From Gracilaria domingensis (taxonomy: Eukaryota; Rhodophyta; Florideophyceae; Gracilariales; Gracilariaceae), in assembly GCA_022539475.1 (NCBI GenBank), contig VCMS01000144.1, positions 151,302-215,301 of the forward strand: a DNA stretch of 64,000 bases, in the 5' to 3' direction. The notes beneath the pieces were generated by a model. The model ran no database searches. It saw nothing but the letters and a program-made list of their open reading frames with translations, and was not told the origin of the DNA. Shown piece by piece: positions 1-64,000 of this stretch. The stretch's first letter is position 1, and each line of letters opens with the position of its first letter. Both the position numbers and the translations under genes were made by a program.

Positions 1-1233
1 AAATTAGTTACTGCGACCGCTTAGCGAAATTGGAAACCTTCGCCTGGCGAGGTATGCCCGTTGCACGGCAGCAAGCCATGTGCTGGACACGACCGATTTT
101 TCGGGCTGAGTTTCGCTATCTTCCGCACCATCGCTGTCTAACTTCCTTCAGAACGTCATCCCCCATGAGAGGCGGTCTCGATCCCAACTTGGGTATTTCG
201 CTCTGTATCAGAACGTTGAAATCCGCCACATCCCGGCGGCGCCCCTCAAGGTCGGTATGTTCCTCTACCAGAGTGGTGGAGCTACCTAGAGGCGTCCCGG
301 GGGTGCTAAATCGAGTTGCCCCCTGTCTTCACCTATCTAGGGTCTTATCTGCTCACAGATCTCCGTACCGGGCTGTGGTCCGTCGTCGTCACCCAGTGCG
401 CGCTCCGCACGGAGGCGTTCATCCTCGTCGAAGCATATGACCAGTATCGAGTGTGGTTCGTTCCCCCCTGCGTGCGTGCAGCCATTCGAAGTTTGCACTT
501 GGAAGTCCCCCTCGGGGGTCGCGCCAACAACCAAGAGATGCTAAGCCTTCTCGATTACATCGATAGTGTCGACTGGACTCAGGTGCTTCTGTCTCAGAGT
601 GATCGTGGTGATTCCCCGAACTCGGGTATTTACGGCTCAGGTTTGGAAAGAAATACCGCTCTCGCGGGCGATTTCGTCTTCCTCGACCCGTGGGATTATC
701 GGGAGGTCTCCGCAAACGAGGCCGGTGAGCTCCGTTCTGCTCCCCGGCGCGTGCCGGCCGATCACCCGACCGGGTTCGTGAACTCTGACGAGTACTACCG
801 AGAGTACCTCGGGAATGACCCAATGGTGGATAATGAACCCGAGGAAACGGGAGACCATGACATCGAGATTATCGAAGAGATCGACGCGACCCCTGTGGGG
901 GAGAGCGCCGGCTCTGCTCCGGTTTTCGGTTCCGCCTCTGCGGCTGACTTCATCGCTCCCGCTCCTGCGGTTCTTCCAGTACCCATCTCAGCTCCTATTC
1001 CGACTCAGCCGGCTCCTGCGGCTCATCCCCCGCCTGCGCGTGTCAACAAAGGTGCGATTATCGCTCGTTTCCTCCGCGGCACGGGCTCAGGCGCAAATGC
1101 AGCCTCTGGCGACGTCACTGCTATGGCGGACGCCTTAGCTCAACGCCTCGGCGGTATGCCTCCTTCGAATGAGAGCGATGGTGCCGGCGAGTCAAGCTCT
1201 TCCCATTCGTGGGTAATTACCTGTTCACAGTAG
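1..1233 (+). pseudogene. Opposite-strand accessory ORF of Ty3 element E1 (C-terminal part)
   Basis: This is the 3' part of an ORF that runs opposite to E1 pol and converges on it. The longest open stretch is 316-1233 (305 codons); upstream, 30-310 carries related sequence in other frames (for example RPIFRAEFRYL near 97-120), so at least one frameshift is present and the 5' end lies outside the window. It aligns by eye with the accessory ORF of E2 at 27386-29200: shared blocks include EAYDQYRVWFVPP, IDSVDW, GDFVFLDPW and PADHPTGF. The C-terminal third is rich in Pro, Ala and Ser and is probably disordered. I recognise no known domain. Repeated association with Ty3 3' ends argues that it belongs to the retroelement and is not a host gene. 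Confidence 0.6.
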
Positions 1234-1569
1234 TATAGCCTTGAGGTAAAAGATCCTTCCTTTCCTACACGTCTTCAACGGTGTTTTCCTTCCTTACTGG
1301 CACAGCCGGCTAACTGCGATGCGCTGCGATGCGAAGAAAGCACTCTTCCGAGGGGAAAAACCATGCTCGTGGTGTGGCCATGATGGTGTTACCAGCGATC
1401 TGGATGAAAAACTCTCAGGCATGAGCCTTCGTTCCGAAATTCGGTGTTCTCACAGCGCGAGCCGGTTGAACCGTCAATGCGGCGGAAATCCCACCAAGGT
1501 GGTATGGGCTCAATTCCCGCCTCACGACGTGTGTTATCAACATGGTATCCATCCGTTTCCACGGCAACC
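1234..1569. other. Spacer between convergent accessory ORF and pol of E1
   Basis: About 340 bases separate the stop of the accessory ORF from the stop of E1 pol. E2 has a spacer of similar size (26997-27385). I see no gene in it. Confidence 0.5.
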
Positions 1570-2841
1570 TTATCCCACTTGAGCGTTGTCCAGTGTCGCT
1601 GGTGTGGCCGTTCCCGCGTTGCTGTGGTACTCTACGACCTTCGAGCGCGGTAGGTGCTCGATGGGTTCGTCGGTATCCCACGATGGGCCATAGCCGTACC
1701 AACGGACGTGGTATCGTAAAATGCCATCCTGGTCCCAGGCGTGCCCGATAATTCGGTCGACGATGTACTCTTGAACGTACACCTGCGGGCCTTGCCGTAT
1801 TATGGTTACTTCATCGGTCGACAAACCTTGCGGGGGAACTGTTCCCGTGACGGAGGTAACAGCACGCGCCTGGCTTTGTGTCGCCAGTTCCCTCCGAGGA
1901 AGAGCGTTCCGAAAGGCGCTGCGTACCGCCAGTTGGTGTGGGTCCTTCCGCTTCGGCGGTGTTGGCGGAGCTGCATGCTCACCGTTTGCGGCGGAAGGTT
2001 CCATCTCAGGTGGCTTTACAACCGTGCATGCACGTGATTGTAGCGACGGTTGGCTGTCAAGCTCCCTCGGGAGAACCGCCTCCCTGTTACAGGTGTCCTC
2101 CAACGGCTGCGCCGTTGGCCCTTGAGCTTCCTTGCTCGAATTTCGTTTCTGAACGGTTACTTCCGGGGTTATCTGCACCACAGGCGGCTTCCGATCTCGC
2201 GATCTCGGCGTGCTACACTTGCGCCGATATTTTCTTTCCAGTATGTGGTGCTGTACCGTCCATGACGTGAACGCTTCCCGGAATTTCTGGCATTCCCACG
2301 TCTGTTCTGCCGGTTTCCACCGAGTCGCTCGGGACTTCTCTTCACTCATCTCGTGCCTGCTCCGCAGGATTTCACAGGCTTCCTGGCTGTTCCGCGTCGC
2401 GTTGCACCGTGGATCGCGATGTCGCTGGGCTTTCTCTAGTGGGGCTTCGTTCCGACGACATCGGGTTGGTGCCGGCGACATCCTTCGACTTCGCTTCGCC
2501 GAGCGCGGCTGGTAGGCCACGAGGTTCTGTTGACTTGACCGAATCCGCTTCTGCGTGAGTGCTCTTACCATGCGACGGTGTGGAATTCCGGGCAACGGGG
2601 CTGTGTGTGCGGCGAGCGAGTGCGCGTTGCGGACGCGATGCCCGCTGGCGTACCGGAGCATCTGGAGAGCTCCGTACGGTCCGTGCTGCTCGGTTGTCCT
2701 CACGTCGCGACGTCGGCAAAGAACTCTCAGCAGGGCTGATAACCTCCTCCCCCTCCTTAGATGGAGCAGCGTGAGGAGTACTTGAATGTCCCGCATCGCG
2801 GGTAGGTGAACCCAGCGATGGGACAGAAATCGGGGTGCCAT
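1570..2841 (-). pseudogene. E1 pol C-terminal part with chromodomain
   Basis: The last roughly 75 residues form a chromodomain (YIVDRIIGHAWDQDG, then YHVRWYGYGPSWDT, then EPIEHL), followed by the terminal LDNAQVG. The same end is found in E2 (LDKAQVG) and the 34-36 kb element (LDKSQVG). In the Ty3 chromovirus family the chromodomain at the integrase C-terminus guides integration, usually to heterochromatin. The preceding part is a basic, low-complexity linker with no recognisable fold. It lies downstream of the integrase fragment at 2854-4413 in another frame, so the polyprotein is broken here. Confidence 0.75.
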
Positions 2842-2853
2842 GTTGCTGATCTT

Positions 2854-3273
2854 TTACCGAGTCAGCGGAGCCGACTCTATTGAGAGGTCTGTAAGGCCTC
2901 GATGGGGGTTGGGCAGGGCAGAGGGTCGTGTTACCACATTTGTTTCCGGTGTTACCGGCATTATTGACTCCGTAGATACCGGCTCTGTACTAGACGGGGG
3001 AACCTCAGACGAGGGTGGAGGGACCAATACCACGCGGTCGCGGGAAATCCGCTCATGCGCGTCAGCGATCTCGACCACCACAGTTTCCTGTGCGACCAAG
3101 ATTACCTTACAAGGTCCATCCGCCGCAGGCGAGAGCTTATGACGTTTGCCCTTCTCATGGTTGTAGTGTTCCTTCCGTACGAAGACATGGTTGCTCACGG
3201 TGAGTGGTTCAGGGGTTCTTCGTCGCAAGCGAGCATCAAAATCTGGCTTGTAAGCGGCTTGGGCTTTCGCCAT
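2854..3273 (-). pseudogene. E1 integrase C-terminal region
   Basis: The start (AYKPDFDARLR) matches the end of E2 integrase (AYKRNFDSRLR near 25200). It continues through HKLSPAADGPCKVI and ISRDRVVLVPPP, the SH3-like tail that precedes the chromodomain linker in E2 (HKLSPIADGPYHVI). It is displaced in frame from the integrase core at 3316-4413. Confidence 0.7.
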
Positions 3274-3315
3274 TGATTTTCGGGCGGCCGGTACTAACTT
3301 CGATAGCGAAGCCTT

Positions 3316-4413
3316 CTATTGTTGGCGATAATCACCCACAGATGGGAAACTGCCCAAGGTAGCTTGTGATTCTAACGCCAATGGCGGGGGTGTCCTTGAC
3401 AAAACCAGTTCGAATGGGAAAACACCAGTAGTCCTGTGTACCTGCGTGTTGTACCCAAAGGTTAACGCGTCGGTGTATAAGTCCCATGTTTTTGGGTGCT
3501 CAGCAACGTAAGAACGGAGAGAGGCCAGCATCGTACGATTGTACCATTCAACTTGCCCATTATATTGGAGATGGTAAGTGGTGGTGAAGAGGTTCTTCAC
3601 GTCCATGATGCGGCATACATCCTGGAAGAACTGGGATGCGAATTGCTTTCCGTTATCAAATAACAACTCCACAGGAGAATAATACACGAAGATCCAGTGC
3701 GTGGCGAACGCCTGCGCGACTGTGAACGCAGTGATCCTCTTTAGAGGTACTGTCCGAACCAGTTTCGAGAGCTGATCATTGATAACGAGAAGGAACTTAT
3801 TGCCTCTCCGAGTGGTAAGAAATGGTCCGAGAATATCGATTGCCGCAAAATCAAGCGGCACCCTTGCAGGGAAAAGTTTTACTTTCTTCCAATTCTTTCG
3901 GAGTTTCACATGATTTCTCGCACAATAGACACAGAAGCGTACCGTAGCGTAACAATTCACCGCTATGGCGGGCCAGTAGAAGTCTCTACTCAAGGTGAGG
4001 TACCACTTTCCTTCACCTGCGTGGTCACCTAGCTTTGCGTAATGCGAAAGGTGTAGGATCCTCGTCTGCAACGAATGTGGTACCACAACTTGTGGGTGTG
4101 ACTCGACTGTCCTTACGAGATAGCCGATGTCGTTGACCTCGAATGGGGGGGTGGCTCCACCGTTAAGTCGGGCACGGATCGTGATGCAGAACGGGTCTCC
4201 ATGTTCTTTTCCGATCATTTCTTCCCGTGATACCGGTAGAAAATTCCCCGGTAGGGGCTTTACAGCCTCGGCTTTGCCTGCAACAAGCAGTTCATCAAAC
4301 TCAGCGTCCATATCGTCCCAGTCATCTGGCCAGTGGTCAAGCCACCACTCCGGGAGTTCCGGTTCATCATAGTCGACGACGAAGAAAGGAATATCATCGT
4401 CCTCAACGACCAA
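3316..4413 (-). pseudogene. E1 integrase core
   Basis: This 365-codon open stretch begins with an acidic linker and an HHCC-like zinc-binding region (HLSHYAKLGDH, then FCVYCARNHVKL). It then has the DDE core: FAAIDILGP gives the first Asp, LLFDNGKQFAS the second, and the Glu position falls in the block after YHLQYNGQVEWYNR, where the E2 copy reads NEQVERFNR. It integrates the cDNA copy into chromosomal DNA. The ORF is long and open, but the flanking pol segments are frameshifted, so no full polyprotein can be made. Confidence 0.85.
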
Positions 4414-4439
4414 AGCTTCCCCATTCGTGAGTGAGCGCG

Positions 4440-4839
4440 ACAGCGCCTCCGCCTGGGTGTTCAGGGTCCTTTTTTTGTATACGACGTCAAAGTCTTATTC
4501 CGCTAGGCGGAGCCTCCACCGCATAAGGCGGCCTGATGGATCAGAGATATTCATCAACCACCTCAACGAGGAATGATCCGTGTACACGGTGGAGTGCACA
4601 CCTAGCAGATATGGATGGACCCATACGACTGCAAGGCACTCTTTCTCTTAAACGAAGTAGTTCCGTTTATGAACATTAAGAGAACGTGACCAGTACCCTA
4701 TGGGTTTCCGTTCTCCCTCGGGAGTGGTTTGGAACAGCGAGCAGCCTACTTGGTAGTCGCTCGAGTCCGTGTCCACGGAGAACGGCAATCCCGGTCTTGA
4801 TAACGATAGGATCGGTGCTGATATAACAGCCTCTTTCAA
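4440..4839 (-). pseudogene. E1 RNase H region
   Basis: The segment 4648-4839 reads LPFSVDTDSSDYQVGCSLF and then GYWSRSLNVHKRNYFV, the start of the Ty3 RNase H domain. A stop interrupts at about 4645, and the remainder ([20 protein letters not shown]) follows to about 4440. It corresponds to 23700-24090 in E2. RNase H degrades the RNA strand of the RNA/DNA hybrid during replication. This copy is interrupted. Confidence 0.75.
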
Positions 4840-4877
4840 GGAGTTGAACGCTTCCGCTTATGCGGGCGTGAAGAGGT

Positions 4878-5696
4878 TCAGTTTCGGTGACTGAAATTTT
4901 CGCAAGAGAGCGTTAAGGGGAGCCGCAATGTCCAAGAAGTTCGGTACAAACCATCTGTAGACGTTGAGCAACCTAGGAAGGAGCGTAATTCCGTTTGAGT
5001 TCGCGGTTCCATCGCCTTGGCGAGTGACTTGACGCGAGCTTCCTCGATCGTCAGCCGTCCTGGACCGATAATGTGTCCAAGACACTTGACGGTGTCGGTG
5101 AAGAATTCACACCTCCTCAACTTGAGGGTTATTCCTGTATCACGCAGAGTAGTCATCACGTCCCTGTCATGGGTGAGATGATCGTTCGGATTACAGGAAA
5201 ACACGATGATATCGTCAAGGTAGACGAGACAGCTCCGCCACTTGAAGCGGCTCAACTAGATGTCGATGGCACGCTGGAACGTAGCGGGCGCGTTGGTTGG
5301 GCCGAAAGGCATCCGCTCGAAGCGGTAGGAGCCCGATTGCCACACGAACGCAGTCTTATCGCGGTCTTCCTCCCTCACGGGGACTTTCCATTATCCCCAA
5401 TTGGCATCCAATGCCGTGAACACGGTAGCGTCACCGAGCGAATCGATACACTCGTCCATACGAGGGATTGGGTAAGCGTCTCTTACCATCACGGCATTGA
5501 GCCGGCGATAGTCGACACAGAACCTCCAGGTTCCGTCGGCTTGGAGAGCCAGTACCACTGGGGATGCCCACGGCGATTGCGCGTGTTCGATGACACCTGC
5601 GCGTAGCATACTGTCCACTTGGAACTGTTCTTCCTCCCGAGCCTTCGGTCCTGCCCTGTAAGGAGATCGTGAAACCGGACGCGTGTTCGGTAACAA
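4878..5696 (-). pseudogene. E1 reverse transcriptase, frameshifted
   Basis: The N-terminal half (5391-5696) contains YRAGPKAREEEQFQVD, WRFCVDYRRLNAV and FTALDANWG. The second half (4878-5255) contains the active-site motif YLDDIIVFS and the block LKLRRCEFFTDTVKCLGHI. The two halves sit in different frames, and further stops follow near 4990. Order and spacing match E2 (22800-23560). Confidence 0.85.
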
Positions 5697-5870
5697 ATCG
5701 ATACGGTGTTCCGTTGCATTTATCTCTCCAAGAGAGCCATCTCACATTGGGGTAAACTCCCTTAACTTGTCTCTCAGACTTTCACGGTGCGACTCCGGTA
5801 CATGACCGAGATCAAGTTCCTCGAGCGCCTTCAAGGGTTCAACCTTGTTGCAGCTCGTGGGCTTACGCTC

Positions 5871-6740
5871 TTATGTCCCTGACACAGGGTGTAGTTCCGA
5901 GTCAGTCGGTTTCTTCTCCGTTGTGACGGTAGTGGTACCCGCAGAAACAGCAGTAGCTGCAGCTCCCTCTCCCTCCTTAGATGGGGCGACGTCCTCTTCG
6001 GAGGTAACTAGTCCGAGGACATCGGAAGCCGTCATCTTTGTCGGAAGCGTCGCGAGTGGGTGCGGTGTCACAGACCCTATGACTTGGTTCTTCACCAAAT
6101 ACTGGGGGATGCTGCCAAGATTGACAACGAGTATCCGAAAGGGAGTATTCGGTGTGATTTGCACAACACCATTCCCGACAGCGAGTTGGCGCTTCTCGTA
6201 CAACGAGGTAAGTGTTTGAATAACCCGAAGACTGTGTCGACGGGAATTAACTGACACCATAACTTGGGACTCAGGTAGGATGCGAATCGACAAAGCAACG
6301 CGGAGCTTGGTGGACTCGCGCGACGCCGGTGCCGGGGCTTGCGAAGCAGGGAGTAGAACCTGCTTCCGCGATGACCGCTTCAGCGGACGACGGACGATCG
6401 GTACCGATGAACCATCGTCGAGTTCTACACGCCTAAGGCGGGGCCTGATTGCATCGAAAAACCTGTCGCAGTAATTGCAACCCAAAATGACTGGGGCAGC
6501 CAATGACCGACAAACGATGAAGTCGACCCTCACCACGGAAGTTCCTAAACGCCGGACAAAGTCGATTGTTCCCACCGTTGTTACCGGGTTTTTATTGGCG
6601 TCAGCGACATCGGGAAGCAAGCTGCGCCGGATAAGTTCCCGCAATTGCAGTGTGAGATGTGGAGCAACGGCTTTCCGCTATCGGATGCATCACGCCGCTC
6701 ATAATGAGATGGTACCGATGGCCGGTGACGGGGCGACGTT
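5871..6740 (-). pseudogene. E1 aspartic protease and protease-RT spacer
   Basis: ORF 5871-6644 matches the region after the protease active site in E2: DVADANKNPVTTVG, SLAAPVILGCNYCDRF and VPIVRRPLKRS. The catalytic motif itself is found just upstream in another frame as SDSGKPLLHIS (about 6665-6695), equivalent to LDTGAEPNLIHS in E2. A frameshift therefore separates the active site from the rest. Homology ends at about 6740. Confidence 0.7.
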
Positions 6741-7099
6741 ATGAAAACTCCCTTTAATTTTGGGCAAGTTTTGGAGGGTTTTAATGGAGCCTTGATAGTT
6801 GAATCCTCAGGTAGGAAGTGTATAGTAAGTGGAATAGTTGGCCACGTGTGGAGGTTGGCCTGCAGATAGTTGTGCCACGCCAGCTGGAAATCCCCTCCCC
6901 CCCCCCGCCCCTGACAGTGGGTTTTCCACGTGTAGAACCCTCGGGAGGTGTGCACCGTAGACATAGTAGTAGTATATATGCTCGGGTGATCTCACCCTTG
7001 AGCCTCCAAGTAAATGGACAACTGAGTCGACATTCAAGTCGAATCCTGTTCAGGTTTGGGCTATAGTAGCCTGCTGCCTACGTAGTTCTACGACTCCAT
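6741..7099 (+). mobile_element. Left part of an older LTR that received E2
   Basis: This stretch continues at 30262 after the E2 insertion. The composite shares LTR-like words with E2 LTRs (for example the region around CGACTCCATCTGGAGAGTAA against ACAACTCCATCCGGAGGGT inside the E2 LTR). It ends at 30873 with GGTTTTGCTCTACA, the 3' end signature of this LTR superfamily. Its left end is truncated against E1 near 6740. A C-run and a TATATATG stretch occur at about 6895-6910 and 6973. Confidence 0.5.
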
Positions 7100-8082
7100 T
7101 GTAGAGCAAAACGTGCTCGCCCGATACACGGGGATTGTTTTCGTAAACCCCTGGTAAGGATGATTCCGGGTACTCGGAAGGTATGAGTATTGGCCCACGG
7201 ATGGGATACTTTTTGGCAGTATTGAGGTATGGCACCCTGAGGGGTCGGCCATGACGTGGGGCGGATGAGTATTGGTAGCGTCTACGCCTGTGTGGGAATG
7301 GGTGTGTTCACACATGTCTTGTTATGATTGTCGGATATTTTACTGGCCGCTGCCGCGGGTTGCACACCTTCTACGTGTGTGGACCTGCACAAGCGTGCAC
7401 TTTATTTATTTAATTTGGTTTAACTAAGTAATCGGTTACGATATAAGGAGGTGACTTCGCGGCCACCTCCGCCCCTCAGTAAAAGGTAACCGAGTTCGGC
7501 TCTGAACTAGTTCGCCATCGCGAAGTGTACAACTCCATCCGGAGGGTCACCGCGTACGGTACGAGTTAGTTTCATCCCTCGGGACCACTCAGGCAATACT
7601 GACCATTGTGGCCTTGCCTTCGGGCTGATTTATTCCGTGTCTTCGGACTGTTCTTGTTTCGTATTTGTGCAGTTGTACTGCTTTCACCACAATTGGTAGC
7701 GTTTCGGTCTCTGTATAGATTTGTGCCGCGTGGGCTTAATACACATCGTCGTCTCCCGGCGCCGGGTCTGTTGCCGCTTGTCGCACGTCCTTCCGCGGGA
7801 TTCCTCTCTCTTCCTCCTTTGGTTTCCCTTCCTTTTCCCCCTTTTACCTAGGGCTTACACCGCTCTACGGTACCTCCCTCCTCAACCATTCCGTCGCTTT
7901 TCGCCGGATTCCTGGATCAGGCCCGTTCGCCCATCAACCTCCGTAGGTATATCCCGCACCACGGGCGGTCTTACACCCGCACTATCCGTCTTCGGAGGGC
8001 TCACCACTGAGTTCACCTCGTCTAGGGGGCAAGGACTCGAACGCCTTGTGAGACGATCCCATCGCTGGGGTTTTGCCCTACA
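7100..8082 (+). repeat. E2 5' LTR
   Basis: It starts TGTAGAGCAAAACG and ends GGGGTTTTGCCCTACA, so it has short inverted ends (TGTAGAGCAAAAC against GTTTTGCTCTACA in the 3' LTR). It matches 29281-30261 throughout, with scattered substitutions. The PBS follows directly. Confidence 0.95.
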
Positions 8083-8084
8083 AG

Positions 8085-8104
8085 TGGTCTCCCGACTTAG
8101 AACG
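8085..8104 (+). other. E2 primer-binding site
   Basis: TGGTCTCCCGACTTAGAACG begins two bases after the LTR with the TGG expected to pair with a tRNA CCA end. The same site follows the LTR of E3 (minus strand, 46229-46248). The priming tRNA was not identified. Confidence 0.6.
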
Positions 8105-8299
8105 GGCTGGATTCTTTCTTTCGTTCTCGTTCTTGTCGAGGAGTCTCACGATTAGTGATAAGTTGGTTTTTGGGAAGCTACTGTGGAACAGTGGACTCTC
8201 TAGAGTGTTTTATTTGTTGTTCGTTACTTACTCTTTGGAGTATCGAGACCTCTCGTTGTTAATTTGATCTCACCGCTGTTCGGTACACCGTGGCCCGGT

Positions 8300-8501
8300 A
8301 TGGCGCCACCTGCGCTGAACCCTCGAAACGGTGTAGCCAGAGATGCTGGTGTGCCTCCGCCTAGGCCTCCGCGTTCTCGCGCCTCCGTACCTGCAAGGTC
8401 GCCTGACAATGAACAGGTCCCGGAACCCCGGAGAGCTTCGTCAGTCACGTCGGGTCCGATGGCCGCTTCTACGGCAGGAGCTCCGCCCGTTACGGGTACT
8501 C
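8300..8501 (+). pseudogene. E2 gag, 5' part, interrupted by G1
   Basis: The ATG at 8300 opens a Pro/Arg/Ala-rich N-terminus (MAPPALNPRNGVARDAG) that matches E3 gag at 46033 downwards. The gene breaks at 8501 and resumes in the same frame at 19609, the other side of the 11.1-kb insertion. This defines the insertion point to within a few bases. An upstream TTG in the same frame (8264) could extend the ORF, but the ATG is the better start. Confidence 0.85.
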
Positions 8502-8516
8502 CGTCTGTGTTCTGCA
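8502..8516 (+). repeat. G1 left terminal inverted repeat
   Basis: CGTCTGTGTTCTGCA pairs with the reverse complement of 19592-19606. The same sequence starts the second copy at 54081. Confidence 0.65.
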
Positions 8517-8938
8517 AAGTGGAATATAGTCTGTTGCTTTGGAAACTAAGCTAGTTTTGGGTCTATTTGGGGCGCGCGAGGGGGTAGCAGGGGCTGGCAC
8601 TCAAAAAATCAAGAAATTTTGGAATATTAAATTCCATCTCGCGCAGTTTAGTTCTTGGGTCCCCTAGTTTTTGTAGAGGTTCTACTTCGCCGCATGGTCC
8701 CATTCACTCTTTTCCGCGACCCTCTCTCAAAACTGCACTCGTGCTAGTTTGCGTTTCCATTTTCTCCCATGTTGCAATGCCAATCGCAACTCATCCCACC
8801 TCAATCATCCCATCACTTCTTCCCAGTCCACACCACCCCCGCTATTTACCCATTTCTCGCCCCTCACGCGTTCATTTTGTAGAAGTCAGGTGCACAACTC
8901 TCCCCCTTCTCGTATACCCGCCTCGCCCCAAAACGGCT
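8517..8938. other. G1 left subterminal region
   Basis: No gene seen. The stretch includes GCTAGTTTTGGG near 8550, also present inverted near the right end, and GGGGCGCGCGAGGGG. It is nearly identical to the start of G2. Confidence 0.5.
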
Positions 8939-9868
8939 TCAAATCCCTCCCATCCTTCTCTCCTCCTGTCCCCTCAGAATCCCCTTCGCAGTCCTCGCTA
9001 CCTCTGCCGCACTCCTAAACCCAGTCACCACCGGAGCTCCCACTCCCTCCCGCGGCACCTCCTCCACCACCTTCTTCATCTCCTTACGCCTCTTCTTCAG
9101 ACGGCTCTTCCCATCCCCAACCCCACCACCCTTTGTCTTCGGTGTCACAGGAGACCCCTTCTGCACCGCCACCCTTCCCACACTTCCCTTCTCCGTCTTT
9201 CCCTCCACACCTCCTTTCACCGTCTCCTCTTCCACCAATCTTTGCCTCTTGCACAGCTCCTTCACCTCCTTCTCCAGCACGTCCAACCTCTCGTTCAAAA
9301 CCCTATTCTCCTCCCGCAACTCTCCAACCTCCCTTCCCGCACACTCCACTATCCCATACACATGATTTCTCATCTCCACTCCCAATACCGACAACGAATT
9401 CCGCAGGCTCGAAATCGCCTCAACCGAAACATCACTACCACCCCCACTCAGCACCACACCGCCCATTTCCGTTATAATCTGCACAATTCCATCGTCCAGT
9501 CGCTCCTTCATCACCAACCCCAACATCCCCACCCTCGCCTTCATCTCCCCCACAAACCGCATCTCCCTGTCACCCTCTCCGCCCCCACTCTCTATCTGGT
9601 CTCCAACCTCTAACTGACTCAGATGCACCGCACCCCTTCTCTCCATTGCGACCCCCTCCACCTCCAATTCTACCCCCTTCTCCACCTCATCACCATCCCC
9701 TCTCCTCGCCTCACACTTCTTTCCTTCATCGGCCACTTCCTTCTTCTGCGACATCCGACCAGCCGCCGTAATCACGTCCTCTTCCCGCTTTGGTGACGGC
9801 GTCTGCGGTACCTCCTCCCCCTCCAACAGCGCCAACAGCTCCTCATCCTTCACGTATCCGTTCGACAT
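8939..9868 (-). CDS. Coiled-coil protein of unknown function (G1 copy)
   Basis: A 309-residue ORF starting MSNGYVKDEELLALLEGEE; an in-frame GTG/TTG extension upstream exists, but this ATG is conserved in the G2 copy. The protein is charged and Glu/Lys-rich. A heptad-like stretch at roughly residues 150-235 (GREVGELREENRVLNERLDV, then LEKEVKELCKRQ) predicts a coiled coil, followed by a basic patch (SRLKKRRKEMKK). No catalytic motif or membrane segment is visible. The copy at 54550-55479 has the same length and differs by scattered substitutions with no stop, unlike neighbouring genes, which are broken in G1. The high-GC antisense strand gives long spurious ORFs. Confidence 0.65.
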   Translation of the reverse strand: MSNGYVKDEELLALLEGEEVPQTPSPKREEDVITAAGRMSQKKEVADEGKKCEARRGDGDEVEKGVELEVEGVAMERRGAVHLSQLEVGDQIESGGGEGDREMRFVGEMKARVGMLGLVMKERLDDGIVQIITEMGGVVLSGGGSDVSVEAISSLRNSLSVLGVEMRNHVYGIVECAGREVGELREENRVLNERLDVLEKEVKELCKRQRLVEEETVKGGVEGKTEKGSVGRVAVQKGSPVTPKTKGGGVGDGKSRLKKRRKEMKKVVEEVPREGVGAPVVTGFRSAAEVARTAKGILRGQEERRMGGI

Positions 9869-10501
9869 CTTCAGAAGAAGAAGTAGTAGTTGGATCGAAG
9901 TTTCCGCTGCGATACAGTGCAATCGAGCTAAACTGTGCTGTCCACCCCCACTGTCCAACCACACGGGCTATATCCAGCACCATGATTGTCCCTGTTTCCC
10001 TCATCCTATTTCCCGCCAAAACATCTACTGTACACCTCCGCATCTTCCAATATTTAAGCGCCATCTCTCTGTCCCCTCTTCACATAGTCCCCACCCACCT
10101 CGCCTCGACCGGCGATATTTTTCTCTTCCACCATAACCTCACTCGATGGTTATAGCAAAACAGGAAGATATTGCCAGTGGAGGCAAGCTAGGGACTAGTG
10201 ATTGTACTTAGAGTTGCTCACCCTCTGTCTCGACCGGGGGCATGTTCTTCTTCCGTCACATCCTTTGTGGGTTGTGACAAAAATCGAATATGTCACCACT
10301 CGACACCGGATGGGTAACTATGATAGCACGTAGAGTAGTTCATCCTCCCTCTCAGCGTCCACTGGGGATATATTGATGTTCTCTCACATCCTTTCCCGGT
10401 TGTGCCACTAGAAAAAAACATCTCCAATAGAGACGGTGAATAGAGTCGTGATAACACGTAAAGGTAACAATGTAATAAACAATAAATTTATGCTACTATC
10501 T
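9869..10501. other. Intergenic region of G1
   Basis: No gene seen. It is nearly collinear with 55480-56119 in G2. Short motifs such as TCACATCCT and CTCGACNGGGG recur several times, without a clear unit. Confidence 0.4.
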
Positions 10502-10825
10502 CTAACCAACCTTTCGAAAACCAGCTATGACATGAGCTGGGTTACTCGAGCCAAAGATGGCAGATCCTGCAACTAAAATGTTTGCACCGGCCTTCACTAC
10601 TCCTTTCACAGTACTCAGTCCAATACCCCCATCCACCTGTATCCCTATTCTTGGGTACAACTCCCTTGCATGTCGCACCTTGTCAAGAACACCCTCCATA
10701 AACGCCTGTCCTCCAAACCCTGGCTCCACCGTCATCAACAATAACATGTCTACAACTCCTTCGTTCATAAGTGCTTCTACGACCTTTATAGACGTATTCG
10801 GGCGCAATCCAACTCCATCCTTTTA
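10502..10825 (-). pseudogene. RPE: Ribulose-phosphate 3-epimerase, N-terminally deleted
   Basis: The C-terminal half of an RPE barrel is present: NTSIKVVEAL, LLMTVEPGFGGQAF, QVDGGIGLSTV and ANILVAGSAIFG. Compared with the intact copy at 56120-56827 it has lost a 13-bp piece (56435-56447 in G2) and then everything from 56460 to 56901, including the start, the first catalytic Asp region and the TATA-like promoter. The larger junction has the 3-bp microhomology ATT. It cannot make an active enzyme. Confidence 0.9.
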
Positions 10826-11219
10826 ATTATGGCAATCCAAGTGAAGCTATAGAACCCGTTCACGTCATTTATGAAGCCGAAATGGCTCCTTTCATCCTGT
10901 ATTCAAGCTCCCCGTAACTCGTACTTTACAACTACTTTACAACTCAGGTTCGAAATCAGTTTCATTCATTGTACACTTTCTACTCTTCCACCTACTTTTC
11001 ATAAAACATCATCACACTTTGTGGCTTGTCGTCTCATACAAGCCCTATCATTCCTTCAGTACAATCACATATCATACATTTCGCTCACTTTCACAAAGTG
11101 AACCATGTTCCCGTTCTGCGCTTCCCAACCGTTTGTACTTAAGTATCACTCTTTACCCCAGCAGTTCTCCGCCCCATCTTCCATTTCTATCGTCACACAA
11201 AAACATTCGAACACTTGCA
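10826..11219. other. Upstream region of ketopantoate-reductase-like pseudogene
   Basis: No gene seen. It is collinear with 56902-57292 in G2, where it forms the rest of the divergent promoter region between the RPE and KPR-like genes. Confidence 0.45.
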
Positions 11220-12122
11220 ATGAACTCCCAGTCCGACATGCCTCCGACTCCGCCTCCGAGTCCCAGATACTCTGACGTCCCTCAGGCCTCATCTCCCGCC
11301 CGAAGGACTCGAGCCGTTATTGTTGGAAGGGGGCGTATAGGTACCATGCTGGCGAACGAAGAAGATACGGTCATTTCCGCACTCGAATTCTGCAGCATGG
11401 CTGCTACCTCTCATCTTTCTGATGCACCGATACTAGTTTGTGGAAGAACGAACACCCTGGAGACCGTAATTCAGGCTTGACCTTATTCGCTCAGAGAGAA
11501 TCTCGTTTTCTTCCAGAATGGAGACATCATACCATTGCTTTCGAAGCTCGGTGTGGACAAATGTTCAAAAGTTGTCTTATACGTTGGTGTCCCCTCAAGA
11601 AACGCAGCTCCGCAGGATGGTGTCACTCCTCAAAGTCCGGATGGTCTCACTGTCGTAACAGGAAAGTGGGCCTCCAACGTTGCAGACAGGTTTAGGTCTA
11701 TGGGTCTCACTTGCGGGGTTGTTGACGAAGATACATTTCTCGTAAGCTATTATGAGAAGCTCGTGTGGCTATCATCGTTCAACATCGTCGAAGCCTCCAG
11801 AGGTTTCGTTCCTATGGACGTAGTCGCTACGGAGTGCAGTACGGTTGTGCTCACAATAATGAAAGAGCTGTTGAAGATAGTTTCGCTTAAGACAGGTACT
11901 ACTTTCAACCTGGAAGAGACCGTTGGGCGACTTCTTGCATATGGGAAAACTCTCGTTGGCTTCCCTACTTCTTTCTCCGACTTTCAGTTTAGGAACGCGT
12001 ACTTCTACGACTTTTCCCGCCAAGAAAGAAACATTGTAGGCGGTGACCCCGCTCCTTTTCATACAAACTACGTCAACGTTGTTAAGGAAAAGTTATCCCC
12101 CTCCCCATTCCCCCAGCTTTGA
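11220..12122 (+). pseudogene. Ketopantoate-reductase-like gene with a nonsense codon
   Basis: Same length (903 bp) and frame as the intact copy at 57293-58195, but the codon at 11478-11480 is TGA where the other copy has TGC (Cys). The product would stop after 86 residues, before most of the dinucleotide-binding domain. The glycine-rich motif is also altered (VGRGRIGTML against VGRGLIGTML). The downstream half (for example YYEKLVWLSSFNIV) is otherwise well preserved, which points to recent inactivation. Confidence 0.88.
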
Positions 12123-12181
12123 GGTTAGAAAACATGACTTTTCGGTGTTGTAAACCTTTTAGAGATAGTTAAACATAAAAG

Positions 12182-13300
12182 TTACTTTATCGAAATGACC
12201 TGTTCCCTAACTTCACGTACAATGGACTGTCGAAGTGAAAACCGGAAGTTATCCACAATTTCGCAACTTTTATCGCCGGGATAGATAACAAACGCATCCA
12301 TCTTCTGCAACAGGTCTCCAATAGCAGAATCCACTTCTTCTCTCCACTGCCACAGTTTGTTGTACACGAAATTGGAATTGAGGTTCACCTTTGGTACCTT
12401 CTGACGAATTCGTCTGTACGTCTTGCTCCGAGTAGGTGTCCCTTGTGTTCCAGACCGCTCGCCAGAAACACTTGAACGTGCCATTCTTGCGGACAGAAGC
12501 ACAACGTCATCGTCCTGCTGCTCCGCAGTTTCTGGTGCAGTTTGGGGTACAGATGGACCAGCTCCTTGTGCGGATTGCGCATCCGCGTCTGGAAGGGGAC
12601 CTTTTATGATCTCATCTTCCTCCTCTTGCACAGCCGTCCCCTGCTGAACCGTCTGTTTCGACGCAGAAGATCCCCTTGTGTCGACGGTTTGATTCATCGC
12701 AGGAGAAGCCCTTCTCGACCCAGTGGGCTTCGTAACGGAGGTAGACTTTGTTTGACCTGTCCGCTTCGTGGCTGGGGATGCTCTCGTCTTCATAGACCGC
12801 TTCGTAACAGACGACGGACCTGCCCGTGGAGGTGCTACTGATGCGCTACCTCTCGGTGTTGATGAACTTCGAATTGGCTCCGTGCGGCTTGTCGGCGTCA
12901 TCACCTCACTCATAGCGCTCACTGTTCCTCGCTTGGACGCCGGAATGCTGGCTGCCACCGGTTCCATCATTTTCCCATCCCAAGGAGCGGCCGTCCGGAG
13001 ATCCTGGATATATTGTGGAAGATCCAGGCCCTCCGCCCGGTAAGGGTAGAACGTCTGACCGCTTCGAATGATGAGAATATTATGAACCATCACAAGACCT
13101 GGGTCCAATTGCTTCCCGAGCAACTCGCGGCGTAGAACACTTCCAATTCCATGCAAAAACGCTTACCCCACTATCACCTTTCCTTCATTCTCAATATCCA
13201 TCTGCAGAGAAACCCGCATTCCACCTTGCAATAATCGAGTGCTACGCCGAGTGCGAGGAGTCACGCTTTGCGTACGCTTTCGAACACGAGTTGGCTTCAT
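12182..13300 (-). pseudogene. Chimeric ORF: disordered N-terminal gene fused to trehalose-phosphatase-like fragment
   Basis: The ATG at 13300 (MKPTRVRKRTQSVTPRTRRS) opens a frame broken by a TAA at 13163-13165 and then open to 12182. The middle is Ser/Thr/Arg/Pro-rich and probably disordered, with basic repeats (KRSMKTRASPATKRTGQTK). After RRIRQKVPKVNLN the protein switches to SNFVYNKLWQWREEVDSAIG, a piece of the HAD gene found intact at 59740-60651, and then to antisense sequence of the HAD gene at 58823-59694. The joins match three internal deletions relative to G2. The N-terminal part is the start of the large gene that leaves the window at 64000. A TTTAAAAG box lies at about 13378-13386. 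Confidence 0.8.
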
Positions 13301-13473
13301 GTTGAACAGCTATTGCAGTGAAAGGTGTATATCAACAATACGTTCGCTCTGGACGATACAAGAACGGATGCGAGCCTTTTAAATGGCGACTTACGCTGGG
13401 CACCCCCGCTTTCGGCAGCTCCTCCCAGCGCACTGCCAGTCTCGTCCGTGTCCTGTCCGTGGCCGCTCGCACG

Positions 13474-13671
13474 CTAATTGTACGCTTTAGAGTCGTGGAG
13501 TTCGCGCAATGATGACTCACGCGAGCAATGGTCGCGCTCTCTAATCATGCTCTTCAAATGCTTTGCATAGTAGTCAAGAGAACACTCATTTACTTCCATG
13601 TACAGCCTACTCCCGCGAATACACGTGGACAGCGGCGCCAACGTACCGGCGGCCGGGTGTAACGAAATCAC
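13474..13671 (-). pseudogene. Small ORF beside the palindrome array, possibly a displaced transposase C-terminus
   Basis: 65 codons (VNECSLDYYAKHLKSMIRER in the middle) read into the left edge of the array at 13658. It lies downstream of the CMC transposase on the same strand and could be its C-terminus, separated by insertion of the array. I could not match it to the C-terminus of the second CMC copy (40912-41214), so this is a weak inference. Confidence 0.25.
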
Positions 13672-14486
13672 TGCGGGGCGGCGTGTTTTGGGAGGTCCCG
13701 GGAAGGCGCCGAAATGTGGCCAAAACGTGCCCGCGAGCGGGGAGGGGTCGGTCGTGTTAGGGTACCTACCCTAACACGACCGGACCCCCCCCACCCCCGG
13801 GCATAAAATCGCACATTTTTCAAAAAATCGTCCAAAACGTGCCCGCGGGCGGGGGGGTCCGGTCGTGTTAGGGTAGCTACCCTAACACGACCGAACCCCC
13901 GCGCCCGCGGGCATAAAATCGCATATTTTTCAAAAAATCGTCCAAAACGTGCCCGCGGGCATAAAATCGCACATTTTTCAAAAAATCGTCCAAAACGTGC
14001 CCGCGGGCGGAGGGGTCCGGTCGTGTTAGGGTAGCTACCCTAACACGACCGACCCCCCGCGCCCGCGGGCAAAAAATCGCACATTTTTCAAAAAATCGTC
14101 CAAAACGTGCCAGCGGGCGGGGGGGTCCGGTCGTGTTAGGGTAGCTACCCTAACACGACCGACCCCCCCCGCCCGCGGGCATAAAATCGCATATTTTTCA
14201 AAAAATCGTCCAAAAGGTGCCCGCGGGCGGGGGGGGGTCCGGTCGTGTTAGGGTAGCTACCCTAACACGACCGACCCCCCTCCGCCCGCGGGCATAATAT
14301 CGCACATTTTTCAAAACATCGCCCAAAACGTGCCCGCGGGCGGGGGGGTCCGGTCGTGGTAGGGTAGCTACCCTAACACGACCGACCCCCTCCGCCCGCG
14401 GGCACGTTCTGGCCACATTTCGGCACCCTCCGGAGACCTTCGAAAGCACTCCTCCCGGCTCTTCTGGCAGTGATTTCGCTGCACAC
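13658..14486. repeat. Inverted-repeat-bounded array of palindromes
   Basis: The two ends are inverted copies: CGAAATCACTGC at 13662-13673 pairs with GCAGTGATTTCG near 14468, and the next roughly 90 bases on each side also match inverted (CCGAAATGTGGCCA). Between them a unit of about 110 bp recurs about six times. Each has a perfect palindrome around GTTAGGGTAGCTACCCTAAC (near 13760, 13870, 14030, 14140, 14250, 14365; the first reads GGTACC in the centre), a G/C-run, ATAAAATCGCACATTTTTC and CCAAAACGTGCCCGCGGGC. It looks like a MITE or the subterminal binding-site array of a DNA transposon. Confidence 0.85.
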
Positions 14487-17482
14487 GCCGTGCACACATA
14501 TCAAACTAGGGAAAACTAGCGCTTTACACCCACTTGATCCGCGACTTTTAGCACAATACGCGACCTTTGCAATAGCTCCGAATCGCGACGTGGCCGACAT
14601 CAGAGCGACTACCTGGGCAACCCAAGTCTCTGAATCTTCTCCGCTTACCAATACAGTGGAAAACTTTGGCTTTCTACTGGGACCAAATGCTGGAGAAGCG
14701 AAGACACGTTGGATGATGGGGTATTTGGGTCGTCCCAGCTTAAGTGCCTTAGAAGACGAATCGAAGTGTTCAAGAGTCGGAACGAAACCGCCTTTCACGA
14801 GGGCCGAATTCACCAGAGTTATCCTTGTCTTTTCTGAGAAGTATGTAATAGAGTGCTCATCCAGTGTTTCTTTCACGAGACTGAGGAAAGGAGGAAGGGC
14901 CTGTTCACCAATTTGATCAAGAATCGACCTTGTGTCCGTACTTGAGAACATTTCTCTAACAGCAGTCCATGTTTTTGAACTGGACATACTTGAAACACAA
15001 TGTTGAAGAGCTCGTAAAGTGAAAGAACGCCCTCTCATTGCAAATCGAGGAAGCTGTGTGGAAGTTCCTGGTAAACCTGGATTACGCTGGTAAGGAGTAT
15101 TGCCATTCCATTGCTTTCTAACATGTCCGTGCTCAATGGAGCGAATAGTCTCCTCCACAGCCGTTGCTGTTCTTCTGGACGTCTTTTTGTAGTGTCTCTT
15201 AAATAGCAGGTGTGCATGTTCGTATATGCCTGCGTCGTAGTACTTGATACTTCCCAGACGGCGAATATCGTCCACGAGATGATCGAGAAGATGAAACTTC
15301 AGAGTTTCCAGTCTGGAGGGATGAAAATCCGCCAGAGTCTTTGTTGCGGAACGCTTGAAGGTTTCAATCTCCGAACTAAGACACAGGAGAGAGCTTTCAG
15401 TCCAATACGGGTCACGATTGTATCTGAATAAGGTCGAGAGCAAGTCCGAGTACTGAGAGAAAACGGTTGTGATTGGGGCAACGTCCTGTTCTCCACAGCA
15501 TATGTCAAAGAATGCTCCTATGAAGGGAAAGACCATGTCAAGTGCTTTGTAGTTTTTGGCCTCCAGCATTCCACGGAGACCGTCTTTCGTGAAGATACCA
15601 TTCAAAGATTTCCTTTCTCCTGCGTGGAGAAATCGATATGTAAACCTTTGGCAGGAGAATCGCGTTCTATGGCAGCTAGAATTGCGTTTGCATGGTTGAG
15701 GAGTTGGGTGCGTATCGTTCGAAATGAACGCGATGCAGATGTTCCTATTGTGGTGCACAGGGTGTCTGACTGCAGTCTCTCGATTGTGGCCGTTTTTATC
15801 AGCTTTGAGATGCCGAGATGCAAGTTGTGTAATGGTTCGAATGAGAACAGACTGTATGGAGACAATCCCGGGATCATTCCAAGGCTTACGGAAGTTTCGA
15901 GGAACGAAGGAATGAGAGATATGGAATTTGAATGCATCAGAGTATCCTTTTGAGATCTCCTCTCCCTCGCACGACGAGGACGTCTTTCCGCCTCGTCTTT
16001 TTGTGCATGTTGCAAGATAGCTGTGTATGTCTTTCGGATGCTTTTCGTGTGCTTTTGAGAACGTCCGTTGAATGAGGTGGGAATAGGACTGCATAAAGAT
16101 GAGCGAGGGGCTTTGCATCTATGACACGGGCTTTCCGTTTTGGTCCCATGAAGAATGGACAGAATGTCCTTAGCCTCAGGAATATCCGCACAATAACTTG
16201 CAAGCAGAGGATGGCACACTCGACTTAGTTTGTCTTCCCCGATGAACTGAAAACCTTTCTGCGTGAGATTTAGAATGGGCTCCAGGACTTGACGAAGAGA
16301 TTCTTGAAGGATTTGCATCCTGGACTCGCGTAGAGACTTGCTAGAAACAAATGGCATTGCGTCTGCTTCAGATGCGGAAACCTCGATCAGTGTGGTAGGG
16401 AAGTATGCCACTACTGTGAGGTCATCACGGATACACTTACGGCGAAGCTCGTCGGAGAAGTTGAGAAATATGAGGTGAAGAGGATAGGCGGTAACCGATG
16501 TTTGCTTTAGAGTTGTTGAAGACTTATCGGTGTATACCTGCAGAAGACCTACGAAAGATTCACTGTAACTTATTTCTTGGGAGTACCACACTATTCTACT
16601 ATCCAAAGAGCCCATGACCATTTCCTTAAGTTTTGAGGTGGCGTCTCTTGCGAGAGAGCCGGACATGGGGTGAGATATTTTCGTGGAGTGGGTCTGAGGT
16701 ATAGGGTGGAAGAATGTGTTTTCGTTGTTAGCCAACTGGAGCTGTTTCACAAGTGTCTGAACGGGGTCTCTCGTGTAGAGGGTGGCGCTGAACTTACATC
16801 CTTCTGGCGAGACAGTTCTGCGATTGAAACCGTCCTTTGAGGCGTATCGTTCGAAAATGGCGTTCTTCAGTTCTGTACAGCGCTTGGAACTTGTTATGGT
16901 CTCGTTGAATCGCTTTTGCGAGAATCGCGGGTCCCGAAGTAGCCCAATTAGCTCGTCCGCCTCACGATGACCAAGGTTGGAAGCTACTGAAGCCAGACAA
17001 ACCGTGAGATAATCCATATGCAAATCACCAAGGGCCTTCTCAGAAGGCACTGGGCGGGAACTGGCTCCGTGTTCTCACTCTAATGACGCGGGACCCGGGG
17101 AAGGAGAAACACAATGCGAAGTGTCCGGAATGGGAGGGGCGCACGGAGTGGGGTCGACGATGTCCTCGGACACTGGAGGCTCGGGAAGGCGACAAGGGGC
17201 AGTGACCGTTTCGGAAGATGCGGGCGCGGGTGCGGAAAGCTTGAGACGCTTGCTTCTCCGAATAGCCCGGCTATTGTCGTCTTCCAGCGCTGCTTTCAGA
17301 CGAAACGGGCAATGGTTGACATGCTGTTGAAGAGATAAGACTCCTCGGCGAGTAACGAAGGGGCACCCACGCTTCTTATGTGTACAGTAGTAGACCATGG
17401 GAAGAAGAAATGAACGAGAAACGACGACAAAGACTGCAAGGGAAGGGCGTCCGAAGGGAGAAGGAGGTCGAGCGACAGTCAA
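14487..17482 (-). pseudogene. CMC/Plavaka-like transposase
   Basis: The ATG at 17482 opens about 1,000 codons. An N-terminal zinc-finger-like segment (CTHKKRGCPF, then HVNHCPF) is followed by a TGA at about 17072 in frame, and the ORF resumes to 15602. The core has LLASYCADIPEAKDILSIL with a following C-H-C cluster (ESPCHRCKAP) and SLFSFEPLHNLHLGISKL, matching the arrangement of fungal Plavaka and CACTA-type (CMC) transposases. A frame change near 15620 leads into the C-terminal part (HLLDHLVDDIRRLGSIKY, then GIYEHAHLLFKRHYKK). The 3' end runs into the palindrome array. A paralogous fragment lies at 40013-41214. It is probably the (now broken) mobility gene of G1, but a separate nested element is possible. 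Confidence 0.75.
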
Positions 17483-18090
17483 TATCGACGTGTTGCTCAG
17501 AATGGAGAATATATTTTGAGTTTAAATCACGTGCTTTCGTTCAAAAAGGAACGTAGGTACACGTCGACCTCAACACAAGGGTGTACTTCTCGTATTATCT
17601 ACCACTGGTTATAAACCTCTGGTTTCCCAACGTTGTACGCTGTACACTTGTCCAATCTCGCACAGAAAAATAAATCTCTTCCCTCCGCCGCCGCCCCCGC
17701 CCGTCCGACGTCCGATCTTTTGTTACCGTCGTGATCCGTGCCATCCTCGCGTTCTACTCCGCTCCGTCGTACGTTTTTCCGCCCTCGCACTCGCTACGAA
17801 GTGCGAGGGCGGAAAAAAGTACGACGGATTACGAAGTAGCGTGCTGAGAATTGATTCCATTAAGCGGACATGAAGCGTACCTTATTCTCTTTCTCCGCCC
17901 TCGTCGGACGCCTCCATAAAGCGGACAGCATCCGTATCTCACGGATGTATTCCGTGCAGTCTTTCCGTGCAGTCTTTTCGTACGTGCTTCCATTTCCTTC
18001 TACGTATCTTTGTTCTAAACTAACCAATCCTCACCACGTCTCTTCGCGCCCTGCGACATGTAAACGGCAGGAAAAAGGCTTTGGGTTACT
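17483..18090. other. Upstream region of the transposase
   Basis: No gene recognised, apart from the hairpin at 17764-17827. A 109-codon frame at 17870-18199 overlaps the tandem repeats and has no recognisable domain. CTCCGCCCTCGTCGGACGCC near 17890 repeats part of the hairpin arm. Confidence 0.4.
17764..17827. repeat. Long hairpin with 27-base arms
   Basis: The arm CCGTCGTACGTTTTTCCGCC (continuing CTCGCAC) pairs with its inverted copy after a 10-base loop, with one mismatch. It could be a cruciform or an inverted-repeat end of a small element. Confidence 0.85.
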
Positions 18091-18977
18091 TTTGCGAGTT
18101 ACTAGGTCCCTCGACTTTTCTAGCGCAACGTTTCTGTTTTGCTCTTATCAATGGTACGTTCTATCGCATTTCAACTGTATCCAACGGAGCATTGACTAAC
18201 TTATGGATACTTTCCGCTTGCGTATACAGGAAAACGACCAATTTCATTTCGTCTCTCAAGATCGATCTCTGGCTGTTCGGGATAGGCGATTCTGGTACTT
18301 GGTTGGGACATAGGCTGCTCTCTCGTTTATCGCATCTTGAGGTATGTTTGCTGCATGGCCATTCTTGGTGTCCTTGGTTGTGAGTTCTCGCTTCGACACC
18401 TTTTCGCGCTTTACGATGATGGTGGGCTGGTAATCTAACCGATCCCTTTCCTGCTTCTTCTTCCGTTTGCGAGTTACTAGGTCCCTCGACTTTTCTAGTG
18501 CAACGTTTCTGTTTTGCTTTATCAATGGTACGTTCCATCGCATTTCAACTGTACCCAACGGAGCATTGACTAACTTATGGATACTTTCCGCTTGCGTATA
18601 CAGGAAAACGACCAATTTCATTTCGTCTCTCAAGATCGATCTCTGGCTGTTCGGGATAGGCGATTCTGGTACTTGGTTGGGACATAGGCTGCTCTCTCGT
18701 TTATCGCATCTTGAGGTATGTTTGCTGCATGGCCATTCTTGGTGTCCTTGGTTGTGAGTTCTCGCTTCGACACCTTTCGCGCTTTACGATGATGGTGGGC
18801 TGGTAATCTAACCGATCCCTTTCCTTCTTCTTTTTCATTTTGCGAGTTACTAGGTCCCTCGACTTTTCTAGCGCAACGTTTCTGTTTTGCTTTATCAATG
18901 GTACGTTCCATCGCATTTCAAATGTATCCAACGGATCATTGACTAACTTATGGATACTTTCCGCTTGCGTATACAGG
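18091..18977. repeat. Tandem repeat, period 373-375 bp, about 2.4 copies
   Basis: Units begin TTTGCGAGTTACTAGGTCCC at 18091, 18466 and 18839. The third is partial and ends after GCTTGCGTATACAGG at about 18977. Units are nearly identical, so the duplication is recent. The open frames on both strands repeat with the unit and are unlikely to be genes. Confidence 0.92.
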
Positions 18978-19440
18978 TAAATGACTTTTGATGCGTACGT
19001 AGCTCACGAGTTGCAGGTGCAGGTTCCTCAAGTGGGGAACCATGCATCTGGGCATGGTTCCCTACATGACGAACGGAGAGGATGAGGCGCTTCGCGCCTC
19101 ATCCTCTCGGAGTGCGTATGTGTTCTACCGTTACCGCAATTTGGTGCAGGTGCCCTCTGCGGCATCTGCCGCAGATTGTGCCTACACCCGATCCATCATG
19201 GGGAAATGGTACATGTAATATAGCGAAGTAGTGGTTAGCAAAAGCGGTCGATAGAAGAATAGATACGAATAAAACGGTATGATTTCATAATGGGCATCAT
19301 CTGTACTAGCACTAGTATTCCATGCGTTGCAGGGTATCATTCCGCAGAAGGTATCATGTAATGTGCACCTTAATGGAAACTGAACCTAGACTTCGCGAAA
19401 TACAGTTCAGGTAGCCCTCGACTAAAGAACTAGCACGAGT
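18978..19440. other. Right part of G1 with hairpins, no gene seen
   Basis: Apart from the hairpin cluster at 19033-19176, I see no gene. The sequence becomes AT-richer towards 19440. Confidence 0.4.
19033..19176. repeat. Cluster of three hairpins
   Basis: Stems: GGGAACCATG with CATGGTTCCC (19034-19062); GAGAGGATGAGGCG with CGCCTCATCCTCTC around loop CTTCG (19076-19108); TCTGCGGC with GCCGCAGA (19157-19176). The middle one resembles a UUCG-type tetraloop hairpin or terminator. Their function is unknown. Confidence 0.8.
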
Positions 19441-19479
19441 TGAAAACCCACCAGTATTTACTGCACAGCGATTCTGGAC

Positions 19480-19591
19480 GACCCAAGCAATTATCTGCAG
19501 ATTTTGAAATAATTGATCTCGATATTTTTTCAAAAAATTTACTGGACGACCCTTGCCAATTTCTGGACGACCCTCGCCAAAAACTAGCATC
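19480..19591. repeat. G1 right subterminal repeats
   Basis: TGGACGACCC occurs three times (about 19482, 19543, 19564), the last two followed by TTGCCA and TCGCCA. Subterminal repeats of this kind commonly bind transposases in CMC and related elements. Confidence 0.7.
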
Positions 19592-19606
19592 TGCAAGAGA
19601 CAGACG
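19592..19606 (-). repeat. G1 right terminal inverted repeat
   Basis: TGCAAGAGACAGACG is the inverted counterpart of 8502-8516, with three mismatches. E2 gag resumes at 19607. Confidence 0.65.
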
Positions 19607-21500
19607 TCCGGCCACGGAGAGACCAGACGATGTGGTTGAAACCTCTGGATACTCGTACCTCGAGGCTCAACTGCGTGTCAGTCAGCTCGCCTAAAACTCG
19701 TTGTTCGAGGATCTGCAGTATCTCAGACGGAAGCTTGACCAAGCTGAAATCGGAGATCCGACCAATGACATTCGTGTCTTACGTCAAGATTTGAATTCCA
19801 TTTTGGAAAGTCTGGGTGCACCAGCCGCTTTTGTTCAAGCTTACCATTCCTCTATTCAGGAGCATCGAACTGAAATCGATCGCCTAACCACTCGGTTGTC
19901 TAATCTCGAAGAGATCATCCGGATGGCTAACGCATCTGATGCGAAGAATGCTAAGGAAGAAGCCTCCAAGCGCTTGGCACGCCAACCTCCGTATCATGGA
20001 AATCGACGATCCAAAAAGGAACTCCGTTACGACTCGGATTCGTCTAGTTCCAATTCTAGTGTTCGCTCTGCGAAGTCATCGTCTGATTTGTCTGACAGTG
20101 ATGAGGACCGACATCGGTATAGCAGTCGCTCCCACGGAACGAATTCGAAGGCGACGTTTACCTCTCAAGGTGCTATTCGCTCACGCGAAAAGGGTAGACG
20201 ACACCTTGGTCTGAAAGAGCTGAAACCAACGAATCTCCTCTACAGGAAGCTGTTGTCGTATCGTTATTTTCGATTGGACGATTCATCGTCAAGTCGCACC
20301 TCGCTAAGCACCGGTAAGGTGAAGGACCACATCAGAAGACTGAATATCGTCTTTATGAGGAAATTCGATGGCGAAGATTCCATTATGGTTCTAGATTTCC
20401 TGGCCCGCTTTGTGCAGGATGCCGATATTCTCGGTATGAACGAGGCTCAGGCGTTTCTCGCTTTACCCTATTTCTTGTCAGGGATGGCTGAAGATCAGTT
20501 CAATTCCGTTCGCGGATCATCCCGTGCGTCTGAGGAAGGTGTTACTTGTTGGCCGGAAGCGGTCCAGTACCTCTTGAGGTTGTATACGACAGGAAACGCG
20601 ATTCACAACGCGACGCTCGCTCTGCGAGATACGAAGCAGAAGCCGGATGAAACCGAAACGGCATACTCAACTAGGTTGAACAAAGCGTTTCATCGCTGTG
20701 GTAACTTTTATTCCGCCGACGAAAGATGCACGATGTTCGTGGATGGATTGATCCCCACAATCAGGGTTTTAGTCGCGCGTGTTCGCGAAGACAAACGTAG
20801 AATTACGTATCTGGAACTGGTCCAGTTTGCCCAAGCGGAGGGCGAAGTCTTGCGTGCTCGCAACCCTAAGAAGTCCCACCGTTCGAGGGCTCTTCTCGTA
20901 CACGAGTCATCTCCATCTTCTTCACTGGAACGTGGGAATTCCATCAATCCGGATTTGGATAATGTGCATTTCATTGCAGGTCATCCCGATTCGTACGGGT
21001 CTTCTGAGATTCCGTCGTCGACAGCTCCGACTTCGGAAAGTGACCCAGCTCTTTATATGGGAGGACAACGGGTACCGGCCGCCCCACTCGCTTATGCGAA
21101 TAACGGAAGCCGTTTCTCACGCCCAGGATGGATTAATGCGCAACCGCAGCGTCGGATGGATGGTAATCGATCTTTCGATAAGCCGGTAACGGCTATCTGT
21201 CACATTTGTTACCGACACGGTCATATTGCACCTGTGCGCATGTTGCCCGCTCGGGAGTTACCGAAAATTATCGGGTGGTATGAATCTCTGTCATCAGCTG
21301 ACAAGGCTCGTGTACCGAGTAAGAATTATGAAGCGCAGAAAGCCATGTTTGGCAACCCTGGTACAGGACAGAACGTTCGTGTAGACGAAACTCGGAATGC
21401 GACCGAACAGATGACTGCGACTCACCCCGATACCGGGAATTCAGTTCCTAACCCTGGCCAGGGAATGCCTTCACCGGCGGAACCAGCCCAGAAAAACTAG
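19607..21500 (+). pseudogene. E2 gag, main part
   Basis: The gag frame resumes after G1 (ATERPDDVVET), meets a TAA at 19692-19694 where E3 has a Gln codon, and is then open for 599 codons from 19701. It contains an N-terminal coiled-coil-like stretch (IDRLTTRLSNLEEIIRM), a Ser-rich charged linker, a retrotransposon-gag-like core around 20330-20850 (FLARFVQDADILGMNEAQAF, ALPYFLSGMAEDQF) and a CCHC knuckle CHICYRHGHIAPVR, whose last Cys is Arg here (Cys in E3). It ends PAQKN and TAG. It would package element RNA into particles. Confidence 0.85.
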
Positions 21501-21503
21501 ACT
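21489..21503 (+). other. Putative -1 frameshift site between gag and pol
   Basis: Gag ends CAG AAA AAC TAG; pol is in the -1 frame and open through this point (GAA AAA CTA GAC TTG GGA). E3 has the same arrangement with a TAA stop. The A-run ending in AAC resembles a slippery heptamer, but the first base is G, so it is not the canonical A AAA AAC. Confidence 0.4.
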
Positions 21504-22441
21504 TGGGAGTTTCCCCTATGGGAGGGGCGTCTCCTGAGCCGAAGTTGGAGACGCCCGAGGCGCCGCCGCTTCGCTCTCCGGCCGATTTCCTGAAGAGGAT
21601 TGTCCTGACAAGGAAAATGGCTCAGTCAGACGTTGACTCAGGACCGCTTGCGGTTTTACGTCGTCCATGGGTGCGTGTACGCAATCTCCGTGCCCCGGAT
21701 CGAGTCCTTGTGATGGCCGAGAGGAATTATAAGCTTTTTGCCGACCTCGGCGTTTCACATCAGTTTATGGTTCGACAACTGTCTGTTTTAGACACTGGCG
21801 CGGAGCCGAATCTGATTCACTCAGCTTTGCTGCCACCCGAACTTCGGGAGTGTGTTCGTTATGGTCCAGGGTCGGATATCGCCGACGCGAACAATAACCC
21901 CTTGAAGACGGCTGGGTACATATCTCTGAATGTCAGATTAGGCACCTATCTGGTGAAGCTGGATTTTGTCGTTTGCGACTCTCTCGCAGCACCGGTAATT
22001 ATCGGTTGTGACTTTTGCGACCGCTTTGTTGAAGCGATACGCCCGAGGGCGAAATCCGTGGAAATGGAAAACGGAACTACTATTCCGATCGTTCGGAAGC
22101 CGCTACGGAGGGCTATCCGGAAGCGTGTCCCGTTACCTGTGGCACAGGAAGTTCCGAACATGGATCCGAAGTCTACGAAGCTTCGCCTCGCGAAATCCAT
22201 TTCAATCCCGCTGGAATCCCAGATATGGGTGCAGTGTATCTCCAAGCAGCATGGAATTAGGTTAGTGCAACCGTCATCGTCGTTATACGACCAATGCCAA
22301 TTGGCCGTGGTAACGGTGTGGTTTACATCGAACCCGGTGAACCTTTTAAGGTACTTATCGCCAACTTTGGCAAAAGCACGAAGTGGTTGGTTAAACACCA
22401 AGTACTGGGTTCAATTCTCCCGCATCCGCAGGCTATCGTGA
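21503..22441 (+). pseudogene. E2 protease region
   Basis: The aspartic-protease motif LSVLDTGAEPNLIHS lies at about residues 92-106, followed by DIADANNNPLKTAG and SLAAPVIIGCDFCDRFVEAI, the second half of the retropepsin fold. The protease processes Gag and Pol. Around 22290 the true coding frame moves to the ORF starting at 22294, so a frameshift separates protease from RT. The preceding Pro-rich part follows directly from the gag-pol junction. Confidence 0.85.
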
Positions 22442-23878
22442 AGACGAAGATACCCGCTTCCGAGGTTCTCGGTATTCCTGACACTAAGAAAGGGGAGGAG
22501 CGTCCGGTTTCTTCCGGTTCTTCCACGAATGGAAACGATGTGAACTCCGCTGTTTCGGATGACGTCGCACTTGACGAAGTGGCTTTGGTGAATTCGTGTC
22601 ACGAACAACCGGTCACCTCGGTAATTAGGGCCTTGCCGCCAGGCACCGACCAGACAGATCCTGTCGAGGAGTTAGAGAAGTTAAATCTGGAACATGTTCC
22701 TGAATCCCACCGTGGGAAGTTGAAGGACATGCTCCGTGGCTTTACTCCCATGTGGGATGGTTCACTTGGAACAATTGGAATTACGGAACACCGTATTGAT
22801 CTGCTACCAGAAACCCGACCTATTGCGCAACACCCGTACCGGGCTGGCCCGAAAGCGCGGGAAGAAGAGAAGTCTCAAGTCGAGAAGATGTTACGCGCTG
22901 GCGTAATTGAGCCCGCTCAATCTTCCGGAGCATCTCCAGTCGTGCTAGTTCCGAAATCGGATGGATCGTGGCGATTCTGTATCGACTACAGGCGTCTGAA
23001 CGCCGCGACCGTCAAAGACGTGTATCCGATTCCACGGATGGATGAGCACATTGACTCTCTTGGCAGCGCCAAAGTCTTTACAACCCTCGATGCCAATTGG
23101 GGTTACTGGCAGGTTCCAATAAGGAAGGAAAACCGCGACAAGACCGCGTTTGTATGCCATCAAGGCTTGTTCCGTTTTCGACGGATGCCCTTCGGTTTGA
23201 CGAATGCTCCCGCTACGTTTCAGCGAGCTATCGACATTCTGTTGGCCAGATTCAAGTGGAGGACTTGCTTGGTGTATCTCGACGACATTGTCGTATTCTC
23301 CGACAATCTGGATGATCACATCTCCCATGTGAGGGAAGTTATGCAGTTGCTGCAAGACGCAGGTGTTACCTTGAAGCTCAAGAAATGCGAATTCTTTACC
23401 GATTCGGTGAAATACCTGGGCCACATTATCCGCCCAGGGAAACTCTCGGTCGACGAGGTAAGGGTGAAGTCGCTGAAGGAAGCGAAACATCCGACAACTC
23501 AAACGGAACTCCGATCATTTCTCGGTTTGTGTAATGTCTATCGTCGGTTCGTCCCGAATTTCGCTGATACTGCAGCTTCTTTCAATTCTCTCCTCAGGAA
23601 AGGACAGCCAGTTAAACTGGAACCATTGGGCGATGCGGACGCATCCGCCTTTTCGGCGCTTGTCGCCGCCGTAACGTCTCCGCCAGTCTTGGAATTACCG
23701 ACTCCTGGGCTTCCTTATGAAGTGGATACTGATGCAAGTCAATACCAAGTTGGTTGTGCGCTTTTCCAGGTTTCGGAAGATGGCGTACGACGCCCAGTGG
23801 GATACTGGTCCCGTTCGCTGAATGTGCATGAGCGCAACTACTCGGTTTCCCAGAAAGAATGTCTTGCCGTTGTATGAG
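22294..23878 (+). pseudogene. E2 reverse transcriptase and RNase H start
   Basis: The spacer leads into RT at about residue 180: YRAGPKAREEEKSQVEKML, WRFCIDYRRLNAATVKDVYP, FTTLDANWGYWQVPI, FGLTNAPATFQRAID and the active site YLDDIVVFSDN. The connection and RNase H start follow (TELRSFLGLCNVYRRFVPNF, then PYEVDTDASQYQVGCALF). The ORF stops at 23876-23878 (TGA) after KECLAVV, where E3 has Trp (TGG). Apart from that stop the RT is open and has its catalytic residues. Confidence 0.9.
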
Positions 23879-25278
23879 CACTCTCAACTCTGAGACCGTA
23901 CCTCATGGGAACCCATTTTCAGGTGCATACCGATCATTCGGCACTCCGTTGGCTTATGGAGATATCTGAGCCATCAGGTCGCCTTATGAGATGGCGTCTC
24001 CGCTTGTCCGAATTTGATTTCGAAGTCCGTTACAAACGGGGAACCCTGAACTTGCAGGCAGATGCGCTCTCCCGCTTGGGAACTTCTGGTGAAGCAGAAC
24101 CTGCCGATGACGACGACATCGCCTGCTTTTTGGCTGAAGAATTCGAGGAAGAACCAGACTTTCTGGACGACGTCTGCGACGACATACTCGCCACCGGAGC
24201 GGTTACAGCGTTACCCGGTTCATTTGAGACCATTACGGCTGAAGAGTTGATACGTGAACAACACTCGGACAAGTTCTGTACACAGATAAGGGCCCGTCTT
24301 AACGGGGGGATGAACTTACCCTTCGTGACAAACGATCAGGGATTCCTGGTAAGGATTGTCGAATCTCGACCACAGATTGTGGTACCGCACTCCTTACAAT
24401 GGAGGATTCTCCATATGTCACATCACGTAAAGATTGGAGCCCACCCTGTTGGCAGGAAGTTATACCGCAGAGACTTTTATTGGCCAGCCATGGCATTCGA
24501 CTGCTATGCAGTGCGCCGTTCCTGTACGGAATGCGCTAAGAACAGCGTCAAGTTGAGGCGTCACTCAAAGAAACTATCGCTGTTTCCAGCTCGCTCCCCG
24601 TTGGAGTTCGTCGCCATCGACATTCTTGGTGAATTGATCAAAACCGCCCGCGGTCACCGTTACCTTTTGGTTATCACGGACAGGTTTTCGAAGCTCGTGC
24701 GAACTGTTCTGCTTAAACGGATAACCGCCAGTATTGTGGCACAAGCGTTCGTGACGCATTGGGTTTTCGTTTACGGACCACCCGTTCATCTGTTATCAGA
24801 TAATGGCTCGCAGTTCACATCGAGATTCTTTCAGGACGTTTGTCGTATCTTGGATATCAAGAATTTGTTTACAACAACATACCATCCCCAGTGCAATGAG
24901 CAGGTAGAACGGTTTAACCGTACGATGCTAAACGCATTGAGATCCTACGTTGCGGATCACCCAAAGGATTGGGACCTGTACACTGATGCGATAACTTACG
25001 CATATAACACCCAGGTACATCGGTTTACGTCGCTGTCGCCTTTTGAATTGGTCCTCTCAAGGATTCCGCCACCTGTGGCAATTGAATCTCAAGCGACGCT
25101 ATCGTCTTTACCGTCGACGGGTTTGTACAGGGACACCTGGAAAAATTGGTTGAAGAAGATGGTACCGGTAGCCCGGAAGGCCATGGAGAAGGCTCAACTC
25201 GCGTACAAGCGAAATTTCGACAGCCGGTTACGCGGCAAACCATCAATGGTGAAAGCTAATGACTACGTCTTCCTATGA
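23879..25278 (+). pseudogene. E2 RNase H end and integrase
   Basis: After the TGA the same frame continues with the RNase H end (HFQVHTDHSALRWLMEISEP, RGTLNLQADALSR). An acidic linker leads to the HHCC zinc region (HMSHHVKIGAH, CTECAKNSVKL) and the DDE core: VAIDILGE, LLSDNGSQFTSRFF, NEQVERFNRTM. The frame ends in TGA at 25276-25278 after NDYVFL; related pol sequence continues beyond (HKLSPIADGPYHVI, VSRDRVVLAPP) to a TAA at 25450. Confidence 0.88.
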
Positions 25279-26762
25279 AAGGAGTATTATAATCCTGAGA
25301 AGGTACGACGACATAAGCTGTCTCCGATCGCCGACGGACCGTATCACGTTATTTCTGTTACTCCAGATACCGTCGTGATCGACATTGATGAGCAACACGA
25401 GCGTGTATCGCGTGATCGCGTCGTACTGGCACCTCCTTCGCCTTCCGGATAATCTACAACCAATACCCAATCAGGGGATCCTCAACAGGAGGCAAAACCG
25501 TCAACGGCCGCTACACTACCGTCGCGCCGGGCGATTCTCCCGCACCCGGATCGAGGATTAAGAGATCTACCTACAGTAGTTACTTCTGCCCACAGAATTG
25601 AACTCCCTGCTACTTGGACGAATTCCAACGACTCTGCACGAGTATTTACAAGAGTCACCCCCCCACCCCATCTCCTGATGGAGCCCGTGGCGCCACCTAA
25701 GGAGGGAGAGGATACCGCAGCTGCTGCGAATGGCACTGACGCTCCGGTGTCGTCCGGTTCTCTAACCACGGGAAATGTGATCCACACTGACAACCCAGTC
25801 GCTCCCGTGGGAGAATCTAGTGGCACAGTTGCCTTGTCGCACCCCAACCGTGAGGACTCCGCCGCATCGGTCTCCGTTACCACGGAACGTGCCTGTGAGA
25901 GGCGAAACGTCGCCGCAGAAGCAGTTACCCATCATGGGATTGTTAACCGCTTGAAGTCGCGTAACCGCGTCGAGGATGACAGTCGAACTGTGAAGACAGT
26001 TTCCGCTGATCCGGACCAGCCGTCATACGTGGAATAATAGCGCTGCAACACTGAAAAGGGAAGCCTCGTAAGCGAGTTGTGTCAAATGTGACCACTCATT
26101 GTGAATTCCCTTGTGGGATTTTGAACGCTTTCTTGGAAACCGACACTCCACAGTGTGCACCACTTTGTGTGTCGTATGGAGCCGTGGCGCTCAGCCACCT
26201 CTGCACGCGTGCAATCTCCGTGACACGGGGCCTGACAGAACCAGGGGCGTGCCACGCGGTGGCACTTTACAACGTGGAAAGCCCTAATGAGCTGTCGGCG
26301 ACCTTTCGCGAACGGATGGCCGAGCACGGCACGCGCACGGTTGTCGTGGTGGCCAATCTGTGGCGCGGAGCCAATTAGAGCTCATGGCACATGCCCCGTG
26401 GACCGGGTGAACCGCCGCCCAGCCCAGATAGTGTTGTACATACCTCCGTCACCGAAACGGTTATCCCCGTGAAGGCCGGGAAGTCAGTCAATCGGAAGTA
26501 CTACCGTTTGTCGGTCTTTCGACTATCGTCGACGAACGTTGAACCGTTGAACTCGTCAGTTCGAGAGCTTTCAGAACATCCCTCTAGCTGGAGGACAGGA
26601 CGCGTAGGACGCGAGTTACAGTACGGCCGCCGCAGCGGGATCTGGCGAGGAACGCGGAAGTAAGCACGTCTCCAACACTTGGAAAGCCTCACCTGAGGGA
26701 CGCGAGCGCATTTGCACAACCTCCCTAGGTGATACTGCGTCAGCAGGAGTGGCCCATACGCC
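25279..26762 (+). pseudogene. E2 integrase tail and linker to the chromodomain
   Basis: Continues E2 pol after two stops. 25279-25449 is the SH3-like integrase tail. 25453-26037 is a low-complexity linker, open from 25678 (MEPVAPPKEGEDTAAAANGT) and ending at 26037. 26038-26762 is a degraded linker with no long conserved frame. No separate gene is supported here. Confidence 0.55.
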
Positions 26763-26996
26763 ATGGAGGCCCGCGAACGGGAAGTGTTCCCACTGGAATT
26801 CGTTATCGAACGCATCGTGAGTCACGTCGTGAACCCCGATGGGAAGACTGAATACCAAGTCCGTTGGTACAGATACTCCCCTGAGGAGGATACTTTCGAG
26901 CCGATCGAACATCTACCTCGATCGAAGGTTCTCGCCTACTACCGGCGTAAGCGGCTAGCGCTGCCTCCAGATTTGGATAAGGCCCAAGTAGGGTGA
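26763..26996 (+). pseudogene. E2 chromodomain and pol C-terminus
   Basis: EFVIERIVSHVVNPDGKTEY, then QVRWYRYSPEEDTFEPIEHL is a chromodomain whose aromatic residues are mostly kept. It ends PPDLDKAQVG, the same terminal motif as E1. It is cut off from integrase by upstream stops. Confidence 0.85.
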
Positions 26997-27385
26997 CAAT
27001 GCCGCCGGGTCGTAAGGGCAATCGACGGACCCACTTGTGGGAGAATCATTGATGGTACTACCAAGAAGTTTGGTTTGTTCCCAAGGAAGGAAATATTGAA
27101 GGGATGAAAGAAGAAAGATGATTTCCGTCTAACTGACGCCGATTTATCGGAAAGAAGCGAACTACCGTCTAACGGTCCATGTGAACATGTCGTGAAGCTA
27201 CACGCGTAACGCAGAATCGTATTGGAACGATGGTGCGCCAAAGGCATTGAACCGTAATCCAGTTATGAAGGAACTGATATCGAAGTCGATTTTATTCTAA
27301 AGAGAAGTTGTACAGCTAGCTATTGCGGAGTGCGTTGGTCGCAGAGCCAATCGCAGCCCATCATGGAGGGAACCCACCGTTGGGA
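26997..27385. other. Spacer between pol and accessory ORF of E2
   Basis: No gene seen. It separates the convergent stops of pol and the minus-strand accessory ORF, like 1234-1569 in E1. Confidence 0.5.
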
Positions 27386-29200
27386 TCACTGCCATCCTGT
27401 CGAAGTACCGGCACCTCCAGGGTTGGACGGCCCCGCTTGGAGAGGCTGACTCGCGAAAGCCTGCGCGCCCAATGCCAACAGCTGGCCGAGATCGTACATA
27501 TCCGGTGGAACCGGCACCCCAAGTCCGAGGAGTTGGTTGCGCATCGCTACCACGCGAGGGTCAATACTCCCCTGCGAAGGGCCCACGCCCCAACCGAAAG
27601 GAGCAACTGGCGCAGCCGCCCCTCCGACAACCGGAACTCCTGCGGAGGCCGTCGACGAGCCTCCCGTTGCCAGGTCTCCCACAGTGTCATCCACCATTGG
27701 ATCGTCCTCCTCTGCTACGGAGTAATAGTTGTCGGAAAACATGAACCCAATAGGGTGATCGCTCGGAACCACTCGAGGAAGTCCGCGTAGGACGAGAGCC
27801 CGCTCCTTCGGGACGGTAACTCCCTCCCAGGGATCGTAATACACGAAGTCACCGGCACCCGGATGTCTTCGCCCTGGGGAACGGTCGTAGTGCGAACGAG
27901 TGCCCCTGGGGACTTTCTCCGCCGGAACGGTACTCCAATCAATGGAATCGATGAGATCGATAATGCTGATGGCCTCGCTGACGTTGTTGTCCGAACCGAG
28001 CGCGGTGTATAAGTCCAGTGATCTAATCACATTCCGTAACCTCGGAGGCAAATACCAAACGCGGTTCTGGTCGTATGCTTCCCACAGCATAAACGCGGCA
28101 ACGCGAGCGGCTCATTCGGCGATGAAGAGCATCCAATACTCCGAGTGCGGATTCGCAATCATGCGTGACCCCACATAGGAGATGCACGGAGGCAATTCCG
28201 GGAAATACCCCCGTGGTACCTCATAGTGAGCCCACCACGATGGGAAGGGAGCAATTCGACCCGCTAGTGCGTCCGAACGCAAACGTTCAACCTCCATGTT
28301 CTGGTGTGGAATCAGGTACCCGAACCGAGATCGCCACTTGCGTTCGTTTCGCAATCGGTCGAAGAACCTTCTCTCTCCCGAAGGGCGATGTAGATATCGG
28401 AACTCCGCTCGCAAGATAGGCCTGTTGAACAGGAGAATGTCCGCCGGCATCGACTCCGGGAAGTTTTCCGCCGCTTGGAAGTCCGCGAGGTTCGCGCCAT
28501 ACTTGATCTCTCCGTAAGTTCGGAACCGGGAAAGGTCGAACCCGTATGACTCAGGGATCCTCTCGGAGAACGAGGCTCGGTCCTTCCGAAAGTATGCCAA
28601 ACGCGCCATAGCCGCACGCGCTTCATCTAGCGTTTCGTATCCACGGCCGCGCCGTTCCCGTGCCAACACGTGGGGTGCAATCGCCACGCGGTGTCTCCAA
28701 TCCCAGGAATCCACCATATCTCGGTGCAGGCCGCCAGGCAGCATACCGTTCTCGGTGTATGAATCCATCAACGCACTGTTGCGAACCGCTGTCGGGTGAA
28801 ACCAGGGCGCTCTGGAATAGGCCCAGCTTCTTCCGGTAGTCGGATCTTGAACAAGGAGCGATTCACGCGCTATCCAGCCAGCTGGAGTCGCCAGTAAGGG
28901 CACCGCCTGAGCGGAATTCCACGCCGCGACGTCGACCGGATTCGGTGTAGAGGTGTGATGTTAACTCTGAGGCAGAGGAGCGGAGGCGAAACCGCCGAGA
29001 TACCCTGTCGCAGGAGTTGCCGGACCCGAAACGTTTGGAACCCCGGTTTGAGAAGGCTGCTCGTCGCCCTGGTGAGGGTTCATCGAATCTTCGATCGCAG
29101 AAGAAACTTCAAGTACTGAATCGTCTGAATGCAGAGAAGTTGAGTGCGCTTGCGCGTGTGTCTCGTTGTGACGAGGAACCGGAATCTCGGATATGTCCAT
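27386..29200 (-). pseudogene. Opposite-strand accessory ORF of E2
   Basis: A frame of 605 codons on the strand opposite to pol, from ATG 29200 (MDISEIPVPRHNETHAQ) to 27386, with two in-frame stops: TAA at about 28960 and TGA at about 28110. The N-terminal 80 residues are Ser/Pro-rich. The central part is a compact, aromatic- and Arg-rich region (GWIARESLLVQD, SRAPWFHPTAVRNSALMDSY, RPILRAEFRYL, PPCISYVGS), then EAYDQNRVWYLPPRLRNVIR and GAGDFVYYDPWEGV; the C-terminus is Gly/Pro/Ala-rich. Homologues lie in E1 (1-1233) and at 38520-39041. A TATATAAG box on the same strand lies about 11-20 bases before the ATG. I cannot assign a function; no RT, integrase, protease or envelope-type transmembrane feature is visible. 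Confidence 0.8.
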
Positions 29201-29267
29201 GGTGGACCGTGCTTATATACTCCCTCGCTAATGAGTCTCCGCTTGCAAACCGGATGTTTCCTGCGCT

Positions 29268-29280
29268 AAGGAGGGGGATA
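29268..29280 (+). other. E2 polypurine tract
   Basis: AAGGAGGGGGATA directly precedes the 3' LTR and is the expected plus-strand primer. Confidence 0.8.
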
Positions 29281-30261
29281 TGTAGAGCAAAACGTGCTCG
29301 CCCGATACACGGGGATTGTTTTCATAAACCCCTGGTAAGGATGATTCCGGGTACTCGGAAGGTATGAGTATTGGCCCACGGATGGGATACGTTTTTGCAG
29401 TATTGAGGTATGGCACCCTGAGGGGTCGGCCATGACGTGGGGCGGATGAGTATTGGTCGCGTGTACGCGTGTGTAGGAATGGGTGTGTTCACACATGTCT
29501 TCTTATGATTGTCGGATATTTTACTGGCCGCTGCCGCGGGTTGCACACCTTCCACGTGTATGGACCTGCACAAGCGTGCACTTTATTTATTTAATTTGGT
29601 TTAACTAAGTAATCGGTTACGATATAAGAAGCTGACCTCGCGGCCACCTCCGCCCCTCAGTAAAAGGTAACCGAGTTCGGCTCTGAACTAGTTCGCCATC
29701 GCGAAGTGTACAACTCCTTCCGGAGCGTCACCGCGTACGGTACGAGTTAGCTTCATCCCTCGGGACCACTCAGGCAATACTGACCATTGTGGCCTTGCCT
29801 TCGGGCTGATTTATTCCGTGTCTTCGGACTGTTCTTTTTTCTTATTTGTGCAGTTGTACTGCTTTCACCACAATTGGTAGCGTTTCGGTCTCTGTATAGA
29901 TTTGTGCCGCGTGGGCTTAATACACATCGTCGTCTCCCGGCGCCGGGTCTGTTGCCGCTTTCCGCACGTCCCGCCGCGGGATTCCTCTCTTTTCCTCCTC
30001 TATTTTCCTTCTTTCTCCCCTTTTGCCTAGGGCTTACACCGCTCTACGGTACCTCCCTCCTCAACCATTCCGTCGCTTTTCGCCGGATTCCTGGATCAGG
30101 CCCGTTCGCCCATCAACCTCCGTAGGTATATCCCGCACCACGGGCGGTCTTACACCCGCACTATCCGTGTTCGGAGGGCTCACCACTGAGTTCACCTCGT
30201 CTAGGGGGCAAGGACTCGAACGCCTTGAGAGACGATCCCATCGCTGAGGTTTTGCTCTACA
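29281..30261 (+). repeat. E2 3' LTR
   Basis: TGTAGAGCAAAACG to GAGGTTTTGCTCTACA, matching 7100-8082 with scattered substitutions. It is followed by the TCCAT target duplication at 30262-30266. Confidence 0.95.
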
Positions 30262-30873
30262 TCCATCTGGAGAGTAACCACGACTGGTATCGGCACTACT
30301 ACCCCTCAGGGTCACTAAGGAAGTACTTGTCTCGCCATCTCTGGATATTATTTTTGTCTTTACCGCTGTGTCGGTTGTCTCTTGTTTTCCGTTGTTGTCT
30401 GTTGTTGTTCTTTGTTTTATTTTTGTTGTCGATTCTTGTTGTTGTCACTCTGTTGAGTCTTGTTGTTTACACTTGTTCACCTAGTTCAGGTATCGCTTCC
30501 GCCCCAGTATTGGGTTTATTTTTGGCGCCTTTGAGTGCGTCGCTCCGCTGACGAACCTGTTCCCGCCGGTTGGCACGGTCCGTAGCTCCGCTCTGGTGGT
30601 TTCTACCGTGAGCTTTCTCCAGTTTACACGGTCCCTTTCTTTCCTTCCCTTTGTTCAGGTTCGGATCAAACTCCATCTCTGGTTCTGCACCGTTCTTTGC
30701 ATCCCACTTCTGTAGGTATAGCCAGTCACCGTCACCGGTGTCACACCCGGCTTGTCACTCGACTCGAGTACGAACAGAGGGTTCTATCGCTGATTCTATC
30801 CCTCATAGGGAGTAGGACTCGGACATCCTAGTGAAGATTCCCCATAGCGTTTACCGCAGGGTTTTGCTCTACA
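30262..30873 (+). mobile_element. Right part of the older LTR that received E2
   Basis: Continuation of 6741-7099. It ends CAGGGTTTTGCTCTACA at 30873, the LTR end signature. No PBS (TGG) follows, so it is a 3' or solo LTR. Confidence 0.55.
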
Positions 30874-32778
30874 TTAATGCCCTTTTTGCGGTTTTTAAAT
30901 TTGCTTAATGAGCGCTCTATAAGCGTCCGATAGTGTAAAAGGCTCGTACGACAACAAAAAGCGGTAGACCTGTGAATGACATCAGCAGAACACAAAATCA
31001 GCGAACAAACCGCTTTTTTGAAGCTTTTCAGCACGAGTTGTAAAGGTTGTCTGAGTCTTTACTAAAAGATGCCTCCATGATGCACAATCTTTAATCAAAC
31101 TTCAGGCCAGTTTTAGGCACTGCTTAGAACTGTTTGCAGTTTGATTTTAGGCTGCTACGTTTTTCTTTCTCGTCAAAATGTTTTTTGTTTTCTTTCAAAT
31201 GGATTAAGATTTAAAATTATTGCATGAAACAGAGCTATCTACCTCGTTTCACTTCTTCACAATATATCAAGAGTAATATTGTTTTCAAGTGAATCATAAT
31301 TGTTGCAATTGTGCATGGAAAAGTTACACGTTATGAAAGGTATGTATTTGTACATTTACTGATATCATTTAAGAACATAACTGTTCATTCCCTTAAATCT
31401 GTACCCACCTTATACCCCTAATATGAAACAAATTCCAACCCCTCCAAACACCCCTAAAATCGTGGGTTCAGAAGGTTCAGATTGCAATTGCCCACTATGG
31501 ACTCTCTGATCTGTACCCACCGAAAAGGGTACAGAACGGACATCAATATACCATTGACGTTAATTGCGTGCGCAACCTGCGATATAGAAGTTATAAGTTT
31601 CTATCCAATAAAATAACGTCTCCAGTTTTAAACTCTCATCTTTATTTTAAAGTTCTCTCAGCGATCACTCTTCCACTGTGTTCAATTATCAATTAAAGTT
31701 TAGAAGTTTTTCTTATTATGCTGAAACTCGATACTTCGATGACATTTGGTTTTAATTATAGTTTGATTGTGGTAGAAGAAATATATTGGAAATTGGAATA
31801 TAGAATTTTGCGTGTACATCCTTGCATTACTCAGGAAGTGAGCTACTGTCTGAGCGTTAAAAACTTTTGATTCATACGACTCAGAATGCATTGCTTCGAA
31901 GTAGATAGAAGCATAATGAAAACCAGGTCATTTCTTTTGCACTTCTTTTTCCTATTTAATGCGGAGAGAAGTTTTTTATTACAGTACTAAATTAGAACTA
32001 TATAAAAATAGTTTTTTCTCGATAAGAACGCTAACAATTGATAGTGTTCTCTATCAAAACGTTTGCAAATATAAATCTCGATGTCTTTGCCTACTTATCG
32101 CTAATGCAACAGAGTAAAGGTTGATGGCTGTCTGGCCTTTTCAATTGTAAAGAAGGACGCCTGACATGTCGCAGTGTAAATACGCAATCGTTAAAACTGA
32201 GCTACAATGTGCTCGAAGCATCTATACAGAGTGACCTACTACCTCCTCTAGCGTGAGCTACAAGCCAATCACAGTGACCAAGACTGATATGGGCTTGTAA
32301 GTCTGCCTATTTGTTACAAATAGATCTCTTGCAATCAAATATTGCATTTAGAAAACTTCGTGACATCCTTCACTTGACCTATTTGATGTCACAAAATAGG
32401 CGGTAGAAAGAGGCTCTTAAGTTGCATAAGAGCAGGGTGCGACAACTAGTGCGCTAGCAATATACGATCCATCCCCATTTCTGTTTCGATTGGAGAAGCG
32501 CAATATGGAAGGTCATTTTTTCAAATCTTTGCTACCCAATCAAGATGTTAAATTTGCCTTCCAAGTGTCCAGCAAGCATGGAACAAAAACGGAAGTTCGT
32601 TATCACTACAATTAAGAAGAGGAGGATGAAAATCAACAATTACGCACTAGATCGACACAGCGAGAAAGAAGATCATTTCAAGGTCAATACAAAGTTGTTA
32701 CGAAAGTGGAAAAAGTAGAGGTGTTCAGTCACTTTCATACATACTGTGAGAAAAAAAAAGGAGGGGGCGGAGCGGACA
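30874..32778. other. AT-rich intergenic region
   Basis: About 1.9 kb, clearly more AT-rich than its surroundings, with only short open frames that I cannot support as genes. CTGCCTATTTGTTAC (near 32300) and TGTCACAAAATAGGCGG (near 32390) form an imperfect inverted repeat with a loop of about 75 bases. No RNA gene was recognised. Confidence 0.5.
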
Positions 32779-33544
32779 TGTTGGGGAAGTGGCTGAGAGT
32801 GGCCGTGACAATTAGAGGGATGCGAGAAGCCCTCACACTAATATACAAGTGCAAGCCAACCTGCTGAGAGAGAGAAGACGTCACGGAAGCAGATGTCTAA
32901 GGCACGGTAAGCACTCTCAGCAACGGTAAGAACTCTCGGCAACGGTAAGCAATTTCAGCAATGGTATGCCCAGTAAGCAGAACGGGCAATAAAACGCGAA
33001 ATGACGAAGCAACGGAACAGAAGCAATACGTAGAAATAATGGGAGTGTTGCGTGGAGATGTCTGGTGGTTCTAGAACACTCCGAAATGATTCTTGATTGG
33101 ACGAAGACATTATTTTCCTCCCTGATTCTCATGACATCGATCTGGGGAAGATCTTTCAGAACTCGCAACGTGGAGAATTGTCTGGAACCTTCTAAACACC
33201 TCGTCAGAAGGCTTTGATTCGCTGGAAATGCCGGAGGAGGATCTAATAAGCGGCTTGTAGGGCGACAAAATGTCTACAAAATTCTTGCGAGGTGCGTAGA
33301 AATTAGAATAACGTAGAAATAATTTCTACAATATGCTATCCTCAAACAAAACCTAGGATAGAGTGTAGCAATCGTCTATATAAGCTGGTTGTAATTCGAG
33401 TTGACCCTTCTTCGGTCCTCTTCAACCATCCATCACCCACCACACCCCCACATAAACAGCAGCCCCTGCTGGTCAACCTTCCACTGAACGTTTTCCTTTC
33501 TTCTTCCATTTAGTGTGGTGGGCTTTCCTAAATTATTACCTATC
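32779..33544 (+). repeat. Probable LTR with promoter of the gag-chromodomain element
   Basis: A purine-rich run (AAAAAAAAGGAGGGGGCGG, 32751-32770) precedes TGTTGGGGAAGTGG. GCACGGTAAG/CAACGGTAAG words recur at 32900-32950. CTATATAAGC at 33376 is a good TATA box upstream of the gag gene at 33945. The 3' limit is uncertain and no second copy is in the window. Confidence 0.4.
33376..33383 (+). promoter_or_regulatory. TATA box
   Basis: TATATAAG about 570 bases upstream of the gag ATG, inside the probable LTR. Confidence 0.5.
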
Positions 33545-33944
33545 CCCCCTTTTTTGGCCACTTGATGGTTCTGGCCTTTCTCTATTTTTCTTTTTTCTTT
33601 TCTTCTTTTCCTTCGCCTACCTCTCGGAATTGGCTAACGTTATTTCCTTTTATTATTTCGAGTTCGTGTCTGGATTTTGACACGGACTTTTGCCGAGTGG
33701 AGTCGAGCTTGTGTCTGAAGTTTGGCACGAGCTCTAGCCTTTTGGTTTTGAGTCTGTGTCTGGAGTTTGACACAGATTTTAGCCGAATTATTTCACGTCC
33801 TCGTCTGGAGTTGGCGTGGGCCCTAGCCGTTTTCTTATTTGTTGCTTATTTTATTGTGCACATCTGCATATTGCCATTAATTTGGCTGGTACCCCCTGGC
33901 ACTTCCGTTGGGTTTGTCATCACCGGCGTCATTCTGTTACAAAA

Positions 33945-34787
33945 ATGACGTCCACATGGTACCCCCAGCAAGGCCTCGTACCGCGTGAAGCTATTATGTC
34001 ATTCAACGGGTCTTCCACAGATATCAGGAAGTTCCGCTTCTATTTTGCGAATGTTGCTACTCCTGGCATGGATGACGCTGACAGAGCTCTGAAGCTTCTT
34101 GGTTATTTGGAGGGAGAAGGTTTCCACTTTTGTTACGACACCTATGCCCCCGAATGGGTCTCTGACGAGCGAGCTTATGATTACGAGGGAGTGAAGCAAG
34201 CCCTCATTGACCGCTTTATGGCTGCAGTAGAACCGGAGGAGCAGATCCGTCGTGCCGTCGCTGCTCGTATAGACTACGAGGACCTTTTGGGGTCTCTAAA
34301 GAAGATGGACGCCTGCTTTGAGTTAGCAGGGTTCAATGAGAAAGCACATTTTGGCCTTCTCCGTAATGGTGCTATGGAGTATGCGGATCTGGCCCAGTTT
34401 CTGATCTTTCGCGGGTCTGACAATTATGAAGCCTTCAAGCGTCTCGTCAAATCCTTCGTTGCTGGAACGAAAGCCCTGGGTTCCTATGGAGCATTGAGTG
34501 CGCTTCCGCCGCCCAAGCAACTACTGCAGAGGCCGTGGAAGTCGAAGACCGCACGCCCGAGTGCAGCGCCACTAGAAGACAAAGTTGAGCGACTGGCTGA
34601 GCAGATGGCGGAGCTTCACCTCCTTGTGAAGAAGAACCAGAGTGGTGGACCTCGGCAAGAAATGGATCAGACGTGTTCTTACTGTCAGCAAATGGGTCAC
34701 TTTTCCAATCTTTGTGAGTTGAACCCACACCGCAGCACCCGTTGCGGTCGTTGTGGGAGACTGAGACATTCCGCCGTGACTTTTTGA
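33945..34787 (+). pseudogene. Ty3-type gag with CCHC knuckle
   Basis: ATG at 33945 (MTSTWYPQQGLVPREAIMSF). An upstream extension of the same frame to 33816 exists but is hydrophobic and unlikely. The core resembles retrotransposon gag (FRFYFANVATPGMDDADRAL, VKQALIDRFMAAV). A coiled-coil-like stretch (DKVERLAEQMAELHLLVKK) precedes the zinc knuckle CSYCQQMGHFSNLC. TGA at 34785 ends the frame early; related sequence continues in other frames. It differs from E2/E3 gag, so this is another Ty3 family. Confidence 0.8.
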
Positions 34788-34861
34788 TCTTAGCCTAAGG
34801 ACGACGCAGAACGCATATATCACTTGAAGGGGCGAGGCCGGAGTCAGCCGCCGAGAGGCCC

Positions 34862-35467
34862 TTGAAGGAGAGAAATGCCCTCAGTAAGGTTGAGGAGAAC
34901 CACGTTTCAGTTGTGGTTAATGACTTCGATGATGAGGAAGTTGTTACTGCAACGAAGAGAGATGCGGATGGTGCTCCTCTACCGAAGCAGCCGCGTATGG
35001 ATGCGCTACCTGGTACCTCACCAGCGATGTTCCCACAGAACCAAGGCAATGGACCGGTCCCTAAACCTCCAGTCGGAAGCTCAAAGAACAAGTCAAAGCG
35101 CCGTAACACGTCGCGCTCGAAATCAAAGACCAAGCCTACAAATATCAAGATCCAGGAGCACATCGGCAAGTACAACGTCTACAAGGAACTTGCCAAAGCC
35201 CCGTCGGGTATTACATTCGGCCAGTTGGACCGTGATGATGCTGACGAAGCGAAGAAGGATCTTCAAGTGTCGAGCTTCGTGGGAGATCCGCTTCCAACGG
35301 AGCATTACCGTGCGCAAGCCGGACACGTGCCAGCCACAGACCTGGTGCCGCGAAAAAACAAAAATTCCGAATTTGAATCGGCACGCGCCCGCCATGAGGC
35401 GGTGCATAGCTCTGCTACCGTAACGCGCTGCGAACCGCCGCCACGGCACATGCCAGAAAACCACTAG
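34862..35467 (+). pseudogene. Gag-pol linker of the 34-36 kb element
   Basis: 201 codons of basic, Ser/Lys-rich sequence with KELAKAPSGITFGQLDRDDA, the type of conserved block found before the protease in many Ty3 elements. The sequence then passes directly to a chromodomain-type C-terminus without protease, RT, RNase H or integrase. Confidence 0.55.
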
Positions 35468-35980
35468 TTGGCACGCCGCACAGCGAACCGTTCACAGTTA
35501 CTACGGGAGATTGCGCCGGAACGCCGGAAACTCGCCGTTCGAGAAGACCGAAGTTCGGTTACAGCCCCGCAACTTGGGAGCGAGAACCAGGAGCCTGGAA
35601 GCATGAGTGTCAGGAGAACACCATGGTCAAAATGGCCCTCGCCTGGCGTACAGGATGCATTGCCGTCAGGACGGAGGCCGCAAGCAACTGGTGAAGCCTA
35701 CGACGGGGGAAGCAACAATGACGCCTCGGGAGAGGATACATCGACAAAGCCGCATCCTGATCGGAAGTTCCTCGATGAGGAGTATGTCATCGACCGTCTG
35801 GTAAGTCACGGCTACGCCCCTGACAGGGAACTACTGTATCGAGTCTGTTTGTACGGCTACGCCTCTTCAGAGGATACGAACGAGCCCATTGAGCATCTGC
35901 CTCGCACCAAGGTCTTGCAGTTCCACCGTCGCACATGGACACCGATACTGGCTACGCTGGATAAATCACAAGTGGGTTGA
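35468..35980 (+). pseudogene. Chromodomain C-terminus of the 34-36 kb element
   Basis: EYVIDRLVSHGYAPDRELLY, RVCLYGYASSEDTNEPIEHL and the end LATLDKSQVG match the pol C-termini of E1 and E2. The Arg-Trp of the chromodomain core (VRWYGY) is Cys-Leu here, so methyl-lysine binding is doubtful. No pol enzyme domain lies between this and gag. Confidence 0.75.
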
Positions 35981-37560
35981 CCACCCACAACTTATGAGAT
36001 ATGCGGTCTCAGACGTAATATGGCGCTTCATGCGGATGCAACTACGTTGATACTAATATGCCGCTCTATGCGGAAAGCCTTTGCTGAACAAACAAGCAGC
36101 GAAACGCGGAAGCCACTTACAATGGAGAAAAAGATGATGAAGAAAGAAGCCTAGGAAGAAGGAGAAGAAGCCAGGAAACTGGAAGGGAGACTACGAGGTT
36201 TTGTCGCTACAGCCGCTCTGCGAAGAGCTAGCCTTCTCTTTTGGGCCATTTGCAACAGCCTCGAACGGGGTATTGCCAACTGAGAAGGGGGAGAACAAGA
36301 AGAAAATTTTGAGCCATGCCGGCAACGGCCTAATGAACTACCTCTACTATACGGGCCATTCCTTGCCGTCTATACCCCCCTTTGGTGCCACTACATATCG
36401 CACATTGCCGAATCTCGTCGGTTTCTTTGCCGCAAAGAGGGATTTACATTTGCCATTACTGAGAAATTGCGCTTGACCGTTTTAGCTGTTCACGGTTTCA
36501 TGACCCAATTTATTTTTTTAGATGTATGCGCGCTCATGAATGCCTGCTATCTGTTTCACCGTTCTACGGCATGTACGCAGTCCGTTCGTTAACGGTACGG
36601 CTTCATTCGTGATGAAGGGTTGAGCTCTACAGTGCTAGTACACTGCACCGGACTTGTGCCGTATCCGTCACACCGCATTTCCGAAGATCTCGACATCATT
36701 AGGCAACCTCTCTAGATGCTATGAAGCCCCTTTGTGAGGTCTTTTTCTCTTTCGGAAGATTGAGCACGAAGTTACGAAGTCATCTCGGTCGGTCATTCAA
36801 CTTGCCCTTTCGGGACGTCCGGACTGGAACGATCGCGTTTGACGCACTTAATCCGGTGAATTCCGATTTCTCGACGTCAATTAACTTCAATTAGAGAGAC
36901 TTAAACTTGACCGAGACAGATTACTGCCGTCTGCAACGGTTCCTGAGTTATGGCGTTCGCGAAACCCCCCTTCGTCGAGCTATTTTTCGCACAACTTGGG
37001 GGCACGCTATCTCCGCAATGCGACTGCTGATTACTCCAGGAACTGACTTCTGAATAGAACTTTGGTAGAGCTACAAGGAGTGCTAAAGAACACTGACTTC
37101 AGTTCACATTCGAGCCGCCGAGCGGAGGTGTTCAGTTCGCCGATTTTCGGTTGTTTACACTGAGGCCGAACCGAAATGACCTCGTTTGAGGCACTTTTCG
37201 GTCTTCGAATCCGGCTTTCTTTAGCTCATTCGTCTCCCACGAGTTAGAAAAATCACCAGACGAACCCGTTTGTTCCGTGCGTTACGGGAAGCCGGAAAGT
37301 TGGAACGAGCGAAATGGGTGAACGAGCTACTGTAGGCGATATTAGTCAGGAGTTTTTGCTCGAGAACGGCCACTTTAATGGAGTTGGGTCTCTCTGTCGA
37401 GAACGTTGGACTGCTGGGAGGATGTCCAGTACTTGATGAAGCCGCTACAGCGCGGATGGGAGATTGTTCCCGGTACGATGAAGCAACGCCGAAAATACGG
37501 ATGTCCGACTGAGGAAGCCCACAATGGGTCAAAGAAGCGATACTTATCGGGTGTTCTCGC
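35981..37560. other. Region without recognised genes
   Basis: A purine-rich run (GAAGAAGGAGAAGAAGCC near 36153) follows the element and may be its PPT. 36480-37220 contains LTR-like words but no clean boundary. I do not support the short open frames as genes. Confidence 0.4.
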
Positions 37561-37576
37561 CTTGAGAAGGGGGAGA

Positions 37577-38300
37577 TGTAGTACAATGCCCTCTCAGAGA
37601 AGGCCACTTCTATGGGGTTTGGGCGGAAACGCCATCGATGGAGGTGGTGCATTGTGGGCTGGCCCCCTTTCAGGGTATGCCTAGGAAGAGCAGTGTTTCT
37701 GCACACGTGTGCTGAGTTGGTCGATGCCGGGTGCGCCGTGGAAAGCCTACCACGGTTTCACACGTGTAGAATGTTGGCCAGCAGGGCCGGATAGTTAGAT
37801 ATTTTTAGTTGATATTTTCAAGTGCCCTATATAGGTGGCGACACCTGCCGCTACTGTACGGGAAGTAAACCTCAAGGAGGCTTCCGGCTCTGACTCTCTT
37901 GCCGTTTGCGAACGTTCTTCGTCCCTAACCGGGCAAACCGCCGCGATCCCGGGCTAGTCATCCAACCTCTACCACTTAGGAGTCCTAGACCGTCGTTACG
38001 GCATCTTTTCTATTGTTTTATTGTTATCGTTTCCGTCATACGGCTCTTATCACTCTGCCCTGTTATACAGGTTTGGCCCACATTGTCTGGGAATATTTGT
38101 CGATTGCACGAGTCAGTGCACCGCTACGCGGCTTGTTTGTTGTTTTTATTGCCCAACACGGTTGGCCCAGATATCTTCACTCGCTGTGGCACGCCAGAAT
38201 ATCCGGATACCTACCTCAATTCTTCCTATTTACCTCTGATTGCCCACCCCGGACGGGGCCACCCGGATTTACCCGCGGCTCGTTTCAGCCATACTGGAGG
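37577..38300 (+). repeat. LTR of family 3, first copy
   Basis: TTGAGAAGGGGGAGA (37562-37576) looks like a PPT and TGTAGTACAATGCCC an LTR start. From about 37680 to 38293 the sequence is nearly identical to 39383-40003 and resembles 53715-54080. It contains CCCTATATAGGTGG (about 37824). The 5' part differs from the second copy, so the two have recombined or diverged; the 3' limit is approximate. Confidence 0.6.
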
Positions 38301-38519
38301 GCTCTACCGCTGCATCTACCTTTATATGGAGCAGGTTTCGAACACCCTGTCGGTGCGCTTTCCACGACACGGCTCTTGTTGACCCACGCGTGGGATTGCA
38401 CCACAAAGATACCGGAGCCTGGCAGGAAGAATAGGCCGAGCCCAGAGGATCAGCTTCTACTGTCGCTGAACGGTGTCCGAATATCGGTCGATCTCGTCTA
38501 ACTAATTGGCTAGATGGTC

Positions 38520-39041
38520 GCCATAGCCGATCTCGCCGAAAGTTCGGTGACGTGCCACGCCCTACTGGTGCTGCCGGCACTGGATGCTCTTTCGGAGCCC
38601 GGAAGTGTCGCGCGTACCCAATGCGGGCCATCTCACTGCAAGCAAATTGTCTCGTCTCGTTTCGACCTACGAGCAGGCAACTGGGTGTGACCGCAACGCG
38701 AGCGATCTATTCCCAGGAACGGGTAACGTCAGCATGAAGCCCACCAGGGAGTGACCGTCGACAGCGTACGAGTCGACGAGCTCTGTATCCCGAACGTCTT
38801 CCGCATCAAGCCAGGGAGCCTGGGCGAAAAGGAAACGGTGCGGGTGCCGATCTTGGATGCGCAGTGCGCCTGCAGTAGGCCATCCCCCCAGCGTAGCTGG
38901 AATTTCAGCGTTGAACCAGTCCCACACGGGCGCAGTGCCAACCTGAGGTGCGGCGTGATCTTGTCCGGAAGAACTAGGCTGAGAGGCAGTCGCAGACTGC
39001 GGCAGTGGCACAGACCGGAATGGCGGGTTGGAAACTTGCAT
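38520..39041 (-). pseudogene. Opposite-strand accessory ORF fragment (third copy)
   Basis: The open frame 38667-39041 matches the N-terminal-central part of the E2 accessory ORF: GGWPTAGALRIQD against AGWIARESLLVQD, APWLDAEDVRDTELVDSY against APWFHPTAVRNSALMDSY. After a stop, the same frame continues with EMARIGYARHFR (against AMARLAYFRKD). It is on the strand opposite to its LTRs, as in E2. It is broken, with the C-terminal half missing. Confidence 0.65.
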
Positions 39042-39259
39042 ACATGCCGTCGAAGCCGGGTGAGCATTGGGTGTGTTGGAAATCGTAGAAGAGCTCGATA
39101 TTGCGAGTTACGCTATTGTCACAGGTGGTGTTGATGGTTCCGAACAGTTCTCGGCAGACCCGTCTTGGGAGACATCCTCATATACCTAATCCTCATATAC
39201 CTCCATCGCGAGGCGCGTCGAGCCGACGAAGTCGGTATCTCAGCCAGAGGAGGAGAAGA

Positions 39260-40012
39260 TGTAGAGCAAAACGCCCTGAAGAAGGATGCACTGAGGTGCT
39301 TCTCTTAGTTCGTAGATCCGTTACCGGCTTTGACACCTCATGTTATGAGAGGCTACTGTGGTAATGGCCGTATTTTGGGGTACGCCTAAGAAGGGTAGCG
39401 TTTCTGCACACGTGTGCGGAGCTGGCCCGATGCCGGGTGCGCCGTGGAAAGCCTACCACGGTTTCACACGTGTAGAATGTTGGCCAGCAGGGCCGGATAG
39501 TTAGATATTTTTAGTTGATATTTTCAAGTGCCCTATATAGGTGGCGACACCTACCGCTACTGTACGGGAAGTAAACCCCAAGGAGGCTTCCGGCTCTAAC
39601 TCTCTTGCCGTTTGCGAACGTTCTTCGTCCCTAACCGGGCAAACCGCCGCAATTCCGGGCTAGTCATCCAACCTCTACCACTTAGAAGTCCTAGACCGTC
39701 GTTACGGCATCTTTTCTATTGTTTTATTGTTATCGTTTCCGTCATACGGCTCTTATCACTCTGCCCTGTTATACAGGTCTGGCCCACATTGTCTGGGAAT
39801 ATTTGTCGAGTGCACGAGTCAGTGCACCGCTACGCGGCTTGTTTGTTGTTCTTATTGCGCAACACGGTTGGCCCAGATATCTCCACTCGCTGTGGCACGC
39901 CAGAATATCCGGATACCTACCCCAATTCTTCCTATTTACCTCCGATTGCCCACCCCGGACGGGGCCACCCGGATTTACCCGCGGCTCGTTTCAGCCCTAC
40001 TAGAGGGTTCTG
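39260..40012 (+). repeat. LTR of family 3, second copy, 3' truncated
   Basis: It begins TGTAGAGCAAAACGCC after the purine-rich AGAGGAGGAGAAGA. Homology with the first copy and with 53604-54080 runs to about 40003. The end is replaced by the CMC transposase pseudogene at about 40013. Confidence 0.75.
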
Positions 40013-41214
40013 CCACAAGAATGGACTTTTCTCACTCTTGATACATTGCAAAAAAATCATCACGTCTTCCAAGCAGCATGCCTCAAAATTTCTGGGAGCG
40101 TTCCATTCATCTGCGCTTGGAACACTCAAATTTCATGTATTAGACCATATTGTGGATGACATACTTCGTCTAGGTAGTATCAAGTACTCTGATGCTGGAG
40201 TATATGAACACGCTCATTTGCTTTTCAAAAGAAATTATCCGAAGATTTCCTGTCGAACCACCTCAGCGGTTGCGGAGACAATTCAATCCATTGAACATCG
40301 AGAAAGACGGAAGCAGTAGAGAGAAGGATTTTAAGCACGCCAGAACATTTCATCTCGAATCATGCCACCAAAGATATTTCCCAGAATGTCCAGAGATGGG
40401 ATCAATATCGAGCTCGAGGATATCATTGAATGCGAATCTATATTATCATCAGCGTCAGACACTTTCGACTTCGATGCATCCAACATTATTGCAAAATGGT
40501 TCAGCTCAGAAACAGAAACCGTACTATCCCAAATCGGAGAGACAGGAATCACACCGTTCGTGAATCTTACAAAAGAAGTGCTCTCAGAAAAACATGCAGA
40601 ATACGTCATGAAGGATATCACCCTCTTCTTTGTGGAGTCCGGTTTTATACCTTGAGCGGTACCTCCAACTCTCCAAGACTACGAACAAGTAGCAAACAAC
40701 ATCACATTGACAGCACAGAATTTCAGAATGGCAGCGGGTTTTTGCGTGCCCAGAATTCGAGCCCTCGCAAACTCCCAAGTTCTCACCGATTATGGTAAAA
40801 GGGAACAATTAGAACGCGTCAGGTATTGAGTCAGTATGGTCTGCTCAGACGGGAGCACTTGTTATATCATCTTCAAAGACGCACCTTCACGTATCCGAAG
40901 AATTTGCTTTCATGCGATACTTTGAAGGGGTTTTACCGGTTACAAACATAGACAGAATGCTTGGTTGCGTTCCCTTGAGATGGGCTACGGATGGCGAATT
41001 GGGCCATAAAGCACCGGCAATTGCAACTATCTCCAGATCGAGAAGCATTCAAAACACCACTCCATGGTTTGGATGGACAACGCTACCAGCTATTTTGGGT
41101 ACCTTTCATGCCGTTCGTTCTAATTATCCATCCAGACCCTTTCGAGATCCATCGCATTGGTATGAGCACCGTTTCTACGTTAATCGTTTCTACCGCGAAC
41201 CAACAAAAAAGTAG
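40013..41214 (+). pseudogene. CMC/Plavaka-like transposase, C-terminal half
   Basis: The first frame (to 40319) has FHVLDHIVDDILRLGSIKYS, DAGVYEHAHLLFKRNYPK and AVAETIQSIEH, clearly related to the G1 transposase (HLLDHLVDDIRRLGSIKY). After a frame change, 40362-40655 has WFSSETETVLSQIGETGI, matching the G1 segment DTRSILDQIGEQALPP. Further frames lead to 40912-41214 with FEGVLPVTNIDRMLGCVPLR and the C-terminus FYREPTKK. The N-terminal half is absent. It is less similar to the G1 copy than G1 is to G2 elsewhere, so it belongs to a different element. Confidence 0.8.
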
Positions 41215-41338
41215 CTTTATAAAACATAATATTTCGTAACAACAAGTACCTCACTACACGAGACACACTTTCACTAACGTTCATTCTGCTCCACAAGTTC
41301 AGTACTGGTGTTCATTTTGCATGTAATCTTATGCAACT

Positions 41339-41977
41339 TCATGTCTTGTTGCTCACATTCAGCGAGCGGGAAAGCGCGTCAGCCTGCATATTCAGGGTGC
41401 CCCGTTTGTACCGGACATCATAATCGAATTCCAATAGACGGAGACGCCAACGCATAAGGCGACCCGACGGCTCGGAGATTTGCGTAAGCCAGCGGAGAGC
41501 CGAATGATCGGTATGTACCTGAAAATGGGTTCCCATGAGATAGGGTCTTAAAGTAGACAGCGCCCAAACGACGGCGAGACACTCTTTCTCAGAGACTGAG
41601 TAATTACGCTCATGCACGTTCAATGAACGAGACCAGTATCCAACTGGACGTCGCTTGCCTTCCTTCGAGACTTTAAACAATGCACACCTCATTTGGTGGT
41701 CACTGGAATCAGTATCAACTTCATATGGAAGCCCTGGAGTGGGCAACTCCAAAATCGGCGGAGACGTAACAGCGTCGATTAACGACGAAAAGGCGGATGC
41801 TTCCGCATCGCCGAATGGTTCCAGATTAACTGGCTTTCCTTTCCTGAGAAGAGAGTTGAGAGGAGCTGCAGTATCAGCAAAATTCGGGACGAACCGACGG
41901 TAGACATTACACAAACCGAGAAGTGATCGGAGTTCCGTTTGAGTTGTCGGATGTTTCGCTTCCTTCAGCGATTTCAC
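41339..41977 (-). pseudogene. E3 RT connection and RNase H
   Basis: TELRSLLGLCNVYRRFVPNF, PYEVDTDSSDHQMRCALFKV, GYWSRSLNVHERNYSVSEKE, HFQVHTDHSALRWLTQISEP and MQADALSRS form an uninterrupted RNase H. It keeps Trp at the position where E2 has a TGA. The frame is displaced from the RT segment upstream, and the element ends here. Confidence 0.85.
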
Positions 41978-42025
41978 CGTTACCCCGTCGACCGAGAGTT
42001 TCCCTGGGCGGATAATGTGGCCTAG

Positions 42026-42475
42026 TTATTTCACCGAGTTGGTAAAGAATTCGCATTTCTTGAGCTTCAAGGTAGCACCTGCGTCAGGCAGAACCTGCAT
42101 GATTTCCCTCACATGGGACATATGTTCATCCATACTGTTGGAAAATACGACAATGTCGTCCAAGTACACAAGGCAAGTCTTCCACTTGAATCTGGCCAAC
42201 AGAATATCAATCGCACGCTGAAACGTGGCGGGAGCATTCTTTAGCCCGAAGGCGTTTGAAACGGTACAGTCCTTGGTGACATACAAACGCGGTCTTGTCG
42301 CGATCCTCCTTTCGAATTGGAATCTGCCAGTAACACAAATTGGCGTCAAGGGCGGTAAATACTCTGGCGCTTCCCAGCGAGTCGATGTACTCATCCATCC
42401 GTAGAATTGGATATAAGTCTTTGACGGTAACGGCGTTGAGTCGCCTGTAATCGATGCAAAAACGCCACGATCCAT
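42026..42475 (-). pseudogene. E3 reverse transcriptase, second half
   Basis: KNAPATFQRAIDILLARFKW and the active site CLVYLDDIVVFSNSMDEHMS are in this frame, ending at LKLKKCEFFTNSVK. It overlaps the preceding frame, showing a frameshift near 42240, where the equivalent of the PFGLTNAP block is disrupted. Confidence 0.8.
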
Positions 42476-43934
42476 CCGACTTCAGAACAAGTACAACGGG
42501 CGATGCCCATGACGACTGAGCTGGCTCAATTACGTCGGCATGTAGCATCTTCTCGACTTGAGACTTTTCTTCTTCCCGCGCTTTCGGGCCTGCCCGATAC
42601 GGGTGTTGCGCGATTGGGCGAGTATCTGGGAGCAGATCAATATGGTGCTCCGTAATTCCAATTGTTCCAAGGGAACCGTCCCACATGGGAGTAAATTCTC
42701 TGAGCATGTCTCGCAAATTCTCGCGATGAGACGCTGGGACATGGTCCAGATTCAACTTCTCTAATTCCTCAACAGGATTCGTCTGTTCTGTGCCAGGGGG
42801 TAGCGCTGATTTAACCGGAATGAACGGTCGTTCGTGGCCCGAATTAACTAGATTCACCTCTTCAGTAGCAACTGCTTCCGGTACGGCGGAGTTTCCATTT
42901 CTGGAGGAATCCGACAAAACGGAGTTTCCAGGACGCACCTCCCTCTCCTTGGCTTCGGGCACACCGAGAACCTCGGACGTTGGGATTCTCGTCTGTACGA
43001 GCGCCTTCGGATGCGGCAAAACCGAACCCAGTACCTGGTGTTTGACTAGCCACTGAGTGGTTTTGCCAAAGTTGGCAACCAGTACCTTGAAAGGCTGATC
43101 GGGCTCGATAGAAACAACACCACTAGCTAAAGCGAGCGGTCGCTGATCGTATAACGATGAAGACGGTTGAACTAGTCGAATGAAATGTTGTTTGGAGATG
43201 CACTGCACCCACACGTGGGATTCCGGCGGGATTGAAACGTATTTCGCTATGCGTAGCTTTGTTGATTTGGGATCCACATTTGGAACCTCCTGAGCCACAG
43301 GTAACGGAACGCGCTTCCGGATTGAGCGCCTCAACGGCTTCCGAACAATCGGAATGGTTGTACCGTCTTCCATTTCCACGGTTTTTGCCCTCGGGCGTAT
43401 CGCTTCGACAAAGCGGTCGCAAAAATCACAACCGAGTATAACCGGTGCAGCGAGTGAATCGCAGACAATAAATTCAAGTTTCACCACGTAGGTGCCAAAT
43501 CTCACTTTGAGAGTTGAGTAACCAACCGTGCGCAACGGGTTCTTGTTCGCGTCAGCGATATCCAAGCCTGGACCATAGCGAACGAATTCCCGAAGTGCCG
43601 GGGGCACTAACGTAGAGTGAATGAGATTGGGCGCAGCGCCCGTGTCCAACACAGACAGTTGAGGAACCATGATCTGGTGTGATAAGCCGAGGTCGGCGTA
43701 AATCTTATAATTCCTCCTGGCCATCACAAGGACTCTATTCGGGTTACGGAAATTTCGGGACCGTACCCACGGACGACGGAGAACCGTTAGAAGCTCTGAG
43801 TCAACGTCAAATTGAGCCATCTTCCTCGTAAGGATCTTCCTCTTAGGTAAAGTGACCTGGGAGCGAAGCGGCGGTGCGTCGGGCGTCTGCGACTTCGGCC
43901 CAGGAGACGCCCCTCTCGCAGGGGGAACTCCCAA
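42207..43934 (-). pseudogene. E3 protease and first half of reverse transcriptase
   Basis: 575 codons from the gag-pol junction. Protease motif LSVLDTGAAPNLIHS, then DIADANKNPLRTVG and SLAAPVILGCDFCDRFVEAI. The spacer is followed by RT blocks YRAGPKAREEEKSQVEKML, WRFCIDYRRLNAVTVKDLYP and FTALDANLCYWQIPIRKEDR. It is more intact than the E2 equivalent, because protease and RT are in one frame here. It breaks at 42240. Confidence 0.88.
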
Positions 43935-46033
43935 GTTTAGTTTTTCTGGGCGGGGTTGGCCGGCGACGGCAAACTCTGTCCAGAGTCGGAAACAGAATTC
44001 CTGGGTTCGGGGTTGGTCACAGTTACCCGTTCAGCCTGGGTCCGAGGTTGCTCAGTTCAAACGTTCTGTCCTGTAACAGGATTGCCAAACTTGGCCCTTT
44101 GCTCTTCATAATTCTTACTCGGAAGACGAGCACGGTCAGCTGGTGACAAGGAATCACACCACCCGATAATTTTCGGTAACTTCCGAGAGGACAGCACGCA
44201 CACAGGTGCAATATGACCGGGTCGGTAACAAATATGGCAGATGGTCGTCACCGACTTATTGAGAGATCGATTACCATCTGGCCGTCGTTGCGGTTGCGCA
44301 TTCACCCATCCTGGGCGTGAGAAACGGCTGCCGTTGTTGGCGTAAGCGAGTGGAGCGGCCTGTACTCTTGTTCCTCCCATATAGAGTGCGGGGTCACCTT
44401 CCGAGGTCGGAGTGGACGACGACGGAAGGTCAGAAGACCCGTACGAATCGGGAGCACTTCCAACGAAGTGGACTTTATCTAGATCCAGGTTTACGGAGTT
44501 TCCACGTTCCAAGGAGAGAGATGGGGATGACTCGTTGACGAGCAACGCTCTTGAGCGACGGGGTTTCGGCGGGCGCCGAGCACGGAGCACTTCGACTTCA
44601 GCCTGGGCATACTGGACCAATTCCAGATACGTAATCTTACGTCTCTCTTCGCGATATCGCGGCACCAAAGCCTGGATAGAAGGATCCCACCATCCACGAA
44701 CATCGTGCATCTCTTCTGAACGAAGTACACATTTCCACAGGGATGAAACGCTTTATTCAACCCTGTTGAGTAAACCGTTTCGGTCTCTTCAGTCTTCTCT
44801 TTCGTATCTCGTAGAGTGAGCTTCGCGTTGTGAGTCGCGCTTCCTGTTGCATAGGACCACAGGAGATATTGGACCGCTTCTGGCCAACAACTGACACTTC
44901 TCTCAGATGCACGGGACGACTCTTGGGACCGAGTTAAACTGATCTTCAGCCATCCCTGACAGAAAATAGGGTAAAGTGAGAAACGCTTGCGCCTCTTTCA
45001 TACCGAGAATGTCGGTTTCCTGCACAAAGCGGGCCAGGAAGTCCAGTACCAGAAATGGATCTTCGCCATCGAATTTCTTGGTAGAGACGATGTTCAGTCT
45101 TCTGATGTGTTCCTTCACCTTACCGGTGCTTCGCGAGGTGCCACTCGACGATGAATCGTCCAATCGGTAATAACGATACGATAACAGCTTCCTGTAGGGT
45201 AGATTCGTTGGTTTCAACTCCTTGAGTCCAAGATGACGTCTACCTTTCTTGCGAGAGCGAATCACTCCTTGAGTGGCATATGTCGCCTTCGACTTCGTCC
45301 CGTGGGATCTACTCTCATACCGTTCTCGGTCTTCCTTACTGTCCGAAGAACTGGAAGAAGCAGATTTCGCAGAGCGAACGCTAGAATTGGAACTAGATGA
45401 ATCCGAGTCATAACGGAGTTCCTTTTTGGATCATCGATTTCCGTGATACGGAGACTGGCGTGCCGAGAGCTTAGAAGCTTCTTCCTTAACATTCTTCGCA
45501 TCAGTTTCGTTTTCGATCCGGATGATCTCTTCGGGAGGAGACAACCTAGTGGTTAAGCGATCGATTTCAGCTCGATGCTCCTGAATAGAGGAATGGTAAG
45601 CTTGAACAAAAGCGGCTGGTGCACCCAGACTTTCCAAAATGGAATTCACGTCTTGACGTAAGACACGAATGTCATTGGTCGGATCTCCGATTTCAGCTTG
45701 GTCAAGCTTCCGTCTGAGATACTGCAGATCCTCGAACAACGAGTTTTGCGCGAGCTGACTGACACGCAGTTGAGCCTCGAGGTACGAGTATCCAGGGGTT
45801 TCAACCACATCGTCTGGTCTCTCCGTGGCCAGAGTACCCGTAACGGGCGGAGCTCCTGTCGTATAAGCGGCCATCGGACCCGACGTGACTGACGAAGCTC
45901 TCCGGGGTTCCGGGACCTGTTCATTGTCAGGCAGCCTTGCAGGTACAGAGGCGCGAGAACGCGGAGGCCTAGGCAGAGGCACACCAGCATCTCTGGCCAC
46001 ACCGTTTCGAGAGTTCGGCGCAGGTGGCGCCAT
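43935..46033 (-). pseudogene. E3 gag, frameshifted
   Basis: ATG at 46033 (MAPPAPNSRNGVARDAG). Open pieces: 46033-45431 (with the Gln where E2 has a stop, and the coiled-coil-like IDRLTTRLSPPEEIIRIEN), 45265-44903 (FLARFVQETDILGMKEAQAF) and 44710-44057 (CCHC knuckle CHICYRPGHIAPVC, complete). The final part (about 44040-43935) ends PAQKN and TAA. Several frameshifts divide it. It matches E2 gag across its length. Confidence 0.85.
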
Positions 46034-46228
46034 ACCGGGCCACGGTGTACCAAAAAGCGGTAAGATCAAATTAACAACGAGAGGTCTGGATACTCCAAAC
46101 AGTAAGTAACGAACAAAAAATAAAACACTCTAGAGAGCCCACTGTTCCACAGTAGCTTCCCAAAAACCAATTGATCACTAATCGTGATACTCCTCGACAA
46201 GAAAGAGAACGAAAGAAAGAATCCAACC

Positions 46229-46248
46229 CGTTCTAAGTCGGGAGACCA
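46229..46248 (-). other. E3 primer-binding site
   Basis: TGGTCTCCCGACTTAGAACG on the minus strand, two bases inside the LTR, identical to the E2 site. Confidence 0.6.
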
Positions 46249-46250
46249 CT

Positions 46251-47218
46251 TGCAGAGCAAAACCCCAGCGTTGGGTTCGTCTCTCAAGGCGTTCGAGTCC
46301 TTGCCCTCTAGACGAGGTGAACTCAGTGGTGCGACCTCCGAACAAGGATAGTGCGGGTGTAAGACCGCCCGTGGTACGGGATATACCTACGGAGATTGAG
46401 GGGTGAACGGGCCTGATCCAGGAGTTCGGCGAAAATTGACGGCATGGTCGAGAGGAAAGGTACCGTAGAGCGGTGTAAGCCCTAGGTAGAAGGGGGAAAA
46501 AGAAGGGAAAAACAAAAGAGGAACCCTCTGCGGGGTGTGTGTCAAGCAGCAACAGCCCGGCGACGGGAGACGGGAGTTGTGTATTAAGCCCACGCCGCAG
46601 TAACTCTGTACAGAGACGGAAGAACCACCTGAAACAGGTAAGCAGTAATCTGCAAGAAATGACAAGTAAAACAACGGTCCGAAGACGGAAATAAGCCCGA
46701 GGACAACAGCTGTGTAGGTCAGTAGTGCCTGAATGATCCCGAAGGATGAATCCAGTCCGTACCGTACGCAGTGACCCTCCTGAGGGAGTTGTGCACTTCG
46801 CGCAGGCGAACTTGGTTCAGAGCCGAACTCGGTTACCCTTTACTGAAGGAAGAGGTGACCGGGAGGTCACCTCTTATACCGCAACCGATAAATTAGTTAA
46901 ACTAAATTAAATAATCTAATGCACACCTAAGCAGGTCCATACACGTGGTGCACGTGACAACCCGCGGCAGCGGCCGTAAATTATCGGACAATCATAACAA
47001 AACATGTGTGAGCACACCCATCCCTACACACGCGTACACGCGACCAATACTCATCTGCGCCACGTCATGGCCGACCCCTCAGGGTACCGTACCTCAATAC
47101 TGCCGAAAGCATCACATCCGTGGGCCAATACTCATACATTCCGAGTACCCGGAATCATTACTATCAGAGATTTATGAAGACCTGTCGCTTGTATCGGGCG
47201 AGCACGTTTTGCTGTACA
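46251..47218 (-). repeat. E3 5' LTR
   Basis: On the minus strand it runs from TGTACAGCAAAACGTGCTCG to GTTTTGCTCTGCA, clearly related to the E2 LTRs but more diverged. No second LTR is present, so no target duplication can be tested. Confidence 0.9.
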
Positions 47219-48200
47219 CGGTCCGTTAAAATGTACTCTCATCGATCGGCGTCATCTGATGCTCGGCAATGAACCCGTTCTAAACTCTGTCCTCGCATCA
47301 GAAGGATTCAATCCCATTGGTCTAGAGGCCATCACTAGTACTGCACCTCATGCTTCTCACCGCCTCGTTCCCACTTCGAATTGGCGTGCCACGTCTCGTT
47401 TTTCCGCGTATCATCCGCTCGGAAGAACTGTGTTTGTATTGGAAGACGTGCCAGTCACGGAAACGCGCGACGGATGTTCGTATTTTTATCTCACGGACGG
47501 AACGCAGCAGTCATGCCGCAACCCGTGCCACCGGAAACAGTACGGGTGGATAACCCTGGCGCGCCGTGGACGTCGCGCACTCTAGAAGGGGGTTCTGTAG
47601 TATAGTGAAGTCAGAGCTGTGGTATTGTTGACCCGATCGGTATGGCAGGTAAGAAGGGGTGCGTCAGAGGCTGGCTGAACATGGGAGGTGTCCCACGTGT
47701 GAGGAGATGGGACGCCATGCGAACTTGTACGATAGGAACTACACGTAGAATAGTTGCAGATAGATGGCACTCGCTCCACCTCTGGATATTTTTGGCACGT
47801 GGCGAGGGTACCGATTCGGACTGTACGCGGTGAGTTGCAGTGTCGAGGTGCTACTTATGCACCTCCGCTCCTCCCGTACGCCCAACTAGTAAAGGGCAAG
47901 CACCACCGTCCCAAACTACTAGTTCGCTAAAGCACACCTGCCATACTATACCGTGCGGGACAATTACTAGGTTTAAAAGCCGTTCGGACTCAACGAGTGT
48001 ATCTCGACCGCTCCTGACGCTCCCAACCGCCTAGTTTCGCTACGACCGCCCGGTACTGGCGTTCGTTTCCACGCGCTACACTTATACCAGACCGCATCAC
48101 GGGACTACACGCCCCGCTTACGAACTTACGCGGATCGCGCCTCTAGAACTCTTTCGCCTGACGGCGCTATCTCATAACAGTGGATGGACGCACGACCATT
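47219..48200. other. Region with uncertain LTR-like remnants
   Basis: A 108-codon frame at 47259-47585 has no recognisable domain. AGAAGGGGG followed by TGTAGTATAGTG (47586-47607) resembles a PPT and LTR start, but no partner LTR was found. I see no supported gene. Confidence 0.35.
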
Positions 48201-48211
48201 ATGTTTCTAAC

Positions 48212-48685
48212 GTGTTTGTCTTTAGCCCGACTGGGATTATAATTGCATGTGGTCTAAACGCTCTGAGGTCAGTGCATCACTCGACTATTGCAGAGGCTTC
48301 TGACGTGTACGACATATTGGATACAGCCCACAGGAAATGGGGTGGAGGTTGCATCATTGATTCGGCCTTTGCCAGAGCTCGTCATTCTTTCCTAGTGAAG
48401 AGCAGCCCTTGTATGGTAACAATTGCCTAAAGTGCTTCTGAGCTAGAGATTGGAAAGCAGGCGACCTCACTTAGACAGAGTGCGGTGAGAAGAATGAGAG
48501 GAAGGAAGTCCGCCTTCCCCAGAGTTCTCGATCGCATGAAATACGAGGGCTACGGAGAAAGGAAGATGTTTCTGACAGCAATTGTACTTTTGTTTAATCT
48601 CAGAACTCGAAGAGTTGGCCTCAACCAGATTCCCACGGAGTCTTTTTCCTCAGCTATGATCTTTGTCTTGAAAGCTTGGGTTTGA
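48212..48685 (+). pseudogene. PIF/Harbinger-type transposase C-terminal fragment
   Basis: One frame with a single TAA at 48428-48430. It contains TGIIIACGLNALRSVHHSTI, GGGCIIDSAFARARHSFLVK and, after the stop, ATSLRQSAVRRMRGRKSAFP and NLRTRRVGLNQIPTESF. This is the C-terminal part of a DDE_4 (Harbinger) nuclease: the Asp in IDSAF and the RQSAxRxMR to VGxNQI block are characteristic. The N-terminal half, with the first catalytic residues, is missing. It converges on, and overlaps by about 36 bp, the Myb-like gene. Confidence 0.75.
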
Positions 48686-49438
48686 CATATTGGCATTACC
48701 GCCTTGATTGGCAATCATGTTTAGCATCATCATGTTCATTCTGTTCTCGTTGTGGCGTTGATGTGCTTCCATCATTCTCTCGAACCTCTCACTCTCAGGA
48801 ATAGCTCTCTCATGCTCACGTTCTGCACGATCGGCCTCTAACTTGCGTTGTTCCTGCCGATTCTTCTGATCCTCCATGATTGATAATTTATAAAGTGTAA
48901 CGAAATATTCGTCCTCCTCGTCTTTCTTCCTTCGTGGATGAACGCGACGACGTGTGTTGAACATCGTAGCATTATTATTGGTGAATCGACCTACTTGAAT
49001 GGCACCATGTTCTGTGATATCCTCCACCTCTTTCGCATCCTTCCCCAACTCTTCATCAAGGTCTGTCGTCTTTTCCAGTTTTGCAGCGTCCTCGACACCA
49101 AACTCGTCCTCAGCCTGTGCATTTCCAATCTCAGACTTTTCTTTAATAAGTCCATGTATACGCTTTGCACGCTGAACCCCCGATGGGCAGTGAGAGTTCC
49201 CTGTAGAAACCTTCTGACGGTGGAGCCCTGCGAATTTACGGCGCAAAGAATCTACATTTCGCATACAGGCAGGGTAGACATCCAAGTGGTTTGAGGCAAC
49301 TGACTTGCATCCAATGTGTCCAATTAGCAAGAAATGTTTGATAATATCAAGCAGGCAATTAACTTCCTGCTTGGTGAACCGATACCCTCGCGCTGTGTTG
49401 GTCTTCTGTTTTTTCGGCGTATTCGTTGGCAGCGACAC
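48650..49438 (-). CDS. Myb/SANT-like (DUF6818-type) protein of a Harbinger element
   Basis: 262 residues, open throughout. The N-terminal third is a trihelix-like domain (GYRFTKQEVNCLLDIIKHFL, then CMRNVDSLRRKFAGLHRQKV and CPSGVQRAKRIHGLIKEKSE). The middle is acidic (AEDEFGVEDAAKLEKTTDLD). A charged helix follows (EQRKLEADRAEREHERAI), and the C-terminus is Met/Asn-rich. In Harbinger transposons a Myb-like protein assists nuclear import and binding of the transposase to DNA. The convergent layout with the transposase fragment supports this pairing. The reading frame is intact even though its transposase is broken. Confidence 0.7.
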   Translation of the reverse strand: MSLPTNTPKKQKTNTARGYRFTKQEVNCLLDIIKHFLLIGHIGCKSVASNHLDVYPACMRNVDSLRRKFAGLHRQKVSTGNSHCPSGVQRAKRIHGLIKEKSEIGNAQAEDEFGVEDAAKLEKTTDLDEELGKDAKEVEDITEHGAIQVGRFTNNNATMFNTRRRVHPRRKKDEEDEYFVTLYKLSIMEDQKNRQEQRKLEADRAEREHERAIPESERFERMMEAHQRHNENRMNMMMLNMIANQGGNANMSNPSFQDKDHS

Positions 49439-50739
49439 AAGATTGGGGAGGTTCGCTTTGCTCCTACGGTTGCCGGCATAGGGTCTTTGTTCTTCTAATG
49501 CAACGGTCCTTCGTGATTAAGAATCTTACTCCATATGTACAAAATAAGTCATCATACATGGTACACATGGTTAGAAAGCTGACATCAAGCGCTTTCTACT
49601 CATGTCAAAAGGACGGAGTGAAATGAGACATATCCGTTGCAATTTTAAAATCAATTTCATTCCGGTAATTCTGGCCTAAAAATAAATACAAACCGTTCAC
49701 GAGATATCCAGACATTCTTTCTGATGATACGAACATTCGTCACCGCCATGTACTCAACCGGCCATCCTTGCCCTGTTCACAGCGGTTCTATGCCGGATGA
49801 ATCTTGACTACGTTCTGTGCGGTGTAGAACAACTCCAAGAACAAGATCTTGAGACCACCTCTGACTGCACTGACTGCTCTTCCCACAATGACAGCGAAAA
49901 TGAGGAGGAAAGAAAAGCCAAAAACAATTTTGATACTGGTCGTGCCTACTCTCTGACTCCAAATAGTGACCTTAGTGAGACTGAAAAGACGCAGAATCGG
50001 CGAAACTACTTGACCAAGAATACCCTTGACCGGTACTATGAAGCCAACGAAGCGGTACGAACTGCGTACTGCGAGTCCGGTACGAACTGGGCCATGCGGG
50101 CGTGAAAATGTTTGGTCCATACTTTGGGATGCCAGCATCTACATTAAATCAGTAAAGTTGAACAGAATGCTCTTTTTTAGCTCTACAACTTTCATTTTGA
50201 GGCCCAAACAGCCTGAATTGAAGTGTTACGGCCATATCTTGGTGTCCCCCTTCTGTACATATAGAGTAATTAAAGTGGATCCGTACACAGATTCTCAGCG
50301 ATCTTTGCGGCGACATTTTGAACCTCGTTGTATTGATCCGGCGCAGCCGCGCCATCCGCGGAGGAGACCAGGAACATTGAACGTTGGTTGGTTGGCATCG
50401 AGGAAATGAATGAGAGAGGTATTAGAAATCGTTGGGTTGGGTTGAATAACAGCTGGGTTACAATGGATAAGTACAAAAACGGAGAGGCTCGAAGAAGGTT
50501 ACGAACCGACTGCATGTCTGTTGAGAAGCGCGAAGGGTGCGTTAGCGCCCGCGTTTTTTTCGTTTCGCGGAATCAAAAGCGTTGCTCTTGCGGTCAAGAG
50601 GTTCTTGTTCTCGACGGAAAAATGAGATGAAAGCACACCGATGACCTGGAATCTCTGGTCAAGGTCGGTGGCGTTGTTGATTTATTGTTTGTATCTTCTG
50701 CGTGTACACGCCAGCCAGACAGCGTGCCAATTTTGTTTC
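49439..50739. other. Region without recognised genes
   Basis: A 102-codon frame at 49797-50105 is acidic (SENEEERKAKNNFDTG) with no recognisable domain; I do not call it a gene. The 3' LTR of the Copia element should lie here, but no boundary was found. Confidence 0.35.
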
Positions 50740-51422
50740 TCAAAACCGTTCAAGAGTTGCTAGCGTCTCAAAGGTTCGGTGCGTGCCAACAGACCTCCTG
50801 ACGCTAGCGGATCTTGAAACGCTTTGGAACATCAGTAGGTGGACGTTGTATTCGAAAGTCCTTGGTTTCTGTGCGTTGGTCATTATATCCGCCGGCATTT
50901 GTGGAGAGGGACCGTGCTTGACCTTGACGTTGTTTCTGTCGATATGGTGTCGCAAGAAATGATGACGCAAGTCAATATACTTGCGCCGCTCAGTCGCTCC
51001 GGCGTTAAGAGCGGCTGCTATTGCAGCTTGACTGTCTAAGATCAGCGGTGTTAGTGATTTGAGTTGAAACCCCATAAATGCAAGGATAAGTTTGAACAGT
51101 ATGGTGTCTCGTGTTGCAGAAGTGGCTGTTATATATATTGCGCTTCACAAGTGGATAATGCAGGCACGTTCTGTTGCTTAGAAGACCAGTCAATCAAGTG
51201 GTCGTGTAGAAAATGTGCTGCACTGGATGTAGATCGGCGATTACCGGAGTCTCCAGCAAAATCAGAATGGGTGAATGTGACCAGCGGTTGGTTATCTGCG
51301 ACGGTGTTGAGCTGTATTTTGGGATAGTACAGTCTGTAGTCCTGTGTTTGTTTAAGATATCGAGCAACGGATTTCAAGTGCTTCCAATGGCGGTCTGTTG
51401 GCGCTGTGAGGGCAAGTGCCAC
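50740..51422 (-). pseudogene. Copia RNase H
   Basis: 51129-51422 has HWKHLKSVARYLKQTQDYRL, FTHSDFAGDSGNRRSTSSAA and SSKQQNVPALSTCEAQYI, and 50740-51075 has LILDSQAAIAAALNAGATER, YIDLRHHFLRHHI and ADIMTNAQ. These are the standard Copia RNase H blocks. They are divided by frameshifts. Confidence 0.85.
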
Positions 51423-51444
51423 TTTTGAGGTGATGAATGCTATA

Positions 51445-52125
51445 TCAGGTCATGTGCAGTCTGCGAGCCATCGCAGACACCTCACTACTTCGCAGTACTA
51501 ACTTTTGGATTCTGATGATATCGTGTCGCTGTCGTTTGGTGGATGATACCCTAGTTTTCGCCGTGAAAGGGTGTTTCTTTCCATTAGCGTTTTTGAGTCC
51601 GAGGATTTGGAGAATTTGTTTTACATTTTGTGGTTGTGATACTGAGACCGAACCGTCGGTATGAGTGGTAATGTTCCACCCAAGATATTGTTTTGATGTA
51701 TCGAGTCTGCGAATGTCGTACTTTTGTAGGAGCTGTTTAAAGAGCGGGTTCACAAGGTGTTTGTGAGTGGAGGTTACGATGAATTCATCAATATTGAGAC
51801 ACAATATTGTGTAAGTGCTTGTCTTCTCTCTTCTGATGAACAGGGCAGGGTCGTTCTCAGATTGGATGAAGCCAAGATGTTTCAGATATTTACACGCTTC
51901 TGATAAGAATGTATACCTCGCCGGTGGTGTGCCATACAGATTAAGGAGGAGTTGGCCTCGTTTTGTGGGGTGCTTATACGTGCCATCAAATTGTGGATGT
52001 TGCTGCGCGAAAACTGGGTTGTGGCTGTTGTATTATTCATGCGTGAATACTGAAGTGATATCGAAATGTTCGAGAACAAGGTTATGTTGTACCTTGAGGG
52101 CGAGCAATAGCCTTACAGTTGGTTT
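51445..52125 (-). pseudogene. Copia reverse transcriptase
   Basis: The segment down to 51805 contains LLLNLYGTPPARYTFLSEAC and LGFIQSENDPALFIRREK with stops. 51445-51804 has the active-site region as CLNIDEFIVTS, where Copia elements normally have YVDD; the first catalytic Asp is kept but the second is Glu. KYDIRRLDTSKQYLGWNIT follows. The enzyme is dead. Confidence 0.8.
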
Positions 52126-53018
52126 CTAAGAGAGATGAGCTCCTGTGCGAGATGGATCGTAGTCGGTCAATGGGTTCATTCTATCTCCCCTAACGGGACA
52201 GCGTGCTTTGTATCCTGTGACGTTGCCATGAGCGTCGCGTTTGTATCTGTATGTCATGTTTAGAGGAATTAATCGTTGCGGTAACTTTTCTTTGGGAAGC
52301 CATTGGATAGCATTCATTTCATCGAGTTTTGAAAGTTCTGAATTGTGCGCTTGTGCCCATTTCGCCACGTCGGGATAACTTTGGGCCAGTTTTCTGGTTG
52401 CAGGGGCTGGCGTGTGCTCGTTAATTTCCTTTGGTGTGGGGTGTGGTATATGGGACTTGAATGCTGTCGATTGCATTTCTACTGAGTCTTGATTTTTGGA
52501 ATATGGATGGAAGTTGATCGATGGTACTTGGATCTTCTTTCCTGTCCCTATGGCCATTATCATGATATTCTGGGGATTGATACCAAGCATATATCTGCAC
52601 GGAATTTCGCGGCTATCAAGTTTGTTTTGTTGGTCTGTGTCCACGGGGTGAAGTGCGTACCCTACTTGGCCCAATGCAAACATTCGTCTTGGTTTGGCTG
52701 GGTTACCAAGTAGCGCTTCGTAGGGTGTTTGTCTGGTTGCCGTGTGTGGTGTTAGATTATATTTGAAGGCAACGTCGCGGACAGCGTCCTCCCAGTATTC
52801 GTTTCCTAGGTTGCTGTGGATGAGATTTGCTCGCGCTGCGGACATAAGGGTTTGGTTCACTCGCTCCGCAATTGAGTTCTGTTACGGCGTGTAGGAAGTG
52901 GCTGTGTAATGGAGTGTGCCTTGATTAAGAAGTTGGTTTTGTAGATCCTTGCCCAGGTATTCTTTTGCGTTATCCGAGGTGAATATTGCTGGATAGTGCC
53001 CTACAAGAAATTTTTTCA
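52126..53018 (-). pseudogene. Copia integrase C-terminal part and RT start
   Basis: 52882-53018 carries KFLVGHYPAIFTSDNAKEYL (second Asp of the DDE core). After a TAA, 52126-52860 continues with VNQTLMSAARANLIHSNLGN, EYWEDAVRDVAFKYNLTPHT, TPYEALLGNPAKPRRMF and the RT entry (VAKWAQAHNSELSKLDEMNA, IPLNMTYRYKRDAHGNVTGY). The open frame upstream of 53019 is MITE sequence. Confidence 0.85.
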
Positions 53019-53391
53019 TTTTTGTGAGTGCAGATGGAGTGCATCTTTCGAGGTGTTCAGCCTCTAACTGCACTCCGTCTGTACGCCATCCGCGTTCCAA
53101 TGTGCACCCTTGGCAGTGCATTTTATTTTTTTAATAGTTTATTTCATTATTGTGAGTGCGCGTGGAGTGCAAACTGAGATCGTGGGGGGCAAATTATGGA
53201 CAATGTGGGCGCAGATGGAGTGCAACATGTATCGCGTGCGCTCTAAGTGCGCTCCATGTGCTTAGCGGGCGTCCTCCAACGAGACACTGCGAAATTAAGC
53301 TGCAATCGCACATTGATCGCACTCAATGCGCCATCCGTTTGGCGTCCATGTATTATCCATTGGTGCCATCCAACCTCAAATTGCACTCCCT
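53019..53391. mobile_element. MITE inside Copia integrase
   Basis: 373 bp flanked by the 8-bp direct repeat TTTTTTCA (53011-53018 and 53392-53399). Ends carry GTGAGTGCA and, inverted, GGGAGTGCA; GAGTGCA and its complement recur many times inside. Removal of the insert would make the integrase sequence continuous (GKFLKK on one side, MKKFLVGH on the other). An 8-bp duplication fits hAT-type mobilisation. Confidence 0.8.
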
Positions 53392-53603
53392 TTTTTTCAA
53401 AAATTTCCCATAGGGGTGGCCGGTGATGTTTTGGAAGAATTTGGACACAAATGCATATGTCTTGGCGAGTTCTTTTCTATTGGGGCTGAAGCGAATATAT
53501 ATGTCCCGGCTATGGATGTCTATGAAGGTTGTGAAGTATTTGTTGCGGTGGGTCAATGATTGCGGCAATGGACCGCACACATCCGACGTTAATGCCTTTT
53601 TTA
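53392..53603 (-). pseudogene. Copia integrase N-terminal part
   Basis: ALTSDVCGPLPQSLTHRNKY and FTTFIDIHSRDIYIRF give the first catalytic Asp (SDVCGP) and the following core. The end GHPYGKFLKK runs into the MITE. At about 53603 the frame passes into LTR sequence. Confidence 0.85.
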
Positions 53604-54080
53604 GAGCAAAACGCCCTTTGTGGGGATGCACCGAGGTGTTCTTCATGGTTTGTTGATCCGTTACCGGCTTCGGCACCTCATGTTATGAGAGTCTACTGTG
53701 GTAGTGGCCCTATTTTGGGGTATGCCTAGGAAGTGTAGTGTTTCTGCACACGTGTGCTGAGTTGGCCCGATGGTGAGTGCGCCATGGCAAGCCTGTGACG
53801 GTGTCACACGTGTAGGATGTTGGCGGGCAGCGCCGGAGAGTTAGATATTTCTAGTTGATATTTTCAAGTGCCCTATATAGGTGGCGGCACTTGCCGCCAC
53901 TGCACGGGAATTAAACCTCAAGGAGGCTTCTGGCTCTGAATTTCTTGCCGCTTGTGAACGGTCTTCGTCCCTAATCGGGCAAACCGCCGCAATTCCGGGC
54001 TAGTCATCCGACCTCTACCACTGAAGAGTTCTAGACCGTCGTCACGGCATCTTTTGTTGTTTCTTTGCTATTATTTCCGT
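53604..54080 (+). repeat. Family 3 LTR fragment interrupted by G2
   Basis: TAGAGCAAAACGCCC at 53602 lacks the initial TG of the family 3 LTR start. The rest (TGATCCGTTACCGGCTT, CCCTATATAGGTGGC, CTAATCGGGCAAACC) matches 39260-40012. The LTR is cut at 54080 where G2 begins (flank TATTTCCGT); the remaining end should lie beyond G2, outside the window. Confidence 0.8.
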
Positions 54081-54549
54081 CGTCTGTGTTCTGCAAAGTG
54101 GAATAAAGTCTGTTCGGTTTGGAAACTAAGCTAGTTTTGGGGCTATTTGGGGCGCGCGAGGGGGTGGCAGAGGCTGGCACTCAAAAAAATTGAGAAATTT
54201 TGGAATATTAAATTCCATTTCGCGCAGTTTAGTTCTTGGGTCCCCTAGTTTTTGTAGAGGTTCTACTTCGCCGCACCACCCCATTCACTCTTTTCCGCGA
54301 CCATCTCTCAAAACTGCACTCGTGCTAGTTTGCGTTTCCATTTTCTCCCATGTTGCAATGCCAATCGCAACTCATCCCACCTCAATCATCCCATCACTTC
54401 TTCCCAGTCCGCACCACCCCCGCTATTTACCAATTTCTTGCCCATCACGCGTTTGCATCCTCTCTCTCCGTCTCCGCAAACGTCATTTTGTAGAAGTCAG
54501 GGGGACAACTCTCTCCCTTCTCGTATACCCGCCTCGCCCCAAAACAGCT

Positions 54550-55479
54550 TCAAATCCGTCTCATCCTTCTCTCCTCCTGTCCCCTCAGAATCTCCTTCGC
54601 AGTCCGCGCTACCTCCGTCGCACTCCTAAACCCCGTCACCACCGGAGCTCCGACTTCCTCCCGCGGCACCTCCTCCACCACCTTCTTCATCTCCTTACGC
54701 CTCTTCTTCAGACGGCTCTTCCCATCCCCAACCCCAACACCCTTTGTCTTCGGTGTCACAGGGGACCCCTTCTGCACTGCCACCCTTCCCACACTTCCCT
54801 TCTCCGTCTTTCTCTCCATACCTCCTTTCACCGTCTCCTCTTCCACCAATCTTTGCCTCTTGCCCGGCTCCTTCACCTCCTTCTCCAGCACGTCCAACCT
54901 CTCGTTCAGAACCCTATTCTCCTCCCGCAACTCTCCAACCTCCCTTCCCGCACACTCTACTATCCCATACACATGATTTCTCATCTCCACTCCCAATACC
55001 GACAACGAATTCCGCGGGCTCGAAATCGCCTCAACCGAAACACCACTACCACCCCCACTCAGCACCACACCGCCCATTTCCGTTACAATCTCCACAATTC
55101 CATCGTCTAGTTGCTCCTTCATCACCAACCCCAACATCCCCACCCTCGCCTTCATCTCCCCCACAAACCGCATCTCCCTGTCACCCTCTCCGCCCCCACT
55201 CTCTATCTGGTCTCCAACCTCTAACTGACTCAGATGCACCCCATCCCTTTTCTCCATTGCGACCCCCTCCACCTCCAATTCTACACCCTTCTCCACCTCA
55301 TCACCATCCCCTCTCCTCGCCTCACACTTCTTTCCTTCATCGGACACTTCCTTCTTCTGCGACATCCGACCAGCCGCCGTAATCACGTCCTCTTCCCGCT
55401 TTGGTGACGGCGTCGGCGGTACCTCCTTCCCCTCCAACAGCGCCAACAGCTCCTCATCCTTCACGTATCTGTTCGACAT
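54550..55479 (-). CDS. Coiled-coil protein of unknown function (G2 copy)
   Basis: 309 residues from MSNRYVKDEELLALLEGKEV, colinear with the G1 copy (8939-9868), without indels that break the frame. The same coiled-coil region and basic patch are present; the C-terminus differs slightly (RRMRRI). An alternative start upstream would add 32 residues including a Leu run, but this ATG is better supported. Role unknown: a structural or DNA-associated accessory protein of the element is possible. Confidence 0.65.
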   Translation of the reverse strand: MSNRYVKDEELLALLEGKEVPPTPSPKREEDVITAAGRMSQKKEVSDEGKKCEARRGDGDEVEKGVELEVEGVAMEKRDGVHLSQLEVGDQIESGGGEGDREMRFVGEMKARVGMLGLVMKEQLDDGIVEIVTEMGGVVLSGGGSGVSVEAISSPRNSLSVLGVEMRNHVYGIVECAGREVGELREENRVLNERLDVLEKEVKEPGKRQRLVEEETVKGGMERKTEKGSVGRVAVQKGSPVTPKTKGVGVGDGKSRLKKRRKEMKKVVEEVPREEVGAPVVTGFRSATEVARTAKEILRGQEERRMRRI

Positions 55480-56119
55480 TTTCAGGAGAAGAAGTAGTAG
55501 TTGGATCAAAGTTTCCGCTGCGATACAGTGCAATCGAGCTAAACTGTGCTGTCCACCCCCACTGTCCAACCACATGGGCTATATCCAGGACCATGATTGT
55601 TCCTGTTTCCCTCATCCCATTTCTCACCGAAACATCTACTGTACACCTCCGCACCTTCCACTATTTAAGCGCCACCTCTCTGTCTCCTCTTTCGCGCTCA
55701 CATAATCCCCACCCACCTCGCCTCGACTGGCGATATTTTTCTGTTCCACCATAACCTCACTCGATGGTTATAGCAAAACAGGAAGATATTGCCAGTGGAG
55801 GCAAGCTAAGGACTAGTGATTGTACTTAGAGTAGCTCACCCTCTGTCTCGACTGGGGGCATCTTCCTCTTCCGTCACATCCTGGGTGGGTTGTGACAAAA
55901 AAAGAATATGTCACCACTCGACACCGGATGGGTAACAATGATAGCAAGTAGAGTAGTTCATCGTCCCTCTCAGCGTCCACTGGGGATATAATGATGTTCT
56001 CTCACATCCTTTCCCGGTTGTGATACAAGAGAAATACATCTCCAATGGAGACGGGGAATATAGTCGTGATAACATGTAAAGGTAACAATGTAATAAACAA
56101 TAATTTTATGATACTATCT
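55480..56119. other. Intergenic region of G2
   Basis: Collinear with 9869-10501; no gene seen. Confidence 0.4.
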
Positions 56120-56827
56120 CTAACCAACCTTTCGAAAACCAGCTATGACATGAGCTGGGTTACTCGAGCCAAAGATGGCAGATCCTGCAACTAAAATGTT
56201 TGCACCGGCCTTCACTACTCCTTTCACAGTACTCAGTCCAATACCCCCATCCGCCTGTATCCCTATTCTTGGGTACAACTCCCTTGCATGTCGCACTTTA
56301 TCAAGAACACCCTCCATAAACGCCTGTCCTCCAAACCCTGGCTCCACCGTCATCAACAATAACATGTCTACAACTCCTTCCTTCATAAGTGCTTCTACGA
56401 CCTTTATAGACGTATTCGGGCGCAACGCAACTCCAACCTGCATTCCCATCCTTTTAATTCGGTTACATAATTCCTTCAACACCACGTTCTCCTCCTCAGT
56501 TGGTACCTCGCACTTTTCTAGTCCCTTAGCCACACTCTCGATATGAAATGTGACTCCGTCTGCGCCTGCTTCTGCAAGGTCTTTTATCCAGCGCCCAGGA
56601 TCTGAGACCATCAGATGACAGTCCAAAAATAATTTCGTATGCCTCCGCAACGCTTTCATAACAGGCGGTCCAACAGTAAGGTTCACCACAAAATGACCAT
56701 CCATTACATCTATATGCAGCCACTCCGCTCCAGCCTCTTCCATTGCACTCGCTTCATCTGAAAGGCGAGCAAAGTCTGAAGCCAAAATTGATGGCGCTAT
56801 AATTAAAAGAGAATCCATACTGAACAT
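56120..56827 (-). CDS. RPE: Ribulose-phosphate 3-epimerase
   Basis: Interconverts D-ribulose 5-phosphate and D-xylulose 5-phosphate in the pentose phosphate and Calvin pathways. The 235-residue length is typical. Motifs in order: IAPSILASDFARLSDE, WLHIDVMDGHFVVNLT (catalytic Asp; the family usually has Pro where the second Val stands), LFLDCHLMV, FHIE, LLMTVEPGFGGQAF and ADGGIGLSTV (second catalytic Asp). No clear transit peptide, so it is probably cytosolic. The ATG at 56827 is the first after the TATA-like box; a second ATG at 56818 is equally plausible. It is divergent from the KPR-like gene. The G1 copy is deleted. Confidence 0.92.
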   Translation of the reverse strand: MFSMDSLLIIAPSILASDFARLSDEASAMEEAGAEWLHIDVMDGHFVVNLTVGPPVMKALRRHTKLFLDCHLMVSDPGRWIKDLAEAGADGVTFHIESVAKGLEKCEVPTEEENVVLKELCNRIKRMGMQVGVALRPNTSIKVVEALMKEGVVDMLLLMTVEPGFGGQAFMEGVLDKVRHARELYPRIGIQADGGIGLSTVKGVVKAGANILVAGSAIFGSSNPAHVIAGFRKVG

Positions 56828-56871
56828 CGATAACTTCAGTAACGCCAAACCCGTCCTTCCCAGACACACCC

Positions 56872-56881
56872 CCCTTTTATA
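56872..56881 (-). promoter_or_regulatory. TATA box of RPE
   Basis: GGTATAAAAG on the minus strand, about 45 bases upstream of the first ATG. It is removed in G1 by the deletion of 56460-56901. Confidence 0.65.
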
Positions 56882-57292
56882 CCTTAATAAAAAAGAAGAT
56901 TATGGCAATCCGAGTGAAGCTATAGAACCCGTTCACGTCATTTATGAAGCCAAAATGGCTCCTTTCATCCTGTATTCAAGCTCCCCGTAACTCGTACTTT
57001 ACAACTACTTTACAACTCAGGTGCGAAATCAGTTTCATTCATTGTACACTTTCTACTCTTCCACCTACTTTTCATAAAACATCATCACACTTTGTGGCTT
57101 GTCGTCTCATACAAGCCCTACCATTCATTCAGTACAATCACATATCATACATTTCGCTCACTTTCACAAAGTAAACCATGTTCCCGTTCTGCGCTTCCCA
57201 ACCGTTTGTACTTAAGTATCACTCTTTACCCCAGCAGTTTTCCGCCCCATCTTCCATTTTTATCGTCACACAAAAACAATCGAACACTTGCA

Positions 57293-58195
57293 ATGAACTC
57301 CCAGTCCGACATGCCTCCGACTCCGCCTCCGAGTCCCAGATACTCTGACGTCCCTCAGGCATCATCTCCCACCCGAAGGACTTGGGCCGTTATTGTTGGA
57401 AGGGGGCTTATAGGTACCATGCTGGCGAACGAAGAAGATATGGTCCTTTCCGCACACGAATTCTGCAGCATGGCTGCTACCCCTCATCTTTCTGATGTAT
57501 CGATACTAGTTTGTGGAAGAACGAACACCCTAGAGACCGTAATTCAGGCTTGCCCTTATTCGCTGAGAGAGAATCTCGTTTTCTTCCAGAATGGAGACAT
57601 CATACCATTGCTTTCGAAGCTCGGTGTGGACAAATGTTCAAAAGTTGTCCTATACGTTGGGGTCCTCTCAAGAAACGCAGCTCCGCAGGATGGTGTCATT
57701 TCTCAAAGTCCGGATGGTCTCACTGTCGCAACAGGAAAGTGGGCCTCCAACGTTGCAGACAGGTTTAGGTCTATGGGTCTCACTTGCGGGGTTGTCGACG
57801 AAGACACATTTCTCGTAAGCTATTATGAGAAGCTCGTGTGGCTATCAGCGTTCAACATCGTCGGGGCCTCAAGAGGTTTCATTCCTATGGACGTAGTCCC
57901 TACGGAGTGCAGTACGGTTGTGCTCGCAATAATGAAAGAGCTGTTGAAGTTAGTTTCGCTTAAGACAGGTACTACTTTCAACCTGGAAGAGACCGTTGGG
58001 CGACTTCTTGCATATGGGAAAACTCTCGTTGGCTTCCCTACTTCTTTCTCCGACTTTCAGTTTAGGAACGCGTACTTCTACGACTTTTCCCGCCAAGAAA
58101 GAAACATCGTAGGCGGTGACCCCGCTCCTTTTCATACAAACTACGTCAAAGTTGTTAACGAAATTTTATCCCCCTCCCCATTCCCCCAGCTTTGA
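57293..58195 (+). CDS. Ketopantoate-reductase-like (ApbA/PanE-type) protein
   Basis: 300 residues from MNSQSDMPPTPPPSPRYSDV. After a Pro/Ser-rich N-terminus of about 35 residues (possibly disordered or a targeting segment) comes a Rossmann motif, VIVGRGLIGTML, then ILVCGRTNTLETV. The C-terminal helical domain starts with YYEKLVWLSAFNIVGASRG, which resembles the EKLxWNAxxNxxxA signature of ketopantoate reductases (Lys in the family active site). Ketopantoate reductase makes pantoate for coenzyme A; whether this homologue has that substrate is not certain. The gene is intact here and has a nonsense codon in G1. Confidence 0.7.
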   Translation: MNSQSDMPPTPPPSPRYSDVPQASSPTRRTWAVIVGRGLIGTMLANEEDMVLSAHEFCSMAATPHLSDVSILVCGRTNTLETVIQACPYSLRENLVFFQNGDIIPLLSKLGVDKCSKVVLYVGVLSRNAAPQDGVISQSPDGLTVATGKWASNVADRFRSMGLTCGVVDEDTFLVSYYEKLVWLSAFNIVGASRGFIPMDVVPTECSTVVLAIMKELLKLVSLKTGTTFNLEETVGRLLAYGKTLVGFPTSFSDFQFRNAYFYDFSRQERNIVGGDPAPFHTNYVKVVNEILSPSPFPQL

Positions 58196-58822
58196 GGTTA
58201 GAACACATGATTTTTCGCTGTTGTAAACCTTTTAGAGATAGTTAAACATAAAAGTTACTTTATCGAAATGACCTGTTCCTATTACATTACTTATATTGTT
58301 CGTCCTTCTGTGGTTCAAATATGCCCCTTTAAATCCTACCTCCCTTATCACTAATACCTGGCTAAGTTTTTGCTAGATGGAAAAGGGTCATTCCACATCA
58401 TTAAAGTGCACGATACTAGTAACGAAACAAGTACAAAAATTGTGATATTTCTGAAGAACTAAGCCTTTGTAATACTTGGGGCACCCGTATAAAGTAAGGT
58501 AAACCTTTTATGGGTTTCAACCCTTAATGGAGGTTGTTTTACTGATCTTGATTTCTAAGCTCATGTTGAAGATATTCATAGTTTTCTTTACCCACTTGAA
58601 CCCCTACATATAATTTATGACTAAATCATCCTTTCTTTACTGCAAATCGATGCAAAAGCTTCTCGTCGTAGTAACGTTTTAAAACAGTACTACAATAGCC
58701 GTATATGGTCGTTCTTAGACTCTTTTTCTACTACGAAACACCTTGTGAACATCAATCACATCCTTCTCATTCGTAGACCCACACTCATTTGCAAAACGAA
58801 CCCTTACGAAAGCTTTCAAAAC
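58196..58822. other. Intergenic region of G2
   Basis: AT-rich, no gene seen. Bases from 58280 on are missing from G1. Confidence 0.45.
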
Positions 58823-59694
58823 ATGTATAACTCAGAAGTTAGGGCCCAAGAAGTAACTCCTCAGCAGCTGGCTAACGAACTATTCGAAAATGGCTTCGCC
58901 GTGTTTAGTCATATTGACGGTACTCTGAAAAGAGCTGGGGACAACATTCCTGCCGAAACAGTCAAATGCATGAAGTACATCAATGCACGCGTTGGTTTCG
59001 GAATTGCTACTGGGCGTGATATAGAGGATGCCGAGAGTTTCATGGAGCACCTGGGTGGCTACACTTTTGGCATCTCTGGAAACCAAGGCGCACGGGTGAG
59101 ATTATCCAATGGTACCGAAATTGATCAGGACCTTGACAGGGAAGGTTACGAAAGATGTGCAGCCGAACTTGAGAGACTTGCACTCTCCTTAAATGAATCG
59201 CACGGACTTCACGAAGAGCGTCAACAAGCAGTGGTGAGCACTAGAAAAGACAGTGGACTCCCTAACTTCACGTACAATAGACTCTCGAAGTGGAAAACAG
59301 AAGTTAACTCCGGTATTGCAAAAGTGTTGACATCCTTTCCGAACCTGGTTGCGTACCCTCAAGATGAAAACTGTGACATAGGGGACAATCGTTTTACGAA
59401 AATAGTGGGGCGCTAGCCTTGGTTGAAAACGACCCCCAGTTCAACACACATTTAATCGTTGCTTTCGGGAATGCTTCCAATGATGGCCCTCTATATGAAA
59501 TGGCAACCCTGGCAGTTCATGTGAAGGGAGAAGACCATCCAGCAGCGGTAACATATCTTGTTGATGGGGTGGAGGACGTGCATGAGACCATCAGAAGGGT
59601 GGCAGAACTGTACGGGTACAGAAAATGCAAGTGTCAATGGTTTAGAAATGCTCTTGGAATTTGTTTCAAGTGCTACGATGCCTTTAATACTTAG
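58823..59694 (+). pseudogene. Trehalose-phosphatase-like HAD gene A, frameshifted
   Basis: ATG at 58823 (MYNSEVRAQEVTPQQLANEL). HAD motif I reads FSHIDGTLKRAG; the family has DxDGT, so the nucleophilic Asp is His. Motif II is present (GIATGRDIEDAE). Motif IV reads FGNASNDGPLYE where trehalose-phosphatases have GDDxxDE. The end AVHVKGEDHPAAVTYLVDGV resembles the C-terminus of OtsB-type phosphatases. The frame breaks near 59410 (GTGGGGCGCTAG) and resumes one frame over; a G-run sequencing error is possible. Convergent with gene B. Confidence 0.65.
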
Positions 59695-59739
59695 CTATGA
59701 TCTCAGTAATAAAAGTGTCGTATATATCTCAATACCCTT

Positions 59740-60651
59740 TTATGAATCATGGTGGTTTTTATCGTGCTGCTTTTCCTCGTAGCCGTACAACAGAGCCACC
59801 AAGATAATTGTCGAATGTACATCCTCCACGCTTTCGAACAGGTTGTGTACTCCACCCGGGATACAATCTTCTTTGACGTGAACGCCGTACACGCCTACCT
59901 CATGCAAAGGCCCGTCGCTCAAAGCACTTCCGAACGTCACGACGTCATCCGTATCAATAAATCTCGGTTCATCATCCACAAGATTTTCTCCTCCGCTTCC
60001 TTTTGTGTATCGCTTGTCCACAATTTCGCAACTTTTATCGCCGGGATAGATAACAAACGCATCCATCTTCTGCAACAGGTCCCCAATAGCAGAATCCACT
60101 TCTTCTTTCCACTGCCACAGTTTGTTGTACACGAAATTGGGAAGGCCACTATCACTTCTGGTCTCCACGAACCCCTTGTCATCATTATTCACAATACCAT
60201 GTCTCCTATTCAAATCCCTTGCCAGGAACAGTAGTCCGTCAACAGTGTGGTCAAGGGTGTGATCAATGAATGCACCCTTAATTTCCCTCTCGTCAGAGAA
60301 ACGCAGGAAAGCTCCATGATTCGCCGAGACACCAAACTTATAGTCTCCGAGTCCTTCCATTTTCCCCTCCACGTCGCCCACATCACCCCCTGTGACAAGT
60401 CCGAAACCAACAAGTTCGTCAATGAACTTCATACACTTCACAACTTCTTCTGGAATTGACTCTCCTTCTCTTCTCAACGTTCCATCAACGGAACTTAATA
60501 TACCGTAACCATTGGCATATATGAACTTAGACAAGGTATTTGGTGAAATTTCCGCCAAGTCTCTCTGTTCCTCTGCCATTTTTCCTGATACAGTCACCAT
60601 ACTGCCACAAGTACCGCATAGACAGGAACTGTATAGACTTCTCAGTTTCAT
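59740..60651 (-). CDS. Trehalose-phosphatase-like HAD protein B, lacking the nucleophile
   Basis: 303 residues from ATG 60651; a second ATG at 60579 (MAEEQRDLAEISPNTLSKFI) would remove a Cys-rich N-terminus. Motif I is GILSSVDGTLRREG: Ser replaces the first Asp of DxDGT. Motif II region FGLVTGGDVGDVE lacks the usual Arg. Substrate-side block SDSGLPNFVYNKLWQWKEEV, then YPGDKSCEIVDKRYTKG (Lys/Gly-rich, as in OtsB). Motif IV reads FGSALSDGPLHE with Ser for Asp. C-terminus YGVHVKEDCIPGGVHNLFES. The frame is intact, so it may be a non-catalytic relative. Related at about the same length to gene A. Confidence 0.65.
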   Translation of the reverse strand: MKLRSLYSSCLCGTCGSMVTVSGKMAEEQRDLAEISPNTLSKFIYANGYGILSSVDGTLRREGESIPEEVVKCMKFIDELVGFGLVTGGDVGDVEGKMEGLGDYKFGVSANHGAFLRFSDEREIKGAFIDHTLDHTVDGLLFLARDLNRRHGIVNNDDKGFVETRSDSGLPNFVYNKLWQWKEEVDSAIGDLLQKMDAFVIYPGDKSCEIVDKRYTKGSGGENLVDDEPRFIDTDDVVTFGSALSDGPLHEVGVYGVHVKEDCIPGGVHNLFESVEDVHSTIILVALLYGYEEKQHDKNHHDS

Positions 60652-60915
60652 ACTTCTCTTAAAAGCAACCTTAAGTGCAGTTTCAGAAATGTTAGGACGC
60701 TACATGTTCAATTGCGAATTGACTGGTGCCACCAATGATGTTAACGATACCGAGCATTTGGCATGTTGCAATTAGACGCAACTGGACCAAAGACGTTTGA
60801 CATTTGTTCAATTACCAGCCTGCCGCACCTTTTCTATGTTCATATGTATAGCCTTGTAATAGTATACTACTCTTAATACTCGCAAGACACACATAATTTA
60901 CTAATCATCTCATTC
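60652..60915. other. Intergenic region of G2
   Basis: No gene seen. A cluster of stops in all frames around 60820-60900. Confidence 0.4.
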
Positions 60916-61881
60916 TCATCCACTTCGAGGCGCTCGCAGCCTCATTATTGGCAAATCGTCATCACTACTACTCTCGAGCACTTCGGTTCTACCGGCGTCC
61001 GCTTCCACACCAATCCCCACGACCACTTGGTCTTCGTCCATGTCAACCGCCCCACCCTCCTTATCGGACAACAGTTCATCCTCCGCCTCCTCCTCCTCCT
61101 CACCATTGACAAACGTGGGTCGGAAATCGCGCACCCGATGAACAGCATCAGGTAGTGCGTAGCCCTCTGGTACCATGTACATGTGGTATCTAACCAGAAA
61201 ATCCATAGACTCGGGCCTATCCACCTTGTCCTTCCCACTTGCTCCAGCATGTGTCACATCACCACGGCCCACGAATACAGAGTACGGTGGGATGATTATC
61301 TTCTTCGCTGGATACACCTCCGACATCACTCGCAACTGTTGGTTGTTTATCCCCACCAGTTGATGGCTTCCAGCGCTTACCCAGAGAGGAAAGCCCTCTT
61401 TCCCAGAGGCCATTACAAAGTATCCGGGGTTGCCAGTATTCATTGTTTCCTTCGTAACCAGACCACTGAAGTCGGTGTGCAGCGTCTGGCGCTTGCACTT
61501 TCTCGTCGTCCCCAGAAATCGACCACCAGTTTTCGGAGTGTACATCTTCACAGCTTCCCTTTCATTGTCCCATAGTCCCAAAGCCGCAGCAATTGTACCC
61601 ATTCGAACATCAAGTAAAGCACGCGACCTTACAACCCACCTGAGCTCCTCATTATCCTCCGGCTTCTCCACCGTACCCCAACGTGTCGACATCACTCTCC
61701 CCTCAAATGGTCCATCGCTACCGTCCTTACATCCTTCATCATCGTTGATTATTTGAACAAACGACTTCTGTTCCTCTCCTTTCCGTATATCCGGCATCGC
61801 TCCATACTCATTCTCGAGGAAGTCCACCAACTTCCCCGACACATCTCCGAACTCCCGAACTTCTTCCAACTCCTCCATTTA
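60916..61881 (-). pseudogene. 2-oxoglutarate/Fe(II)-oxygenase-like domain, C-terminal part of a large gene
   Basis: 320-codon frame. KRQTLHTDFSGLV gives a His-x-Asp pair at about residues 133-135, GYFVMASGKEGFPLWVSAGS follows, and VFVGRGDVTHAGASG supplies the distal His (about 212); FLVRYHMYM has a downstream Arg. This His-x-Asp...His...Arg order on a beta-rich scaffold fits 2-oxoglutarate-dependent dioxygenases of the PhyH type or a DSBH relative. The C-terminus is acidic and disordered (EEEEEAEDELLSDKEGG). Upstream the true frame continues in 61882-62370 after a frameshift. Substrate unknown. Confidence 0.55.
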
Positions 61882-62390
61882 GGGACACCATTATCCGTCG
61901 CAAAACCATCAAGCACGCAATATCCATTCTGCCTTAGCTCAGCTTGCATTCGGGCGAAGAACATTTGCCCAAATTCGTCATGCTCCTTCGCAGCAACCCA
62001 CAGCACCTCTTCATCATCCATACCTGTCGGTCGAGTACGGGGATACTGCATACCAAATGTCTCCGCCCGTAGGCGATGTTCAGCCCTTGCAGCGTGCCAA
62101 AAGACAAGATGGTGTACATCTCTGAGATTCGAGACACTTAGCAGCTCCGACCTATGTCCCTTCGGCAAGTGAATGACTCTGAGCCAGGGGTCCTTGTGCT
62201 CAATTACGTTCTTCCCTTGCCATTCCTGCGGTCTCAGCCTGGCATACCCGCACCATGATGGGTTCGGTGGGCCATCATATGGGTCTCCTCTAACAAGTCC
62301 GTGCTCCTCAGATTCCGGAAGAGCTGTAGGTAACTCGTCATCAAATGACCCCCCACCTGTCTCTTGCTGATCGTCTGGCGCAGCATCTTT
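61882..62390 (-). pseudogene. Middle part of the oxygenase gene
   Basis: One frame from about 62390 to 61882 contains NPSWCGYARLRPQEWQGKNV, IHLPKGHRSELLSVSNLRDV, HHLVFWHAARAEHRLRAETF and LRQNGYCVLDGFATDNGVPK. The NGYCVLDGF block is typical of the entrance to PhyH-like oxygenase folds. It joins 60916-61881 by a one-base frame change at about 61880 and 62364-62709 by another near 62395. Confidence 0.5.
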
Positions 62391-63106
62391 CTCGACGGTG
62401 ACAACCCGTGGAAACTGTCACAGAAAGAAGCTCTTCGTCATCCACAAATGCAGAACTGCCTGCGTTATCTGCATTCGCTCCCTCTCCCAATGCCACGAAC
62501 TGAACCTTCATCGACCTTCCTCTCAGCACATGTTCATTTAGTTGAGACATCAGGTCATCCGGTGTCATGCTGTTCAGAGTAGATCTCATCTGTTGTGTGA
62601 AAGTCTTTCTCCGTTTCTTCCTCGGCGGAGCCCGCTGTTCTTCTTCAGAGCTATCCAGAACTTCTATGGCACCTCGATTTCGGCCGTGTTCAATTTCCCT
62701 ATAACTCACCTGGCCCGTTCTCGTGCACTTCTTCGCGGCTCCCCTTCTTCACTGGCAGATGTTGCAGCAGCAGCAGCGGGAGTCCTCCTCTTCGTCACGG
62801 ACTGCTTCACTGGTGCGGGGGGCGGAATTACCTTGAGCATCGTCCGCAATCGATTCTGAACGGAAGTCGTGGCAGTTCTAATTGAGCTCGTCCTGCTCCG
62901 AACACGCGGCAAAGTGTTGAAGTTCACAACTTGTCCCAAAAGGAACTGATATCAGCTGCGTTGTTGTCTGGGTCTTCAACGTCATCTTCATTCGATGGAG
63001 CAGAAAGACTGACTTCTCGTTTCAGGAACACTTTCATGGACTCTTCCTCGTTCAGTTCATTCCTCACTGCTCTAGCCGCGCGGAAACAGAGAGACTGCTC
63101 TATCAT
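62364..63106 (-). pseudogene. Disordered basic/acidic part of the oxygenase gene
   Basis: Three overlapping frames: 62924-63106 (SLCFRAARAVRNELNEEESM, VSLSAPSNEDDVEDPDNNAA), 62706-62939 (VRSRTSSIRTATTSVQNRLR, EGEPRRSARERAR) and 62341-62709 (VLDSSEEEQRAPPRKKRRKT, TLNSMTPDDLMSQLNEHVLR). The basic clusters look like nuclear localisation signals. Each join is a one-base frame change without a convincing intron, which suggests a pseudogene or assembly errors. Confidence 0.45.
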
Positions 63107-63321
63107 AAAAGCAACTCGGAACCTCCCTCAAAGCTTTTCCATTGCTTTGTCTTCGTCCCGCACTTGCCCTTCAATAGAACATCTGAAAGACAATCAAGAA
63201 TGAAGGAAAACTCCTCGGCATCCAAAACATATAGCGGAGTATGGGACAGATGTGTGAGACCTATGTCAATCACAGTCTCACATATATCCTCGAAATGGGC
63301 CAGCATTCCCTCACGAGACAT
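63103..63321 (-). pseudogene. Helical segment of the large gene
   Basis: 72 codons: MSREGMLAHFEDICETVIDI, THLSHTPLYVLDAEEFSFIL, DCLSDVLLKGKCGTKTKQWK. It has a compact, helix-rich composition and no recognised domain. It probably belongs to the same gene as the flanking minus-strand segments. Confidence 0.35.
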
Positions 63322-63791
63322 GAGTTGGCAGGGCGAACATTGGCATATCTCAGGTACTGACCGCTCTTGCCAGTCCCATCAGTTGGCTGATCCTTCAACA
63401 CTTCCTGTCCTGTCTGCCAGGATCCACGTCTGCCGCGTCACCGCCCCCTCAAATCTTCAATTTACATGGCGACCACCTAACATAGAGTGATGTTGTCCTG
63501 CAAAACATCAAATCCTTTGCATGGTACTACGTCGACTCATTGAAGGTACGAAGCCAACACATAACAATTCCTTCATCCCAATGGGTCTCCCATCTCTTCG
63601 TATCAGCAGATTGCAACGCCAAAACTCTGCTTAATCGCTTCCACTTCGGGTGCCCAAGTCGCTGCCAAATTTGTATAGCTCAGACATGCAAACCCATCAC
63701 AATAAAGCACTTCTTCGTTAGGCGTCCCTTGTCAGTATCCCTCTCGTCCCGTAGTAGCTCTTTGTAAGGCCACCACTGAGAACCCATCGAC
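63322..63791 (-). pseudogene. W-rich segment of the large gene
   Basis: A frame from about 63791 reads SMGSQWWPYKELLRDERDTD and, after a stop, AIQIWQRLGHPKWKRLSRVL and KRWETHWDEGIVMCWLRTFN. The composition is protein-like, but the exon structure is unclear and stops interrupt it. No domain recognised. Confidence 0.3.
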
Positions 63792-63851
63792 TGCAGATAT
63801 CCCCCGCTCCACCATACCTCTATCAAGGGCTTCAACGTGGCGTTTACTTAC
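63792..63851 (-). other. Candidate 60-bp intron
   Basis: On the minus strand GTAAGTAAACG follows the coding sequence QLLRE, and ATATCTGCAG ends the candidate. The phase of the downstream frame does not fit cleanly, so this is tentative. Confidence 0.35.
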
Positions 63852-64000
63852 TCGCGGAGTAATTGGGCGGAGTGTCCACCAGAGTGGATGTCAACAGTAA
63901 AAACAACCACCGGTACGTAATTGAGGTTCACTTGTCGCTTCTGACGAATTCGTCTGTACGTCTTCTCCCGAGTAGGTGTCCCTTGTCTTCCAGACCGCTC
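63852..64000 (-). CDS. N-terminal region of the large gene, continuing beyond the window
   Basis: The frame ERSGRQGTPTREKTYRRIRQ, then KRQVNLNYVPVVVFTVDIHS matches the chimeric ORF of G1 up to VNLN (12377-12460), where the G1 copy passes into a deletion junction. From G1, the start codon is expected about 0.85 kb beyond the window end, with a Ser/Arg/Thr-rich disordered N-terminus. Confidence 0.6.

What the first reader, a model, noticed from the sequence alone, without database searches (positions are those of the whole stretch)
8502..19606. An 11-kb cargo-carrying DNA-transposon-like element inserted in a Ty3 gag gene
Seen: E2 gag stops at 8501 and resumes in frame at 19609. The insert has imperfect inverted ends (CGTCTGTGTTCTGCA and inverted CGTCTGTCTCTTGCA), inner GCTAGTTTT words, three subterminal TGGACGACCC repeats and a possible TC duplication. 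The same left end begins a second copy at 54081. It encloses metabolic genes (RPE, a ketopantoate-reductase-like gene, phosphatase-like genes) and a CMC-like transposase. Inference: a large DNA transposon that carries host-type genes, comparable in principle to fungal Starships or gene-carrying CACTA elements but of another type.
Basis: partly seen in the sequence, partly recalled or inferred. Interest (0 to 1): 0.92.

Follow-up and report, generated by a model that had tools for sequence, protein, structure and literature searches.

The report
Gene-carrying transposon family of a seaweed
The insert is a real jumping-DNA element, a shrunken copy of a roughly 23-kb family with hundreds of copies in a red seaweed; long copies carry, besides the jumping enzyme, a metabolic enzyme, phosphatase-like genes and a DNA-methylating enzyme.

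Summary
8502-19606 is one precise insertion: 15-bp imperfect inverted ends, a TC target duplication, and 40 other places in the genome (one in this window) where the same gag stretch runs on uninterrupted. The ends occur 576 (left) and 563 (right) times in the 78-Mb genome; reversed-pattern controls give 0. Of 32 end pairs examined, 18 share a 2-bp duplication, against 8% for mismatched flanks. The genome is most likely Gracilaria domingensis.

The transposase is of the Plavaka type, but the ends (CGTCTGT...ACAGACG) fit neither described Plavaka subgroup.

Main correction: this 11-kb copy is an internally deleted derivative. Its epimerase is truncated, the "ketopantoate reductase" has a premature stop and no profile support, and the phosphatases are remnants. 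Long copies (about 22.9 kb) carry epimerase, two HAD phosphatases, a DNA N6/N4-methylase-SET gene and more. No copy with both a target duplication and full-length epimerase or methylase was seen. Epimerase copies now vary almost as if unselected, though the gene was conserved long-term.

Enlarged CACTA elements of Chondrus and TET-carrying Plavaka are precedents: a new variant of a known kind.

The parts
8502..19606 (+). E1, internally deleted copy of the transposon, 11,105 bp
   Evidence: same ends in 576/563 places; TSD TC; empty paralogous sites
8500..8501 (.). left copy of 2-bp target duplication (TC)
19607..19608 (.). right copy of 2-bp target duplication (TC)
8502..8516 (+). left terminal inverted repeat
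19592..19606 (-). right terminal inverted repeat
   Evidence: 12 of 15 identical to left
8550..8558 (+). subterminal word GCTAGTTTT, left
19580..19588 (-). subterminal word GCTAGTTTT, right
19475..19573 (+). three subterminal TGGACGACCC repeats (19475, 19543, 19564)
8939..9967 (-). open frame of 342 codons, charged protein of unknown function; equivalent frame open in second copy (54550-55578)
   Evidence: this frame was not scanned against Pfam
10505..10822 (-). truncated ribulose-phosphate 3-epimerase (residues 154-259)
   Evidence: (C144:161806-162123)
11220..12122 (+). 'KPR-like' gene (GxGxxG motif by eye) with premature TGA at 11478-11480
12204..12375 (.). remnants (48 and 127 bp) of two HAD phosphatase genes
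13720..14404 (.). array of ~110-bp palindrome-containing tandem repeats
14373..17398 (-). Plavaka-type transposase gene, split over several frames in this copy (1100-codon frames open elsewhere); outer limit 17398 set by eye from the long copy
54081..64000 (+). E2, second and longer copy, cut by the contig end
   Evidence: same left end; window end = contig end
56120..56899 (-). ribulose-phosphate 3-epimerase gene, open frame, in E2
57293..58195 (+). KPR-like gene, 300 codons open, in E2
58625..59416 (+). HAD-type phosphatase (Cof/HAD-IIB) frame in E2, shortened relative to other copies (290 aa)
59740..60699 (-). second HAD-type phosphatase frame in E2
   Evidence: weak
60916..62417 (-). possible 2-oxoglutarate/Fe(II) dioxygenase-like gene in E2, in two frames
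   Evidence: HxDF...H motif in relatives of the gene; no profile support
45682..45981 (-). uninterrupted paralogue of the target gag stretch (empty site)
19609..21500 (+). target: continuation of the interrupted Ty3-type gag region

Best explanation
8502-19606 is an internally deleted copy of a large cut-and-paste DNA transposon family of a red alga, most likely Gracilaria domingensis. The family encodes a Plavaka-type transposase on its minus strand. That transposase most likely binds the subterminal repeats and the CGTCTGT...ACAGACG ends, excises the element and inserts it with a 2-bp stagger. Shown: ends, copy number, 2-bp duplications, empty sites, transposase profile, cargo between the ends. 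Inferred: the cut-and-paste chemistry, the binding sites, and mobilisation in trans of copies with broken transposase. The full-length form is about 22.9 kb and carries a recurring cargo: ribulose-phosphate 3-epimerase of florideophyte descent, a KPR-like gene, two HAD phosphatases, a DNA N6/N4-methylase-SET gene, a possible dioxygenase and several unknowns. Shorter forms (about 10-14 kb) arose by internal deletion and spread as such. The cargo most likely helps the element, for example by altering DNA or chromatin marks to escape silencing (inference); a metabolic benefit is not shown.
For: Ends found 576 and 563 times within 2 mismatches, controls 0. 2-bp duplication in 18 of 32 end pairs: 10 of 12 under 12 kb, 6 of 10 of 12-16 kb, 2 of 10 at 16 kb or more; mismatched-flank control 81 of 992. 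Empty gag sites at 40 of 40 scored places. Plavaka profile E=1e-19 in this copy and 123 scored matches in the genome, many in frames of about 1100 codons. A 13.9-kb copy on C16 with TSD AA holds KPR-like, HAD and a 1052-codon transposase frame, each without stops. A 21.4-kb copy on C6 with TSD GA holds HAD and the dioxygenase-like gene. Epimerase: Pfam E=5.9e-66, best PDB match E=2.2e-66. Methylase E=1.4e-15 and SET E=2e-07, both over cut-off, in the copy of that gene on C237. E1 aligns to the 22.9-kb copy on C203 as blocks separated by deletions; its four blocks over 1.3 kb are 93.9-96.5% identical.
Against: 14 of 32 end pairs show no duplication, 8 of 10 among those of 16 kb or more. 51 of the 100 listed left ends found no partner among the listed right ends within 30 kb. 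No copy was seen with both a duplication and full-length epimerase or methylase: E41, C18 and C34 hold one or both but lack a TSD. I put this down to assembly joins or recombination within long repeats, which is an inference. Epimerase copies vary almost as if unselected. The 22.9-kb copy on C203 contains 1,229 N and an altered right tip, and its methylase frame stops short of the SET end.
Confidence: 0.88

Rival explanations
1. The insert is an assembly chimera of repeats, not a real insertion.
For: Most pairs of ends 16 kb or more apart lack a duplication (8 of 10), and the contig ends inside the second copy, so long copies were hard to assemble.
Against: E1 has TC on both sides and its flanks join to the gag sequence seen uninterrupted in 40 of 40 scored places; 10 of 12 pairs under 12 kb have a duplication.
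Confidence: 0.04
2. The cargo genes are passengers of the host genome that were captured recently and at random, as in Pack-type elements.
For: The host has its own epimerase (C17:505012-505731, 58% identical) and the cargo epimerase falls in the florideophyte clade. Epimerase copies are close to neutral among themselves.
Against: The same genes recur together in the units looked at. The element's epimerase sits on a long branch (1.04 changes per site) with its frame open and pN 0.26 against pS 0.76 to the host gene, so it was kept for a long time.
Confidence: 0.15
3. The cargo is a working module, selected because it protects the element or supplies a modified nucleotide or sugar.
For: A DNA methylase-SET gene and a possible dioxygenase travel with epimerase and phosphatases. 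TET/JBP cargo of fungal transposons is read as an escape from silencing (PMC12730594, abstract).
Against: No expression, activity or clear present-day selection is shown; abundant short forms spread without full-length epimerase.
Confidence: 0.25

Closest known systems
Plavaka DNA transposons (PlavakaA, PlavakaB; CMCT clade), incl. TET/JBP-carrying PlavakaB (PMC12730594; abstract, section 3.2.2 and passages seen)
   Same: Plavaka-profile transposase; 2-bp target duplication; some families carry an extra DNA-modifying enzyme
   Different: ends CGTCTGT...ACAGACG, neither TGT...ACA nor CATCA...TGATG; red alga; about ten further open frames in the long copy, including a metabolic enzyme and a methylase-SET gene; no TET/JBP hit in the frames scanned
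Enlarged En/Spm (CACTA) families of the red alga Chondrus crispus, 16-20 kb, 4-5 ORFs (Kojima et al. 2013 as cited in PMC6431247; passage seen)
   Same: red alga, oversize CMC-type elements with extra ORFs; Chondrus also has a relative of the dioxygenase-like protein (P0124, 30%)
   Different: classed as En/Spm; here 2-bp duplications and non-CAC ends; whether the ORF sets are related was not tested, and the original report was not seen
Plavaka giant repeats of Amoebidium (PMC11244446; passages seen)
   Same: clusters of genes next to a Plavaka transposase, up to 50 kb
   Different: described as tandem clusters, many genes being tyrosine recombinases; no tyrosine recombinase was hit in the frames scanned here
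Starship elements of Pezizomycotina (search listing and starts of abstracts only)
   Same: large, carry host-type genes
   Different: tyrosine-recombinase captain, varied cargo, lower copy number (partly recalled); here a Plavaka transposase and hundreds of ends with recurring cargo

Membership tests
Plavaka (CMCT) | transposase matches the Plavaka profile PF18759 | tested here: met
   71.4 bits against cut-off 26.3; 123 scored genome matches over cut-off, of two kinds
Plavaka (CMCT) | 2-bp (A) or 2-3-bp (B) target duplication (PMC12730594) | tested here: met
   18 of 32 pairs share 2 bp, control 8%; 0 of 32 share 3 bp
Plavaka (CMCT) | termini TGT..ACA (A) or CATCA..TGATG (B) | tested here: not met
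   CGTCTGT..ACAGACG in the 32 pairs, which were picked by that motif; hence neither A nor B
Plavaka (CMCT) | C(2)C and H(3-4)H motifs and catalytic D/D/E | not tested
   no alignment of the transposase with known Plavaka proteins was made
EnSpm/CACTA | CAC..GTG termini and 3-bp duplication (PMC12730594) | tested here: not met
Zisupton (KDZ) | 8-bp duplication (PMC12730594) | tested here: not met
   no match longer than 2 bp in 22 pairs checked to 10 bp; 3 bp in 0 of 32
Starship | tyrosine-recombinase captain | tested here: inconclusive
   no such family among Pfam hits of the frames scanned, but not every frame was scanned; a Plavaka transposase is present
Pack-type gene capture | copies lack transposase and carry different gene fragments | tested here: not met
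   recurring cargo, with transposase in the same unit in C8 (20.2 kb), C16, C18 and C23

The most novel reading that the evidence does not exclude
A self-contained, roughly 23-kb cut-and-paste element whose fixed cargo joins a DNA N6/N4-methylase-SET protein and a possible dioxygenase to sugar-phosphate enzymes (epimerase, HAD phosphatases) as one working module, for example making or reading an unusual mark or modified base on its own DNA, and so reached hundreds of copies in a red alga.
Probability: 0.12. Interest if true: 0.87.

Novelty: new variant of a known kind. Interest (0 to 1): 0.62.

Why it matters
Most eukaryotic cut-and-paste transposons carry one or two genes (recalled; PMC6431247, passage, says the same of En/Spm). 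A family with hundreds of ends that keeps a metabolic enzyme and a bacterial-type DNA methylase fused to a SET domain would show that such elements can hold a fixed multi-gene cargo, and that red algal genomes, described as half or more repeats (PMC10388701, passage), can be expanded by gene-carrying DNA elements. It makes two questions testable: whether element-encoded methylases set marks in red algae, and why a sugar-phosphate enzyme would travel with a transposase.

Tried and rejected
AlphaFold models of the dioxygenase-like protein (mean pLDDT 33.5) and the KPR-like protein (34.3) are too poor to use, so no fold search was run. Pfam, NCBIfam and PDB searches did not support a KPR identity, and the protein database gave one relative at E <= 0.001, from G. 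domingensis. The dioxygenase call rests on an HxDF...H motif alone; PDB and Pfam gave nothing. A ParB-like reading of one frame of the long copy is by eye only, without profile support. I expected the weaker epimerase hits to be older subfamilies: the three fetched (C9, C245, C518) are 92-97% identical in DNA to the window copy and merely decayed, so that idea was dropped. One piece of the C6 copy (L119), where the methylase was expected, did not match the long copy, so the methylase is not shown in that TSD-bearing copy.

Selection among epimerase copies: 29 of 30 fetched loci were used; L044 lies near a contig end and its cut-out came back empty. Mean pairwise pN 0.036, pS 0.048, ratio 0.76, so slight constraint is possible. 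Variants seen in one copy: 192 non-synonymous, 73 synonymous, 12 stops; in two: 20, 12, 2; in three or more: 15, 4, 0; neutral expectation 71%, 26%, 3%. A first translation of these loci mixed strands; one search corrected it. The paper searches, of an open-licence library only, listed no report of this element; the G. domingensis genome paper (J Phycol 2022, cited) was not seen.
Full report
What was checked. The window is G000:C144:151302-215301 of a 77.9-Mb, 680-contig genome. A protein of this element family is named as Gracilaria domingensis on a 288,287-base contig, the length of contig C89 here; another is named the same. The host epimerase groups with that of Agarophyton chilense (100/96), and a 78-Mb G. 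domingensis genome is cited in PMC10388701 (passages). I take the host to be G. domingensis.

The insertion. Left end 8502, right end 19606, TC on both sides, 12 of 15 end bases inverted-identical. The joined flanks matched all 40 scored places (of 92 candidates) as an uninterrupted stretch, 38 over 1-300 and 2 over 1-298, at 96-98%. One lies in this window at 45682-45981 (-), 290 of 300 identical. The junction is therefore exact, and the target is a repeated Ty3-type gag region.

The family. The left end occurs 280+296 times and the right end 262+301 times with up to 2 mismatches; reversed controls give 0. Only the first 100 of each are listed, all without mismatch. Of the 100 listed left ends, 49 pair with one of the 91 listed right ends that I entered (9 of 100, on C65-C69, were left out; no listed left end lies there) on the same strand within 30 kb; two right ends serve two left ends each. 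51 of 100 found no listed partner. Flanks of 30 of the 49 were fetched; E41, also one of the 49, was read from L069/L070; E1 was added. Thus 32 pairs were examined. 18 of 32 share 2 bases across the element, against 81 of 992 for mismatched flanks. By size: under 12 kb 10 of 12, 12-16 kb 6 of 10, 16 kb or more 2 of 10. The duplicated dinucleotides vary (11 kinds), so there is no fixed target. By eye, one copy (C32, TSD AT) and the left flank of C54 lie in sequence of the family itself. The excess of missing duplications in long pairs is most simply explained by assembly joins or recombination within long repeats; this is inferred.

The transposase. Frame 15602-17074 (-) matches Plavaka at E=1e-19. 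In this copy the gene is split over frames; elsewhere frames of 1100 codons are open. The 123 scored genome matches (of 672 candidates) are of two main kinds by profile range: E1's kind covers about positions 41-272; the other covers about 105-317 and may be a second family. Kojima (PMC12730594; abstract, one section and passages) gives TGT..ACA or CATCA..TGATG as Plavaka termini with 2-3-bp duplications. The duplication fits and the termini do not.

The cargo. A copy on C203 runs 22.9 kb from left end to right end with 1,229 N inside and an altered right tip. Its frames include epimerase, KPR-like, two HAD phosphatases, a dioxygenase-like frame, a methylase frame (N6_N4_Mtase E=1e-14; SET only E=0.19, the frame being cut short) and the transposase. 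The C237 copy of the methylase gene (L115) has N6_N4_Mtase E=1.4e-15 and SET E=2e-07, both over cut-off; the ends around that copy were not looked at. One search reports 1055-codon open frames in several copies, so a further N-terminal part of about 340 residues is probably fused (inferred). Counts in the genome, by hand from the listings: epimerase 147 matches of 477 candidates, the host gene included, of which 38 cover at least 255 of 259 residues, 21 of those 38 without stops. KPR-like 131 of 525 scored, 123 without a stop. First HAD 135 of 917 scored, 127 without a stop. Methylase 68 matches, 67 of 904 scored. Dioxygenase-like 168 matches, 84 of 738 scored. These are the best-scoring places, so open fractions are biased upward.

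Cargo within units. C16 (13.9 kb, TSD AA) has KPR-like, HAD and transposase. C6 (21.4 kb, TSD GA) has HAD and dioxygenase-like. C34 (22.6 kb, no TSD) has KPR-like, HAD, dioxygenase-like and methylase. E41 (16.9 kb, no TSD) has full-length epimerase and methylase; C18 (19.0 kb, no TSD) has full-length epimerase and transposase. Thus HAD, KPR-like and dioxygenase-like genes are shown inside duplication-flanked units; full-length epimerase and methylase are shown only between matching ends without a duplication.

E1 as a derivative. Against the C203 copy, E1 aligns as blocks 1-2352, 2812-4192, 5169-5216, 5932-6058, 9827-11358, 17855-21335 and 22759-22865, the four longest at 93.9-96.5%. Much of what lies between is missing, including half the epimerase, most of both phosphatases, the dioxygenase-like gene and the methylase; E1's 18090-19498 falls opposite the N of the C203 copy. 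The epimerase deletion is shared with many copies (hits starting at residue 154) and with the C6 copy, so deleted forms have themselves multiplied.

Origin and constraint of the epimerase. The tree used 70 of the 120 listed relatives (7,996 in all), the host copy and two element copies; its bootstrap had not settled. The element copies lie in a 27-row clade (97/97) with Chondrus, Gracilariopsis, Agarophyton and the host copy, on a branch of 1.04. Against the host gene: 58% amino-acid identity over 232 codons, pN 0.26, pS 0.76 (saturated). That is long-term constraint. Among 29 copies the pN/pS ratio is 0.76 and single-copy variants fit neutrality. So a recent burst followed by decay is the likely present state, and function is inferred for the ancestor only.

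Precedents and novelty. Enlarged 16-20-kb En/Spm families with 4-5 ORFs in Chondrus crispus are mentioned in PMC6431247 (passage). Plavaka-associated giant repeats exist in Amoebidium (PMC11244446, passages), and EnSpm-Plavaka elements in a green alga (PMC12633428, one passage). None, in what I saw, describes this cargo or these ends. My searches for such a report were made, in an open-licence library; Repbase itself could not be searched. I rate it a new variant of a known kind.

What remains uncertain. The KPR and dioxygenase labels are weak. Cargo function and benefit are unknown. The full-length unit has not been seen with a duplication. Cut-and-paste mode is inferred from the transposase type and the duplications.

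Noticed in passing
window 1570-4494 (-): Ty3-type element remnants with integrase domains and a chromodomain.
   Followed up: no
window 51445-52032 (-): Copia-type reverse transcriptase stretch (RVT_2) upstream of the second copy.
   Followed up: no
G000 C22:687175, C12:68428, C61:51020 and others: A second kind of Plavaka transposase (profile positions ~105-317, frames to 1110 codons), perhaps another element family.
   Followed up: no
window 13720-14404: Array of ~110-bp repeats holding the palindrome around GGGTAGCTACCC inside the transposon; similar repeats in the copies on C41 and C203.
   Followed up: partly
G000 C41:48790 and C29:688: Two copies of the transposon share the same 16-base left flank with different right flanks, suggesting insertion in a repeat, recombination or misassembly.
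   Followed up: no
protein P0124 (Chondrus crispus, 225,884-base contig): Hypothetical protein related (30%) to the dioxygenase-like cargo; its neighbours could show whether Chondrus En/Spm elements carry the same cargo.
   Followed up: no
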